A stretch of 64,000 bases of DNA from Conchocele bisecta (lineage: Eukaryota; Mollusca; Bivalvia; Lucinida; Thyasiridae). The stretch covers positions 83,570,447 to 83,634,446 of the forward strand of contig CM055265.1 of the NCBI GenBank assembly GCA_029237695.1. Direction: 5' to 3'. This document shows positions 1 through 64,000 of the stretch, piece after piece. The position numbers and the translations under genes are program-made. The notes beneath the pieces were generated by a model, which did no database searches, was not told where the DNA came from, and saw only the letters and a list, made by a program, of their open reading frames with translations. Every line of letters starts with the position of its first letter. Within the stretch, counting starts at the first letter, position 1.

Positions 1-167
1 GATGGTGATGGAGGGGGCGTCCCCGCCCCGCCACGTGATCACGTTCAGCGCGACGGACCGCGACACGCCCAAATACGGCGCCCCGTTCCACTTCTCCCTG
101 CCCCCCTGCGAGGACAACCCCACATGTCTCGGCGGAGATCTGGCGTTCACACTCAAATTTGATCCAA
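1..167 (+). CDS. CadN: CadN exon 1 of window (5' cut by window edge)
   Basis: Reading frame from base 2. It encodes the end of a cadherin repeat with the calcium-binding [10 protein letters not shown] motif. The exon ends before a strong GTATGT donor at 168 with one base of the next codon, which completes on exon 2 as Asn. No acceptor is visible in the window, so the true exon start is upstream. Confidence 0.9.
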
Positions 168-3100
168 GTATGTGTATGTTATTGTTCACATATTGGATTT
201 TTAAGGAAATAAATGCGAGGGAGCGCCAGCTCCTGCAGCATTTAGTTCCTTAAAATTCCAATATGTGAACAATAACATATTTATAATTCAGCCAATTTTG
301 ACTATGTATCTCTCATCCTAGAATTGATTTTCCATTTACTGTTGAACAACTAATGATCTCTCATCCTAGAATTGATTTTCCATTTACAAGAATGACACTA
401 ATGATACTCTCATCCTAGAATTGATGTTCCATTTACTGTTGAACAACTAATGATCTCTCATCCTAGAATTGATGTTCCATTTACTGTTGAACAACTAATG
501 ATCTCTCATCCTAGAATTGATGTTCCATTTACTGTTGAACAACTAATGATCTCTCATCCTAGAATTGATGTTCCATTTACTGTTGAACAACTAATGATCT
601 CTCGTCCTAGAATTGATGTTCCATTTACTGTTGAACAACTAATGATCTCTCGTCCTAGAATTGATGTTCCATTTACTGTTGAACAACTAATGATCTCTCG
701 TCCTAGAATTGATGTTCCATTTACTGTTGAACAACTAATGATCTCTCGTCCTAGAATTGATGTTCCATTTACTGTTGAACTACTAATGATCTCTCGTCCT
801 AGAATTGATGTTCCATTTACTGTTGAACAACTAATGATCTCTCATCCTAGAATTGATGTTCCATTTACTGTTGAACAACTAATGATTAAATCTGGGGATA
901 TGTAACTTGTTGGGGTTAGATCTCGCAATATGTGAAATACGTGTAGCTCAATACTGGCCAGCGATTGGTTTAGAAAGTTGGGTGAACTATAAGCACGTTT
1001 GATGGTTACGCGGTTAAACATTTTTCCAGCATGCAATACTGTCAAAAGTATGACGAACCATTTTAAATAAAATATATTTCTGTTTCAGACTGAAATAATC
1101 ACTATTTGAATACAAATACACTAGCAGAGCTCCAGATAAACTGCGTATTTGCGTAAATACCAAATTAATATTGCCAAAAACCCAATTGAAATCAGAAGTA
1201 GCGAGTATCAAAAAGCAATAAGAAATTTATGGTACCTTTATCATGCTGCAGAAAACAATAAATAGTCCACAAATATAGCATATTTTTCTTATTTTCCATG
1301 AAAACACATCTTGGTAGTTCATTAGAATTGTATCCAAGGAGACAATTCTAATGAAATGCCAAGACATGTTCTCATTTCGAAGCAAACTATTCAATAATTG
1401 CTGTCTCTTGATGTGTTAACAGCAGTGTGATTTTATTTTACCCAATTAACATTTTGAAATACCCAATTGCTTCAGAAGTGACAATACTCAATTACTAATT
1501 CCTTATCTGGAGCCCTGCACTAGCATTTAACTTCACTGCCGAATCGTGTATTCACCCCTTTTCGGTGAGAGTTGAAACTGAGGTGCCATCTCTATAAGAC
1601 TAGTTGTTGCTTGGCTGTTCAGCCATTTCACTTTTCACACCTTGCCAACACCCATTCCAAAAAAGATATAGTCTGTGATTATAAAACGTTCACCAGTTCT
1701 CTGTAAATGACATTGAAAGTTGAAGAAATTCTTATAGCAAATGCGGAATTCTATTTTAAAATCATTTACAGCATATATCACAGTTTCTGTAAACATCTTT
1801 CATGAAAGACGCACATCTTTTTAGTTAAAAAAATTACATTGCTCATCTCACTTATCCCCTAACAGATGGCGACAACAAGAACGGCACGGGCAAAGTGACC
1901 GCCCAGAAGACGTTCTGGCGTGACCAGCAGAAGTTCTACTACCTGCCGGTGATCATGTCGGACATGCGGGGTCGCGATAGCCCCTACAGCATCACGGGCA
2001 CCAACACCCTCACCATCGAGATCGGGGACATCAACAACCAGCCACACAGTCCCGGACACCAGGACATCTTCGTCTACAAGTACAATTATGACGGTATGTC
2101 ATATTGCCATCTCTGTTAGAATATACAGATGTTGGATAGAAGTTGTTTCCCACTCATTGAAATCCCATAGACTTGCTTGTATTTGAAACTGTGCTTGTTA
2201 GCGTGTTTCTTCAAATATACTGTACAGATTTTAATGAAATAAAATGCATTGAGTAGCCAATAGATTTGCGCAGAATTTGTATGTGTATTCAATAATCAAA
2301 GTAGTTTACAAGATGCATGCAGCTAAACTTATGGACATTTTTTGGAAATGCTGTTCCCGTTGACGTCAATTGTGACGTCACTCGAAAAGTGACGTCAGAT
2401 AATTATGCCATATTTAAAAAGATGTATCTATCGAACTGCTTGTGATAATCAGTAACCAAAACATTCATATTTAATATGCATAAATCTATTTTCTTTCATT
2501 CAAACACTTTATATTTCATTCAAATTGGTAAAGTATATACCGAGCTACGTATTTGAGAGTAAAGATGGAAATACATGTAAATCTATGGGATTTTAACTTT
2601 CGGGAAGTTACTTCTGTCCACCGCACATGTATGTATACCTTTGACTTCAAGTACAAGTACGAAGGTACTTGTTAGTGCTGTCTCTGTTGGAATATATTAT
2701 TACCCAGCTCCCAAAATAAGTATATATTCCATAGTTTTGACTAATTCCCTGGGTATTGACGTGCCTGGGCAATAGTTCCGCGTGCCAGGTCAATAGTTCC
2801 GCGTGCCAGGTCAATAGTTCCGCGTGCCAGGTCAATAGTTGCGCGTGCCAGGTCAATAGTTCCGCGTGCCAGGTCAATAGTTCCGCGTGCCCGTGGAATA
2901 GTCAAAACTATTTTCACCCCAGAAACTCATGACATCATGTTTTTTGTCGAAGATTACGTTATAAAATTGAACGTAATTTAGATTGGTCTGTCGACGCGCC
3001 ACACGCCAAATTTACGTTCATTGTGTTGCATACTCTGTTACAGCTTGAGTAATAAAACAGTTATTTCATGGTAATTCGGGGAACAGTCAAAACATATTGC

Positions 3101-6100
3101 CCCTCGGTGCCGACAACACTTTAGGATCATTTCATATTCCCTCGGTGCTGTGGACGACCCGATGCCCTACACTGCAGCTCCATTATAACGCGGTCGCGTA
3201 TAGCGCGATCTCCATTATAACGCGGGTCTCTCGTGGATCCCAAAAAAATATTTAAAAAATCAAGAAAAAAAAAATAAAAAAATCGTCGGACGTACGACAG
3301 TCATCGTGTAATCAGTTGATTCGTGATTTCTGCAAGTTTATTCAAACAACGAAGTTCAAAGTCCACGAAATGATTATTATTAGTATGTTAGCAAATGTAA
3401 TACATGTACCTTTAATCAGGTAATCATGTTAATAGGCATATTTATTAATCAATTCAATTACACATAATTGTCGCTAATAAATGGTTGCGTGTTTTTCTTT
3501 ACTCCCAGCACAGGTGGAAGACTCGGACCTATGACACCAAAAAAATGCCTATTACAAAAATCCCATTACCCCACCCCACACTTGGTCTCGTACATTACCA
3601 TCTTCTCTTTATATAAGATGGTAATGTACGAGACCAAGTGGGTGGGGTAATGGGATTTTTTTTAATAGGCATTTTTTTGGTGTCATAGATCCGAGTCTTC
3701 CACCTGTGACTCCCAGGTGTAATATTTAGTGTTCTATAAATAGACTGGTGTTTCAGCATTATCTGGGTATGGGATGACAAGGTCTATTGTTTACACTGCA
3801 GCCCACGGCAATCTCGCTTAAATCGTAAATTTCATTCATCAATATGACTTGCAGCGTAAACAATAGATCACGTGACCCCACATCCTGAGATTATGCACGT
3901 ATCAACCGCATGAATAGGCAGGACACGTGACCATTGCCATTATTTATTATCAATTAATCCGTTTAAGCGTCTGTTGATCGCGAGTAGTATACATTGTAAT
4001 AAGCGTCTGTCTATCGCGAGCACTATACAACGTAATAAGCATGATTTTATAAATAACTCATATTTTTAATACATTAATACATACACGTTTGTATGTCATA
4101 GGCATTATTAATAATTACTTTAACTTTTGTTCAAATGACATGATTTTATATGGGTCCGTTGCTAATGAAATTCCCGCAATAGTTGGTAACCGAAATGCGA
4201 ATGATACCAGTAACCCGTGCAGTACCAGTACCCGTGCATGTCCCGAAATTTTATAACGCGGTCGGATTCGATCGCGGTTTGAAATCTTGGACCCCGACCA
4301 CCGCGTTATAATGGAGTTGCAGTGTATTGCTTTCAGCCTCAGTGCAATAGTGCCTCGGGTCGTCCACAGCACCGAGGGGCAATAGTTTTGACTGTTCCCC
4401 GAATTACCATGAAATAACTATGTATATTACGTAGAAGCACATGTATATCTTTGACTTCAAGCAGGGCTCCATATAAGGAATTAGTAATTGAGTATTTTCA
4501 CTCCATCATTTCTAAAGCCATTGGGTATTTCAAAATTGTAATTGGGTAAAATGAAATCGCACTACTGTTTACACATCAACAGACAGCAATTATTGAATAA
4601 TTTGCTTCGAAATGAAAACATGTCTTGGCATTTCATTAGAATTGTCTCCTTGGAGACAATTCTAATGAAATACCAAGATGTGTTTTCATGGAAAATAAGA
4701 AAAAATATGCTGTATTTGTGGTCTGTTTATTGTTTTATGCATCATGATAAAGGTACCACAAAATTGTTATTGCTTTTTGATACTCTCTACATCTGATTTC
4801 AATTGGGTTTTTGGCAATTTTAATTGGGTATTTACGCAAATACGCAGCTTATCTGGAGCACTGTTCAAGTGTTATTTACGAGCACCAACACCCTCACCAT
4901 CGAGATCGGAGACATCAACCACAAAAGCCCGAACACCAGCACATTTGTGTCTACAATGAAATTATTCTAAAGTGTTGTTGACCTATGTTTGTGATGAGAA
5001 AAAATGGAGAATAGAAACAAAAAAACAGCAGCTGACACAAAGTTTAATTCAGCAGTATATGGTTAACGGTTTGTCTTATTGACTGGAAATAGATGTTTGT
5101 ATATCAGACACGCCATGCGATTTTGTACCTTTGAACATTTGCGTAATTTCATTAAATACGTTTACAAAATTTACAATATTTTCCGTAAATGGTGTCAACA
5201 GTTGACAAAATTTTCAGAGTACATGCGGAATTATATTCCGCATGTACTCTGAAAATGTTGTCAACTTTTGACTTTATTTATGAAAACTATTGTAAATTTT
5301 GTTAACGTATTTATGCAGATGTCCAAAGGTAGAAAATCGCATGGCTTGTCTCCTATGTGATGTGTGTTGTGTTGTAGGTGTGGTGGACGACCTGGTGATC
5401 GGCACAGTGTATGCAGAGGATCTCGATGACTGGGACGTCACGGACAAACACTTCTACTTCCAGGGCCCGCCCGTCATGGCCAACTACTTCAGGTCAGTGT
5501 CACATATTCCGCTAGTCAACTGTTCCCTTGCTAGTCAGAAATCCCCCACCCCCCTGTATATACAGTCGAACCTGTGCTAAAGGCCATCTCTGAATAGCAA
5601 TTACCTGTCTTCAGCAAGCCACGCTTTTGTTTTCCCAGTTATTTAATTACTACATAAATGAACCTGTGAACAAAGACCACCTGAACAAAGGCCAGATTTG
5701 TCTCTTCCGATGGCTGACTTGAAAATTTCTCCCTCAAAGAGTACTTAGCAAGATAAGTATACTTTGCAATGTTGGTGAAATATGCTTCTGGTATTGCACC
5801 TGATAAACGTGATTTATTTCATAAAATGGACATTCACAATGTAGTAACATGGTGTACTTGTAGCAGTAGCCTGGTCTTCTATATCACCCGTGCCTCGTAT
5901 TCAGTGGGTGGCAGGTTGGAGCATGCGATGGGTAATTTAACGATTGATGTCCATCCTTACCGGAATCCCGACCGGAGACCTGGTTTGGCCCTCACATACG
6001 TCTTTGACATTTTTGTATGTGACGGTTGAATCTGGTTATACCTTATGTAAGTGTTACGATTATTCGGAATCCTATTACTTTTAGGGAAGGGGCCAAGTGA

Positions 6101-9100
6101 CTTTGGTGTGGTATGGACCTGGCACCAGGTCGGGTTGTTCTAATTTCAGGGCTGAATATATATTTTTATGCCCCACCACGATACTGGAGGGGGCATTTAG
6201 TGTTACCCTTGTCTGTCCGTCCGTCCGTCCGTCACGAAACTTTAAAGCTCGGGTAAATTTGGCCTCATTTATTATCAAAGCGATATGTGGGGCATCCGTG
6301 TTCTATGAACACATTTTCTAGTTTTAGATGTAAATATTCCGTTCTGGTTTTGGGATTTTCCCCACCCAATATAGCAAGTTACATACGGGATCGAACCCGT
6401 TGGCCCGACCTGAAAGTTGATAGGCCCTAGCTGTTGATAGGCCATTAAACACCAATAAATTGATCAATTGCAGTGTTGACTTCAACGACGGCAGCATATA
6501 CATGGACAGGAAGACTCCACCCGGGCGACACAGCTTCGTGGCCAAGGTGTGGGACTTTGTCGTGTTCACAAAAATCAACGCGACCTGCACCGTCACCGTC
6601 ACTGTCGAGGAGATTACCAAGGAGACTGTCTATCATTCTGGCTCACTGCGGCTGACAGGTAACATTGTCAATGATGGCATGGCATATTTATTATGGCAGG
6701 ATAAAGAACCCTGATTTTCAACATTTTCTGATGATATGCACGTGCGGATATAGTACATTAGTAAAACTTTTTATGCCCCCAGGAACGTAGAATTCAGACT
6801 GTCTAACTACATGTCCGCTATGTCCGAAAATCCAAGATCAAAGTTACAATTGTCATGTTCGCCTTGCATTTAGCAAAGAAGTTGTGTTTTTTTATTTTCG
6901 CAATAACATTTCAATCCTTTGACTGATTTTGATCGTATTTAGCAACACTATTCGATCACCACATTTACCAGGAACGGTAAATCACCTCATGAATAATTGA
7001 TACTCGCTTACCATGTGTCAATATCTCCACAGGAATCACGGCCGAGCAGTTTGTTGCGAACCGCCTAGACAAGCCGAACGTACTGAGCAAGTACTACCGC
7101 TTCCAGAAGCTGATGGCTGACAAGCTGAACGTGCCACACCAGAATGTGCAGATCTTCAGTGTGATGAACGGCGAGGACAACGCGTACACGGACATCCGCT
7201 ATTCCGTACACGGGTCGCCGTACTACCAGCCCTCGAAGCTCAACGGAATTGTCTCCCTTGATAAAAATGAGGTACCATAATAACGCTAAATATTTGGACA
7301 CATTTTGTTTTGGGAAACCCCTATAATAGGGGTTTCCCAAAACAAATTGTGTCCAAATACATTCTTATTGTGATATGATAGACAAGTACAACCATAAATA
7401 ACGGTAAATGTTTGGAGAAAGTATACATTAATGTGTGTGTCCTACAACACATTGTGTCCGAATATTTAGGGGTGTTACGGTAACTAGATTTATTATGCAA
7501 ATTGGGCTTTCACAGTGTATAAACATGGTTTATTAAACATCATAATGCACTACGGATAATAAACGCTTTATCTATTAGGCTACAGAATATTTGCTAGGAA
7601 ATCAATATAAATATAGCTTCAGTGTATGATTATGGGCTTATAAAATCTAATATTGGACAGTGTGTTTAGCAAGCGAATAGTATGAATCAAATCCACTAAA
7701 AAATAAATAGTTATCTTGTCACACTCCTTGTATTTAAAGTTTGAGTTGTTAGTGGGAATCACCATAGCGATCACCATTTGTATGTGGGAGATGTGTGAAG
7801 AATGACCCCTTGTTTGAGTCGTTAGTGGGAATCACCATAGCGATGATCAACATCAACATGTGTATGCGGGAGATAATGAATCTCTTGTATTTACAGTTTC
7901 AGTCGTTAGTGGGAATCACCATAGCGATGATCAACATCAACATGTGTATGCGGTAGATAACGAATCCTTTGTACTTACAGTTTCAAGCGTTAGTGGGTAT
8001 CACCATAGCGATGATCAACATCAACATGTGTATGCGGGAGATAATGAATCCTTGTATTTACAGTTTCAGTCATTAGTGGGCATCACCATAGCAATGATCA
8101 ACATCAACATGTGTATGCGGGAGATAATGTATTACAGTTTCAGTCGTTAGTGGGAATCACCATAGCGATGATCAACATCAACATGTGTATGCGGGAGATA
8201 ATGAATCCTTGTATTTACAGTTTTAGTTGTTAGTGGGAATCATCATAGCGATGATCAACATCAACATATGTATGCGGGAGATAATGAATCCCTTGTATTT
8301 ACAGTTTTAGTTGTTAGTGGGAATCATCATAGCAATGATCAACATCAACATGTGTATGCGGGAGATAATGAATCCCTTGTATTTACAGTTTCAATGTTAG
8401 TGGGAATCACCATAGCGATGATCAACATCAACATGTGTATGCGGGAGATAATGAATCCCTTGTATTTACAGTTTCAATCGTTAGTGGGAATCACCATAGC
8501 GATGATCAACATCAACATGTGTATGCGGGAGATAATGAATCCTTGTATTTACAGTTTTAGTTGTTAGTGGGAATCACCATAGCGATGATCAACATCAACA
8601 TGTGTATGCGGGAGATAATGAATCCCTTGTATTTACAGTTTCAATGTTAGTGGGAATCACCATAGCAATGATCAACATCAACATGTGTATGCGGAAGATA
8701 ATGAATCCCTTGTATTTACAGTTTCAATCGTTAGTGGGAATCACCATAGCGATGACCAACATCAACATGTGTATGCGGGAGATAATGAATCCTTGTATTT
8801 ACAGTTTTAGTTGTTAGTGGGAATCACCATAGCAATGATCAACATCAACATGTGTATGCGGGAGATAATGAATCCCTTGTATTTACAGTTTCAATCGTTA
8901 GTGGGAATCACCATAGCGATGATCAACATCAACATGTGTATGCGGGAGATAATGAATCCCTTGTATTTACAGTTTCAATCGTTAGTGGGAATCACCATAG
9001 CGATGATCAACATCAACATGTGTATGCGGGAGATAATGAATCCCTTGTATTTACAGTTTCAATCGTTAGTGGGAATCACCATAGCGAGGATCAACATCAC

Positions 9101-12100
9101 CATGTGTATGCGGGAGATAACGAATCCTTTGTACTTACAGTTTCAATCGTTAGTGGGCATCACCATAGCGATGATCAACATCAACATGTGTATGCGGGAG
9201 ATGTGCGAATCAGGCGGCTGTGCGAATATCCTCGTTATCGGCAAGGAGCCAAACTACGTGAATACCAACGGCTCCTCGTTTGTCGGCGTGACGACGAGCG
9301 TGCGAGCCGAGTGTCAGTGTCGCGCCCAGAACTTCTCAAACTTGGTGCATTGTACCCCGGACTACTGCTATAATGGCGGCCGATGTGTCCGTGATCAGTG
9401 GACAGATATCAAGTACGTGATTACGTGATGCTGTCCCATGTTACCACCAGCAGCAGGGAATACCAGGCTGGAGTCTGTTCATATCAAGTTTATTAGCCAT
9501 GGCTTGGAAGCGTGTATGAATTCCTCGGCGAGCCGAGGAATTCCTACACTCTTCCAAGCCATGCCTGTGAATGTTAATATCAAGTTTAGCAGACTCGGAT
9601 TGGAAAGGCGTATTAATTCCGAGATCTGCTGTCAAAAGAAGCTAGCCTGGTATTCTATTTATCCTGTAACTTTCTGCTACATAGTAATCTAATCTAATGT
9701 GGGTTTTGTCTGGGAAAAAAAACCCAGATTGTTTCATCATATCATTACAATTACGTCATTTGTAGCGTGCCTGTCAAAGGAAGGAGTGTTTTTGCTATAC
9801 CTAGAGTGGTGTCAGTATTTGTCCGTCTGTCCAACCGTCTTGAAATGTTAAGTTTTCATGTTTTGATCCGTTTCACCCTCTCTATCTGCCACACATTCTA
9901 TACCCACGCCATCATGAGCATGTCGTTGTCCTTTGACAACTCTTTTACATCACATGATGTCAATCGAGTGGAGAAATTAATACTTTCTTGTTACAAACCA
10001 TCTCATCTGGATCTACACTGTTTGCAAACATTGCTAGATACCATATTCAAGCAAATAGTAATGCAGAAAATAAGCTGATTGGACCTTTTTTTAGGTGACC
10101 ACTTGTCTTCAAAGATTACTATTCTGAGCTCCTGTGAGCGGTCTCTAAACACAGGTTACCTGTACTTACAGGTGCGTGGACTGTCCGGCGGGGTTTGACG
10201 GCCCGCGATGCCAGCAGACGCGACACAGCTTCAATGGCGGCTATGCCCTGTATGCAGCCTTTGACCAGTGTGAGGACAGCTCCACCAGCATTGAGATCCT
10301 CTCCTTGAAATCCAATGGCCTCATCTTCTACAACGGCCCCGTGGCTGAACTGACGCTCGACGAGCCGGCAGACTTTATTGCCCTGTGGCTGCAGGACGGC
10401 TACCCCGTGTTACAGATCGACCACGGCTCCGGCCCGCTCACCCTTAGTCTGGATGGCCGCGACACAAAGGGCAACCGGCCCCTGCAGAAACTTGACGACG
10501 GCAGGTGGCACCGTATTGACATCATACGCAAGGCCAAGGTACAGGCTAATTGGCCTTAAAGGCCCTCTATTTTTGGGAGATAACTGTGCCTTATATCAAT
10601 TTACTTCATCAATATATTTTAAATATAATTTTTTTTATGGCCCCACCTCTGTAGAGCCGAGGGCATAGTGTCTTTGCACTGTGTGTCCATCCAGTGCTCA
10701 CATTAAGATGTTTGTCAGTTTCTCCAATGTGCCACCTGGGCATTTGTGCCGACTGGCCACATTTTCTTGTTAAAATTGAAGATATTGTTTTTCGTATGTG
10801 ATGCGTGACGTAGATTCGTTAAAGTTTGTTTGACGTCATTAAAATACATGACGTTCATCGTCGTTGTCAATAACGTCACGCTATTGACCGGCAACTTTGC
10901 TGTTCCAGCAATTGCGACAAAATGACGTAAAACAAGATTATTCTTAATTTTAACGCCATATTTGCTTATTTTATTTTTATGTATATTTATTTTATATTTG
11001 AGCATCAACTAGCATAAAACATTACCTGATTAATAGAAATCCAGCCTAGTGCCTGTTGATATCCAATTTATCAGGCTCGGCCTGGAATTCCTACGCATTT
11101 CCTAGCCTATCCTGATAAACTTGATAGCAACAGACACTAACATGGTATTCTCTGTAGAAATTCCTCCTCGGAATTCCTACGCGTTTCCTAGCCGTGCCTA
11201 TTAAATAAACTTAACCCTTAGACCGCTACTCATAACAATTGTCGTCTGCTGTTGCTTTTATATCTTGCTTTATTTCTCAATAAAAACATGGTTTGACAGC
11301 ACTTCAGAATCATTTCCAATGAAAATGATTCTGAAGTGCTGTCAAAACATGTTGTAAATTATTCTAAAGTGCTGTCAAATCATGTTTTTGATGATAAAAA
11401 TGGAAAATAGAAAATAAACAGCAGACGACAAAAATATGGGTTCATATCAACAAACACGAGCCTGGTATTCTCCATATTCGCGATATCTCGTGCCAGGTTG
11501 TGACGATGGTGGTGGACCACTGCGACATGATCATCGGGGAAGGCAACGGCGACTCGGACACGGATCGGAGCCCATGCGAGGTCAGCGGCGAAACGCCGGG
11601 GGAAAACCTCTTCCTGAATGTGAACACGTTGCTACAACTCGGTGGTCGCTACGTGGAGCCGGCACGCCCGGATACCGTCACCTCGAACCGCTACCAGGGC
11701 TGTGTCCGGAACCTCATACACAATGGACAGGTAGGCGGCGATGGACTGACAAAGATAACGCTTGCAGGGCTGTACAAATTGATTTTTTAGGCACTTGTCC
11801 TGGACAAGTGACTTGAAAAAAGTGACTTGCCCTGACTTGTCCTGGAAAATATAATTTTCAGGGCAAGTAATTTTGAAAAAGTGCCTTGTCCTCGTAAGAT
11901 TTCTTATACGAAACTGTCCCAAAACAAAAACTATTATCATAGTTGTTAAATATAATACAATTGAGCACTTGGCACATATACATATTATATTAAATATCTA
12001 TAATAATAAATATTGTATAGTACATATTTATTTTTGTGGTTTTTTTGTCACTGTGCCACCGCGGACATAACGTTGCGACGAGTGCATACTCAAAACACAT

Positions 12101-15100
12101 TTGTCGACAATAATAAAACATAACGAGAGTGCCGCAAGTCACAAAATACGCCCGTCGAATATGGGCCAGACAGCGAAGATGCAGAAATGTGAAGCTGTCA
12201 CCATGGCAAGAAACATTAATGAGAATTTGAAAGTCTATAGCATTCTTCATCTCGTTGTGCTAAACATGTATACTAATTTAAGCAGAGATAGAAAAGTAGA
12301 GTGTAAAGTAGAAATGATAGGGAATTGGATACAATAATGTAGAAAAAATGGCCAAGTTAAAAAGGTGATATTTTTGTTCAAAAATATTTTTTCGGCATAA
12401 AAATACCAAGGTGCACATCTTCAATATGTGTAGAAGACGTGTGTATAGTTTCAAATTGATCGACTGAACGGTTTCGGAGGAGTTGTGTACACGAACTATG
12501 CACTTTTTCTGTCAGCCGCTCGCCCGCCCAGCGGTAAAACATAATACGTACCGTTTTTTAAAAACGGTCGTATAAAAATTGTTTCCTAAAATAATGAGAA
12601 TCGTCTCGCGTTTTCACGATCTCGCCTTCCGCTTTTGAAAAAATCGGATTAGTTTTGCTCATGCATGTGCGGCGTGTTTGCAAAACGCGAGATTGAATAT
12701 GATAGAATTTTGCGTTTTCGTCTCGAAAGCTCGAAACCGCGAGGTTGCTACATGTCCCTAATAGGACACGTACACATTGTCTTAGGAGACGATTCTCATG
12801 TGCTGCAAAAACATTTTAAAGCTTTTATTAGCCAGGTTTTTTGAAGAAAAAAATCCAGGCTATTGGATTGGCGAAAGCCGGGCGGGCGGGTGGGCGGCGG
12901 GCGGGTGGGCGGCGGGCGGGTGGGCGGCGGGCGGGCGGCGTCCACAATCAATGTTAAGTTTTCGTGTTTGAGTCCATTTCTTTGTTACTGTACCACCTAG
13001 GACCACCAAACTTTCACAGCTTCATAATCAAGGGGTGCCCACCACATATCACTATCCAACATGTTACTTTTTGTTTAACTTGACCCATTTTTTCCGCGCA
13101 ATTGACTTAGCCATTTTCAATGTTAAGTTTTCGCGTTTTCAATGTTAAGTTTTCGTGTTTAAGTCCATTTCTTTGGTACTGTACCACCTAGGACCACCAA
13201 ACTGTCACAGCTTCATAATCAAGGGGTGCCCACCACATATCACTATCCAACATGTTACTTTTTTTTTAACTTGACCCATTTTTTCCGCGCAATCAACTTA
13301 GCCATTTTCAATGTTAAGTTTTCGCGTTTTCAATGTTAAGTTTTCGTGTTTAAGTTCATTTCTTTGGTACTGTACCACCTAGGACCACCAAACTTTCACA
13401 GCTTCATAACCAAGGGGTGCCTACCACATACAACTATCCAACATGTGACCATTTTTTTACCTTCACCTATTATTTCTACGTAATTGACTTAGCCATTTTC
13501 AACGTTAACTTTTTAACGTACGTCTGGTTAGAGTTTTTTGGTTAAACTTTTTCGTTATACTATATCTCTGCAACTGCTTCGCCCATTACCTTGAAACTTC
13601 ACATGGGTGTTTATCATCATCCATATTTTCATTCTAACCCCCAACCGTGCGGCCCCTGTGCCCAATGTCAAGGTCAAATTACCTTGAATTTTTTTGTTAA
13701 AGTTTTTTCGTGTACTATATCTCTGCAACTGCTTCACCCAATACCTTGATACTTCACATGGGTGTTTAGCATCATTGTCGCACCTGCTTGCGGAAAGCGC
13801 GATCCTGTGCCCAATGTCAAGGTCAAATTACTTTGAATTTTTTTATTAAAGTTTTTTCGTGTACTATATCTCTGCAACTGCTTCACCCAATACCTTGATA
13901 CTTCATATGGGTGTTTATCATCATTGTCGCACCTGCTTGCGGAAAGCGCGATCCTGTGCCCAGTCAAGGTCAAATTACTTTGAATTTTTTTGTTAAAGTT
14001 TTTTCGTGTACTATATCTCTGCAACTGCTTCACCCAATACCTTGATACTTCACATGGGTGTTTATCATCATTGTCGCACCTGCTTGCGGAAAGCGCGATC
14101 CTGTTCCCAATGTCAAGGTCAAATTACTTTGAATTTTTTTGTTAAAGTTTTTTCGTGTACTATATCTCTGCAACTGCTTCACCCAATACCTTGATACTTC
14201 ACATGATCACATGGGTGTTTATCATCATTGTCACACCTGCTTGCGGAAAGCGCGATATCGTCGGCATTTTGGCATACGTCCGTCCGTTCGTCCGTGTGTC
14301 CGGTTAAAGTCGTTAAAGTTTTTTCGTTAAAGTTTTTCCATCTACTATATCTATTTTTTTAGTGTCCATGCCTCGCCCCAAGGCGCGACATGCAGGCCAC
14401 GGCCATCTAGTCTACAAAAAGTGGGTATAATTATGTTATCCAAGTGTCTATGCTTGGAAAAAACCTGGCCTTCGTGGCTTTGCCTCGTTTCTTGTTTTGA
14501 ACTTGACCCATTTTTTCCGCGCAGTCGACTTAGCCATTTTAAATGTTAACTTTTCGCGTTTACAATGTTAAGTTTTCGTGTTTAAGTCCATTTCTTTGGT
14601 ACTGTACCACCTAGGACCACCAAACTTTCACAGCTTCATAACCAAGGGGTGCCTACCACATACAACTATCCAACATGTGACCATTGTTTTACCTTCACCT
14701 ATTATTTCTACGTAATTGACTTAGCCATTTTCAACGTTAACTTTTTAACGTACGTCTGGTTAAATTTTTTGGTTAAAATTAAAACTTTTTTGTTATGCTA
14801 TATCTCTGCAACTGCTTCGCCCATTACCTTGAAACTTCACATGGGTGTTTATCATCGTCCATATTTTCACTCTAACCCCCAACCGTGCGGCCCCTGTGCC
14901 CAATGTCAAGGTCAAATTACTTTGAATTTATTTGTTAAAGTTTTTTCGTGTACTATATCTCTGCAACTGCTTCACCCATTACCTTGATACTTCACATGGG
15001 TGTTTATCATCATTGTCGCACCCGCTTGCGGAAAGCGCGATATCGTCGGCATTTTGGCATACGTCCGTCCGTCCGTACGTCCGTGTGTCCGGTTAAAGTT

Positions 15101-18100
15101 TTTTCGTTAAAGTTTTTCCATCTACTATATCTATTTTTTTAGTGTCCATGCCTCGCCCCAAGGCGCGACATGCAGGCCACGGCCATCTAGTCTACAAAAA
15201 GTGGGTATAATTATGTTATCCAAGTGTCCATGCTTGGAAAAAACCTGGCCTTCGTGGCTTTGCCTCGTTTCTTGTTAAGAAATAGAACAAATGTGGACAA
15301 ACATCTATATTTCTTGACAACAAAAACATAACTTGACAAAAAATGATACTCGTCTTAGGGGACGATTCTAATGTGCTGCCAATACACGTTTATTGACCAA
15401 AGAAAAACATATTTCGTAACGTGTTATTGGTTAGGCTACTGCATCGCATCGTCGACCTATACACAAGATCGTGAAAATGCGAGACCAAATCGCGATGCGA
15501 AAACGTGAGATTCTATTATATTCATTCTCGCGTTTTCGCCTGGCTATCTCGCGTTTTCGAGACCGCGATGTCGCGTTTTCGCCTCGGCCTTTTCACGATG
15601 TCGCCTTCCGCTTTTGGAAATACGTTCATGTCATTATGTGTGTGTAGAATGCATGCGTGTTGAAACTGAGTTTTGCGCATACATTACATGTACGTACGTA
15701 GAATGCAATTCGAACTAGCATGCTTTATATTCATGTACGTACGTAGAACCAAATCCAACACGCATGCTGTCTACACATGCATGGGCAAATCGTATTTCCA
15801 AAAGCGGAAGGCGAGATCGAGATCGCAAAAACGCGAGATAAAAAAACATAAACGAAAATATGGCCGTACCCACCCATCCCCAATTTGCACATTTGCGACA
15901 TATCATTTTCGGTCTAGCTGCACACCTGATGGTGTTTACAATCATCAGCCGGTAATCCAGTTTCACGTGCAAAGTGTGACTGACCTTTAGAATTTGGTGG
16001 AAACAAACATACCAAAACCACGCTATGTAGTCGCTCACGTCATCGCATCACCGATGAATTGATAATTACGCATTAGCTTGTGCATTTTCACATTTGTTTG
16101 ATTTCTTGATAAAACCAATATTTGGCAGCACATGAGAATCGTTTCCTAAGACGATTCTCAAATTTTGTAAAAATATGTTTTTGTAAAGAAATATCAACGT
16201 ATTCGGGTTTTCTTTTCACATTTGTCCGATGTCTTAATAAAACATGTTTTGACAACACATGAGAATTGTCTCCTTAGACGATTCTAATATTTTGTAAAAA
16301 GAATTGTCACATTTGTTTGATTTCTTAGACCGTACAAACAATTGACAAATTCAGAAATCCACAACTTAATTTGTGTTTCTCGAGTCGGGTTTCATATGGT
16401 GGCGAGGAAATACGATCGATTACACATCGTGAAAATCTTGTTGGAACGTAAATGTCAATTGTCACGTAGGCCATTTCAGTTTACCGCGTGTTACGTCAGC
16501 TGTTATTCTAAGTACGTATGGTCGCTCGTTAGGAGCATTTATTTCCTTCGTTTATAAGGTATGGGTTATGGCCTAGGGCTTAGAACACCGACTTCCAATC
16601 TGGAGGTTGTGGAACCGTTCAAACATCGCCTTGGGAATCAAACATACCTTCATAGTATGTCCATCCCATTCAATTTCACTTTTTTCCTTCGTTTATATGC
16701 CGCGCAGATACGATAATTAAGAACCTTAAATTCCATTTCCACCCCGTGAAGGAACATGCGTTTATTTCTTTAAAGTTAGGTGTCTTGTCCTGTCGATGCA
16801 GTGAGACGAAAACGTTAACATACATAAAATAAATCAATAACCATCGATCGCCGCAGAATATTTTCGCTAATTCGCTAATTACTTTCAAATTCGTTTACAT
16901 TAATATAATCAGGGTTGCTGTAGATTGCTATATCACTTTCTTGTGATACACAGGTACTGTGTAACACAGTAGCTGCGAATCGCCAGGACGCCCGCGGCGT
17001 TATCAATCGATAAAGTGGTCAGTTTTGGGATTAAGTTTATGACAGTCCGGTTCTGTCGCATGACACGTGCATTCTTGTACATTCTGGATTCCGTATAATT
17101 GTATATTTGTGATGTGTGGTACTGTGTTGTATTGTTGTGCGTATTATTGGTTTCACATCCCTGTGATTCCACATACCTGTGGTTTCACACACCTGTGGTT
17201 TTTGCACACCTGTGGTTTGGCATGTACATTTGCCATGTGCAATGTGCATGTAATAAGGGGGCTTATGTTGTATTGGTGGAAATACGTTTATGCGTGTCAT
17301 TTTTGCGGATTTAAATATACGTCTATTTTTATGAGCAATGTTTTACTGATGTCACGCCATATTTGCCACAGACTATGCATGTGTGTGGTAGAGAACTCGT
17401 TGACTGTGTGTGCTGGTTTCGCTAGGAAAAAGATACCTTTTAGTATTACGGATGTCCACTGTCCGTGCCAGCCGAGTTTGTCCGCGTGTCAGTGTTTCAC
17501 CATATAAGGGACCTTCTGTAGGTGAAGCCAGTATACAGCGCAGACCATACCATGGTCTGCCCTGTTATGTATGCTACCGGTTAGTGTTTCAGCATAGCCT
17601 GGTACTGGCCAACACGGATATATCAGATCCCATAATGGTGATGTTTTGTGTCGTGATATTTCCGTAAATGACCACGATATTTGAGTTTAGTATGTGCTAC
17701 ACTCTCATTTGAGTGTATAGCCGTAGGACCGTTATGGAGGGGTTTGGCGGGGCCAAGAAGCGACCTTCGCATTGTCGAGACCAGTCGAGTAGATTTCGGA
17801 TTATGAGATCTGGGTCTATAGTGTGCAGATTTATGGTAGTGTGGGGTATACCATGTTGGATGGTATTTATTCCACGAGGGCTGTACACTGGTTTGGTTGA
17901 ATTTAAGCGTGGGAACATATATTTATGCCAAATATAACCCACGGGTGACATGGCAAAAGCCATGGTTTTGTAGTATTTATGTGAGATGTCGTACGAGGGG
18001 TAGGCATATCCATTATTCCGTGCATGGTTTCACTGGTGCGTATATAAGCGATGTCTCGCTATGTGTTGGCGGGACACATATATTCTGGTTACAGAAGACT

Positions 18101-21100
18101 AGTACTGTATTCACCAGTGACACGGAGGATTTTGGTATGTACCTAGAACATTTTATTTCAGCTGTGATTTGCCGCTGTTCGATTCCCGTTTTAGTCTGTT
18201 GTGCATCATGTCTGTCTGTCTGTGCGTATTCGTCCAGTAATTGGAGACTCATTTCATTTTTGTAGCCTCTTGAGAAACGCTCCAGCGAGCCACATTGGAC
18301 GTTTTGGTCCACTCGTTTGAGGGCAGACCCCAGTCAGTGCAGAGTATCGGGTCGTCCGAGTGTCCGTACGTCTGTCTGGCGCAGTGTGTGTAGCAGCTCC
18401 GGGTACAGGCCTGTATAGAGCAGTGTGTGATAGCTACCTCGCGTTCAGCAGACAGTCACAGCCATAGTTTAGTGAAGTGAAACGCCATACACACATATCA
18501 TATCATTATACTACCACCGAGTTGAATGTCACCTAAGTGAAACTTTTCCCGGCGTCTTAGCCAACGTGATAATCGCCATTTTGTATTATATCGGAACTTT
18601 ACATCCGGTCTACCACTTCCGGTATTACAACCCATTGATTCACCATGGATACTTTACATCCGGTCTACCACAAACGGGTTGCTACAGTCGAGTGATACCG
18701 TAGGAACTTTACATCTGGTCCACCATTTCGGGAGATAATACTACCTGTGGAACTTTACTTCCGGGAACCAGCTTCCGGAACATTATCGTTATTAACTATC
18801 ATGTGATGTAACCACATCCGGCTTTGACTTTGACATTCATACTTTGGAAATATATTGCATAGGCAATACATATGTATACTTTGATAGTGTATGGTAATAC
18901 TCCTATCATGGCATATCATGGCTAAAGGATTGTAGTAAGACTACATATATTATTTATGGATTAATCCACTTGAAGTTGGATTATAGCCATATTGTTGACT
19001 AGACCTCATATTGTGGGTGAGGCAGACCTTGGGACCTTGATACTCAGAGGTTACACTATCTATTGATACGCCAGCACTGGGGTAGCTCAGATGATTGTCA
19101 TTTGTCCTCCAATGTTCGTTATGCCATGTTATACTTGTATGTTATTTCACTTTGATTAGCGATCATCAAAGTACTTGTGCATTCATACTATTGTCCACTA
19201 CGGGACCATTGAGATACCACATACCGAGTTTATTCGTCTATAGCTTTTAAGTTGCGTTAAAGTATAACAGTCGATTGGCTTACAACCTTGTAGTAATTGA
19301 ATAGTATCATGCACAGTAACAGTGATGTTCGCATATCAATGTATCATATATTCCTGTGTGTTCCCCATGTAATATAGTGTACATTATAAGTGATTAAGTG
19401 ACTACGTGTACTTATCTACGCTGGCCTATCCCTTACACTTCAACTGCATTGTTACCACTTTTCGTTCGTCAGATCAAGCTATATTGGCCATAACGTCATA
19501 ACAATTGAAGTATACTTGGTTCATATGATAATTGGGGGAGACAATTTGTCTCGATCATTCCTGACCTTGGTAATGACCTTGACAGGTTCCAAAAAACGGG
19601 TTTGTGGCGGGACGTTCTAACAGAAAATAGTTACTTGCCCGGGACTACATTCCAGCATAGAGGCACTTGTCCGAGATTAAAACCGACTTGTCCCGGGCGT
19701 CGGGCGTGCCAATTCGTACAGCCCTGGCTTGTGGCCAATGTAACCCCAGTAGAAAACATCATATTTTAACATAATAAACAAATGTCAACATTTATCAAAT
19801 TTTTAACACACACTTCAGGACCACCTTACAGGGACGGCTTTTTACAAGCTGGCTCATCTGGATCTACAGTGTTTGCAAATGTTTCCTTCATGGTTGTAGG
19901 GTAGAAAGGGTTAACTATTACCTCTGTTTCACCTGCCACTAGATATCGGGTTATTTTTATGTAAATATTCGGTTCTGATTTTGTGATTTTCTCATCTGTA
20001 CAGGTGAACTACGGTATTCAAACCTGTTCAGGCGGCTGTTTGTACGACTAAAATGTTTGTAAGTGCAAATTTAGGATCATCTGGAAATTTCAATTGATGG
20101 ATTTACTTTTATTGCACAATAAATGTAAATCCAATAATTGTTTACAAGAAAACAATGTTAATGTGAAATTCACGGACTATCAAAATTTTGCACTTACAAA
20201 CATTTTATTTTTACAAAGTTTAGTCAAACGGCCCCCTGGCCTAACACGACAGCAGTTTACAGGCCAGGCCATTAAACACGATTACATAAATAATTCATAC
20301 CGCCGTTTCAGCTGTACGACCTGCACAGTGGGCAATACTCTAAGGGAGAGAACCAGGTAAATGGGTGTCCAGATGAAGATCGGATTTGCGGAGTTAACTC
20401 CCTTGCGGTTAGGAAGTGTGGGGAGCATGGCCGCTGTGAGATCACCGACTACTACAACGACCAGTATAGATGTTCCTGCATGCCGGGTTGGCGTACTAGT
20501 GGGCCCTCGGATGAACAGTGTAACATCCGTGAGTATAGATGGGCTGTTTGTTTCTATGTTAACTATTTACATAAGGATACACAATTTTGCTTACAGAGAA
20601 TTTTGGATTAAAATGTTTGCCAGAGATTTTCCAATCTTCCACCTGCCACATTTTATGCCCCATATTCGATAGCAAGGGGGGCATATTGCGTTGCTGTTGA
20701 GGTTCCGTACGTCCGTCCATGTACATTTACGTCGAAAAGTCAAAAAGTTGGTAAGAGTTTCTCCAGTTAGAGTCCAGTATACCATGGGGCATATCCATGT
20801 TTTACAAACTTAATGTCTAGTCTTGTATTTCTTCTTGGAAGTATATGGTATTATATCACCGGTTGAACCATCTTGCCACGATGGTTCAAATGAATGGTTA
20901 CAACTTTGGATGAGAAATAATTTGCATATTTTAAAAGCCTCGCCTGATAAACTTAACCCGTAGACCGCTACACACAACAATAATATTGTCGCCTGCTTTT
21001 GCTTTTATATCTTGCCTTATTTCTCAATAAAAACATGGTTTGACAGCACTTCAGAATCATTTCCAATGGAAATGATTCTGAAGTGCTGTCGAAGCATGTT

Positions 21101-24100
21101 GTAAATTATTGTAAAGTGCTGTCAAAGCATGTTTTTGATGATAAAAATGGAAAAAGATGGCGGTCTCAGGGTTAATACATCCCCTTTGTAGAGACGACAG
21201 TTCGTGACATGAAGGAGAGCAGTTTCCTCAGCTGGTCTCTGCGCTATCAGTTCCTCAACACGGAGGTGAGCTCGGGCACAACTCAGGTTCAGCTGAACTT
21301 CCGGACCCGTGATCCCGACGGTATCCTGCTCCACCTGCCCTCAAACAATGACGAGTTTATCACACTCGAGGTGAGTGATGTTATATGATTTTATTACAAT
21401 CTCTGTGTATGTATTATATTACCCTTTAGATTTTATCAATTTTCCCTTGTGACTTGGGATTTTTTGTATGTCCAGCCATGGGTACACATTTGCCGTGGCA
21501 CTCGGGAACTGTTTGAACCCGCGTCATGGTCAAACGTTATTGTTACATTTCCGTTGGAAATATTGTGTAATTTGAGCATATATGCAGTACTTTTGGTACT
21601 TTAATAACCTCTTCCATTCAAACAGCTGATTTACACATACATATTCCGGGGCCGCAGTACATGTCGCGTGATGCAGTTAAATATTCCCCATCCTCTGCCC
21701 CGGAATGAGCATTGTCGACAGCCATGGTCAAACAGCATGTGCTGTACGTTTCAGTAACGGCAGTCAAGTAACAATTGCAGATTAATGTAATATCAAACAA
21801 CACTAGCCTCATATTCTTTATGTTACAGCTGGTAGGTGACCACATACATGTGCTAGCTCGGAAACTGGAAATTCCTCGCCGAGCCTCGGAATTCCTGCGC
21901 ATTTCCTAGTCTTACCTACTATTCTGTATGTTACAGTTGGTGGGTGGCCGGGTACAGGTCCTGTACAACCTGGGTGATCAGCTGGCCAAGGGGGATGGTG
22001 ACTCAGTCCTCGCACTGACCCACGCTCTGGCCAGTAACGGCCAGTGGCACACAGTGTACCTGCGCCGCATTGGTCGGTGGTTCCAGCTCCGGATGGATGG
22101 CAGCGAGGGCCGTTACAACAACGAAACGTGGGGACCCAACAACGGGCATCAGCTCATCACCCTCCGCATGAACCAGATAGTCGCTGGCGCTCATGTTGTG
22201 TTCAGTAAAAACCCCATTGCTGCCGGGCAGGATTTGAATAGCAGTAAGTATATAGGTCATTATCAGGGCAGAAATTGAATAGCTGTGAGTGAAAAGGTCA
22301 TTATAAGGGCAGGATTTGAATAGCGGTGAGTAAATAGGTCATTCATTATATGGGCAGGATTTGAATAGCAGTGAGTAAATAGGTCATAATGTGGGAAGGA
22401 ATTGAATAGCAGTGAGTAAATGAGTCATGATGTGAGCAGAAATTGAATAGCAGTGAGTAAATAGGTCATTATATGGGCAGGATTTGAATAGCAGTGAGTA
22501 AATAGGTCATAATGTGGGAAGGAATTGAATAGCAGTGAGTAAATAGGTCGACGTGTGGGCAGGAATGGAATAGCAATGAGTAAATGGGTCATGATGTGGG
22601 CAGGAATTGAATAGCAGTGAGTAAATAGGTCAACATGTGGGCAAGAATGGAATAGCAATGAGTAAATGGGTCATGATGTGGGCAGGAATTGAATAGCAGT
22701 GAGTAATACGGTCTTAATGTGGGCAGGAATTGAACAGCAGTGAGTAAATATGTCAAAATGTGAGCAGGAATTGAATTGCAGTGAGTAAATAGGTCAAAAT
22801 GTGGGCAGGAATTGAACAGCAGTGAGTAAATAGGTTAAAATGAGGGCAGGAATTGAACAGCAGTGAGTAAATAGGGTAATATGTGGGCAGGAATTGAACA
22901 GCAGTGAGTAAATAGGTCATAATGTGGGAAGGAATTGAATAGCAGTGAGTAAATAAGTCATAATGTGGGAAGGAATTGAATAGCAGTGAGTAAATAGGTC
23001 ATACTGTGGGAAGGAATTGAATAGCAGTGAGTAAATAGGTCATGCTGTGAACATGATTTGAATAGGAGTGAGTAAATATGCCAAAATGTGGGCAGGATTT
23101 GAATAGCAGTGAGTAGATAGGTCAAAATATGGGCAGGAATTGAACAGCAGTGAGTAGATAGGTCAAAATGTGGGCAGGAATTGAACAGCAGTGAGTACAG
23201 AGGTCAAAATGTGGACAGGAATTGAACAGCAGTGAGTAAATAGGTCAAAATGTTGGAAGGAATTGAACAGCAGTGAGTAAATAGGTCATGATGTGGAAGG
23301 ATTTGAATAGCAGTGAGTAAATAAGCCATTATCAGGGCAAGATGTATAGCAGTGAGTAAATACACAACAATCTCTTCAGGAATTGAACAGAACTACCGTA
23401 TTCATACCCGTGGGAAGAAGTGCAGTTTAACAAGGTAAGAATATTACCACACTGCAAATATTGATTACTGGTAAGTTGTATGTGACAAGGTGGCCCGATT
23501 CGCATTTTGCATCGCTCCCCGGCACGTATATATTAGGATCAATACGGTAAGTAAATAAACAATCTGGGCAGAATCAGTCCATCAATCAATAAAACACCCT
23601 TCTTCTGTCACGTTCCAGCGTGTATAAACGACGTGCGGCTCAACAACGAGTGGTTCCCTATGCAGAACTCGGAGAACGAGCAGAGCTACGCGGCCATGCT
23701 GGAGTACGAACGCAATGTCGTCATGGACTGTACACGCGACGACTGTCTGAACGTGATCTGCCCCGCCGGCGTCCCCTATTCCATGGTCTGTCAACCACTA
23801 TGGGATGCTTACAAATGCAGGTAATGACGGCATAGAGAATCTTACATGACTGACAAATGTCTGTGATCATTATTAACCCTTAGACCACGCTACACACAAC
23901 AATTGTAATTGTCGTCTGCTGTTCCTTTTATATCTTGCCTTATTTCTCAATAAAAACATGGTTTGACAGCACTTCAGAATCATTTCCAACAATGGAAATG
24001 ATTCTGAAGTGCTGTCAAAGCATGTTGTAAATTTTTCTAAAGTGCTGTCAAAGCATGTTTTTGATGATAAAAATAGAAAATAAACAGCAGACGACAAAAA

Positions 24101-27100
24101 ATTAAGATAGCGGTGTAAGGGTTCATTAAATCTGCTTCATATTCCACGGTCTATCTACCTTATGCTTACAAGTACAGGTATGAATAACAAAAATTTAATC
24201 CCACGTTGTTTTCAAACCTGTGATAAGTTTCCTGGGGGCCGTTTCACTAAACTTTGTACGACTAAAATGTTCGTAAGTGCAAACTTATGATGGTCTGTAA
24301 ATTTCACATTAACAATGTGTTATTGTAAACAATTATTGGATTTACATTTATTGAGCATAGGCTGCCTATGCTCAATAAATGTAAATCCATCAATTGAAAT
24401 TTACAGACTATTCTAAATCTGCACTTACGAACATTTTAGTTGTATGAAGTTTAGTGAAACAGCCCCTGGAGGTGTGTCAGTAGAAGACAAATTTTAACCC
24501 CGCCTTTGAGTTGTCACTATCCAATCACACATGTGATATTCTTTAAAACTATAGTTGCCAGCAGATGACATGTCGTTGAATGAATGGCGAACAGTGCAGA
24601 TCCTGATCAGACTGTGCGGATGCACAGGATGATCTGGATCTACACTGATCACAAAACCCATAAGCCCCATTTCTCCAGTCACAGCCACATATTTAATCCA
24701 ACAAGCCAATTAATTTATTTAATGGTGTTTAACAGGGTCGAATCCCATATTTCACCTGTTCTGATGGGCGGAAGATTTAAAAGTCAAAACTGACTATTTA
24801 CAGAAAAAGAAATATATTCAGCCCTGGTATTCAGAAATATATTCAGACCTGGTGCGTCACTTAGCCCCACTCCCTAAAAGTAATACGATTATTATTAATC
24901 ACATTACTTTTGTATGGGTATAACCGGATTCAACTCTCAAGTAGCAAGAAAGCCGAAAATGTACCTGAGGGCCAAAGCAGGGACATTGCGATTCCTGCAA
25001 GGATGAACTCCATCATTAATTTATCCTTCGCGTGCTCCCAACCAACCGCCCGAAACAACCAATGAAACGTATGATACATTTCTTACAGGTGTCCTCCCGG
25101 TACATACTCCATCCACTACAACTGCTTGCCCATTCAATACTGCGAAAGCTACGTGCCGTGTTTCGAGGGTGCGACCTGTATCACGAAGCCATACCCCAGC
25201 AACTACACATGCGTCTGCCCCGCCGGCTGGACTGGCCGTCTGTGTAACTTACTGTCCGCGACGGAGACTGCTACCGCGGGAACTACAACGGGATTTATTT
25301 TGATCATTGTGCTCTGTATCTTTGTCGTGCTTGGTAAGTGTGAGGTTATTATTATTTGACGTATATCGCGAGTTGGCGATAAATGTCATTTTTCTTTGCT
25401 TCCGAGTCACACACCATTATCTAACATTATGTTAACTCAGAAGATGTGTAACTTTTCATGAAAGATATTTACAAAATCTGTGATATTTTCTGTAAACTAA
25501 TATTAATGTTGAAATTTCGACGTCATTTATGGAAAATATCTCGTACAAGATTGCAAATCTTCTTAAGTAGTACATGGCTTGTCCAGGGATTCCGCTGGGG
25601 AAAATAAAAAAATCGCCACTTCAAAAAATTGGCGATAAAAAAATACAATTTTCGAAAAAAAAATTAAAAAAAATAATTATTTTTCTTGTAATTTTTTTTC
25701 GCCAGTTGTTTATTTTTATCGCCAATTGCGAAAGTGGCGATCGCCAGCGGAATCCCTGCTTGTCTCGTGTGTGGTATGTCAATTGTTTTTAATCCAGTTT
25801 GAGATGCAAGCTAGTTCTAGGTTCCCGGAGGTCTGACAGCATTTTGTGTGAGTGCCTATTATTCGCTACTATTCTGTATCAAATGTCAATTATTCTCTGT
25901 CTTCTGCAGTGACGCCCCTGCTGGTGTTCCTGTTGGTGCGCTACTGCCGTCGGACGGAGCCGGAGAAGTACATCCTGGACGCCGAGGACGACGACGACGA
26001 TATCCGCGAGAACGTGATCATCTACGACGAGGAGGGCGCGGGCGAGGAGGACCAGGACCTGTACGACATCAACCGACTACGCAAGCCCGACGGTGTCCAC
26101 ATCGGCAGGCACGGGCTCGAACCTTTGCTTGGCAGCCACAGACAAGGCAGTAAGTTTTATTACGGCATATTGTATTGCGTTGCTCTTGGGGTTCCGTCCG
26201 TCCGTACGTCCGTCCATCTTTCACATTTTTTTACGTAAATGTGTAAGAGTTTCTCCAGTTAGAGTCCAGTATGCCGCGGGGGCATATCTATGTTTTACAA
26301 ACATAATGTCCAGTTATTATTTGTTTATTTTAACCCTCATTGCACAGTAGACAGAAATTGTTGTCTGCTGTTTTTCATTTTAGCCTTAATTCTTAACAAA
26401 AAAACAAAATGGTTCTCGATTCTCATGCGCTGTCAAAACGGGTTTTTGTCGAGAAATATTGAAAATAAAACATTTGCAGCAGACGACAAAAAATTAACTC
26501 GGCGTAGTAAGGGTTAATTCTCATTGAAACGTAAATAGTCAACATGTTTCGTTATTGACTTCTCGTGACTTCATTTTCGTTACAAGACGGAACTATGTTT
26601 CATCTTCCTTGATGGATCTTGACCAAATTTGCTATGAATGCAACAGGGCAAACCCTATTGATTTTTAAATGTTTGCGATTAGTTGCCTCCACTTGGCGGC
26701 CATTTTGAGTCGTCACATTCTTTTCTTGTCCACAAAATAACAAGTTCTTGATGAATCTTAACCATGTCATTTATTATTTGTGAGTTCTGTATTCTTGCCC
26801 ATGCAATACCTTGATGGATCTTAACTAAATTTGCTACACCTGTTTATCATGCCAAGAACCCTACTATGACCTTTGGCACTCTTGTTCTTCGTATTCTGGA
26901 AACTGTGACTGGTGAAAAAGGGCTTATGGCTCTTGTGACTTGTGTAAGCCCAGTAGCCTATTTCACCAAAATTGCTCAGCATACTTATCTAGCCAAGTAT
27001 ACTTTGAGGGAGTAATCATTTGTTTTTCCTGAAATGCATTATTTCATATAGAACTAACGACTGCATATATTTGATGATTAAAAGTATGCAGAATTACTAT

Positions 27101-27932
27101 ACTGAATTTATTAAATTATCACAGCCAAAATGGCTGTGATCATGTAATAAATTCAGTATTTTGGCTGTGATAATGTAATAAATTCAGTATAATAAAAATT
27201 AATAAATTTATCCTTAAATTGAAAATTTCTCCCTCAAAGAGTACTTAACAAGATAAGTACACTTCTGGGTCTGCACTGTTCGCAATTAGTGAAACACCAG
27301 TGCAGCAAACGCTGTCATCGTCAGCACAAAACGTCTGCTAGCATAGCAGATCAGGACAGGAGCTAGACTGGCGACAGATGCAAGAATCCCCATTTAACTT
27401 TTATCATTAGACATATTCACATTTAGCAGGCTTGGGTCAATTATATGTGGCTGTAACTGGATAAATGGGGCTTATGGATTTTGCGACCAGCGTAGATCCA
27501 GATCAGCCTGTGCATCCGCCATGCTTCCAACAAGCAAGACAATCATTATCAGACTACAGGTCTGTGCAATTTGATCATGCACTACACTGGTCACAAATGC
27601 TATAAGCCCTATTTCCCCAGTCGCAGCCACATAATTATTAAATAGCCTAACTCACTACATTGCTCTCCCCAGGGACTCCAACCGGCGAGCGACCAGACGT
27701 GGCGACGTTTATAGACAACCGTCTGAATGACGCAAACTTTGACCCGAATGCCCCACCGCACGACAGCGTGCGCGAATTTGTGTACGAGGGTGGTGGCAGT
27801 GACGCGGGTTCGTTAAGCTCGTTGCAGACGTCATCGAGCCAGGACGCACAGGATTACGATTACCTAAACGACTGGGGGCCCAAGTTCTCTAAGCTTGCAA
27901 CTATGTATGGTGGGGACGAGGACGAAGATTGA
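1..27932 (+). CDS. CadN: CadN / DN-cadherin-like type III classical cadherin, 3' part of gene (15 exons)
   Basis: The coding exons are 1-167, 1866-2093, 5378-5492, 6474-6658, 7033-7271, 9141-9412, 10172-10538, 11497-11730, 20312-20528, 21192-21370, 21937-22243, 23619-23820, 25089-25333, 25910-26149 and 27673-27932. All internal borders are GT-AG and every phase matches, giving 1151 residues plus a stop from the codon at 2. Order of parts: cadherin repeat with DRDTP (residues 1-120), divergent cadherin-like region (120-310), cysteine-containing region and EGF (330-415), laminin G (420-600), EGF (620-672), laminin G (682-850), two EGF-like modules (865-960), membrane span (about 968-995), cytoplasmic tail (996-1151). 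The tail ends with the [12 protein letters not shown] and [18 protein letters not shown] blocks that bind beta-catenin in this family. It should be a plasma-membrane calcium-dependent adhesion receptor linked to actin through catenins. This layout is that of arthropod and mollusc N-cadherins. The N-terminal cadherin repeats and promoter lie before the window. Confidence 0.93.
175..280. repeat. Short foldback directly after the exon 1 donor
   Basis: Arms at 175-196 and 259-280 are perfect reverse complements over 22 bases (starting TATGTTATTG). An inner pair TTAAGGAA/TTCCTTAA extends the stem. The foldback begins 8 bases inside the intron, so the pre-mRNA could form a hairpin next to the 5' splice site. 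Confidence 0.8.
306..890. repeat. 48-bp minisatellite (about 12 copies)
   Basis: Tandem 48-base units with the core ATCTCTCATCCTAGAATTGA. The first three copies are variant or interrupted and the last nine are nearly identical. The unit is a multiple of three and lacks stops in one frame, which produces an accidental open frame of repeated MIS(H/R)[12 protein letters not shown]. It lies inside intron 1 and has no exon similarity, so I do not call it a gene. Confidence 0.93.
1125..1517. mobile_element. Family A non-autonomous DNA transposon, copy 1
   Basis: 393-bp element with imperfect terminal repeats (CAGAGCTCCAGATAA at the left, TTATCTGGAGCCCTG at the right). It is flanked by the 6-bp duplication CACTAG (1119-1124 and 1518-1523). 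The centre is a hairpin around TTAGAATTGTNTCC. There is no transposase. Termini resemble hAT elements, but the duplication is 6 rather than the usual 8 bases, so the superfamily is left open. Other copies are at 4462, 50635 and 63361. Confidence 0.88.
1866..2093 (+). CDS. CadN: CadN exon 2
   Basis: Encodes the second half of the last canonical cadherin repeat, including the [13 protein letters not shown] strand typical of a cadherin repeat end, then [12 protein letters not shown], which is strongly conserved in N-cadherins. Acceptor AACAG at 1861-1865; donor GTATGT at 2094. One base is carried over to exon 3, completing Gly. Confidence 0.93.
2768..2894. repeat. 21-bp minisatellite (about 6 copies)
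   Basis: Tandem repeats of GTGCCAGGTCAATAGTTCCGC with few differences. The array lies inside intron 2, shortly before the inverted-repeat block. Confidence 0.92.
3051..4425. mobile_element. Long inverted-repeat (foldback) element with nested foldback
   Basis: The left arm from about 3058 (TTATTTCATGGTAATTCGGG) is answered by the right arm ending about 4420 (CCGAATTACCATGAAATAA). Further in, AGCTCCATTATAACGCG at the left pairs with CGCGTTATAATGGAGTT at the right, so the arms are about 150 bases each. No coding sequence is seen. A related motif (CACATGTAT..CTTTGACTTCAAG) lies on both outer sides near 2625 and 4438, so the true element may be larger. Confidence 0.7.
3509..3709. repeat. Near-perfect 200-bp palindrome
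   Basis: Arms of about 93 bases (3509-3602 and 3617-3709) are almost exact reverse complements around a roughly 14-base spacer. Examples are AGGTGGAAGACTCGG/CCGAGTCTTCCACCT and GGTCTCGTACATTACCATCT/AGATGGTAATGTACGAGACC. It is nested inside the 3051-4425 element. Confidence 0.92.
4462..4863. mobile_element. Family A non-autonomous DNA transposon, copy 2
   Basis: 402-bp copy in the opposite orientation to copy 1, starting CAGGGCTCCATATAAGG and ending CTTATCTGGAGCACTG. A 6-bp target duplication TTCAAG lies at 4456-4461 and 4864-4869. A central palindrome surrounds GTCTCCTTGGAGAC. It sits directly before the exon 2 relic. Confidence 0.9.
4873..4957 (+). pseudogene. Broken duplicate of part of CadN exon 2
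   Basis: The stretch ACCAACACCCTCACCATCGA and what follows matches exon 2 bases near 2000-2085 and reads [12 protein letters not shown] in the matching frame. After this a one-base deletion shifts the frame, and the AGCCCGAACACCAGCAC segment corresponds to AGTCCCGGACACCAGGAC of exon 2. No intact donor follows. It is a decayed exon copy rather than a usable alternative exon. Confidence 0.82.
5107..5345. mobile_element. Family B foldback element beside exon 3
   Basis: Long palindrome: CATGCGATTTTGTACCTTTG near 5114 pairs with AAAGGTAGAAAATCGCATGG near 5325, and the centre reads TCCGCATGTACTCTGAAAAT against its complement. The right end lies about 32 bases before the exon 3 acceptor. Related foldbacks lie near 25437, 28926 and 35728. 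Confidence 0.85.
5378..5492 (+). CDS. CadN: CadN exon 3
   Basis: Encodes [20 protein letters not shown] and following residues, the conserved start of the membrane-proximal cadherin-like region (residues 131-169). Acceptor TTGTAG; donor GTCAGT at 5493. Two bases are carried over to exon 4, completing Ser. Confidence 0.92.
5716..5790. repeat. Family H fragment
   Basis: Matches one end of the 300-bp family H foldbacks at 26963, 29450 and 42170 (GAAAATTTCTCCCTCAAAGA, then AAGATAAGTATACTTTGCAA). The other arm is absent. Confidence 0.75.
5893..6461. mobile_element. Family C SINE-like repeat, interrupted
   Basis: Starts near GTGGCAGGTTGGAGCATGC. It continues through the CTGGTTTGGCCCTCACATAC block and ends with CGGGATCGAACCCGTTGGCC and GTTGATAGGCCATTAAACAC. 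The CGGGATCGAACCCG motif resembles a B-box read on the opposite strand. Parts of the same consensus recur near 24820 (reverse), 42575, 43862, 47240, 47800 (reverse) and 48470. Confidence 0.7.
6167..6325. mobile_element. TATGCCCC-type repeat (family M), copy 1
   Basis: Begins TTTTATGCCCCACCACGATA, followed by GGGGGCATTTAGTGTTACCC and a (GTCC)n run. It is inserted in the family C repeat. Related copies are at 10637 (fragment), 20650 and 26158. Confidence 0.65.
6474..6658 (+). CDS. CadN: CadN exon 4
   Basis: Encodes the rest of the divergent cadherin-like domain ([20 protein letters not shown] through [13 protein letters not shown]), residues 170-231. Acceptor ATTGCAG; donor GTAACA at 6659. One base carries into exon 5. 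Confidence 0.92.
6659..7032 (+). other. Intron 4 of CadN
   Basis: 374-bp GT-AG intron. I see no recognisable repeat apart from a short TTTATGCCCCCAGGAACG fragment near 6770. Confidence 0.85.
7033..7271 (+). CDS. CadN: CadN exon 5
   Basis: Encodes [20 protein letters not shown] and on to [10 protein letters not shown] (residues 232-311), the linker from the cadherin-like region to the EGF/LamG section. It ends in phase 0 at GAG before a weak donor, GTACCA. The next exon in phase 0 continues family-typical sequence. Confidence 0.9.
7287..7361. repeat. 75-bp palindrome just after the exon 5 donor
   Basis: Arms of about 36 bases: ATTTGGACACATTTTGTTTT with GGGAAACCCCTAT pairs with ATAGGGGTTTCCC and AAACAAATTGTGTCCAAAT. 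There is almost no spacer. The stem starts about 16 bases after the 5' splice site. Confidence 0.92.
7741..9140 (+). repeat. Minisatellite made from the exon 6 acceptor and exon start (about 17 extra copies)
   Basis: Units of 82-84 bases (a few diverged) each hold TTGTATTTACAG followed by the first 54-60 bases of exon 6 (TCGTTAGTGGGAATCACCAT, then ATGTGTATGCGGGAGAT). The exon itself is the last unit. The first unit keeps a little more of the exon (GGGAGATGTGTGAAG). The three copies nearest the exon begin at 8889, 8973 and 9057, exactly 84 bases apart and without stops, so each acceptor would be frame-compatible. Copies further upstream include 83-base units or a TAG (8808-8810). Confidence 0.95.
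9141..9412 (+). CDS. CadN: CadN exon 6
   Basis: Starts [20 protein letters not shown] and continues through CESGGC to the EGF start [17 protein letters not shown] (residues 312-401). The start is the last TTACAG before unique sequence and keeps phase 0 with exon 5. Donor GTACGT at 9413; two bases carry into exon 7. Upstream in-frame copies of the acceptor mean a longer version cannot be excluded. Confidence 0.88.
9413..10171 (+). other. Intron 6 of CadN
   Basis: 9455-9655 is a family J foldback. 9690-10150 is unassigned repeat-like DNA (a GTCCGTCTGTCC motif and TTAAGTTTTCATGTTTTGAT, seen in other repeats of the window), with no gene. Confidence 0.8.
9455..9655. repeat. Family J foldback, copy 1
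   Basis: Partial palindrome: ATGGCTTGGAAGCGTGTATG and GAATTCCTCGGC pair with GCCGAGGAATTC and CACTCTTCCAAGCCAT. ATATCAAGTTTAGCAGACTC extends the family consensus. Related sequence lies at 11040, 11440, 21800 and 42020. Confidence 0.7.
10172..10538 (+). CDS. CadN: CadN exon 7
   Basis: Completes the first EGF module ([15 protein letters not shown]) and opens laminin G 1 ([56 protein letters not shown]), residues 402-524. Acceptor TTACAG; donor GTACAG at 10539 in phase 0. Confidence 0.94.
11040..11165. repeat. Family J foldback, copy 2
   Basis: TTGATATCCAATTTATCAGG pairs imperfectly with CCTGATAAACTTGATAGCAA. It ends with the family tail CAGACACTAACATGGTATTC. Confidence 0.65.
11211..11437. mobile_element. 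Family E MITE (TTAACCCTTA type), copy 1
   Basis: Starts TTAACCCTTAGACCGCTACT, with TTGTCGTCTGCTGTT inside the left end and AACAGCAGACGACAA at the right. The centre is a palindrome of GACAGCACTTCAGAATCATT. The family is flanked by TTAA and ends CCCTTA...TAAGGG in better copies, which fits a piggyBac-like MITE. The right terminus of this copy is lost. Confidence 0.75.
11497..11730 (+). CDS. CadN: CadN exon 8
   Basis: Encodes [18 protein letters not shown] to [13 protein letters not shown] (residues 525-602), the second half of laminin G 1 with its closing GCVRNL cysteine strand. Both borders are phase 0; acceptor GTGCCAG, donor GTAGGC. Confidence 0.93.
12560..12829. repeat. Family I repeat, left piece
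   Basis: Holds TCTCGCGTTTTCACGATCTC and GCCTTCCGCTTTTG, which recur near 15580-15620 and as a complement near 15800. It appears to be one repeat split by the family F insertion at 12830. A TACCGTTTTTTAAAAACGGT hairpin lies near 12550. Confidence 0.6.
12878..12938 (+). repeat. G-rich GGGCGGGCGGGT tandem run
   Basis: Repeated GGGCGGGCGGGTGGGCGGC blocks give many closely spaced G-triplets on the + strand, a classical potential G-quadruplex. It belongs to the 5' part of family F; a shorter run is at 32144-32162. Confidence 0.9.
13557..14215. repeat. 145-bp tandem array inside family F
   Basis: Five units, each with TATATCTCTGCAACTGCTTC, CTTCACATGGGTGTTTATCA and CAATGTCAAGGTCAAATTAC. Parts of the same unit recur at 14800-15000 and 32580-32800. 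Confidence 0.9.
15279..16331. mobile_element. Family I repeat, right piece with foldback
   Basis: Begins AAGAAATAGAACAAATGTGG and ends TTGTCACATTTGTTTGATTT, forming inverted ends. A foldback pairs 15600-15660 (GCCTTCCGCTTTTGGAAATA) with 15795-15825 (TATTTCCAAAAGCGGAAGGC). Tandem GACGATTCTCA hairpins occur near 16130-16280. No gene is seen. Confidence 0.6.
16562..16660 (+). mobile_element. tRNA-derived SINE head, copy 1
   Basis: ATGGCCTAGGGCTTAGAACA resembles a tRNA A-box region. GGTTGTGGAACCGTTCAAAC is a decayed B-box. The following CATACCTTCATAGTATGTCC matches the copy at 27995 (ACATTCATAGTATTTCC). The Pol III promoter looks degraded. Confidence 0.6.
16661..19600. other. Unassigned interior of the 8-kb element
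   Basis: No protein-coding gene is recognisable. Short CACACCTGTGGTTT repeats occur at 17158-17220. GGAACTTTACATCCGGTCTA-type repeats occur three or four times at 18590-18785. Open frames of up to 146 codons here arise from those repeats and resemble no known family. Confidence 0.6.
20033..20237. mobile_element. Family D foldback, copy 1 (decayed)
   Basis: TACGACTAAAATGTTTGTAA at the left and TTACAAACATTTT at the right, with the family core GGAAATTTCAATTGATGGAT. Ends AGTCAAACGGCCCCC. The central palindrome is partly lost. Confidence 0.78.
20312..20528 (+). CDS. CadN: CadN exon 9
   Basis: Encodes [15 protein letters not shown], then an EGF-like module [20 protein letters not shown] and [11 protein letters not shown] (residues 603-674). 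Acceptor TTTCAG; donor GTGAGT at 20529; one base carries over. Confidence 0.92.
20650..20822. mobile_element. Family M (TATGCCCC...GGGGCATAT) repeat, copy 3
   Basis: Starts TTTATGCCCCATATTCGATA and ends near CATGGGGCATATCCATGTTT. It has an internal TACGTCCGTCC run. It matches the copy at 26158-26312 almost throughout. Confidence 0.78.
20951..21177. mobile_element. Family E MITE, copy 2
   Basis: TTAACCCGTAGACCGCTACA at the left, CTCAGGGTTAA at the right. The central palindrome surrounds TTTCCAATGGAAA with CAGCACTTCAGAATCA arms. Confidence 0.88.
21192..21370 (+). CDS. CadN: CadN exon 10
   Basis: Encodes the start of laminin G 2: [42 protein letters not shown] (residues 675-734). The acceptor GTAG at 21188-21191 is chosen because using the next AG (21193) shifts into a stop. 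Donor GTGAGT, phase 0. Confidence 0.92.
21371..21936 (+). other. Intron 10 of CadN
   Basis: 566-bp intron. 21371-21790 shows nothing recognisable. 21816-21860 is a decayed copy of the exon 11 acceptor and exon start. 21860-21920 holds family J sequence. Confidence 0.85.
21816..21860 (+). repeat. Decayed duplicate of the exon 11 3' splice site and exon start
   Basis: TATTCTTTATGTTACAG followed by CTGGTAGGTGACCAC matches TATTCTGTATGTTACAG and TTGGTGGGTGGCCGG at 21922-21951, then diverges. The translated start LVGDHIHVL parallels LVGGRVQVL of exon 11. Family J sequence fills the roughly 60 bases between the copies. Confidence 0.8.
21937..22243 (+). CDS. CadN: CadN exon 11
   Basis: Encodes the body of laminin G 2: [60 protein letters not shown] (residues 735-836). 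Ends in phase 1 before GTAAGT. Reading on past this donor meets a TGA at 22276-22278. Confidence 0.93.
22244..23618 (+). other. Intron 11 of CadN
   Basis: Joining 22243 directly to 23619 restores the frame and the family-typical [11 protein letters not shown] strand. The intron is the donor-derived array plus about 250 bases without recognisable features (23366-23618). Confidence 0.88.
22250..23365 (+). repeat. Minisatellite made from the exon 11 end and donor (about 27 copies)
   Basis: Units of about 41 bases with GGCAGGAATTGAATAGCA then GTGAGTAAATAGGTCA copy the last 19 bases of exon 11 (GGGCAGGATTTGAATAGCA) plus its 5' splice site and first intron bases. The genuine junction carries GTAAGT, while most copies carry GTGAGT or ATGAGT. 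The array fills intron 11 almost completely. Variants within the unit (GGAAGG for GGCAGG, CAACATG for CATAATG) mark higher-order blocks. Confidence 0.95.
23619..23820 (+). CDS. CadN: CadN exon 12
   Basis: Encodes the end of laminin G 2 ([15 protein letters not shown]) and the start of the next EGF-like module ([26 protein letters not shown]), residues 837-903. Acceptor TTCCAG; donor GTAATG; two bases carry over. Confidence 0.93.
23874..24122. mobile_element. Family E MITE, copy 3
   Basis: TTAACCCTTAGACCACGCTA to GCGGTGTAAGGGTTCA. Central palindrome of GACAGCACTTCAGAATCATT arms, with a second GTGCTGTCAAAGCATG repeat on the right side. Confidence 0.9.
24234..24468. mobile_element. Family D foldback, copy 2
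   Basis: GGGGGCCGTTTCACTAAACT at the left, AGTTTAGTGAAACAGCCCC at the right. Centre TTGAGCATAGGCTGCCTATG...CTCAA is a near-perfect hairpin. Confidence 0.92.
24571..24690. repeat. Family G fragment
   Basis: Right half of the family G element: GCGAACAGTGCAGATCCTGA, then CAAAACCCATAAGCCCCATT and CTCCAGTCACAGCCACATA. Confidence 0.8.
24820..25010. repeat. Family C repeat piece, reverse orientation
   Basis: CTCCCTAAAAGTAATACGAT, then GTATAACCGGATTCAACTCT and GAGGGCCAAAGCAGG are complements of the family C body seen at 5940-6110. The copy is old and diverged. Confidence 0.7.
25089..25333 (+). CDS. CadN: CadN exon 13
   Basis: Completes the EGF-like module begun in exon 12 ([12 protein letters not shown]), encodes a full EGF ([28 protein letters not shown]), then a Thr-rich stalk and the first half of the membrane span ([15 protein letters not shown]), residues 904-985. 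Donor GTAAGT in phase 1. Confidence 0.94.
25334..25909 (+). other. Intron 13 of CadN
   Basis: 576-bp GT-AG intron. 25437-25580 is a decayed family B foldback (ATCTTTTCATGAAAGATATT near 25453). 25584-25758 is a CAGGG-ended element. The remainder shows nothing notable. Confidence 0.85.
25584..25758. mobile_element. 175-bp CAGGGATTCC foldback with 6-bp duplication
   Basis: CAGGGATTCCGCTGG at the left and CCAGCGGAATCCCTG at the right are exact complements; inside, ATCGCCACTT pairs with AAGTGGCGAT. The target duplication CTTGTC lies at 25578-25583 and 25759-25764. Termini and duplication length resemble family A. Confidence 0.9.
25910..26149 (+). CDS. CadN: CadN exon 14
   Basis: Second half of the membrane span ([14 protein letters not shown]) and the juxtamembrane tail: acidic [20 protein letters not shown], then [18 protein letters not shown] (residues 985-1065). 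The DDIREN(V/I)I.YDEEG.GEED.D.YD block is the conserved cadherin juxtamembrane region. Acceptor CTGCAG; donor GTAAGT. Confidence 0.94.
26158..26312. mobile_element. Family M repeat, copy 4
   Basis: TATTACGGCATATTGTATTG to GCGGGGGCATATCTATG, with the shared AGAGTTTCTCCAGTTAGAGT block. It starts 9 bases after the exon 14 donor. Confidence 0.75.
26332..26517. mobile_element. Family E MITE, copy 4 (short variant)
   Basis: TTAACCCTCATTGCACAGTA to GCGTAGTAAGGGTTAA with TTGTCTGCTGTT/AACAG-type inner ends (GCAGCAGACGACAA). The usual central palindrome is deleted. Confidence 0.82.
26963..27270. mobile_element. Family H foldback, copy 1
   Basis: Ends AGCATACTTATCTAGCC and GATAAGTACACTT. The centre TACTGAATTTATTAAATTATC / GATAATGTAATAAATTCAGT forms a hairpin with a CAGCCAAAATGGCTG core, here with a repeated core block. 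Confidence 0.82.
27449..27635. mobile_element. Family G MITE, copy 2
   Basis: TGGCTGTAACTGGATAAATG at the left and CCAGTCGCAGCCACATAAT at the right are inverted. The interior has GATCCAGATCAGCCTG. The element resembles other copies near 29328, 40709 and 45448. Confidence 0.85.
27673..27932 (+). CDS. CadN: CadN last coding exon 15
   Basis: Encodes [45 protein letters not shown] and the final [20 protein letters not shown] block before an acidic end and TGA at 27930. This C-terminal segment is the beta-catenin-binding region of classical cadherins. Acceptor CCCCAG. No polyadenylation signal stands out just downstream. Confidence 0.95.
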
Positions 27933-27994
27933 TGACAAATCAGCGTAGGGTAGCAGCAGGCACGGAAATACTTCTTCAGCAATCGTGCAGGGAT

Positions 27995-28095
27995 GGATTG
28001 TGGTCTAGAGGTTAGGACACTGGACTTCAATGCCTGAGGGTGCAAGTTCAATCCTCACCCTAGACGTGAAAAATACATTCATAGTATTTCCATGC
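27995..28095 (+). mobile_element. tRNA-derived SINE head, copy 2
   Basis: TGGTCTAGAGGTTAGGACAC resembles an A-box region and GGTGCAAGTTCAATCC a B-box, followed by a non-tRNA part ACATTCATAGTATTTCC. It is cut by the family D foldback that starts at 28096. It probably lies in or near the cadherin 3' UTR. Confidence 0.72.
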
Positions 28096-28252
28096 CTCTG
28101 GGGCCTGTTTCACTAAACTTTGTAAGACTAAAATGTTTGTAAGTGCAGATTTAGGATCGTCTGGAAATTTCAATTGATGGATTTACATTTATTGAGCATA
28201 GGCTGCATATGCATATATGCATATATGCAGCCTAATGAAACGGCCCCCTGGT
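28096..28252. mobile_element. Family D foldback, copy 3 (right arm mostly deleted)
   Basis: GGGGCCTGTTTCACTAAACT at the left; the right arm is reduced to TAATGAAACGGCCCCC after a GCATATGCATATATGCATAT run. Confidence 0.85.
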
Positions 28253-28375
28253 CCTTTGCATGAGACTTGAACCCGAAGTCCCGTCTCCATATGCCCGTAG
28301 ATCAGATTGCAATCTCGTAAAACTCTTGCTTGATTTTGGGAAAGAATAAGAAAATATTACCTAAATTTATGATCT

Positions 28376-28625
28376 TTAACCCATTACATTCGGAATACAC
28401 ATTTAAGGGTATGAAATATTTTAAATATTTCGATAAAAAAATATTTCATTTTTATTTTTCTTATTTCTCAATGAAAGTATATGTTGTGACCACTCATTTG
28501 AACCGTCTCGACGAGACGGTTCAAATGGTGGTCACGACATATACTTTTAAGCACATATAAAGAAAAGAAAATATTTAGAATTTTTCACAAACAAAACGAC
28601 ATATCCTCAGCATGAAATGGGTTAA
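28376..28625. mobile_element. TTAA-flanked foldback related to family E
   Basis: TTAACCCATTACATTCGG at the left and CATGAAATGGGTTAA at the right. The central hairpin has arms TGAACCGTCTCG / CGAGACGGTTCA and GTATATGTTGTGACCAC. TTAA with CCC...GGG ends fits a piggyBac-type target. Confidence 0.85.
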
Positions 28626-28925
28626 TCTAGGCTCTGTTTCTCTGACCATGCGACAATAACCACATCCGCTCATCCATGAAACAATTTGCGACACCATCAC
28701 AGCTCTTCTTGTTGAAGAAGTGTTTCCTGTCTTGCTGCTCGTATATTATATTCCGAAGCATTCCTATATTTTGAGATTATTTTCTAATAGATTATGTCAG
28801 AAATATTTTCGTATGTTACATAAGATCAATCTGTTGATCGCTTCATGGCTATAGATCACGGTCAAATACTGGTAAAATTGGAATGTCGCAACGATACGGT
28901 ATGTATGGCTTAGTGCTTAAAATGA

Positions 28926-29178
28926 GACAAGCCATATGATTTTGTACCTTAGAAGATGTGCGATTTTTTCATGAGAAATAGAAACGGTGATATTTTGTGA
29001 AAATGATGTCGAAAGTTGGCGAAAGTGTAGCAAATGCGAAATCCAACTATCAATGTCATTTGCGGAAATATCTTAAATGTTGCGGAATAGAGTATCGTAT
29101 ATGCTATGAAAATTTCGTAAATATTTTTTTCATAAAATATTACACATTTTCTTAGGTACCAAATCACGTGGTTTGTCT
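28926..29178. mobile_element. Family B foldback, copy 2
   Basis: Outer ends GACAAGCCATATGATTTTGT and AAATCACGTGGTTTGTC pair imperfectly. The interior carries family B motifs such as GTCGAAAGTTGGCGAAAGTG and GCAAATGCGAAATCC. Confidence 0.78.
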
Positions 29179-29327
29179 GAAGTATTTGTCGGTGAAAATG
29201 TTTGTAAGTTAAATGTACAGTAGAGCCTCTCTAGACACGCTGAAAAAGTTGGGTTTAACTTTGATGGGTTTGCTGCTCTTTATCACGAATGATAATGTCT
29301 GTCCAAGATTACGAAGCACTCAGATTT

Positions 29328-29812
29328 GTGGCTGTGACTGGAGAAATGGGGCTTATGGGATTTGTGACCAGTGTAGCTCCTGATCAAATACCACATTCCT
29401 GTAGCCTGATAATGATCTGTAGTGCTTGTTACAAGTATCAGGCTGATCTGTAGCCTATTTCATCAACATTGCAAAGTATACTTTAGTAGCAAAGTATACT
29501 TTGAGGGAGAAATTTTCAATTTTTTGAAAAATTTATTAATTTTTATTATACTGAATTTATTACATTATCACAGCCATTTAATGGCTGTGATAATGTAATA
29601 AATTCAGTATAATAATTCTGCATACTTTTAATCCTGAAATATATGCATTTGTTAGTTCTATATGAAATAATGCATTTCAGGAAAAATAAATGATTACTCC
29701 CTCAAAGTATACTTTGCTAGTAAAGTATACTTTGCAATGTTGATGAAATAGGCTACTGGATCTACACTGGTCACAAAACCCGTAAGCCCAGTTTCTCCAG
29801 TTACAGCCAGTT
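29328..29812. mobile_element. Family G MITE interrupted by family H
   Basis: GTGGCTGTGACTGGAGAAAT at the left and CTCCAGTTACAGCCA at the right are the family G ends. The segment 29450-29757 inside is a complete family H foldback. Confidence 0.88.
29450..29757. mobile_element. Family H foldback, copy 2 (nested)
   Basis: TGTAGCCTATTTCATCAACA at the left and TGTTGATGAAATAGGCTAC at the right; central hairpin TACTGAATTTATTACATTAT...ATAATGTAATAAATTCAGTA. The most complete copy in the window. Confidence 0.92.
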
Positions 29813-29935
29813 ATGTCACAGAGTGCTCATAATTTTGAATTACAGTGTAACTTCTCTAAATCGGACACCCTTTATTTAAATATATGGATACAATCGGTGC
29901 ATTGCATGTCGGATTAGTTAGCATAGTGAACATAG

Positions 29936-30112
29936 AAATAAATATTGTCGTCTGCTGTTTCTTTTTGTCTTCGTCATTGTCTCACCAAAAACGTGTCTGT
30001 AGCACAATTGTGTCATCTCCTATGGAGAGCATTCTTATGTGACGGCATAAATATGGAAAATAAAACAAGCAGCAGACAACAAAATTTATTTCAGTGCTGT
30101 ATAGGGTAATGG
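29936..30112. mobile_element. Family E variant
   Basis: Shares TATTGTCGTCTGCTGTTTC and GCAGCAGACAACAAAAT ends. The centre GTCATCTCCTATGGAGAGCA differs from the main family. Confidence 0.65.
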
Positions 30113-30188
30113 TGCTAAACACCTATGTACCTCAGTAAATGTCAGAAGTACTATACTAGAAATTCAGAGCTTTAACTAACTTGCCTAT

Positions 30189-30412
30189 TAACCCTCAGAA
30201 TGGCAGGGGGGGGGGAGGGGGATTGCCGTCTGCTGTTCTTTCATATTTTGTCTTTTTTTCTCTGACAAGAAAAACATGGTTTGTTAGCACTTTGGAATCA
30301 TTTCCATTGGAAATGATTCTGAAGTGCTGCCAAACCATGGTTTTGTTGAGAACAACAGAAAATAAAAAATAAACAGCAGACGGCAAAATTTAATTCCGCA
30401 TTGTAAGGGTTA
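30189..30412. mobile_element. Family E MITE, copy 5
   Basis: TTAACCCTCAGAATGGCAGG with an inserted G run, then TGCCGTCTGCTGTT, central palindrome around TTTCCATTGGAAA, and CAGCAGACGGCA to TAAGGGTTAA. Confidence 0.88.
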
Positions 30413-30960
30413 AACTTGTGCCATATAGAACAGCATAATAATTTTTTATGAGCTTTCATACCTTTGTGGCTGGCTGAAATTGTTTTTTTTTTCATTCAGT
30501 GATTTGTTTTTCAAAGAAACTTCATGAAGCACACAACTCAATGCAAATTTAAAAACACTTATCAAATTGGTTTGCCTTTTTTCATTCTTGGTCGACTTGT
30601 CCAAAATGGCAAGCATTTTGTCATTCTTTAGGCAGTTGTGTATCCAGTATAATGGTTGTAGAAGTTACCTGTTAGAAACACCATATACATGTGTTCATAA
30701 ACAACGAGAAACAACTAACTATAATGCTCACGTTTGCTGCTTAGCCAGAAAAAGGCGGGAAAATGGGCATCTGTTTTTATTCTTCAAAATTGTCGTATTT
30801 ATCAATAACAACATGTTCTGGCAGCACATAAGAATCATCTTGATAGGAGATGATTCCGCTTCCGTGGCGGAATTCTTGTTTTCTACTGATGATGTATGGG
30901 TAATTAAAGGGCAAGGAACAAATATTGTCGTCTGCTGTTTTTGATTTTTCAATTACAATT
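30413..30960. other. Unassigned intergenic stretch
   Basis: No gene seen. 30840-30890 has TGATTCCGCTTCCGTGGCGG, shared with the end of the 38272 repeat. 30921-30955 is a family E end fragment. Confidence 0.5.
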
Positions 30961-31207
30961 TGACCCTTAGACTGCTACACACATCAATTGTCGTTTGCTG
31001 TTGCTTTATATCTTGCCTTATTTCGCAATAAAAACATGGTTTGACAGCACGTTAGAATCATTTTCAATGGAAATGATTCTAAAGTGCTGTCAAAGCATGT
31101 TGTAAATTATTCTAAAGTGCTGTCAAAGCATGTTGTTGATGATGAAAATGGAAAATAAAAAATAAACAGCAGACTACAAAAAAGTAAGATAGCGGTGTAA
31201 GGGTTAA
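30961..31207. mobile_element. Family E MITE, copy 6
   Basis: ACCCTTAGACTGCTACACAC to AGCGGTGTAAGGGTTAA with the central TTTTCAATGGAAATGATTCT palindrome. The left TTAA is altered. Confidence 0.88.
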
Positions 31208-31399
31208 ATGTTTTGTCAACACAGGTTTTCTTCGAGAAAATGGAGAAAAAAAACAACAACAGCAGACGACATTTAATTCAGCATTGTAAGGGCTAATCCA
31301 CATCCCTATGTAGTAGGCTTTTATTTGAACAAAACCAAAATTGTGACTTCTGCAAATTCCTGTTGTATGTGATGGTGATACATGTGTACGAACATATCA

Positions 31400-31562
31400 C
31401 TGGATCTAATTTTCTGTCTGTAACGCAGAGCGACTTTAACCCGAATTGTCTGTCTGTAACACAAGTCGCCTTGTGTTGCAGACAGAAAATTCAGGTTAAG
31501 TCGCCTTGCGTTACAGACAGAAAATTCTGGTTACGTCACCCTGCGTTACAGACAGAAAATTT
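31400..31562. repeat. Short minisatellite with inverted copy
   Basis: Direct repeats of GCGTTACAGACAGAAAATT(C/T) with roughly 50-base spacing, preceded by the inverse AATTTTCTGTCTGTAACGC, so the block can also fold back. Confidence 0.85.
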
Positions 31563-31738
31563 GGGTTACTATAGTTATGTAGCATTATGATAGTGATGTG
31601 TAGTGGATGTATACACATTGTTTATTTCATCATTCGTCATGTGTGATAGCAAACTTGAGGCAGGTAGTACACTCAGGGCACTACTGTTCCATCATGTAGC
31701 TTACTGCCTGTTATATAAATAATGCAAAATCCATATAT

Positions 31739-33130
31739 TTTTCGATAATATTAAATTTTTAACAAAATTTAAGAATGAGCCTACTTTTTATTTCGTGACA
31801 TTTGGTCCAATATTGATTTTATTGCGAAAAAACAATTTCCACATGTTAAATCCCCATAGACATCTTCACAGAGTGAAGATGTCTATGGGGATTTAACATG
31901 GGAAAATTTGTCTAATTTCAGAAATTGTGGACCGATTGTCAAAATGTAACTTTTGTTTTCTTAGTTAGATCATTTCCAAGCTATCTAGCCAGGTTTCAGA
32001 ATCAATTTCCAATATTTTTTGGTTTTTCGACTCCTCCAGGTTCTCCACCTCTTTTTTCCCCATGTTTATTTCCCATAGAGAACTCATTAGCCAGGTTTTT
32101 TTTTAAAAAATCCAGGCTATTGGATTGGCGAAAGCCGGGCGTGCGTGCGGGCGGGCGGGCGGTGTCCACAATCAATGTTAAGTTGTCGTGTTTGAGTCCA
32201 TTTCTTTGTTACTGTACCACCTAGGACCACCAAACTTTCACAGCTTCATAATCAAGGGGTGCCCACCACATATCACTATCCAACATGTTACCTTTTTTTT
32301 AACTTCACCCATTTTTTCCGCGCAGTCGACTTAGCCATTTTCAATGTTAAGTTTTCGCGTTTACCTACAATGTTAAGTTTTCGTGTTTAAGTCCATTTCT
32401 TTGGTACTGTACCACCTAGGACCACCAAACTTTCACAGGTGCTTACCACATACAACTATTCAACATGTGACCATTTTTTTTTACCTTCACCTATTATTTC
32501 TACGTAATTGACTTAGCCATTTTCAACGTTAACTTTTTAACGTACGTCTGGTTAAATTTTTTTGGTTAAAAGTTTTTTGTTATACTATATCTCTGCAACT
32601 GCTTCGCCCATTACCTTGAAACTTCACATGGGTGTTTATCATCATCCATATTTTCATTCTACCCCCAACCGTGCGGCCCCTGTGCCCAATGTCAAGGTCA
32701 AATTACTTTGAATGTTTTTGTTAAAGTTTTTTTGTGTACTATATCTCTGCAACTGCTTCACCCATTACCTTGATACTTCACATGGGTGTTTATCATCATT
32801 GTCGCGCCCGCTTGCGGAAAGCGTGATATTGTCGGCATTTTGGCATACGTCCGTCTGTACGTCCGTGTGTCCGGTTAAAGTTTTTTGGTTAAAGTTTTTC
32901 CATCTACTATATCTATGTTTTTAGTGTCCATGCCTCGCCCCAAGGCGCGACATGCAGGACACGGCCATCTAGTCTACAAAAAGTGGGTATAATTATGTTA
33001 TCCAAGTGTCTATGCTTGGAAAAAACCTGGCCTTCGTGGCTTTGCCTCGTTTCTTGTTTTTTGTAATAAAATCAATTTTTTATTAAATTTCACGCAATAA
33101 CAAGAAGGCTCATTTTTAAATTTTATATAA
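31739..33130. mobile_element. Family K foldback interrupted by family F
   Basis: The left end AAAATTTAAGAATGAGCCTA and the right end AAGGCTCATTTTTAAATTTT are inverted. An inner hairpin is at 31843-31905 (AAATCCCCATAGACATCTTC and complement). A diverged piece of the same family lies at 63225-63345. Family F occupies 32089-33058. Confidence 0.78.
32089..33058. mobile_element. Family F element, copy 2
   Basis: TTAGCCAGGTTTTTTTTTAA to CTTCGTGGCTTTGCCTCGTT and TCTTGTT; the inner ends AAACCTGGC/GCCAGGTTT pair. It contains single copies of the 190-base and 145-base blocks that are amplified in the 12830 copy, so it shows the unexpanded state. Confidence 0.85.
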
Positions 33131-33290
33131 AAAACAAATATGTTTTTGCATTGTTTATGTGGCCTTAAAATTTGGGCAGGTTTCATAAAACAGACAGTAG
33201 TGTAGGTAGTACCATCACAAGATACAAATTCACCATCCAACTACCAGACTATAACTTCCAATTGACTAAATAAACGTCTGCTTGATTGTC

Positions 33291-33540
33291 CTGTATTACT
33301 GTGACTAGAGAAATGTTGTTTATTACTAGTTTTCTGACCAGTATAGCACCTGATCAAATATCTGGATCTACATGATCGCAAAACCCATAAACCCCATTTC
33401 TCCAGTCATAGCCGCCTATGATGTCAATGGCCACACAAAAATATACAAAATAAGAAGTACAAGGCGATACGAGTGTGTGAAAGTGAGTAGGAGCTATGCT
33501 GGTCACAAATCCCATAAGCCCCATTTCTCCAGTCACACCC
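33291..33540. repeat. Family G pieces
   Basis: Two partial copies: TGACTAGAGAAATGTTG...TCTCCAGTCATAGCCGC, and CCCATAAGCCCCATTTCTCC ending near 33540. Confidence 0.75.
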
Positions 33541-33894
33541 GCGTATAACATCGCGCAGTGTATATAGTGCCATTATGATCACAGATGACTGAAATTTAGT
33601 TACATGAAACTTCAGTCGTGTCAAGTGACACTAATACATGTAGAAAAAAAAACTATGCAGAAACATGTTTTTATCAGGTCCCTTCATTCGATACACGCTG
33701 ACCAATATTAAAATGTTGTATCAGGCTGCCCGGCATTGACATTGATACATTGTACCGCGGTCAATCCGAGTTCAAGAATTCAAGTTGATTCAAAATAGTC
33801 CATATCGGTAATACACATTTCTTCGCATAAAAAGTTTACCTGATAAAAATAATGCCAAACTTGAGTCTTGTTATCAAGTTCATCAGTCTAAGCT

Positions 33895-34075
33895 TCAAAA
33901 TGGTAGGAATGCTGAATTAAAATTTGTCGTCTGCTGTTTATTTTCATTTTCCAATTTTTCTCATCAAAACACTTTAGAATCGAGTGTTGTCAAACCATGT
34001 TTTTATTGAGAAAAAAGATAAAACATAAATCGACAGTATACGACAATTTACGTTTCCCGAATTCTAAGGGTTAAA
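33895..34075. mobile_element. Family E MITE, copy 7
   Basis: TTGTCGTCTGCTGTTTATTT at the left; ATACGACAATTTACG and TCTAAGGGTTAA at the right. The left TTAACCC terminus is not clear. Confidence 0.7.
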
Positions 34076-34876
34076 AAATCTTGGAATTCCTATTGTATGG
34101 CGTAGCCATGTCCGATAAACTTAAAAACAAAAGAAACCAGCCGGCTATCTATTTATCTAAACGTGACTGTTTAGTCTGTGGAATTGAAGTTCATTTAGCT
34201 GTGTTATTTACCAAGACACAAATGTCAACACAATTCGCACAAATTCACAAGTTTCTCCAGATAAAGTTGCATGCATTTGTTATTTCCTCGAAGAAAAACT
34301 ATATTAGTTCAATGGTTATGGCCATGGACGCTTGATTCCATTTATGTAGCTATGATGGATGGTCGTCAAAACCAAAATGAAACGGTCTGTTCCAAATTTT
34401 GTTACGTCTTGGAAAAGACAGTTTAATTCTGGTCAATCCATTTAGGTGGGATTTTCAAATATCACAATGCTGCATTAGACTTCAGTGATTTTATCCCAGT
34501 CACAAAGGTTGTAGGCGTCTTGGTGAGAGAAAGAAAAAAAAACACAATATATCCTGCTTTTCTGGAGTTTATTATTCAGCATAACTGTGTCGTATTGTAT
34601 GTTACATGTTGTATAAAACTGATGCTTGTTTCCTATCACCCTGCACAGTCAAATGTTGGATCATTGTCAGAAATCTTGGCCATGATCCTCCTGTTACCCG
34701 AAGTTCTGCCATTATTGAATATACGCTTCAACCACTTAAAACTTTTATCTTTATAACACTATGACTGGTCCATCCAAAACTACTCTTGTGTGATTTGTAT
34801 GTTACAAAAATGTTTTTCGCACAAAGTAGAATGGAATATTTAGCAGTATTTGATTGTGTTATCTGGCCTAAATCTT
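34076..34876. other. Unassigned intergenic stretch
   Basis: 800 bases with no recognisable gene or repeat boundary. The longest open frames (78-84 codons) resemble nothing known and lack coding composition. Confidence 0.5.
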
Positions 34877-35123
34877 AACCCTTAGACTCCTACTCACAAC
34901 AATTGTTGTCTGCTGTTGCTTTTATATCTTGCCTTATTTCTCAATAAAAACATGTTTTGATAGCAATTCAGAATCATTTCCAATGGAAATGATTCTGAAG
35001 TGCTGTCAAAGCATGTTGTAAATTATTCTAAAGTGAAGTCAAAGCATGTTTTTGATGATAAAAATGGAAAATAGAAAATAAACAGCAGACGACAAAACAA
35101 TTAAGATAGCGGTGTAAGGGTTA
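34877..35123. mobile_element. Family E MITE, copy 8
   Basis: TTAACCCTTAGACTCCTACT to AGCGGTGTAAGGGTTAA, central TTTCCAATGGAAATGATTCT palindrome. Complete copy. Confidence 0.92.
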
Positions 35124-35458
35124 ATATTCCATCCAGATTGGATTCAACTGCTCCAATCCCATATAGTTTAAAGTTAATGCTACATTGTCTCTTCAAATTA
35201 GGTCTCACTCAAAACTTCACTCGCCAATGCAAGTGGGCAAGTGGATTTGTTGAGGCCTGGTTATGCCAAGAACAATGTTATAACAAATAACTTTGTAGAG
35301 AGGTTTAACATATTCAATAAACATGGAGATAACAGTGCAAATGTGTAGGATGATTAGGGCACACATGGGTCAGAAATATCGGTTTTCTCAGCTAGTGAGA
35401 AAAGTATGTCTATGGCTGAGAAAGTGTAATTAAAACAAGTATTTGCATGTAAATTTTC

Positions 35459-35500
35459 TTATATTTAAGGGTGGAAATTGGCTCGAAGGCCTTCCATACC
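35459..35500. repeat. Family O fragment
   Basis: TATTTAAGGGTGGAAATTGG then GGCCTTCCATACCCGG is the complement of 62873-62915, where CCGGGTATGGAAGG and TTCCCACCCTTAAATA occur. The borders of this repeat are unknown. Confidence 0.65.
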
Positions 35501-35727
35501 CGGTCATTTGCATGTATATTATATTGTTTTATATACAAGCCTAGCTCTGAGACCACCAACCTTATCCCGTAGCCATATTTATTTAGACAATTCACAATTT
35601 TCCCCATATACAGTAAACAGTTAGCAAACAAGTGAAAGCACTATTTTACTCATAATGTATTAATATATACAATATAGAAATTTGGAAAAATATTCAGAGC
35701 ACTATTTTGCTCTCAATTAATTTTGAA

Positions 35728-35842
35728 AATTTTCAATTACCACCATAAACAATGTTGAAAGTTGGTAAAAAATTCAGAGCACATGCGGAATCCGCATGTG
35801 CTCTGAATTTTTTACCAACTTTCAACACCATTTACAGGTATA
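35728..35842. repeat. Family B foldback core, copy 3
   Basis: CAATGTTGAAAGTTGGTAAA then TTCAGAGCACATGCGGA is followed at once by its reverse complement: TCCGCATGTGCTCTGAA and TTTACCAACTTTCAACA. Confidence 0.92.
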
Positions 35843-36490
35843 ATATTACAAATAAATATCGGCAAAATATGACTGAGATAAAGTAGGTAATCGCAGAATC
35901 TGGCCCCACGAAATCATGTCACACCATTATCATGTTGCCATTGTATTTTTGTATATTTTATATATTTACATGTTTGTATAGACGTGTTCAGCTAGGTATG
36001 ATGAAGTTCATATTGTGCATTTATCTGGTCATGTTTTCGTGCGATTCATAGAAATAATGGAAATCAAACGTTGTTCACCCATATGATGTTGCATGTACTT
36101 TAAGGTATCAGTGATTCAGTGACATAAATTATGTGTACAATCTGATGGCTTTGTCACATCATGTCATTTCTTGTGTAATTCATAGATATCAAATTCTTCG
36201 CCCATCTATAAATCTGTTATCACATATTAATGTTATTTACACATAATTCGTTCGTTCTTGTGTGCAATTCATAGAAATCAAACGCTTACCCACCTATATA
36301 AATCTTCTATTACACTTTAATAATGTTATTTACCTACACATTCTCACATTTCTTGTGAATGCTTTAGAACCACGCATTTTCAATGTATTTCTTGTTTTTG
36401 CTTGTTCGATAGTTATCATGGATCACTAGACTTTGTCTTGTAAAGTTTGTATCCAGTGATCATGTAGTTAGTTGCATTGAGTGGAGGTAT
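35843..36490. other. Unassigned AT-rich stretch
   Basis: Loose repeats of a motif like ATTCATAGAAATCAAACG with CACCTATATAAATC occur three or four times between 36040 and 36330. Nothing else is seen. Confidence 0.5.
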
Positions 36491-36491
36491 C

Positions 36492-36731
36492 TGGGGGCCG
36501 TTTCACTATATTAAAATTCATACGAACAAATGTCAAATTTAGGATGGTCTGGAAATTTCAATTGATGGATTTACATTTATTGAGCATAGGCTGCATATGC
36601 AGCCTATGCTCAATAAATGTAAATCCAATAATTGTTTACACGAAAACATTGTTAATGTGACATTTACAGACTATCATAAGTTTGCACTTACAAACATTTT
36701 AGTCGTACAAAGTTTAGTGAAACGGGCCCCA
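36492..36731. mobile_element. Family D foldback, copy 4
   Basis: GGGGGCCGTTTCACTATATT to AAGTTTAGTGAAACGGGCCCC with centre TTGAGCATAGGCTGCATATG / CAGCCTATGCTCAA. Confidence 0.93.
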
Positions 36732-36989
36732 GTTATATAAGGGTGTACCAATTACATAATTGGGCACCGGCTGATAAATACTACAGTATAGCTTCATTGA
36801 GAAATAAAGAAAATGGAAAAGAAGTGTTGATACCTGTGAATCAGTATCCCACTGGGTTAACCCTTTCCACCCTACAGACCTCTATAGCGGTGTTCGCAAA
36901 CAGTGTAGATCCAGATGAGCCGGCTCGTAGCGAGCCGTCTCATCAGTATCTGCTCTTTTTGTTGCAAGTAATGTGCATATTTTTGGTGG

Positions 36990-37400
36990 GAAAAACACCC
37001 CTTTTTATACTGGAGTATACTGGAGTCAGGTTATCCATCTGTGCGTCCGTCAGTCCCTAAACTTAACACTAGAGAAATATGTTTTAACTTCCATTTCCTT
37101 CATCGACAATTCCTAATATTTCACGCATGCATTCCTCTAAGGCTATACTATCATGCTGTGACAAATCCATTACCGTCCAACATCCGCTGATCCCAAGGTC
37201 ACATACTTGGTCTCTTTACAAAACTTAACATCGGAGAAATCACTTTATGTCCTGCGTAGTTCACGCATGCATTCCTCTAAGGGTCTACTATCATTCTGTG
37301 ACAAATTCATATAATAACCTTCGACCCCCACTGATCTCGAGGTCAAGGTCACATACTTGGAAAAAATCTACATATTTAGGGATACCTGGGCCCATGTGGG
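36990..37400. repeat. Family N repeat (GGTATACTGGAGTC type)
   Basis: TACTGGAGTCAGGTTATCCA, CATCTGTGCGTCCGTCA, then direct repeats of TTCACGCATGCATTCCTCTA near 37117 and 37260. A second copy is at 44740-44920. Confidence 0.65.
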
Positions 37401-37422
37401 GGGTATTCAGTAAGCCTCTGAA

Positions 37423-37556
37423 GTTGGGATTTACCCCCCTCGGACAGGTGGATACGGGACACGACCCTGTTGACCCGTCTGCGTGTAGACTCCCTGAGGC
37501 TTGTACCTCTATGTCAGAAAAGCGGACGTTAAACCCTATTCACTCACTCACTCGCT
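37423..37556 (+). mobile_element. SINE-like 3' unit with CACT tail, copy 1
   Basis: GAAGTTGGGATTTACCCCCC, CCGTCTGCGTGTAGACTCCC, GCGGACGTTAAACCCTATTC then a (CACT)n tail. Near-identical units are at 38080-38207 and 42985-43127. Confidence 0.8.
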
Positions 37557-38079
37557 TACTGACAAATATTGTTATAAATGGACTAGTCTGAAAATCATTT
37601 TGTGATGATTGGATTGGTCAGACAATTAACACAGTCCATTCCAGTTTTTTAGGGTTGAATGAATTAAAGCCTAATTGTTCTAGATGGAAAGTTTGTGAGA
37701 AATTTTGTTTTAAGGATGTGTTCAGCTTTTTGGTGCTTTATTTCTACAGCTCGATATCGGTGAGGATTGCTTGTGTTAATACTATAGTCACGGTGCAGTA
37801 TTTATGTTTTTGTTGCTTTTCTGTATATCTTGTGTTTTTAGCCACTGCCTATTTCACGTTTTCCTGCCGACCTACTTTTGGTTAGTCACCCTCCTCATTT
37901 TCTTTTGTTTGATGAAATTCTTTGAAACATTGACATATATAAAAGTAAGATTAGCGCTAATCCTATTACTTTTAGGGGATGGGATAAATGATGCTGGTGT
38001 GGCGAGGGCCTGGCACCAGATCAGGTTGTTCTAATTTCAGGACTGAATATATATTTTGATTGTAAATATTGAGTTCTGA

Positions 38080-38207
38080 AGTTGGGATTTACCCCCCTCG
38101 GACAGGTGGATACGGGACACGACCCTGTTGACCCGTCTGCGTGTAGACTCCCTGAGGCTTGTACCTCTATGTCAGAAAAGCGGACGTTAAACCCTATTCA
38201 CTCACTT
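38080..38207 (+). mobile_element. SINE-like 3' unit with CACT tail, copy 2
   Basis: Follows a block with TGGCACCAGATCAGGTTGTT and a TATATATTTTGATTGTAAAT, as at 42940. Ends GTTAAACCCTATTCACTCAC. Confidence 0.85.
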
Positions 38208-38271
38208 GAAACATTGATCTTATGATATAAAAACCAAAGTTAAATTTGGAAAATCATTCTAAGGCTGCTTT

Positions 38272-38905
38272 TTGTCTCGCCCGCGAAGCGGAAAGCGAGA
38301 CATAGGTTTTGCTTTTCCGGAGGCGGCGTCGTCGGCGGCGGCGATGGCGGCGGCTGCGGCGTCGGCGGCATCATCATTCAATGTTAAGTTTTCGTGTTAC
38401 GTTTCGTGTTACGGTCATTACTTCAACACCTTGTCAGCTACAGTCATCAAACTTTATACATACGTTTACTAGGATATGTACATGAATATAGGACTATTTA
38501 AAAAAAAATTGGCGAGCCCCAGGGTCTCCAGGGTCAAGGTCAAACTCTATTTGTTAATACTTTCAATGTTAAGTTTTCGTGTTACTTCAACACCTTATCA
38601 GCTACAGTCATCAAACTTTATACATCCCTTTACTATATGTAGATGAATATAGGACTATTAATTTGTTTTTCTCGGGGCCCCAGGGTTAAGGTCAAATTCT
38701 ATTTTTTTGGTACTTTCAATGTTAAGTTTTCGTGTTACGATCATTACTTCCAACACCTTATCAGCTACAGTCATCAAACTTTATATATCCCTTTACTATG
38801 ATATGTAGATGAATATACGATTATTAAAAAAAATATTCTCCAGCCCCAGGGTGAAGGTCAAGGCGGAACAAGGCGAGTCATTTGATTCCGCGGAATTCTT
38901 GTTTT
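38272..38905. mobile_element. Family L repeat with GCGGCG start and internal triplication
   Basis: Begins TCTCGCCCGCGAAGCGGAAA, then a (GGCGGC)n run. Three units of about 180 bases follow with CAATGTTAAGTTTTCGTGTT and CAGCTACAGTCATCAAACTT. Ends CGCGGAATTCTTGTTTTC. An apparent (A)n(S)n protein stretch here is only the GGC repeat. Confidence 0.75.
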
Positions 38906-39340
38906 CAAAACAAATATATTTTACGCGCCATACTACAATCCCATATAAAAGTGGTTGTTGTTTTTGCGTTGAAATCAGTTTTTGGCGAAATTTGTCAAAT
39001 GAAAATGTGGAGGTTGACTTTCAATTTTACGACAAAGTTGAACTAATCGATAACTGGGCCTTCTCTGTAATTACGTCCCTTATCACATCACCAATTTTAT
39101 GTAGAAAATATCGAACATTTTGCATAGAAATTTTTCAGTAATTGATGTAAAGCTTTTAATTTCACTCATGTACGTACTCTAAAGGTTCAAGTGAAATTTT
39201 GATGGCTTTATGAAATTATTTTGGAAGAAAAGAGAAGATGGGGCTTGTCTCAATCATTATTGAACAAAGTTGGTGTATATTCCAATGCGGATGTGGGATA
39301 AAAACAAATATACCAATACGTATTTCTCATCAACTTTGTT

Positions 39341-39552
39341 AACCCTTACAATTCTGAATTAAATTTTGTTGTCTGCTGTTTATTTTTCAATTTCCATTTT
39401 ACTTAAACAAAACCATGGATTGGCAGCACTTTAGAATCATTTCCATTGGAAATGATTCTAAAATGCTGCCAAACCATGTTTTAATATAGAAAAAAAAGGA
39501 CAAAATATGAGACGACAGCAGACAGTAATTTTTGTTTTCCGCGTTCTAAGGG
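39341..39552. mobile_element. Family E MITE, copy 9
   Basis: TTAACCCTTACAATTCTGAA; TTGTTGTCTGCTGTT; palindrome TTTAGAATCATTTCCATTGG; ends ACGACAGCAGAC...TCTAAGGG. Confidence 0.85.
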
Positions 39553-40180
39553 ACATATGATGTATCATAGTCATGTTGTAATTATACATTTCATTCATCC
39601 ATTGTATTGATGTTACTACATGTATTTGTATGTACATGTATATCTTGCCAGGGAAACACGAGCTTGAATAGAAATTAGTTGCTGACGACTATATAATCTT
39701 ACAAACGTATATCACTAGTGTACATTCTGATTGTATTGATTGAATCATTAACTAGCAACAGAATAGATATATTTCATTAATATATAATGTGCTTGATTCA
39801 AATGCTGTAAGGGAGCTGTTGTCATATTGTCTTATATGACCGTTTATGTCAATGCACAGGGTTGACATTCCAGACAGGGTTAGCGTGAGGTGGCGAGCTC
39901 ATCTCAATATTCTGACTCGGAAACATTAGATCAACTTTGTATTGCATTCTTAGGGTACATCTTTCTTAATGAATGTGTTCTTTTGTGAGGACACTTGAAC
40001 CGTCTCATTCAGATGGTTCAAATGAGCTGTTGATAGGCCTTTAAGTGCCATTAAACAAAGTTTTTAGCTTTTATAGTATGGGTACCTGGCATTGGATAAG
40101 GACACTGTCACGGTATTGAAACTTTCTATTATAAGTTTAGTGTTGAATGTACAGTGCTCCTAAATTGCGTGTGTATTCCT
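39553..40180. other. Unassigned intergenic stretch
   Basis: No gene seen. A short hairpin TTGAACCGTCTC/GATGGTTCAA near 39988 resembles the centre of the 28376 element. Confidence 0.5.
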
Positions 40181-40194
40181 ATATGTATATGACC

Positions 40195-40345
40195 ATGGCT
40201 GTTAAACCATATATGTATTATGGGAGTGAATGGCCTTTTTGTGGAATTTATCGGGGTATAAACGGAAGGCCTCGTCCAGTATTCCCGCGACTTTTCCAAG
40301 TTTATATCCCCGATAAAAAGGCCATTCATTCCTTATAATTCCAGC
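40195..40345. repeat. Foldback with ATTTATCGGGGTATAAA arms
   Basis: GGGAGTGAATGGCCTTTTTG with TTATCGGGGTATAAAC pairs with TTATATCCCCGATAAAAAGG and CCATTCATTCC. Confidence 0.85.
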
Positions 40346-40708
40346 ATTTGAAATAAATTCATCAAGAAAATGTGTTTATTTTCCGTTTTCTTAAGAATTA
40401 TTTTAACTGCGCCTGACGGTTACGGAAAGTAGTTTGGCGTGGGAGTTTACTGGGATATAAATTTTGGACAGAGACTTGCTACGGACCAATCAAATGTTAG
40501 GGAATTGTGTAAATATTTTTGTGCTGAATTATATGACCATGGCTCTTAAACCATAAGCAATCAATCAATCAAACTTGTTTGTATGCCGAAAAGCTTATTC
40601 AGAATGCAATGGGTGAATGACAAGAGTGATGAGCTGTGGCCTCCGACTACACGCCAGTCTGCGAATGGCTTCCCATAACTGCAATCATTCCAGTGCTTTA
40701 GATCGTAA

Positions 40709-40943
40709 TATTTGGGGCTGCGACTGGAGAAATGGGGCCTATGGGATTTGTGACCTGTGTAGAGCCTGATCAAATTGGACACGCTGATAGAATGATAACG
40801 GTGTATATTGCTTGTTAGAAGGTATTTTATTGATGGAATAGCGAACCGTGCAGATCCTGATCAGACTGTGCGGATGCACATGCTGATCTGGATCTACACT
40901 GGTCCCAAACAAAACCCATAAGCCCCATTTCTCCAGTCACAGT
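40709..40943. mobile_element. Family G MITE, copy 4
   Basis: GGGCTGCGACTGGAGAAATG to CCATTTCTCCAGTCACAG. The interior holds GATCCTGATCAGACTGTGCG and CATGCTGATCTGGATCTACA. Confidence 0.9.
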
Positions 40944-41122
40944 AACATTTATGTTTGTTGTATACTTTGGTTGTGAGTGTTTTTCTTGTCATGTTCAGGG
41001 CTTTAGTCATGCAGCGTAATACGGCTCCCACTATAGATATATTTCTGAATGAAAACCAAACGAGAAATTTGGAATTTATAAAATTGCTTGTTCTGTCTGG
41101 AAATATGACAAAATCAATAATC

Positions 41123-41368
41123 TGGGGGCTGTTTCACTAAACTTTATCGACTAAAATGTTTGTGAGTGCAAAATTATGATAGTCTGTAAATTTCACATTA
41201 GCAATGTTTTCTTGTGAACAATTATTGGATTGACATTTATTGAGCATAGGCTGCATATGCAGCCTATGCTCCATAAATGTAAATCCATCAATTGAAATTT
41301 CAAGACGATTCTAAATTTGCACTTATGAACATCTTAGTCGTATGAAGTTTAGTGAAACGGCCCCCAGA
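41123..41368. mobile_element. Family D foldback, copy 5
   Basis: TGGGGGCTGTTTCACTAAAC to GTTTAGTGAAACGGCCCCCA with the full central hairpin GGCTGCATATGCAGCC. Confidence 0.93.
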
Positions 41369-41772
41369 ATTGTGCTGCATATCTGAATACCCGTCTATGT
41401 CAATCAGTATTACCCATATTTTATTTATTCCCCCAGTTTTGTTTGCAGAATCCACATAGAGCACCGTGACAACGGATGTGTTTTCTCGTGAAATCAAGTT
41501 ACTCGTTATTAGTATGATTAAATAACAGAGAATTATGTTTAAAACTTGTGCAATTTCAAAGTGTATTAAACTGAGACATCTACATTGTATGTCTCTGTAG
41601 TGTTCGTCTCTGATTCAAATGTTTTATGTAACAATTAGTGATTACGTGTATCCATTCGTAATAATCTTGTCCTATGTATCCACGTTCTTGTACAATTTCT
41701 AGTCTACTTATGGGAAACAAATCAAAACACATAAGTCCTCATAGAAAGCAGTCCTTTAGAAACTTTAATCAC

Positions 41773-42020
41773 CTGGGGGCTGTTTCACTAAACTTTGTAC
41801 TACATGTACTAAAATGTTCGGAAGTGTAAAAATAGTCTTGAAATTTCAATTTATGGATTTACATTTATTGAGCAAAGGCTGCATGCATATGCAGCCTATG
41901 CTCCATAAATGTAAATCCAATAATTGTTTACAATAAAACATTATTAATGTGAAATTTGCGTATGCTCCATAAATGTAAATCCAATAATTGTTTACAATAA
42001 AACATTATTAATGTGAAATT
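41773..42020. mobile_element. Family D foldback, copy 6 (right end rearranged)
   Basis: Left end GGGGGCTGTTTCACTAAACT is normal. On the right, the block TATGCTCCATAAATGTAAAT to ATTATTAATGTGAAATT is present twice in tandem and the terminus is missing. Confidence 0.85.
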
Positions 42021-42150
42021 AGCGTATTTTGATATCAAGTTTATCAGGCTTGGCGAGGAAACGTGCGGGAATTCCTTGGAATTCGGGAATTCCTTGGAAT
42101 TCCTAGTTTCCGAGCCGAGCCTGATAAACTTGATGTCAAAAGACACTAGC
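42020..42150. mobile_element. Family J foldback, copy 5
   Basis: TGATATCAAGTTTATCAGGC and TTGGCGAGGAAACG pair with TTTCCGAGCCGAGCCTGATA and AACTTGATGTCA. The centre is tandem GGAATTCC. Confidence 0.85.
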
Positions 42151-42169
42151 ATGGTAATTCCATTTATCA

Positions 42170-42475
42170 GTAGCCTATTTCACCAGCATTGCAAGGTATA
42201 ATGTACTTATCTAGCAAATTATACTTTGAGGGAGAAATTTTCAATTTAAGGATACATTTATTAATTTTTATTATACTGAATTTATTACATTATCACAGCC
42301 ATTTTGGCGGTGATAATGTAATAAATTCAGTATAAGAATTCTGCATACTGTTAGTCATCGAATGTATGCAGTCAGTAGTTCTATATGAAATAATGGATTT
42401 CGGGAAAAATGATTACTCCCTCAAAGTATACTTTGCTAGATAAGTATACTCTGCAGTTTTGATGAAATCGGCTAC
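42170..42475. mobile_element. Family H foldback, copy 3
   Basis: GTAGCCTATTTCACCAGCAT to TTTTGATGAAATCGGCTAC with the TACTGAATTTATTACATTAT hairpin. Confidence 0.9.
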
Positions 42476-42574
42476 AGGTACAAGAAATATTTTATGCTTC
42501 AAAATGAGGAAATATGACATGGTTTTCGGTATGTAAATAAACCAGTCAGTGTCCCAGGTTTTAGACTAAATGCC

Positions 42575-43225
42575 AGGTCAGGTTATTCTAATTTCAGGGC
42601 TGAATATTTATTTTTTCGATGTAAATATTCCGTTCTGATTTTGGGATTTTCCTCCCAATGCAGGCACCGGGGCGGGATCAACTGATCCTGAGAATAGTGC
42701 TGCAGTAGCCATTGCTTGTCGTAAAAGGCGACTAAACTGGCTTAACGATTGGGTTCATACTTTCCGGAACCCACTATACCGGATTTGGCCCTCATGTACA
42801 TTTTTGGCTTTCTTGTATGTGAGAGTTGAGTCAGGCTATGCCCCATATATAAAAGTAAGATTAGCGCTAATCCTATTACTTTTATGGGATGGGATAAATG
42901 ATGCTTGCTGGTGTGGCGAGCCCCTGGCACCAGATCAGGTTGTTCTAATTGCAGGATTGAATATATATTTTGATTGTAAATATTGAGTTCTGAAGTTGGG
43001 ATTTACCCCCCTCGGACAGGTGGATACGGGACACGACCCCGTTGACCCGTCTGCGTGTAGACTCCCTGAGGCTTGTACCTCTATGTCAGAAAAGCGGACG
43101 TTAAACCCTATTCACTCACTCACTCCTCCCAATGCAGCAGGTTAAATGCGGGATCGAACCCGTTTTCCCAGTCTTAAATGACCATAGATGTTGATAGGCC
43201 GTTAAACACCAATAAATAGACTTAA
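42575..43225. repeat. Mosaic of family C and SINE-like units
   Basis: Family C body (GTCAGGTTATTCTAATTTCA, CCGTTCTGATTTTGGGATTT) is broken by a CAGGCACCGGGGCGGGATCA segment and by a CACT-tailed unit at 42985-43127. It then resumes with GCGGGATCGAACCCGTTTTC to GGCCGTTAAACACCAATAAA. Confidence 0.72.
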
Positions 43226-43311
43226 CTGCCAACATTCTATTTTTGAAAGAGAAGAAAAAATGTTGGGGATGGGAGGAACATTGCAGCAAAATTGTTTTCC
43301 AATGTGTGGAT

Positions 43312-43537
43312 TGTGATTGGAGAAATGGGGAATATGGCATTCATAATCAGTTCCTGAACTATTAGCACTCTACTACATTCTGAAAAGGATGTACCTGTAT
43401 ACCCTTTTGTTAGAAGCATCAAGAAAGTTACACTGGTCAATGGGGAACAACGTAGACCCTGATCAGACTTCAGTCTGATCAGGGTCTACATTGATCACAA
43501 AAGCCATACCGGTAAGGCCCATTTCTCCAATCACACA
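43312..43537. mobile_element. Family G MITE, copy 5
   Basis: TTGTGATTGGAGAAATGGGG to CCCATTTCTCCAATCACA with a TGATCAGACTTCAGTCTGATCA palindrome inside. Confidence 0.87.
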
Positions 43538-43861
43538 TTTGACCGATTTAGTCCATTTTACGTTTCACATTTCATGTGCTGCTGTTCAGCACTCCCATAT
43601 ATATTGTATGTACATTGGTGCTTGCCCTGTCATTTAATGTGATCAGATATACTCATAGCTAAACAATTGTGGGATATTGCTATTTGAAAGTTTACAGAGA
43701 AACTGAGAGACGAAAAAACATTACCAGTCGACAGCCAGATTTTGCGTAGTAACAGAAAACTGCATGAAATTATTCATCACGGAGTGCTCACCCATTACCG
43801 CAGTTATGTGAAGGGTTTGCTATCCAAATTGTTTTTTCTGTAAAATATACTTTGAAATTGT

Positions 43862-44330
43862 GGCAGGTGGGAGAATGCAATGGGTAATTTAATGATCAGG
43901 GTTCATCCTTACCGGAATTCCGACTGGAGACCTGGGGCCCGTTTCACTAAACTTCTTACGACTAAAATGTTTGTAAGTGCAAAATTATGACAGTCTGTAA
44001 ATTTCACATTAACAATGTTTTCTTGTAAACAATTATTGAATTTACATTTATTGAGCATAGGCTGCATATGCAGCCTATGCTCAATAAATGTAAATTCATC
44101 AATTGAAATTTCCAGACGATCCTAAATTTGCACTTATGAACATTTTAGTCTTAAGAAGTTTAGTGAAACGGGCCCCTGGGTTGGCCCTCACATACGTCTT
44201 TGGCATTTTGTATGCGACTGTTGAATCTGGTTATACCCCTTATGTGAGTACATGTATTATGATTATTCGTAATCCTATTTTAGGGGAAGGGGCCAAGTGA
44301 CTTTGGTGAGGTATGGACCTGGCACAGTGC
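43862..44330. repeat. Family C repeat interrupted by family D
   Basis: TGGCAGGTGGGAGAATGCAA to CCGACTGGAGACCTGGG, then the foldback at 43932-44178, then TTGGCCCTCACATACGTCTT onward. The host repeat resumes exactly after the insertion. Confidence 0.85.
43932..44178. mobile_element. Family D foldback, copy 7 (nested)
   Basis: GGGGCCCGTTTCACTAAACT to AGTTTAGTGAAACGGGCCCC, complete with central hairpin. Confidence 0.94.
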
Positions 44331-44690
44331 CGTACGTGATCAGATATCGAGTTAAATTTTGTATGCAATACCCGATAGCAAACAAATTTTATCACGGCTG
44401 TGTTTTTACTCTGTTTAATTCTCTGGGAATTACAAATGAATAACAATATAACCAACCACACTTGTTTCACTATGTGTTTATTGAAATGGTTGTGAAATTT
44501 ATTTACAAATTTATAGAATTTTGCATTTTTGTTTGCATTTCTGTATGATTTACAACATGTTTGTCAAGCCGTCCAGCTTGACACGGTAATAACAATCATA
44601 TCCATTTGTCCTTTATGAGATGACAAATTTATCCTACTGTTGTTTACACCCGCATTGATGTAAATGTGTGTTAGTGACCATACAGATGGC
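44331..44690. other. Unassigned intergenic stretch
   Basis: AT-rich, no gene or clear repeat ends. Confidence 0.45.
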
Positions 44691-44739
44691 CGAGCCTGGA
44701 GAAATGGGGCTCATGGCATTTGTACCAAGCCTATCTTCT

Positions 44740-44920
44740 GATATGCGGCTGTATTTATACCCCCGCAAAGAGTTGTGGGGGGTGGGGTATACTGGAGTCG
44801 GGTTGTCCATCTGTGCGTCCGTCACTAAACTTAACATCAGAGAAATATGTTATAACTTCTATTTCCTTACATATTTAGGGGCACATGGGCCCACGCAGGG
44901 GTATTCCGTAAGCCTCACTT
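44740..44920. repeat. Family N repeat, copy 2
   Basis: CCCCCGCAAAGAGTTGTGGG, GGTATACTGGAGTCGGGTTG and ATCTGTGCGTCCGTCACTAA match the copy at 36990. Confidence 0.7.
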
Positions 44921-45334
44921 GCTGACAAATCTAGTTTACGAAATGGAATGGAACCAGTCAACGGTTACACCACGGGGTAGGTTTATGGTTAGGTTACAGG
45001 TAACCCCAACCCCAACCATACCTCGTGATTTACCCATTGACTGGTTTCATTCCTAAACCCTTTCACCCCTAAGTAACTGGGAATGGATTTTGATTGATAT
45101 GTTAATTTCCGACCAATGCAATCATCATAAAATAATTTTCAGACTAGTCCATTTATTATAAGGGGGTGTTTTTGTTCTGAAAAATATTCATAATTTACTT
45201 GCAAAAGTGTAGATACTGATGAGACGGCTCATCTGGATCTACACTGTTTGCCAATACCACTATACAGGTCTGTGGTGTTGAAAGGGTTAAAATACCAATA
45301 CATTCTCCCGCAGTCTGATAAGAATCTAGACGTT

Positions 45335-45680
45335 AAATATTGAATTGTGAATAGTGCATGCCCTGATCAGACGCCGCGGATGCGCAGGTTGATCTGGGCC
45401 TACGCTGGTCACAGATGTCATAAGCCCCATTTCTCCAGTCTCGACCACATATGTGGCTGTGACTGGAGAAATGGGACTTATGGGATTTGTGACCAGTGTA
45501 GCTCCTTTTCAAATAGCAGACTCCTGTAACCTGATAATGATTTATCGTACTTGTTGGAAGCTTGGCGGTTGGATCAATGATGGAATGGCGAACAGTGCAG
45601 ATCCTGATCAGACTGTGCTTTTTGATCTAGGTCTACACTGGTCGCACAACCCAGAAGCCCCATTTCTTTAGTCTCGTCGA
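45335..45680. mobile_element. Family G MITEs, partial plus full copy
   Basis: A right half at 45335-45445 (GAACAGTGCAT-like to CTCCAGTCTCGACCACATA) is followed directly by a full copy at 45448-45680 starting TGTGGCTGTGACTGGAGAAA. Confidence 0.85.
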
Positions 45681-46830
45681 CCACATATGAAGGAAATCAG
45701 GCAGAAATTACACAAATTAATTGGTTGTGTTGACTGAAATCTGGTCCGGTTTCTTGTTGTATTTACAATTAAACTGTCTCATTATAAATAATCAAAACAA
45801 GTCGAATCACGACTCGCCATTTGTATTGTACATTGTATTGTACATGTTTGTTTTCCACTAATATTCACTTGTGTGTAGAACACTGTAAAATTATGGTACA
45901 CGTAATACTGTGATTTTCTGACTGTGACTAGTGTAGTCCCTGATCAGATTTGCTATATAGTAAGCCATGCATGTTTATTTGAAGCAACACCTAATACGTA
46001 TAGGAGATTTATGGTATATGGATGAATATGCACAAGCTCTGGAGCGGAAATATTGCGCAACTTTGCAGTGCTATATATCCATGGAAGAAGGTGTGCAAAC
46101 TTCCCATATACAACACATTACCTATTTACATGTATTACAAGGTGTATGAACATGCTAAATTTGTGTATCACGTGGTTATAACAAGTACCGGTACTGAAAC
46201 TTCCAGAAACGCTCGTATTCCTTTATTTTGTCCTTGTTATGTAACGGATATTGATGAAATATGGCGCATCAAACGCGTCTTGTTAAGCTGCATTTGGTGG
46301 TCTCGGTACTTTGGCCCAAACTTCTGTCGTTTTTGTGAAGAATCAATTTCCTGACACAGAAATCGATTCTTCGCAAAAACAACATAAGTATGTGCCAAAC
46401 TCCCAGGACCACCAAATGCAGCTCATGAAGTCACATTTGCTGCGCCATATTTCATCAAAATATGTTGCCCATTAAGGAAAAATATCAAATAATACTTACT
46501 TTGGAGTGGACGCGCTTTCAACACTTTCAGCCATTGTTGTTGTTGTTGTAACCACGTGATCATGCACCTTGTATTACATACCTCAGAAAAAGATTTACTT
46601 TTGCGTCATATCCGAACATTTAAAACCATTTTATGACACACAATTATATTATTCACGAAATTGTATCGCAGATATACACCTATTAGAATGACGTCAGTTG
46701 AAGTTGACGACAAGGGCACGGATTCTAGGATTCTCATGCGCCTGCATTACAGCGGAACCTCTCTAAACTGGACACCCTGGGTGTCATTTTATTGGAAGAA
46801 ATATAACTAAATACAGAACCTGTATTAGCC
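45681..46830. other. Unassigned intergenic stretch
   Basis: 46330-46430 holds a hairpin (GAAGAATCAATTTCC/GAAATCGATTCTTC inside GGTGGTC...GACCACC ends). A short TTG run lies near 46535. No gene is recognised; the 110-codon open frame at 46022 has no family resemblance. Confidence 0.5.
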
Positions 46831-47067
46831 CTTAGACCGCTACACATAACAATTGTCGTCTGCTGTTGCTTTTATATCTTGCATTATTTCTCAATAAAAA
46901 CATGGTTTGACGGCACTTTAGAATCATTTCCAATGGAAATGATTCTAAAGAACTGTCAAAGCATGTTGTAAATTATTCTAAATTGCTGTCAAAGCATGTT
47001 TTTGATGATAAAAATGGAAAATAAACAGCAGACGACAAAAAATTAAGATAGCGGTGTAAGGGTTAGA
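46831..47067. mobile_element. Family E MITE, copy 10
   Basis: CCCTTAGACCGCTACACATA to AGCGGTGTAAGGGTTAG with the TTTCCAATGGAAATGATTCT palindrome. Confidence 0.9.
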
Positions 47068-47239
47068 ATTGTTTTGCCCACCTATTAATACACCCAAATT
47101 CAACTATCATCATGCGTTGTGTATCACTGTCTATGTTTGTTGACACATTTACATGTACATTATCATAAAAAAGATTTCCACTTTTGAAAATAAACTGTTT
47201 TGTAAGAAGTCACATGTGGTTTATTGGTCGATTGATATC

Positions 47240-48020
47240 CTTTTATCTGATTTTGGACTTTTCCCCCCATTTGTACATGTACTTGAACATGTACAGGTAA
47301 TATATGGGATTTAGGGGAAGGAGGGAAGTGACTTAGGTGTGGTATGGGCTGAATATATTTATATTTTTATGTAAATATTCACAATTACTGATCCTACTGC
47401 TTTTGGGAGGGGGCCAAGTGATTCTGGTGTGGCGAGGACCTGGCATCAGATCAGGATTATTCTGATTTCTGGACTGAATATATAGTTTTTTTATTGTAAA
47501 TATTCAGTTCTGATTTTGGGCTTTTCCACCCATTTGTACATGTACTTGTACAGGTAATAAATGGGATTTAGTACTAAACCCATTGACCGGCCTTAAATGA
47601 CCTTAGCTGTTGATAGGCTACATGAAACTTTACGTTCTTGTGTTGTCATTGGACAGCTCACCTTCCATCAGGTGGGAATAAACAAGTGTTGTTTATTATA
47701 GTGTAGTTGCTGGAAGTCACTGCAGAATACTCGCGTATCGTCCATACCCAGAGTTACGGGACCCTCCATAGGTTTCCCCTGCAGAGTAGGAATCGGATCT
47801 GATTCGCATTTTAGCTGTTAAACCAGTTACTTGGCCCCTTCCTTTAAAATAGGATTACGAATAATCGTAATACTCACATAAGGGGTATAACCAGATTCAA
47901 CTGTCATACAAAATGCCAAAGACGTATGTGAGGGCCAAACCAGGTCTCCAGTCGGAATTCCGGTAAGGATGAACCCCCATTGTTAAATTACCCATCACGT
48001 GCTTCCACCTGCCACCTACA
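47240..48020. repeat. Family C repeats, forward then reverse
   Basis: 47240-47625 carries GATTTTGGGCTTTTCCACCC and TTAGCTGTTGATAGGC in forward order. 47830-48020 carries the complement (CTTGGCCCCTTCCTTTAAAA, GGTATAACCAGATTCAACTG). Between them 47630-47830 is unassigned. Confidence 0.72.
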
Positions 48021-48027
48021 AATATGC

Positions 48028-48545
48028 AAGTTGTGACCAGTGTAGATCCGTATTAAATAGCACACTCTGTAGCCTGATATACATGTACAGCAGTGGAGCC
48101 ACTCTAAACCAAAGTACCTTGCGGCAACGATGTGTTAAATTATGACCGATTTCACTGTCAAATATCGCTATGTTTATCAGTGTTCATAAGTGAAATGCAC
48201 ACAGGCATGTGTTTCGGTGCTCTTGGATCAGAATTACAGTGGAACATCTCTAAACTGGACACCCTGGGCACCTCCCTCCCACGGTGTCCGGTTTAGAGGT
48301 TCCTCTGTATATTGCTTGCTAGAAGCATGACGGGTGTTTCATTGATCAAATGGCGAACAGTGCAGATCCCAATCAGACTGTGGATGTAGTGGCTGATCTG
48401 GATCTACACTGGTTGCAAAACCCATAAGCCCATTTCTCAAGTCGCGTTCACAGCATGCATGCATGCAGCAGGTTAAATGCGGGATTGAACCCGTTGGCCC
48501 AGGCATAATGACCTTAGCTGTTGATAGGCTGTTAAATACCAATAA
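48028..48545. repeat. Family G and family C fragments
   Basis: GTTGTGACCAGTGTAGATCC near 48029 and GAACAGTGCAGATCCCAATC to GCCCATTTCTCAAGTC near 48440 are split family G ends. Between them CTCTAAACTGGACACCCTGG recurs as a separate repeat (also 46755). GCGGGATTGAACCCGTTGGC to 48545 is a family C end. Confidence 0.65.
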
Positions 48546-48719
48546 ATCAAATCATAGCATGTGGTTATAAAACTGTGGGGCTTCTCAAATTCTCAAAATT
48601 TGTATTGAAATCAGCCCTCAATGAAATTGAGCTTAGTTAAACCAATGAAACTGAGATGTGCTTCATTAAATCAAATTCAGATGTGGTTTGTTAAATCAAT
48701 CAACTCCGCAGTCAAAAAT

Positions 48720-49410
48720 TAGCAGTGCTTAATTTCAACTAGTCTTCTGAACAGTGCTTAGTTTCAAGTAGTCTCTGAGCAGTGCTTAGTTTCAACTATT
48801 CGTCTGAGAAATGCTTAGTTTCAAATAGTCTTTGTGCAGTGCTTAGTTTCAACTAGTCTCTGAGCAGTGCTTAGTTTCAATTAGTCTGCTGAGCAGTGCT
48901 TAGTTTCACATAGTCTTCTGAGCAGTGCTTAGTTTCAAGTAGTCTCTGGGCAGTGCTTAGTTTCAATTAGTCTTCTGAGCAGTGCTTCGTTTCAATTTTC
49001 AATTAGTCTTCTGAGCAATGCTTAGTTTTCAGTCGTCTGAGCAGTGCTTAGTTTCAACCAATCAAACTGCAGCTCTTAGTTTCACCCAATCAAACTGTGC
49101 AGTGGTAAGTTTCAACCAATCAAACTGCAGCGCTTAGTTTCAACCAATCAAACTGCAGCGCTTAGTTTCAACCAATCAAATTGGGCAGCGCTAAGTTTCA
49201 ACCAAACTGTGTGTGTGTGCAGCGCAGAGTTCAACCAATGAAACTGTGCAGCGCTTAGTTTCAACAAATCAAACTGTGCAGCGCTAAGTTTCAACCAATC
49301 AAACTGTGCAGTGGTAAGTTTCAACCAATCAAACTGCAGCGCTTAGTTTCAACCAATCAAATTCTGCAGCGCTAAGTTTCAACCAACCAAACTGTGCAGC
49401 GCGTGGATTT
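48720..49410. repeat. Two-part minisatellite (GCAGTGCTTAGTTTCAA family)
   Basis: 48720-49050: roughly 29-base units of GAGCAGTGCTTAGTTTCAA then CTAGTCTTCT. 49050-49410: units of AACCAATCAAACTGTGCAGC then GCTTAGTTTC. Both share the GCAG(T/C)GCTTAGTTTCAA core, so one array seems to have switched its spacer. It ends about 85 bases beyond the stop codon of the TMEM70-like gene. Confidence 0.93.
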
Positions 49411-49492
49411 TATCATGAAAGATGTTACTATCAAGGTTCTATGAACATATTTTTTCTCTTTTGTGTATATTTAATCAATTAAAAATTTCATA

Positions 49493-50401
49493 TCAATTCA
49501 GTCGTATTTCATTCTTTTTTTCAGCAGGTTTCTCTAATTTCTCGTTGTCTGTGGTCATGTGACTGCCGTCATCACATTTTTGTGCTGCCTGTGCTTTAAG
49601 GTTAATCTCATCTTTGAATTCATCCAACTCATCCAGCTCAAGTGACTCAAAGTAGCCAACCATGTTTGTATAGACCTTTTTATCAAGGAACTGCTGTTTC
49701 ACAATCAGCACAGGTTTACCCTTCACCTTTATCGAAGTGAATGGTCCAGTGATAGGAGGCACTTCAACATCATCCGGCTTAAACGCCATCTCTTTCCGCC
49801 GCAGGAAAATACTATACGTGGATAACGTATACACGTTGGTTTTATCGTCAAAGTAAATGTCCATCACATATTTCCTTGACACCGAGTGAATTAGCAGCGG
49901 CGTGCACAAACCAAAAAATCCCACCGCTACCAGCCCGACACTTGCCTTAACAAGGCTGGATACATGTGGATCCAACATCAGGAACGGCTGCAGTACGAGC
50001 ACATTTGCACTGGTAAACAAAGTGAACATCTTAATGTTTCTCACAAACTTCCTGAGTTCACCAGCATACACCAGCCTGCCTTTATCAGGGTGAACATACG
50101 GTTGGTTAGATACAGGTTCTATTTCGCCATTATTGCTCGCTTTCGACCAGAGGGCTCGACTTGAGACGACCAAGTTCCAACTAGCATGTTGAGCCGTTAG
50201 TAATCCCTGGCAGTGTGCATGACCATTATAGTACTGATGTATACTTCTAGGAATTGGCATTGCCGAGAAGCTGCGTTGTGATGCACTGCAGCTGGCATCC
50301 CATTGGAGAGAGAAGCCACCACCCAACGTTGCCACAACGGGATAATGTGAGTGTAGATGGCGTATGTGCCGTATATTCCGTGTCAGTGACATCGTGCACA
50401 T
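49493..50401 (-). CDS. TMEM70: TMEM70-like mitochondrial complex-assembly protein
   Basis: 302 residues, uninterrupted. TMEM70 is an inner-membrane protein that helps assemble ATP synthase and complex I. The N-terminus is basic and lacks acidic residues (RNIRHIRHLHSHY), fitting a mitochondrial targeting sequence. A conserved GRLVYAGEL at 108-116 leads into two membrane spans (about 126-143 and 151-174) separated by a short LDPHVSS loop. Then come YVMDIYFDDKTNVYTLSTYS and a matrix-side domain ending MVGYFES. A second Met at residue 4 could be the start. Upstream on the coding strand CTATTTCAG precedes the start by about 7 bases, so a 5' UTR exon is possible. The C-terminal tail is charged and Lys/Glu-rich. 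The coding part is unbroken by introns, unlike the human gene. Confidence 0.88.
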   Translation of the reverse strand: MCTMSLTRNIRHIRHLHSHYPVVATLGGGFSLQWDASCSASQRSFSAMPIPRSIHQYYNGHAHCQGLLTAQHASWNLVVSSRALWSKASNNGEIEPVSNQPYVHPDKGRLVYAGELRKFVRNIKMFTLFTSANVLVLQPFLMLDPHVSSLVKASVGLVAVGFFGLCTPLLIHSVSRKYVMDIYFDDKTNVYTLSTYSIFLRRKEMAFKPDDVEVPPITGPFTSIKVKGKPVLIVKQQFLDKKVYTNMVGYFESLELDELDEFKDEINLKAQAAQKCDDGSHMTTDNEKLEKPAEKKNEIRLN

Positions 50402-50634
50402 CTTGTTGCTGAAATAGATGAAGACAGGATTGAAGAATTCCTATTTGCTGCTCACACAACTGTACAATTAAAATCTAATTGTCCAGGCAAACATTACTTG
50501 TGCAGCCTTTTAAAAGAAAAGGTGACTTAAGACACAAACACTTTCTTGCAATTGTGGAAATAGACATTATTTGAGTATCATTGCTGTCATTTGCTGGCTT
50601 ATCTCTGGCTGTGACTGAAGAAATGGGGCTTATA
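50402..50634. other. Upstream region of the TMEM70-like gene
   Basis: Short 5' region between the gene and family A copy 3. A family G end fragment (GGCTGTGACTGAAGAAATGG) lies at 50606-50632. No promoter motif is clear. Confidence 0.5.
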
Positions 50635-51035
50635 CAGGGCTCCAGATAAGGAATTAGTAATTGAGTATTTTCACTCCATCATTTCTGAAGCAATTGGGTA
50701 TTTCAATATTTTAATTGGGTAAAATAAAATCACACTACAGTTTACACATCAACAGACAGCAATTATTGAGTAGTTTGCTTCGAAATGAAAACATGTCTTG
50801 GCATATCATTAGAATTGTCTGCTTGGAGACAATTCTAATGAAATGCCAATATGTGTTTTCATGGAAAGAAAGAAAAATATGCTATATTTGTTGTCTGTTT
50901 ATTGTTTTCTGTAGCATGATAAAGGTACCACAAATTTATTATTGCTTTTTGATACTCGCTACTTCTGATTTCAATTGGGTTTTTGGCAATTTTAATTGAG
51001 TATTTACGCAAATACGCAGCTTATCTGGAGCTCTG
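50635..51035. mobile_element. Family A non-autonomous DNA transposon, copy 3
   Basis: CAGGGCTCCAGATAAGGAAT to CTTATCTGGAGCTCTG. The 6-bp target duplication CTTATA lies at 50629-50634 and 51036-51041. It interrupted a family G fragment. Confidence 0.93.
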
Positions 51036-51223
51036 CTTATAGGTTCCGCCACAGGTGATTCTACCATGTCATGGATGGTCAATTATTGTTTGCATATATA
51101 CATGAAACCATTTCTAACCAATGTACAAAACAATTCAAATGCAACCGGGTCTGAACATTATGTAATTATGAAAGGTACTAAACTGGCATTCGTCACCATT
51201 GTAAGAAAATCCCACACGAAGTC

Positions 51224-51249
51224 GTAATAATAATAATAATAATAATAGA
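51224..51249. repeat. (ATA)n microsatellite
   Basis: About eight AAT triplets before GACTTTATTTAAAGAGGG. Confidence 0.95.
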
Positions 51250-51921
51250 CTTTATTTAAAGAGGGTTACACATTTAGTTATAAACTAATCTTCCATGAGG
51301 CCCTCGTCGTATTTTTTACTTGCCTATACAGCTTGTTGAAACTGCTGTTTGGGGTGTGTTTTCGACATAGATTTTACAGTTGCTAATACATTAACATAAA
51401 TCTCAAAGATTTTGAGGGTAAACTGCAATAAAAACACATCTCACTAACCTAAATTTGCTTTATAAAAACACATTCACTTCATTATCAATAAACATAAGCC
51501 GCCATCTTTGAAAATACATGTATCGAATCACGTGACACGCAGTGATTTCAACTGATTTGGTTCGTTAATGGAAAATGACGTTAGTTTCCAGTAACCAACC
51601 AAACCACTGCATGCACGTGACTGAAATATTTTCAAAAAGCTGCGGATTTGTGATTGTTCCACTGTAAATCATTCATATGACCCAATACATGTCGCTGCTC
51701 TTTCCACTATCGCTGGAGGGAGAGGAAGCCTATGAATGTAATCGTAACTCTGCTATGGACGGTACAGGAGTAGATTTCTTCAATAGTTAGCTACTGTTTG
51801 CAACTGCCTCATCCTCATCCCTAGACTAACATGCCATGTCTCTATATCATGTTTAACTTCTATTTTTCATTATCTGACTTTTTTCATTTATTATTTTCTT
51901 TGCTAACGGTAGTGAAAGCCA
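51250..51921. other. Unassigned intergenic stretch
   Basis: No gene recognised. AAACACATCTCACTAACC and AACATAAGCCGCCATC could belong to regulatory or repeat DNA, but nothing is diagnostic. Confidence 0.45.
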
Positions 51922-51923
51922 TA

Positions 51924-52593
51924 CAGGGATCCTCCAGATTATCGGACAAAAATGACAGTTTTTTAACGATATTTTCCTTAAAATAGCAGCTACGGGCATA
52001 AACTTTTCACAGAACAATCGTTGGTTCTTGCTTTCTCAACGCATGTAAACTATTTATCAAACTGTGCCATCTTTCTCGCTTAAAATCGGGTCAGATCATC
52101 AGTCATAAGATTGCCCCAAAATTAACATCGACAATCAATTATCCGGACAAACATATAGACTAATCGTCTTATAACTTCTATTCTCACGTTGAAATCATAT
52201 GTTATCGCGTGTAAACCAGTGCAAACAGCATTGTGTATTTCTGCAGAAAAATCACTCACCCTTCGTTTCTTGGAAAACACCGTATTTATAGAATGTATTG
52301 TATTTATAGAACAATGACGTAATTATTGGACGTAATTATTGGGCGCACTCGATTGAGCCCCCGCATGGCTTGTGTCGTTGTAAACAACTTCTGCACAGAG
52401 TTGGGAATGTGTTCAGCAAATGTTACTAAAATGTTTACCATGCCGACATATTCTTCACACTGGCATGGAAAAATCATGCACCTGCATGACTTAGATGCAT
52501 TCGTTGCAAAATCGGATCAAAAGAATGCGCTTAATTAACAGGTATTTCATTTGTCCGATAAACTGATTGTCCGGATAATTGGTATGACTCCTG
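51924..52593. mobile_element. pogo/Tigger-like element with TA flanks
   Basis: The left end CAGGGATCCTCCAGATTATC with GGACA and the right end CCGGATAATTGGTATGACTC with CTG are imperfect inverted repeats. Both outer sides are TA (51922-51923, 52594-52595). Length 670 bp. No transposase is visible; the 70-codon frame at 52326 is unrelated as far as I can tell. The superfamily is inferred only from ends and TA target. Confidence 0.7.
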
Positions 52594-52898
52594 TAGTGCT
52601 ATGTCTACCTCATCCCCCACCAACTTTCAAGGCCATACTTTGTGGGCTACACACTTTTCATTTGGGCCAATTCAGGCATTTTTAGTAGCCCAATTACTTG
52701 TTTTTGGGGCGACAGCAATAAATCGGCGAATATCAAGCACTGACACTGGAAAACTTACAAAATAAGCAGAAGAAAAATTCCGAAAGACTGAATTGTTGTT
52801 GTTGTTGTGATACCCAAAACGGCCCACTTTGTTCAAAACGGCCCCAGTGTTGACAAGGACATAACGGACCAGATTTATGGACATAACGGACCAGATTT

Positions 52899-53368
52899 AT
52901 GGACATATACATAATCGACTGGACACTCAGTGTGAACGGACGTATTATAATATTTGCTCTGACCATAACAATATCACTGAGATTAGATATCATATTTCAC
53001 TCTTACATCAAGTTAGTAAGTATTTGTGTAGTATTAGTAAGTATTTATGTTGTGTATTGTGAAGATACTGACAACGAGCTGAGTCTACCGGAGTCCACTG
53101 GAAAACCAGGTAAACATTTTGCTATATATCATCTAAAATAACTGAAATTTCTGCATTGTTTTTCGTCGAAAATTAGGATTTCCATTGTTATGCAAGTGTT
53201 GCGTTACATTACATTTAAGCTAATATATCCTGTATATTAGGTTGATAGCTTATCACACTCTATACTACACTGTACTATAGTATTATTCCAGTTCCCATCA
53301 AAGAGAGACCAGACAGTGCAGATCAAAAGAAGTCAAAGTTGGAAAATACTGGTGTAGAATACCATTAA
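52899..53368 (+). CDS. Candidate two-exon gene for a 95-residue membrane or secreted protein
   Basis: Exon A 52899-53109 and exon B 53292-53368 join in phase 1 at a GTAAAC donor and a TATTATTCCAG acceptor. The product has a hydrophobic stretch (IKLVSICVVLVSIYVVYC, about residues 37-54), then a polar tail EDTDNELSLPESTGKP and PIKERPDSADQKKSKLENTG, ending VEYH and TAA. The joined tail reads like one domain, and two AATAAA signals follow at 53529 and 53580. An in-frame upstream ATG is absent; an earlier ATG at 52877 is in another frame. I do not recognise the family. The N-terminal part is AT-rich, so the true start or an upstream exon is uncertain. Confidence 0.45.
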
Positions 53369-53528
53369 ACTCATTCTTATTAGCGACTTAATGTACTGTA
53401 CAAACATTTGAATAGACGTATTATACAGAATTATCACACCTCCTGCAGAGTACAATACAAACAATTATTGGTCAGTCACGGGATGTATAGATTGATTCAA
53501 CGAGTATATGTATTTATGTAAATCATTC

Positions 53529-53585
53529 AATAAACTCGTACTCTCGACTAGTGTGTGTAGTGTTGTATGCTGTATTGAAAATAAA
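53529..53585 (+). terminator. Candidate polyadenylation signals
   Basis: AATAAA at 53529-53534 and again at 53580-53585, 160-220 bases beyond the stop of the candidate small gene. Both are followed by GT-rich or AT-rich sequence. Confidence 0.45.
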
Positions 53586-53599
53586 CTTTACACAATATA

Positions 53600-54163
53600 T
53601 CGCATCTTGACTTAGACTAGGGTGTTGTAAAAAAAAAAAAGTAAAAAGGAAAACAAAAAGTCTTCCTTCCAAAGCCTTCTAAACATAAATCACTTGAAAA
53701 TCTTACACCGAAACCGGCTATATCATCTCATAATCAACCGATTTAAGATACAGTCGTAACAAACAATACTCTAAATTAAATTTATAACTTCATTACGTTA
53801 CGGCACATGCCTTAAGTTAAGTTAAGTTAACCATTCAATCAGATCTCCATATACGGACATGTTCGTGATATTTTCGTGACAAACGGTAAAGAACGGTAAA
53901 GAACGGTGAAGCCAGCAGCATACAGCTATAGAACATAGAAGTTTTTGTTGACAGTAACAAATCAGGTAATATTTAACACTTGATATAGCACTTAAAATAG
54001 AAAACGGAGATAAAACATAATAAAAATAACAATAAGATATACTATATAAATATAATATTGTTGACTGTTTCTGTTTCCCTTCCTCAGTAAATATAAACTA
54101 AAAAAAAAAAACCAACAACAACAACAACTAAAACAAACCAACAACCAAAGCAAAAACTTAAAC
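53600..54163. other. Unassigned, possible 5' UTR of the non-LTR element
   Basis: A-rich sequence with (GGTAAAGAAC)-like repeats near 53885 and a CCAACAACAACAACAACTAA stretch before the first ATG of the element. The true 5' end of the retrotransposon was not located. Confidence 0.4.
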
Positions 54164-54488
54164 ATGGCTGAAATGTCTACTCCCATCTCCAAAAGCACAA
54201 GAAAACGCGCAGGGAAGACAACTCGACATTGTCACCTGATAGCAAATCACCCGAAGCTAAATTAGCCAACAACAGACGAGCACATAATTCACCCAAACCA
54301 CCACCCCGGCAGACACAGCAATTTAATACATACAGAGCAGACAGGCAAACCAATCAGGAACCTGGACGGACACTCTACATTTCAAAATAGAGGGCCCCAG
54401 GCGTAGGTCAGTAACTATTCCACAATTTGTTCTGTCTTTCCTGTCCTATGTAGGAGGCAATATAAGTCAAGCCGAAATCAGCTGTGGC

Positions 54489-55355
54489 ATGGATGCACCA
54501 GACATCTTCAAAATTAAACTACCGAATCGCTACACTAACAAAGGAAAAAGCTTCACAACCCCAGTTGGCATGACTGGAGTTGAGTTCAGACACTTGTCGC
54601 ACCAAAACACAAACAGACAACACCCATCCACTAAACAACAACCAAACCAAACAGTCACTCTGGGGATTGCAGATCATCCAGACTTCACACGACTTAACAA
54701 AGAAGAACTAATGACAGCACTAGACGCTGGAAAAAACAAAATAACTGAAGCACATCACATAGGCAAAAACAAATCAACACTTCTAATTAAATTTAACTCA
54801 CCCACTCTACCATTCACCATAACACCTGCTAGCTACATCAATTGCGGAAATGACATCAACATAGGCATCACGATATCACGTCCCATTAGATGTAACAAAT
54901 ACCAACAATTCGGTCATAAGCAAAACAATTGCAAAAACAATAAAACAGTATGTCCCATCTGTGGCTACTCACACACTTACACGGCGTGCACATACAAAAA
55001 TACACGAGCTCAAGATGTTTGCAACAACTGCTACGTAGCTCAACAACATGAATGTGGACATAGGGCTAGTGATCCGTACTGTCCTATGTTTCTCAGATAC
55101 AAAGAACAACTCGCCCAAAAAAACAACACTAGACAGCTCACTAGAAACGCACTAAAAGAACAACTTCAAATCCCAAATATTAACGTGAATCAGGAACAAA
55201 TTAAGAATAAGTTTCCGCAAACAGACTATAACAAGCGAACGCCAGAGAAAACTCATATACAGGCTACACCTAAAACTAATAAACGAAAGAGAGCATATGA
55301 AACATCTTACAAAGATTACCAAACTCCCAATAAAACATTAACAAACAATCAATGA
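54489..55355 (+). CDS. Non-LTR ORF1 (gag-like nucleic-acid-binding protein), partial
   Basis: 288 codons, with three Cys/His groups: CNKYQQFGHKQNNC (CCHC knuckle), CPICGYSHTYTAC and CNNCYVAQQHEC. These bind element RNA in the I/Jockey groups. A likely original start lies upstream at ATG 54164, separated by frameshifts and a TAG near 54387, so the N-terminus is lost. The basic C-terminal end stops at TGA 55353, which overlaps the next ATG. Confidence 0.82.
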   Translation: MDAPDIFKIKLPNRYTNKGKSFTTPVGMTGVEFRHLSHQNTNRQHPSTKQQPNQTVTLGIADHPDFTRLNKEELMTALDAGKNKITEAHHIGKNKSTLLIKFNSPTLPFTITPASYINCGNDINIGITISRPIRCNKYQQFGHKQNNCKNNKTVCPICGYSHTYTACTYKNTRAQDVCNNCYVAQQHECGHRASDPYCPMFLRYKEQLAQKNNTRQLTRNALKEQLQIPNINVNQEQIKNKFPQTDYNKRTPEKTHIQATPKTNKRKRAYETSYKDYQTPNKTLTNNQ

Positions 55356-55914
55356 AGGACTATATTACTAAACAGCAAGTTTTTGATCTCGTGACAGCAA
55401 TCGAACTAGCACTCGAAAGACAATTAGGTATCCAAACTGATGGAATTATAGGTCAGATAACCAGCTCACATTTAAATACAGAGCCCTCCAACGTACATAA
55501 TAATGTTGCCACCGATACCGGTGATGACATAATCATTGAAACAGTAAGGAAGGATATATATATACCTACTACCCACCCACAAAAATAAGAAAGAATAGTT
55601 GCGACACAACAGCGGCGAAAAGCCTATTTAGCACTTACATATCAGATAACAACCATCCGCATCCAGCAATAGCAAACAGTAGTGGAAAATCAAATAAAAT
55701 TATAGATAGTGTGGATGAGATAATAGACTTAGGCATAGGTATCTGTGAAGAAGAGATGCCTTCTAATCCTCCAAGTATGGACTCACTCCTGACAACCAAA
55801 TCACCAAAATCGTCACAGCCCATGCCGGATACCCCCGACTCACCGGGTTCTGGGCTTGGACTGTCTGACATATCTAACATAGTTCAAGCGATAACATTAA
55901 CCCTAAAAATATGA
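55352..55914 (+). pseudogene. Non-LTR middle frame, broken once
   Basis: Starts with ATG inside the ATGA overlap with ORF1 and encodes a helical KDYITKQQVFDLVTAIELAL-type segment. It stops at 55588 after an apparent frameshift and continues in another frame (about 55594-55914; DEIIDLGIGICEEEMPSNPP, Pro/Ser-rich) to a second ATGA overlap at 55911. No known domain. It may be the C-terminal part of ORF1. Confidence 0.6.
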
Positions 55915-56258
55915 GCGACGTTCAAAATTGCAAGACGATCACTGCTAAAAACAAAAATGAAACAAACAATAAGGTCACAACATCCACACCCAATGTTAGC
56001 CCAGCGGCAAGTCCAGTAAAAACAGTACACAAAATAACACTTAATAGACAAAAGTTAGCCCCTAACACTGTGAATCTTCCAAAGACCAATAAAGCGTCTA
56101 AAGGTAGAGACGAAGCAATAAAAATAAAAAAAAGCAAATGTATGGCAACAAAAACATGGACCAATAATAAAGACAGGCAAAGACTCGCAGCAGAAACAAA
56201 ACAAGAACAATATACCAAAAATAACTCTTATAAGACAAGACAAAATATCACCAAATAG
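55911..56258 (+). CDS. Non-LTR small basic frame, 115 codons
   Basis: Lys/Asn/Thr-rich, very basic, no recognised domain. It begins at the ATGA overlap with the preceding frame. It may be a remnant linker of ORF1. Confidence 0.45.
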   Translation: MSDVQNCKTITAKNKNETNNKVTTSTPNVSPAASPVKTVHKITLNRQKLAPNTVNLPKTNKASKGRDEAIKIKKSKCMATKTWTNNKDRQRLAAETKQEQYTKNNSYKTRQNITK

Positions 56259-56398
56259 GAGACCAGTGCAACTAAATGAGCCAGAAATGGAATCAAATAT
56301 GACACCGCTAAGTGAAATAATAGCGACTAAGCGTCACGGACTAAGACTTCCTGATATACAATAAAACATAAACATATTTAATAAAAAAAAAGAATAGT

Positions 56399-57256
56399 AT
56401 GGGTAGAAACGGAACTAAAACCAACCAGACCCTGACAGTCCTTCAATGGAACTGCCGGGGATTTGTCAAAACAAAAAGTGAGCTGGTGAATGCAATAGAA
56501 ACGACATCATGTCACCCGATGTATTATGTCTACAGGAAATGCCAAAACCTACAACATTACCAGGGTATAATCTGAAATCTCACTCAACGAACTCAACCAA
56601 AGGAAGCGGTGTAGGCATATTCGTGAAAAATGGTATATCAAGCATAGAATTTAAAAACAAGTCATCTTAAAGAAAATAATAATATCCTGTACTCGGGAGT
56701 TAAGATATTAAGCAGTAAAGGCAACATTGACATTCTGAATATCTACATAAGTCCGAGTATTAATAAAACCGAAAACTTCTACAAAATTACTTACAGGTAA
56801 TAAAACAAGTTAGTAACAAAACACTGATATTGGGTGACTTTAACGGACATAATACACTTTGGGACATTCATTATTTTAATAAAGTAAACAAAATAGGTGA
56901 TGAAATTATAACATTCCTAGATAATACTAATTACGTTATACTAAATAATGGCTCAGAAACATACGACTCATCCCATCTACCAAGGGCTAAAAGTATAGGA
57001 TCTGCACCAGACATCACATTAGCTACAACCAGCTCTAGCTTCCTTGGCCTCGTGGACCATCCACAATTCAACACTAGGCAGCGATCACTATCCGATTATT
57101 ACTAAAGTTTGTACCCATTATCACAAGAGAACTCCCGCAACAATTCCCAAATGGAAGTTAGGTCATGCAAACTGGGAACTCTTCCATCAACTATGCACCA
57201 CTAGGTTACATATCGATGCGAATTTAGATAAAAAGACTATCACGATGAATTTGTGA
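56399..57256 (+). pseudogene. Non-LTR ORF2 endonuclease region, frameshifted
   Basis: Starts ATGGGTAGAAACGGAAC. The AP-endonuclease motifs are visible in pieces: LQWNCRGF (Asn), a Glu motif LCLQEMPKP after a frameshift near 56495, GDFNGHNTLWD (Asp/Asn), and GSDHYPI (His) after another shift near 57070. A TAA near 56668 also breaks it. The motifs are all present, so inactivation looks recent. Confidence 0.82.
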
Positions 57257-57495
57257 GCACACTCTACGGAATAAGTAAAGAAAGCATACCACAGACAAGT
57301 GGTAAAGCACATAATCGCCCTACCAATCCCTGGTGGACACCCGCTTGCACAGAGCCATTAAAAACAGGGAAAACTGTCTGCGAAGATGGAAACAAGCTAT
57401 AAATATCATGTACAACTAAAACAAAGAAGGCGAGAGGAATACTTGGAAGCCAAGAGCCTGGCGTCTGAAACCATTAAAACAGCAAAAGAGAAAGG

Positions 57496-58611
57496 TTGGG
57501 TCGAATTTTTATATCAGCAATTACGAAAGATAAAACAAGTAAAGAAGTCTGGAATTTATTTAATCGAGTAAGAGGTAAACCAACACAACAAATGCCTCCA
57601 TTATCACATGATAATACATTAATATGCGATGAAAAACAAAAAGCAGAGGTGCTCACAGATCATTACAATAATATGTCTAGCAACAGTAATTTAACATCAG
57701 AATTCAGAATAGAAAAAGATAAAAGAGACCCGAAAATACAAGCTAAGACAGACAACCATACTCTGACACCAGACCTGAATACTGACTGCCTCAATAGGTC
57801 ATTTATAATGTCGGAACTTAAAGCTGCCCTTAAAAAAAACTAAAAAAAAGTACTGCACCAGGAGCAGATAAAATACATTATAATATACTTAAACAATTGC
57901 CACATGAATCAATGGAACAACTGCTCCTGCTAATAAATAAATCCTGGGCCGAAGGCTCCCTGTCTGACGCTTGGAAAGAGGCTACCATTATCCCAATAAT
58001 CAAACCAAACAAGGATTCAACGCTACCAGCCTCATACAGACCCATTTCACTAACATCTGTAATATGTAAATTAATGGAAACTATGGTGGCCATCAGACTA
58101 AAATCATCATTTTGAATCTAATCAGAAAATTGGCCCAACCCAGTCAGGATTTAGAAATCATAGATCCACGATGGATCAACTAGCTCGATTAAGAAACAAT
58201 CATTAAAACAGCACAAATGAAAAAAAAACTAGTCGTAGCTGTATTTCTAGACTTATAAAAAGCCTTTGACCTAATGTGGACAAAGGGAGCAATAGAACAA
58301 CTAATCGGGAAGGGCGTAAACAACGAATGTTGCTATGGTTAGATAACTTTCTGACGGGCAGAAAAATTAGAGTAAGAATAGGCACAGAGCATTCAGAATT
58401 TCAAAGTATTGATAATGGCAGCCCCCAGGGTAGTGTCATAAGCCCGACACTATTTAATGTCATGATAGATACATTATATACAGAATTAAACAGTATGAGT
58501 ACAAACACAAAACCAGGCCTGTCACAATTTGCCGACGACGGCGCGATCTGGAAAGAGCATATATACAGATCTCAGAGTAGCCCTGGGGGAAATACAGACA
58601 GCACTAGATAA
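57496..58611 (+). pseudogene. Non-LTR ORF2 reverse transcriptase region, frameshifted and stopped
   Basis: Fingers motif (SYRPISLTSVICKLME), GSPQGSVISP and the catalytic FADDGAIW are visible. A frameshift lies in an A run near 57838, another near 58112. A TAA at 58256-58258 interrupts catalytic motif A (FLDL then KAFD). A further shift follows FADD near 58585. Confidence 0.88.
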
Positions 58612-60061
58612 AATAACAATTTGGCAAAACAAATGGGGCTTTAAAATCTCCCCGCTTAAAACTGAGGCAATCATATTTCATGGCGGTGGATTACTCTGCT
58701 ATAAAAATGAGGAGCAGCGGTATGCATACATAAGAGAACAAACTTATAAAATTAAAGATTTAATGGTAAACAATCAAGCAATACCATACATAAAATGTGT
58801 AAAATTCCTGGGTATGTATTTGGACGATCGACTTACCTGGGGAACACATCTAAATACCATAGTCCAACGCTGTAGAAAAGATCTCAACTTAATGAAACTA
58901 GTATCGGGTACGTCATATGGAGCGGATAAACTATCCCTTCTATTGTCGTACAAAGCTATATTATTATCAAAAATGGACTATGGCAGCATGCTGTATAAAG
59001 ACGCTGCAGCGGAACACTTAGCTAAACTAGAACTAATTCAAAGAGCGGCCCTCAAAGTGGCAACAGGTGCATATAAATCAACTAGAGCCGCTGCAGTCGA
59101 GGTAGAAACCGTGGTAGAACCATTAGATCTGAGGCGTGAAGGAAATCTAATCAAATATTGGGCGCGCACCCAGCCACATGGTGTAAACCTGCCAGTTAAC
59201 GAACAAATACGACCTAGGCGGGTATACAAATATAACAGAATAAGACTTAAAAAAGGAGCAACCATAAAAGAAAATAATCAAAAGTATAAAAACAAATACG
59301 ATAAAGAAGCAAACAAAATTAAAAAAGCAAAATCCACAGGTAGGAAATTACAAACATGTTACGCTATGAATGCCCAAATACTAACTCAAGAGTATGGACT
59401 GAATGATTGTGAAATGCAGCCGTATCAGACCCATATACCTTACTATCCTTTCGAAATAACTGCTCAATCAGATCTAACAGAAATAATAAAAAATAAGACA
59501 ATGGATCCAATTATTAACCTAAAACTAGCACCAGACCACATAAACAAAAAATGGAAAGATAGCCTGCAAATTTACACGGACGGTAGCAAAAATATCGAAC
59601 AAGGCATCACATCCGCAGCTTTCGTGATACCACATTTAAATTACGTAGAACAATACAAGCTGACTTCCACACTAACAGTATTCACATCAGAATTAATAGC
59701 AATCGAGAAGGCCCTCATTTATAACTTAACATTAGATAATTATAAGGATACAGTCATCTTAACTGATTCACTAAGCTCCGTCCAAGCAATCAACTCAGGT
59801 ACTTCTAAAACAAAACCTGACAAAATACATTTCATCAAAACATTAATAAGCAATACAATATCTAAAGGCAAGCTAATAAACATAGATTGGGTCCCATCCC
59901 ATATTGGAATACCCGGTAACGAAGACGCTGATAGGGCTGCAGGCACAGCGCATTTAATAGGAAACAATGAAGCAACATTACCAACACATCATGAAATATA
60001 TTCTCTCATTGAAAAAAATGTAGGTCAAAGTGGCAAACAAGGTGGAATAATGAACACTTAG
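58529..60061 (+). CDS. Non-LTR ORF2 thumb and RNase H part, 510-codon open frame
   Basis: The longest intact piece. It starts out of frame with the FADD motif and enters the proper frame around LGEIQTALDKITIWQNKWGF and KTEAIIF. The thumb region follows, with a KFLGMYLDDRLTWGTHL motif, then RNase H from about 59550: YTDGSK (Asp), SELIAIEKAL (Glu), LTDSLSSVQA (Asp) and GNEDADRAA (Asp). All four catalytic acidic positions are present. The frame stops at 60061 and resumes after a shift at 60082. Confidence 0.88.
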   Translation: MPTTARSGKSIYTDLRVALGEIQTALDKITIWQNKWGFKISPLKTEAIIFHGGGLLCYKNEEQRYAYIREQTYKIKDLMVNNQAIPYIKCVKFLGMYLDDRLTWGTHLNTIVQRCRKDLNLMKLVSGTSYGADKLSLLLSYKAILLSKMDYGSMLYKDAAAEHLAKLELIQRAALKVATGAYKSTRAAAVEVETVVEPLDLRREGNLIKYWARTQPHGVNLPVNEQIRPRRVYKYNRIRLKKGATIKENNQKYKNKYDKEANKIKKAKSTGRKLQTCYAMNAQILTQEYGLNDCEMQPYQTHIPYYPFEITAQSDLTEIIKNKTMDPIINLKLAPDHINKKWKDSLQIYTDGSKNIEQGITSAAFVIPHLNYVEQYKLTSTLTVFTSELIAIEKALIYNLTLDNYKDTVILTDSLSSVQAINSGTSKTKPDKIHFIKTLISNTISKGKLINIDWVPSHIGIPGNEDADRAAGTAHLIGNNEATLPTHHEIYSLIEKNVGQSGKQGGIMNT

Positions 60062-60081
60062 GCAAAAATGGTGGACATATT

Positions 60082-60456
60082 TTGCAAGCAATGTGCCCCA
60101 CCATCCCTACAAAATGTAAATTGTATAGTAAAGACAGGAGAGCAGACATAATTATAGCCAGACTAAGGCTAGGCAGAAATGGCATAAAATCTAATCTATA
60201 CCATCATGATAATAGTAGTGAAGATAAAATGAATTGTTCAAATTATGACGAGGACGAAATTGAAGATCCTTGGCATTATTTCTTCAATTGCCCCGCCCAT
60301 AGCACATCGCGAGAAGATCTAAAAGCGTCTTGCCTTAAACACAACATTACACCTTCACATTATCATATAGTATTCCCTCCTAAGGAATGTGAAGCCGAAA
60401 TGCATCTAGCTTTATTAGCGTCCATAAAGGAAACAGGATACTGGGGTAAAAAGTAA
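60082..60456 (+). pseudogene. Non-LTR ORF2 C-terminal Cys/His end
   Basis: 124 codons in a shifted frame. IIIARLRLG, CSNYDEDEIEDPWHYFFNCP (a C..H..C arrangement) and a C-terminal LLASIKETGYW segment fit the end of I-type ORF2 proteins. Confidence 0.75.
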
Positions 60457-60640
60457 ATACCGCTGCTCCAAAAACAACAGTATAGTTTTAAATTCAAACT
60501 GATAACCTAAAGACCAAGATATAGAGGTAGTAACTGAGGATGACAGAGGGTATACAGTCAACGAAGTGGTCCAACTAAGTGACAGAGGTTACATTGGACC
60601 ATGTAGGCTTCGTCCAGATATAATTAAGTAATATCACGAT

Positions 60641-61603
60641 AGGTTGTACATATGTTGTATCGTAAATTTATATGTTTGCGTGTGAGCCATCGACTTACGG
60701 TGATTACATGGTGAACGACGTATGGGGAGCAGTACCCCACACTGACTGACCTTTATTACTAACACATAATAAGATATATATCAAATCATATCAAACTAAT
60801 ACAATCATAAAGTACATGCGGGATGTGGCGAAATGCTGGCAATATATAACTTCAACGGGAATGTCCAAATTACCCGAGTTCCAATATATTTGGCGGGTTC
60901 TTCTCCCGAGGCAGGCCCAGAGTGCACCCTAACGAACATATTGCCAGCCCGTAGTCATATCCTAGCATATACAAAATTGTATATACACAATTAAGCCTAT
61001 AATCAGCTAACAACTATTAGCGTCCGCCTCCAATGATGAGCACTCATGAAAGTTAACAGCATTGCGCATTACAGTCTGCTCGTGATCAGGTCTAAAGTAA
61101 GAGCAGTTACGAAATCTATAGCGTTATGAAATGTCCGGGCGGGTGGCTTGACTGGTACTAACCCAAGGGATCTTTCAGGTAGGGAATGCCCAATAAACGG
61201 GGACCCCCGCTGGGAAACGAACGATACGGTCTGCTCACCACCGACACATAGTGCTCTATCTATTAAATTATAAAGTAGTGACTGCTTACATGCGGGGTGG
61301 GGGCCGGTATTTTAGCGGGTGGGGTGATAACCATACATGCAAATCTGCACAAATCATTTACCATATTTTTATTTTGCATCTTCCTAAATCATACTTTTAA
61401 TAATAAAGACCAATAACAGTGGCAAACCACTGACAATATTGACAGGGCAACACGACTCGTAGACGTAAACGACATGACCAGTGACAACTTACAAATGACC
61501 CCGATACTGACTGGGGGGACCCATTTTGTCACTAACCATGCATGTCCATTTCCCGTCACTTTACAGAACAATGGAACGCCGTGATGCCGAGGGGTCTTTG
61601 AGG
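60641..61603. other. Downstream of the retrotransposon, unassigned
   Basis: 60650-60760 is probably the 3' UTR of the element (TGGTGAACGACGTATGGGGA and a CAGTACCCCACACTGACTGA repeat). 60780-61600 shows no gene or clear repeat. Confidence 0.45.
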
Positions 61604-61870
61604 TGGTACGTATATATATGTGTATGTGTGTATGTATGTGTATGTATGTGTGTATGTATATGTGTATATATATGTATATATATGTATATGCGTGTGTGTG
61701 TGTGTGTGTGTGGGTGTGTGTATGTATATATATGTATGTGTGTGTGTGTGTGTGTGGATGTGTGTATGCATATATATATATGTATGTGTGTATATGTGTG
61801 TATGGGTATATATGTGTGTGTACATATGTATATGTGTATGTACGTCTGTGTGTGCCTGCGTGCGTGAGTG

Positions 61871-61902
<32 letters not shown>

Positions 61903-61925
61903 TGTGTGTGTGTGTGATTGATTGA
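61604..61925. repeat. (TG)n / (TATG)n / (TGCG)n microsatellite
   Basis: 320 bases of TATGTGTG, TATATATG and finally GTGCGTGCGTGC runs. All long open frames here are artefacts of the repeat. Confidence 0.97.
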
Positions 61926-62971
61926 TTGAATGGGGGCTGGGTTAAGTGATGTGGTGTGTGGTTGGCGGGTGTATGGATGGGTTGATGTGGCCCACTAATT
62001 AAATGGAATTGGGCTAAGTGATTGAGTGAGTCAGTGGTGTGAGGTAGTCAGCTGGTTGAGAGTAGTTGTGCAAAATCGCCTCCTTTTGATTTTTTTTTTT
62101 TTTGGAGCTTTACTACAGGGACTCCGGAGCTACCGGGGAAACTGGAGGTTTCCTCCACCAGGAGTAATTGCTTTTTATGTCGAAATTGACAATCTGCATT
62201 ACTCCAATATAGACAAAAATCAAACGATTTAATGTGTATTAGTCTATTTCGGCCAACATCTGACAGTGTGGTAGGTGACTCAAAACTAAACTAAAATTAA
62301 AATAAATGCTAGTAAATAACAAAAACAAATATATATATAAAACCCAATTAACAACACAAAATCAGCAACCACGGTTATCATGATAGGTTAATATAGCATT
62401 CTGATACAGCACACTAACATAGGGTGAGGGTGACACGTCAAATACCATACCGTCAGAAATCACTTTCTTCTTCTCTTCTCTTCTCGATGGTGATTAGGTA
62501 GGATTGGGACTAAATGTGACAATAAGTTAATTACGTAGAGCACACTTGCTAGACATTAGTGACTCATATAGTACACTCGCCACTTAATTTCATTTGACCA
62601 TCCGTATGCCACTCAAAACGCACAAATCACGTAAACTAGTATGGGTTCCCCTCAATCATCTATAATCGATACCCAGCCATACTATATCACACACATATAA
62701 GCTGATGGGTGCTATAGGAGGCCTCAAATTATAGGTTACCATACCTGCATAGATTCTCCTATATTTGACGCACATTTTTGGAGCCTGAATTATAAATGCA
62801 ACATTTATCAAAATTCGGAAATATAAACCAGACCGACGACCATCGGCCTGCTTCTTTACTGGGCTATATATCCCGGGTATGGAAGGTGTTCGAGCCAATT
62901 CCCACCCTTAAATATGAGCCGAATGAATGGACATATACCGGACCACCCAGTTATTTCTAGATTACATGTTA
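61926..62971. other. Unassigned AT-rich stretch
   Basis: A poly-T run at 62085-62104 and a family O piece at 62873-62920 are the only notable parts. Confidence 0.45.

Positions 62972-63014
<43 letters not shown>
62972..63014. repeat. (AT)n microsatellite
   Basis: About 20 AT dinucleotides; a shorter run occurs at 63785-63800. Confidence 0.97.
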
Positions 63015-63018
<4 letters not shown>

Positions 63019-63224
63019 GGAAAAATAACCATGTAATAAAATAATTTATTTATGTGATTTACTGATTGTAGATCCAAGTGTTACAGGCATTTTAATCACT
63101 GATGACTTTTAGTTAATTACAAAGTAGTCGTATTAATCACGTTAAATTAATCAATTAGGGAAACATTAGTGAGGGATTATAAATATATAACGATGACCTG
63201 TGATGTTAAATATATTTTATCACA

Positions 63225-63345
63225 TTCTTATTAAATTATAGCAAAATTTAAGAATGAGCTAGCCTTCATTTTATTTCGTAAACTTTGGGGAAACAGGAGC
63301 GGAGAACGTGCATGGAGGAGGAGTCGAAAAAACGAAACATTTTGG
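63225..63345. repeat. Family K fragment
   Basis: AAAATTTAAGAATGAGCTAG followed by TTATTTCGTAAAC, then GGAGAACGTGCATGGAGGAG, which echoes the complement of GGTTTTTCGACTCCTCCAGG at 32023. Confidence 0.65.
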
Positions 63346-63360
63346 AAACTAAGATAACAA

Positions 63361-63696
63361 TTTTATGATACCTTTATCATGCTGCAGAAAACAATAAACC
63401 GACCACAAATATAGCATATTTTACTTATTTTCCATGAAAATATGTCTTGGTATTTCGTTAGAATTGTCTCCATGGGATGTCTTGGTATTTCGTTAGAATT
63501 GTCTCCAGGGAGACAATTCTAATGAAATGCCGAGATATGTTTTCATTTAGAAGCAAACTATTCAATAATTGCAGTCTGTTGATGTGTAAACAGTAGTGTG
63601 ATTTTATTTTACCCAATTAAAATTTTGAAATATCCAATTGCTTCAGAAATGATGGAGTGACAATACTCAATTAGTAATTCCTTATCTGGAGCCCTG
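63361..63696. mobile_element. Family A transposon, copy 4 (left end truncated)
   Basis: Begins inside the element (ATGATACCTTTATCATGCTG) and ends CCTTATCTGGAGCCCTG. A block with TGTCTTGGTATTTCGTTAGA is duplicated in tandem at 63445-63505. Confidence 0.88.
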
Positions 63697-64000
63697 GTAT
63701 AATTGTGTAACTATTCCACCAGTTCTAAAAATCACGAGCGCCCGCTATACAGATATGATCATTTAGTAATATTTATTTCACTGATATATATATATATAGT
63801 GACTCGCGGTTGTATCAGGCTATTGCATGATATTCATATGCAAATGAGGCATGATATGTTAAATAATGCCAATCAAATACGTGGGGTAATGGTGAATAAA
63901 TGTTTATTTTGCCAGAAAATGTCTCAGTTGATGTCTCTGATGTAAAGAATAGTTTGTGCCTGCTGAGTAGGCATGTACCTTTAAATTAATGTAACAATTT

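Follow-up and report, generated by a model that had tools for sequence, protein, structure and literature searches.

Intron 5 of a neural-cadherin-type gene in the bivalve Conchocele bisecta ends in a long series of near-copies of the splice acceptor and start of the exon that follows it. How did such a series arise, which of its many acceptors is the real one, and do the other copies have a function? The window, which is the whole 64,000-nucleotide stretch of contig CM055265.1 that was analyzed, holds the 3' part of this gene, 15 exons (2-167 to 27673-27932; exon numbers here count from the start of the window) whose joined translation is 1151 residues long. Profile search of the exon translations finds an Ig_Shg domain, laminin G domains, EGF modules and, last, the cadherin tail (PF01049, E 1.7e-27). 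The top protein matches are molluscan (Bulinus, 43% identity over 99% of the query; Pinctada, 48% over 64% of the query, with a second entry at 51% over 35%), and the third-ranked match is a spider neural-cadherin. Just two solved structures were found to resemble the Ig_Shg domain, both antibody chains (E 0.55 and 0.62). Elsewhere in the window there are a TMEM70/TMEM186/TMEM223 family gene on the minus strand at 49493-50401 (PF06979, E 1.8e-25), for whose protein no relatives were found at E 1e-3 among the 999 candidates of a protein search, and a probable non-LTR retrotransposon on the plus strand at 54327-60456 with an RNase H domain in one open frame (PF00075, E 2.6e-14). The features around the series of copies, here called array 1, are as follows (window numbering):

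7033 to 7271, plus strand: exon 5 of the gene model, which encodes the first part of Ig_Shg (PF24811 profile positions 30-100) and ends in phase 0
7740 to 9140, plus strand: array 1, the upstream copies of the intron 5/exon 6 boundary, 17 units, 15 with TTACAG (Tandem Repeats Finder, anchor spacing and unit alignment)
8889 to 9140, plus strand: the three exon-proximal units of array 1, with acceptors at 8889, 8973 and 9057, from which an uninterrupted in-frame reading leads into exon 6
9141 to 9412, plus strand: exon 6 with its conserved acceptor at 9141, which encodes the remainder of Ig_Shg (PF24811 profile positions 102-151)
10172 to 10538, plus strand: exon 7 of the gene model, where the first laminin G domain (PF02210) starts

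A sequence-only reading had proposed that this is a minisatellite grown from the exon 6 acceptor, with about 17 extra copies of the boundary, and both parts of that proposal are well supported. The anchor TTAGTGGG occurs 18 times from 7749 to 9150, that is, in 17 upstream units and in the exon itself, and Tandem Repeats Finder reports an array at 7812-9202 (period 84, 16.8 copies, 93% matches, score 2383) that far exceeds chance. All nine matches from a search of the assembly (1.89 Gb, 1196 contigs) with 252 bases of array 1 lie at a single place, the match count being a lower bound. Unit length had been given as 82-84 bases; the 17 anchor spacings are 84 (nine), 83 (six), 74 (one) and 73 (one), so that 15 agree with the two upper values and none is 82. 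Unit alignment shows that a complete unit consists of 22 intron bases and 62 exon 6 bases, somewhat more of the exon than the 54-60 coding bases first estimated. Nor does every unit carry an acceptor, as had been thought: TTACAG is kept by units u3-u17, u1 reads AAAG and u2 has lost the site.

The units differ from one another in an orderly way. The far (5') end of the array is worn and the end near the exon is homogenized; u1 and u2 are divergent, and u5 and u6 carry deletions. In the identity matrix units 12-14 repeat units 9-11 (98-99% identity), and the unit at 8889 matches that at 8973 base for base. This recurrence of a three-unit block, together with the worn end, is what tandem-array turnover ordinarily leaves behind, and such a pattern counts against a simple assembly error. 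To call the units "perfect copies", as the sequence-only reading did, is slightly too strong: the nearest unit aligns to exon 6 with differences at three exon positions, two of which alter the amino acid, and 3 of the 22 intron positions set the most frequent decoy acceptor apart from the real one.

Which acceptor, then, is real? Homology places the junction at 9141. Exon 5 plus exon 6 read from 9141 is colinear with all 16 of the homologues in the junction alignment (16 of the 26 proteins found, none from this species), and not one of them has an insert at the junction. P0013 has extra divergent residues about 20 positions past the junction, and the match of P0022 ends there. The earlier claims about reading frame hold as well: the acceptors at 8889, 8973 and 9057 are spaced by 84 bases and would add 84, 56 and 28 residues, respectively, with no stop before the end of exon 6, and the other 13 of the 16 candidate acceptors upstream of 9141 all run into a stop. 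Four units begin TTTTAG, which includes an in-frame stop, one has an in-frame TAG farther on, and two have a one-base deletion. Is the copied part of the exon nevertheless kept as coding sequence? No sign of constraint was found in the exon-derived part of u2-u18, where the types of variant number 5, 5 and 6 at codon positions 1, 2 and 3; there is no third-position bias, and so nothing marks the copies as coding. The three open units are one recently amplified type.

The real acceptor does not stand out by its strength. Scored with a matrix for which 30 other acceptors of this cadherin gene were used, a small set in which the upstream exon edges were guessed from alignments, 9141 receives 6.4 (median of the training acceptors, 9.4), and 13 of the 16 decoys outscore it (eight at 8.7, one at 8.8 and four at 7.2), with one equal and two lower. 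The decoys are not weaker than 9141, so local sequence does not explain why they would be neglected. Position may account for it, since exon 6 lies between introns of 1869 bases (intron 5, 7272-9140) and 759 bases, and in long-intron settings the sites closest across the exon are favored, according to the part of PMC9225289 used here. On 3' splice sites that paper is more cautious, reporting for the long-intron class a significant reduction, and no reversal, of the upstream-site preference; neglect of the upstream copies is therefore not a given. Arrays of this sort have a precedent in amphioxus. Minisatellites that span an intron-exon boundary, termed mirages, are described there in Adh3 and in the globin genes BflGb6 and BflGb9 (PMC3087553) and in troponin C, with similar imperfect repeats in PGBD5 (PMC3902484), and the portions of these two reports that we consulted describe no apparent interference with splicing.

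The reading that best fits these observations is that array 1 is probably a by-product of intense tandem duplication in the introns that has been tolerated, and that it most likely has no positive function. A segment across the intron 5/exon 6 boundary would have undergone tandem duplication, after which slippage or unequal exchange would have multiplied it, a mutational process suggested by the anatomy of the array; all of the copies lie on the intron side. The decoys would be tolerated because they lie outward of the exon. The array would persist because exon 6 remains intact together with its own acceptor at 9141, and because the spliceosome presumably takes mostly the site nearest the exon body; recognition across exon 6 is plausible given the lengths of its flanking introns.

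Might the array instead be a device for varying the length of the protein, with 9057, 8973 and 8889 used in some tissues or individuals to put 28, 56 or 84 more residues inside Ig_Shg? The three nearest units preserve the frame and contain no stop, their acceptors each score 8.7 against 6.4 for 9141, and the nearest copy of a second acceptor array in this gene (array 3, below) is likewise in frame. If used, these copies would escape nonsense-mediated decay, and the other 13 would lead to premature stops. Such use is nonetheless unlikely, as the aligned homologues all lack an insert, coding constraint is not seen in the copies, an amino acid is altered by two of the three differences between the nearest unit and the exon, and most of the candidate acceptors lead to stops. 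We consider it decidedly unlikely that splice-boundary minisatellites are widespread in this genome and, in addition, that their in-frame copies are used here, giving +28, +56 and +84 isoforms that vary with array length between individuals.

Further boundary copies were found in the same gene, beginning with those of exon 11 (array 3 lies just upstream of the window):

21937 to 22243, plus strand: exon 11 of the gene model, second laminin G domain, with the real donor ATAGCA/GTAAGT
22225 to 23362, plus strand: array 2, a 41-base unit in 27.7 copies that repeats the end of exon 11 and its donor (Tandem Repeats Finder and motif count)
L009, 6153 to 6634: array 3, an acceptor array of 27-28-base units, TTCTGTTTCAG/GCGATTGACTACGA, before the exon at L009:6620
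21812 to 21854, plus strand: a degenerate single copy of the exon 11 acceptor boundary (score 41, 43 bases ungapped)
2639 to 2696, plus strand: a degenerate single copy of the exon 2 donor boundary (score 46, 58 bases ungapped)

GTRAGT occurs 26 times in the array 2 region, once as the real donor GTAAGT and 25 times as a GTGAGT decoy, and the reading extended to each of the 25 decoys meets a stop. The real donor scores 7.7 and 22 of the decoys score 5.4; the other three score 1.7 (the nearest), 7.3 and 1.9. The nearest copy in array 3 is 27 bases upstream of the exon and in frame, and would add nine residues; the distal units mostly have TTTTGG or something similar in place of TTTCAG, and having lost their AG the acceptors there are dead. 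Several other repeats were noted in the gene. Intron 2 has, at 4878-4965, a fragmentary copy of the exon 2 end, its frame broken; this is a second exon 2 relic in addition to that at 2639-2696. Intron 1 has a 48-base minisatellite at 308-886 (12 copies, 96% match) whose unit matched no exon. Farther upstream in the gene body, an intronic array of several dozen 79-base copies occupies approximately L010:75-4280 (85071-89280 in the joined gene body); it begins about 190 bases past an exon, and its unit has no match to that exon. The 15 near-identical acceptors of array 1 and the 25 near-identical donors of array 2, each set beside a conserved exon, amount to a natural experiment on spliceosomal choice among equal sites.

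Could one of these units be in the course of recruitment as a new small exon? A beginning of intron or exon gain of this kind has been proposed for the amphioxus globins in the part of PMC3087553 consulted, and, in what we used of PMC2812944, boundary repeats are held capable of creating introns in human paralogues. The consensus unit of array 1, inspected by eye, has no GTRAGT donor, and across array 2 the reading frame passes from exon 11 straight into exon 12 with no new exon, which makes this reading very improbable here. One candidate exon, at 23380-23434, which resembles an exon start built from the array 2 unit, was rejected on the same ground, as exon 12 (23619) continues the frame of exon 11 without it. 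These arrays do offer a test bed for the idea that boundary arrays feed intron and exon evolution. That array 1 is an artificial expansion of a short repeat in the assembly is exceedingly improbable: two adjacent units are identical and the copy number of such arrays is hard to assemble, but differences between units run through the whole array, which also has a pattern spanning several units and a worn end, and exon edges elsewhere have independent arrays with different periods.

Are exon edges hotspots for such duplication? We joined ten upstream pieces to the first 28 kb of the window, giving a gene body of 128 kb in which 70 exon edges could be placed, and counted positions straddled by a local copy (score at least 36, within 1.5 kb). 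Such copies straddle 6 of the 70 edges; of 1500 random intron positions they straddle 499, and of 400 exon-interior positions none. The introns are full of tandem duplications, exon interiors are without them and the edges tolerate some; per position, edges have fewer straddling copies than introns, and a hotspot at the edges was rejected. A scan of the window by itself agrees with this, as 6 of 28 boundaries score at least 28, which is also the 75th percentile of 300 random positions. Array counts give a different impression, as, of the eight arrays in the mapped gene body with five or more copies, three straddle an exon edge, and the chance that at least two of the seven arrays other than array 1 would do so is P 0.031-0.046 under a rough model that assumes 70-72 edges and a 50-60-base footprint. 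Because the two measures disagree, we claim no hotspot.

Copies at exon edges also occur in other genes, in 4 of 43 loci cut from the genome:

L051, 2648 to 3080: laminin G gene (C4), exon end TACTCTATATAG/GTGAGT, with 10 GTGAGT including the real one
L047, 489 to 658: laminin G gene (C15), two extra acceptor copies next to a 34-base minisatellite
L059, 872 to 1083: kinesin gene, two extra full acceptor copies and a further partial copy
L062, 805 to 1319: kinesin gene, two extra full acceptor copies

The laminin G and Ig_Shg survey comprised 37 loci (30 of the 48 laminin G matches were cut out), three of which (L019, L024 and L054) belong to the present gene, and the kinesin survey comprised nine loci holding 14 of 124 matches. 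The resulting 43 loci are a small, non-random set and are not all independent, since L034 and L035 overlap and L020, L022 and L023 seem to be paralogues. The exon-copy screen, run once on the plus strand and once on both strands, found L047, L059 and L062; L051 came from the repeat scan only. Matches in L058, L061 and L064 (31, 51 and 17 bases), which are inverted and touch intron flank only, were left uncounted. The plus-strand screen found no edge copies at the five Ig_Shg matches outside this gene (four C13, one C10). Arrays 2 and 3 and the copies in other genes are the same process at work elsewhere in the genome.

How do these arrays compare with known systems? The model of Rogers for intron gain by tandem genomic duplication (PMC4974935) likewise involves tandem duplication that includes splice signals. 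In that model, as far as the part consulted goes, the duplicated segment supplies both ends of the new intron; the unit here gives only a 3' site (array 1) or only a 5' site (array 2), and no new intron was seen. The boundary repeats of human paralogues (PMC2812944) are also minisatellites at exon edges able to alter gene structure, and from the portion of that paper used they differ in having units that average 30 bases in four copies, in lying in segmental duplications and in that half of the variable repeats are coding.

The closest likeness is to the mirages of amphioxus, and array 1 appears to be a minisatellite of this known type, an assignment that rests on the sequence of one assembly. 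Our search of the open-licence literature found no report of such arrays from a mollusc. In the sections consulted of the amphioxus work, mirages have boundary-spanning units, many of which carry splice signals, at both 5' and 3' boundaries, and the same is seen here in array 1 (22 intron plus 62 exon bases, TTACAG in 15 of 17 units) and in array 2 (the exon 11 donor, 25 decoy GTGAGT). The central units of those mirages are homogenized and their edges less so; here too, the identity matrix shows a homogenized array with its edge units set apart. The copies number 17 and about 27 here, versus 6 and 3 in two amphioxus BflGb6 haplotypes, and the present case differs, from what is given in those sections, in its host and in having three arrays in one gene. 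The mirage would thereby be extended from cephalochordates to a mollusc, with more copies and with its repetition within a single gene.
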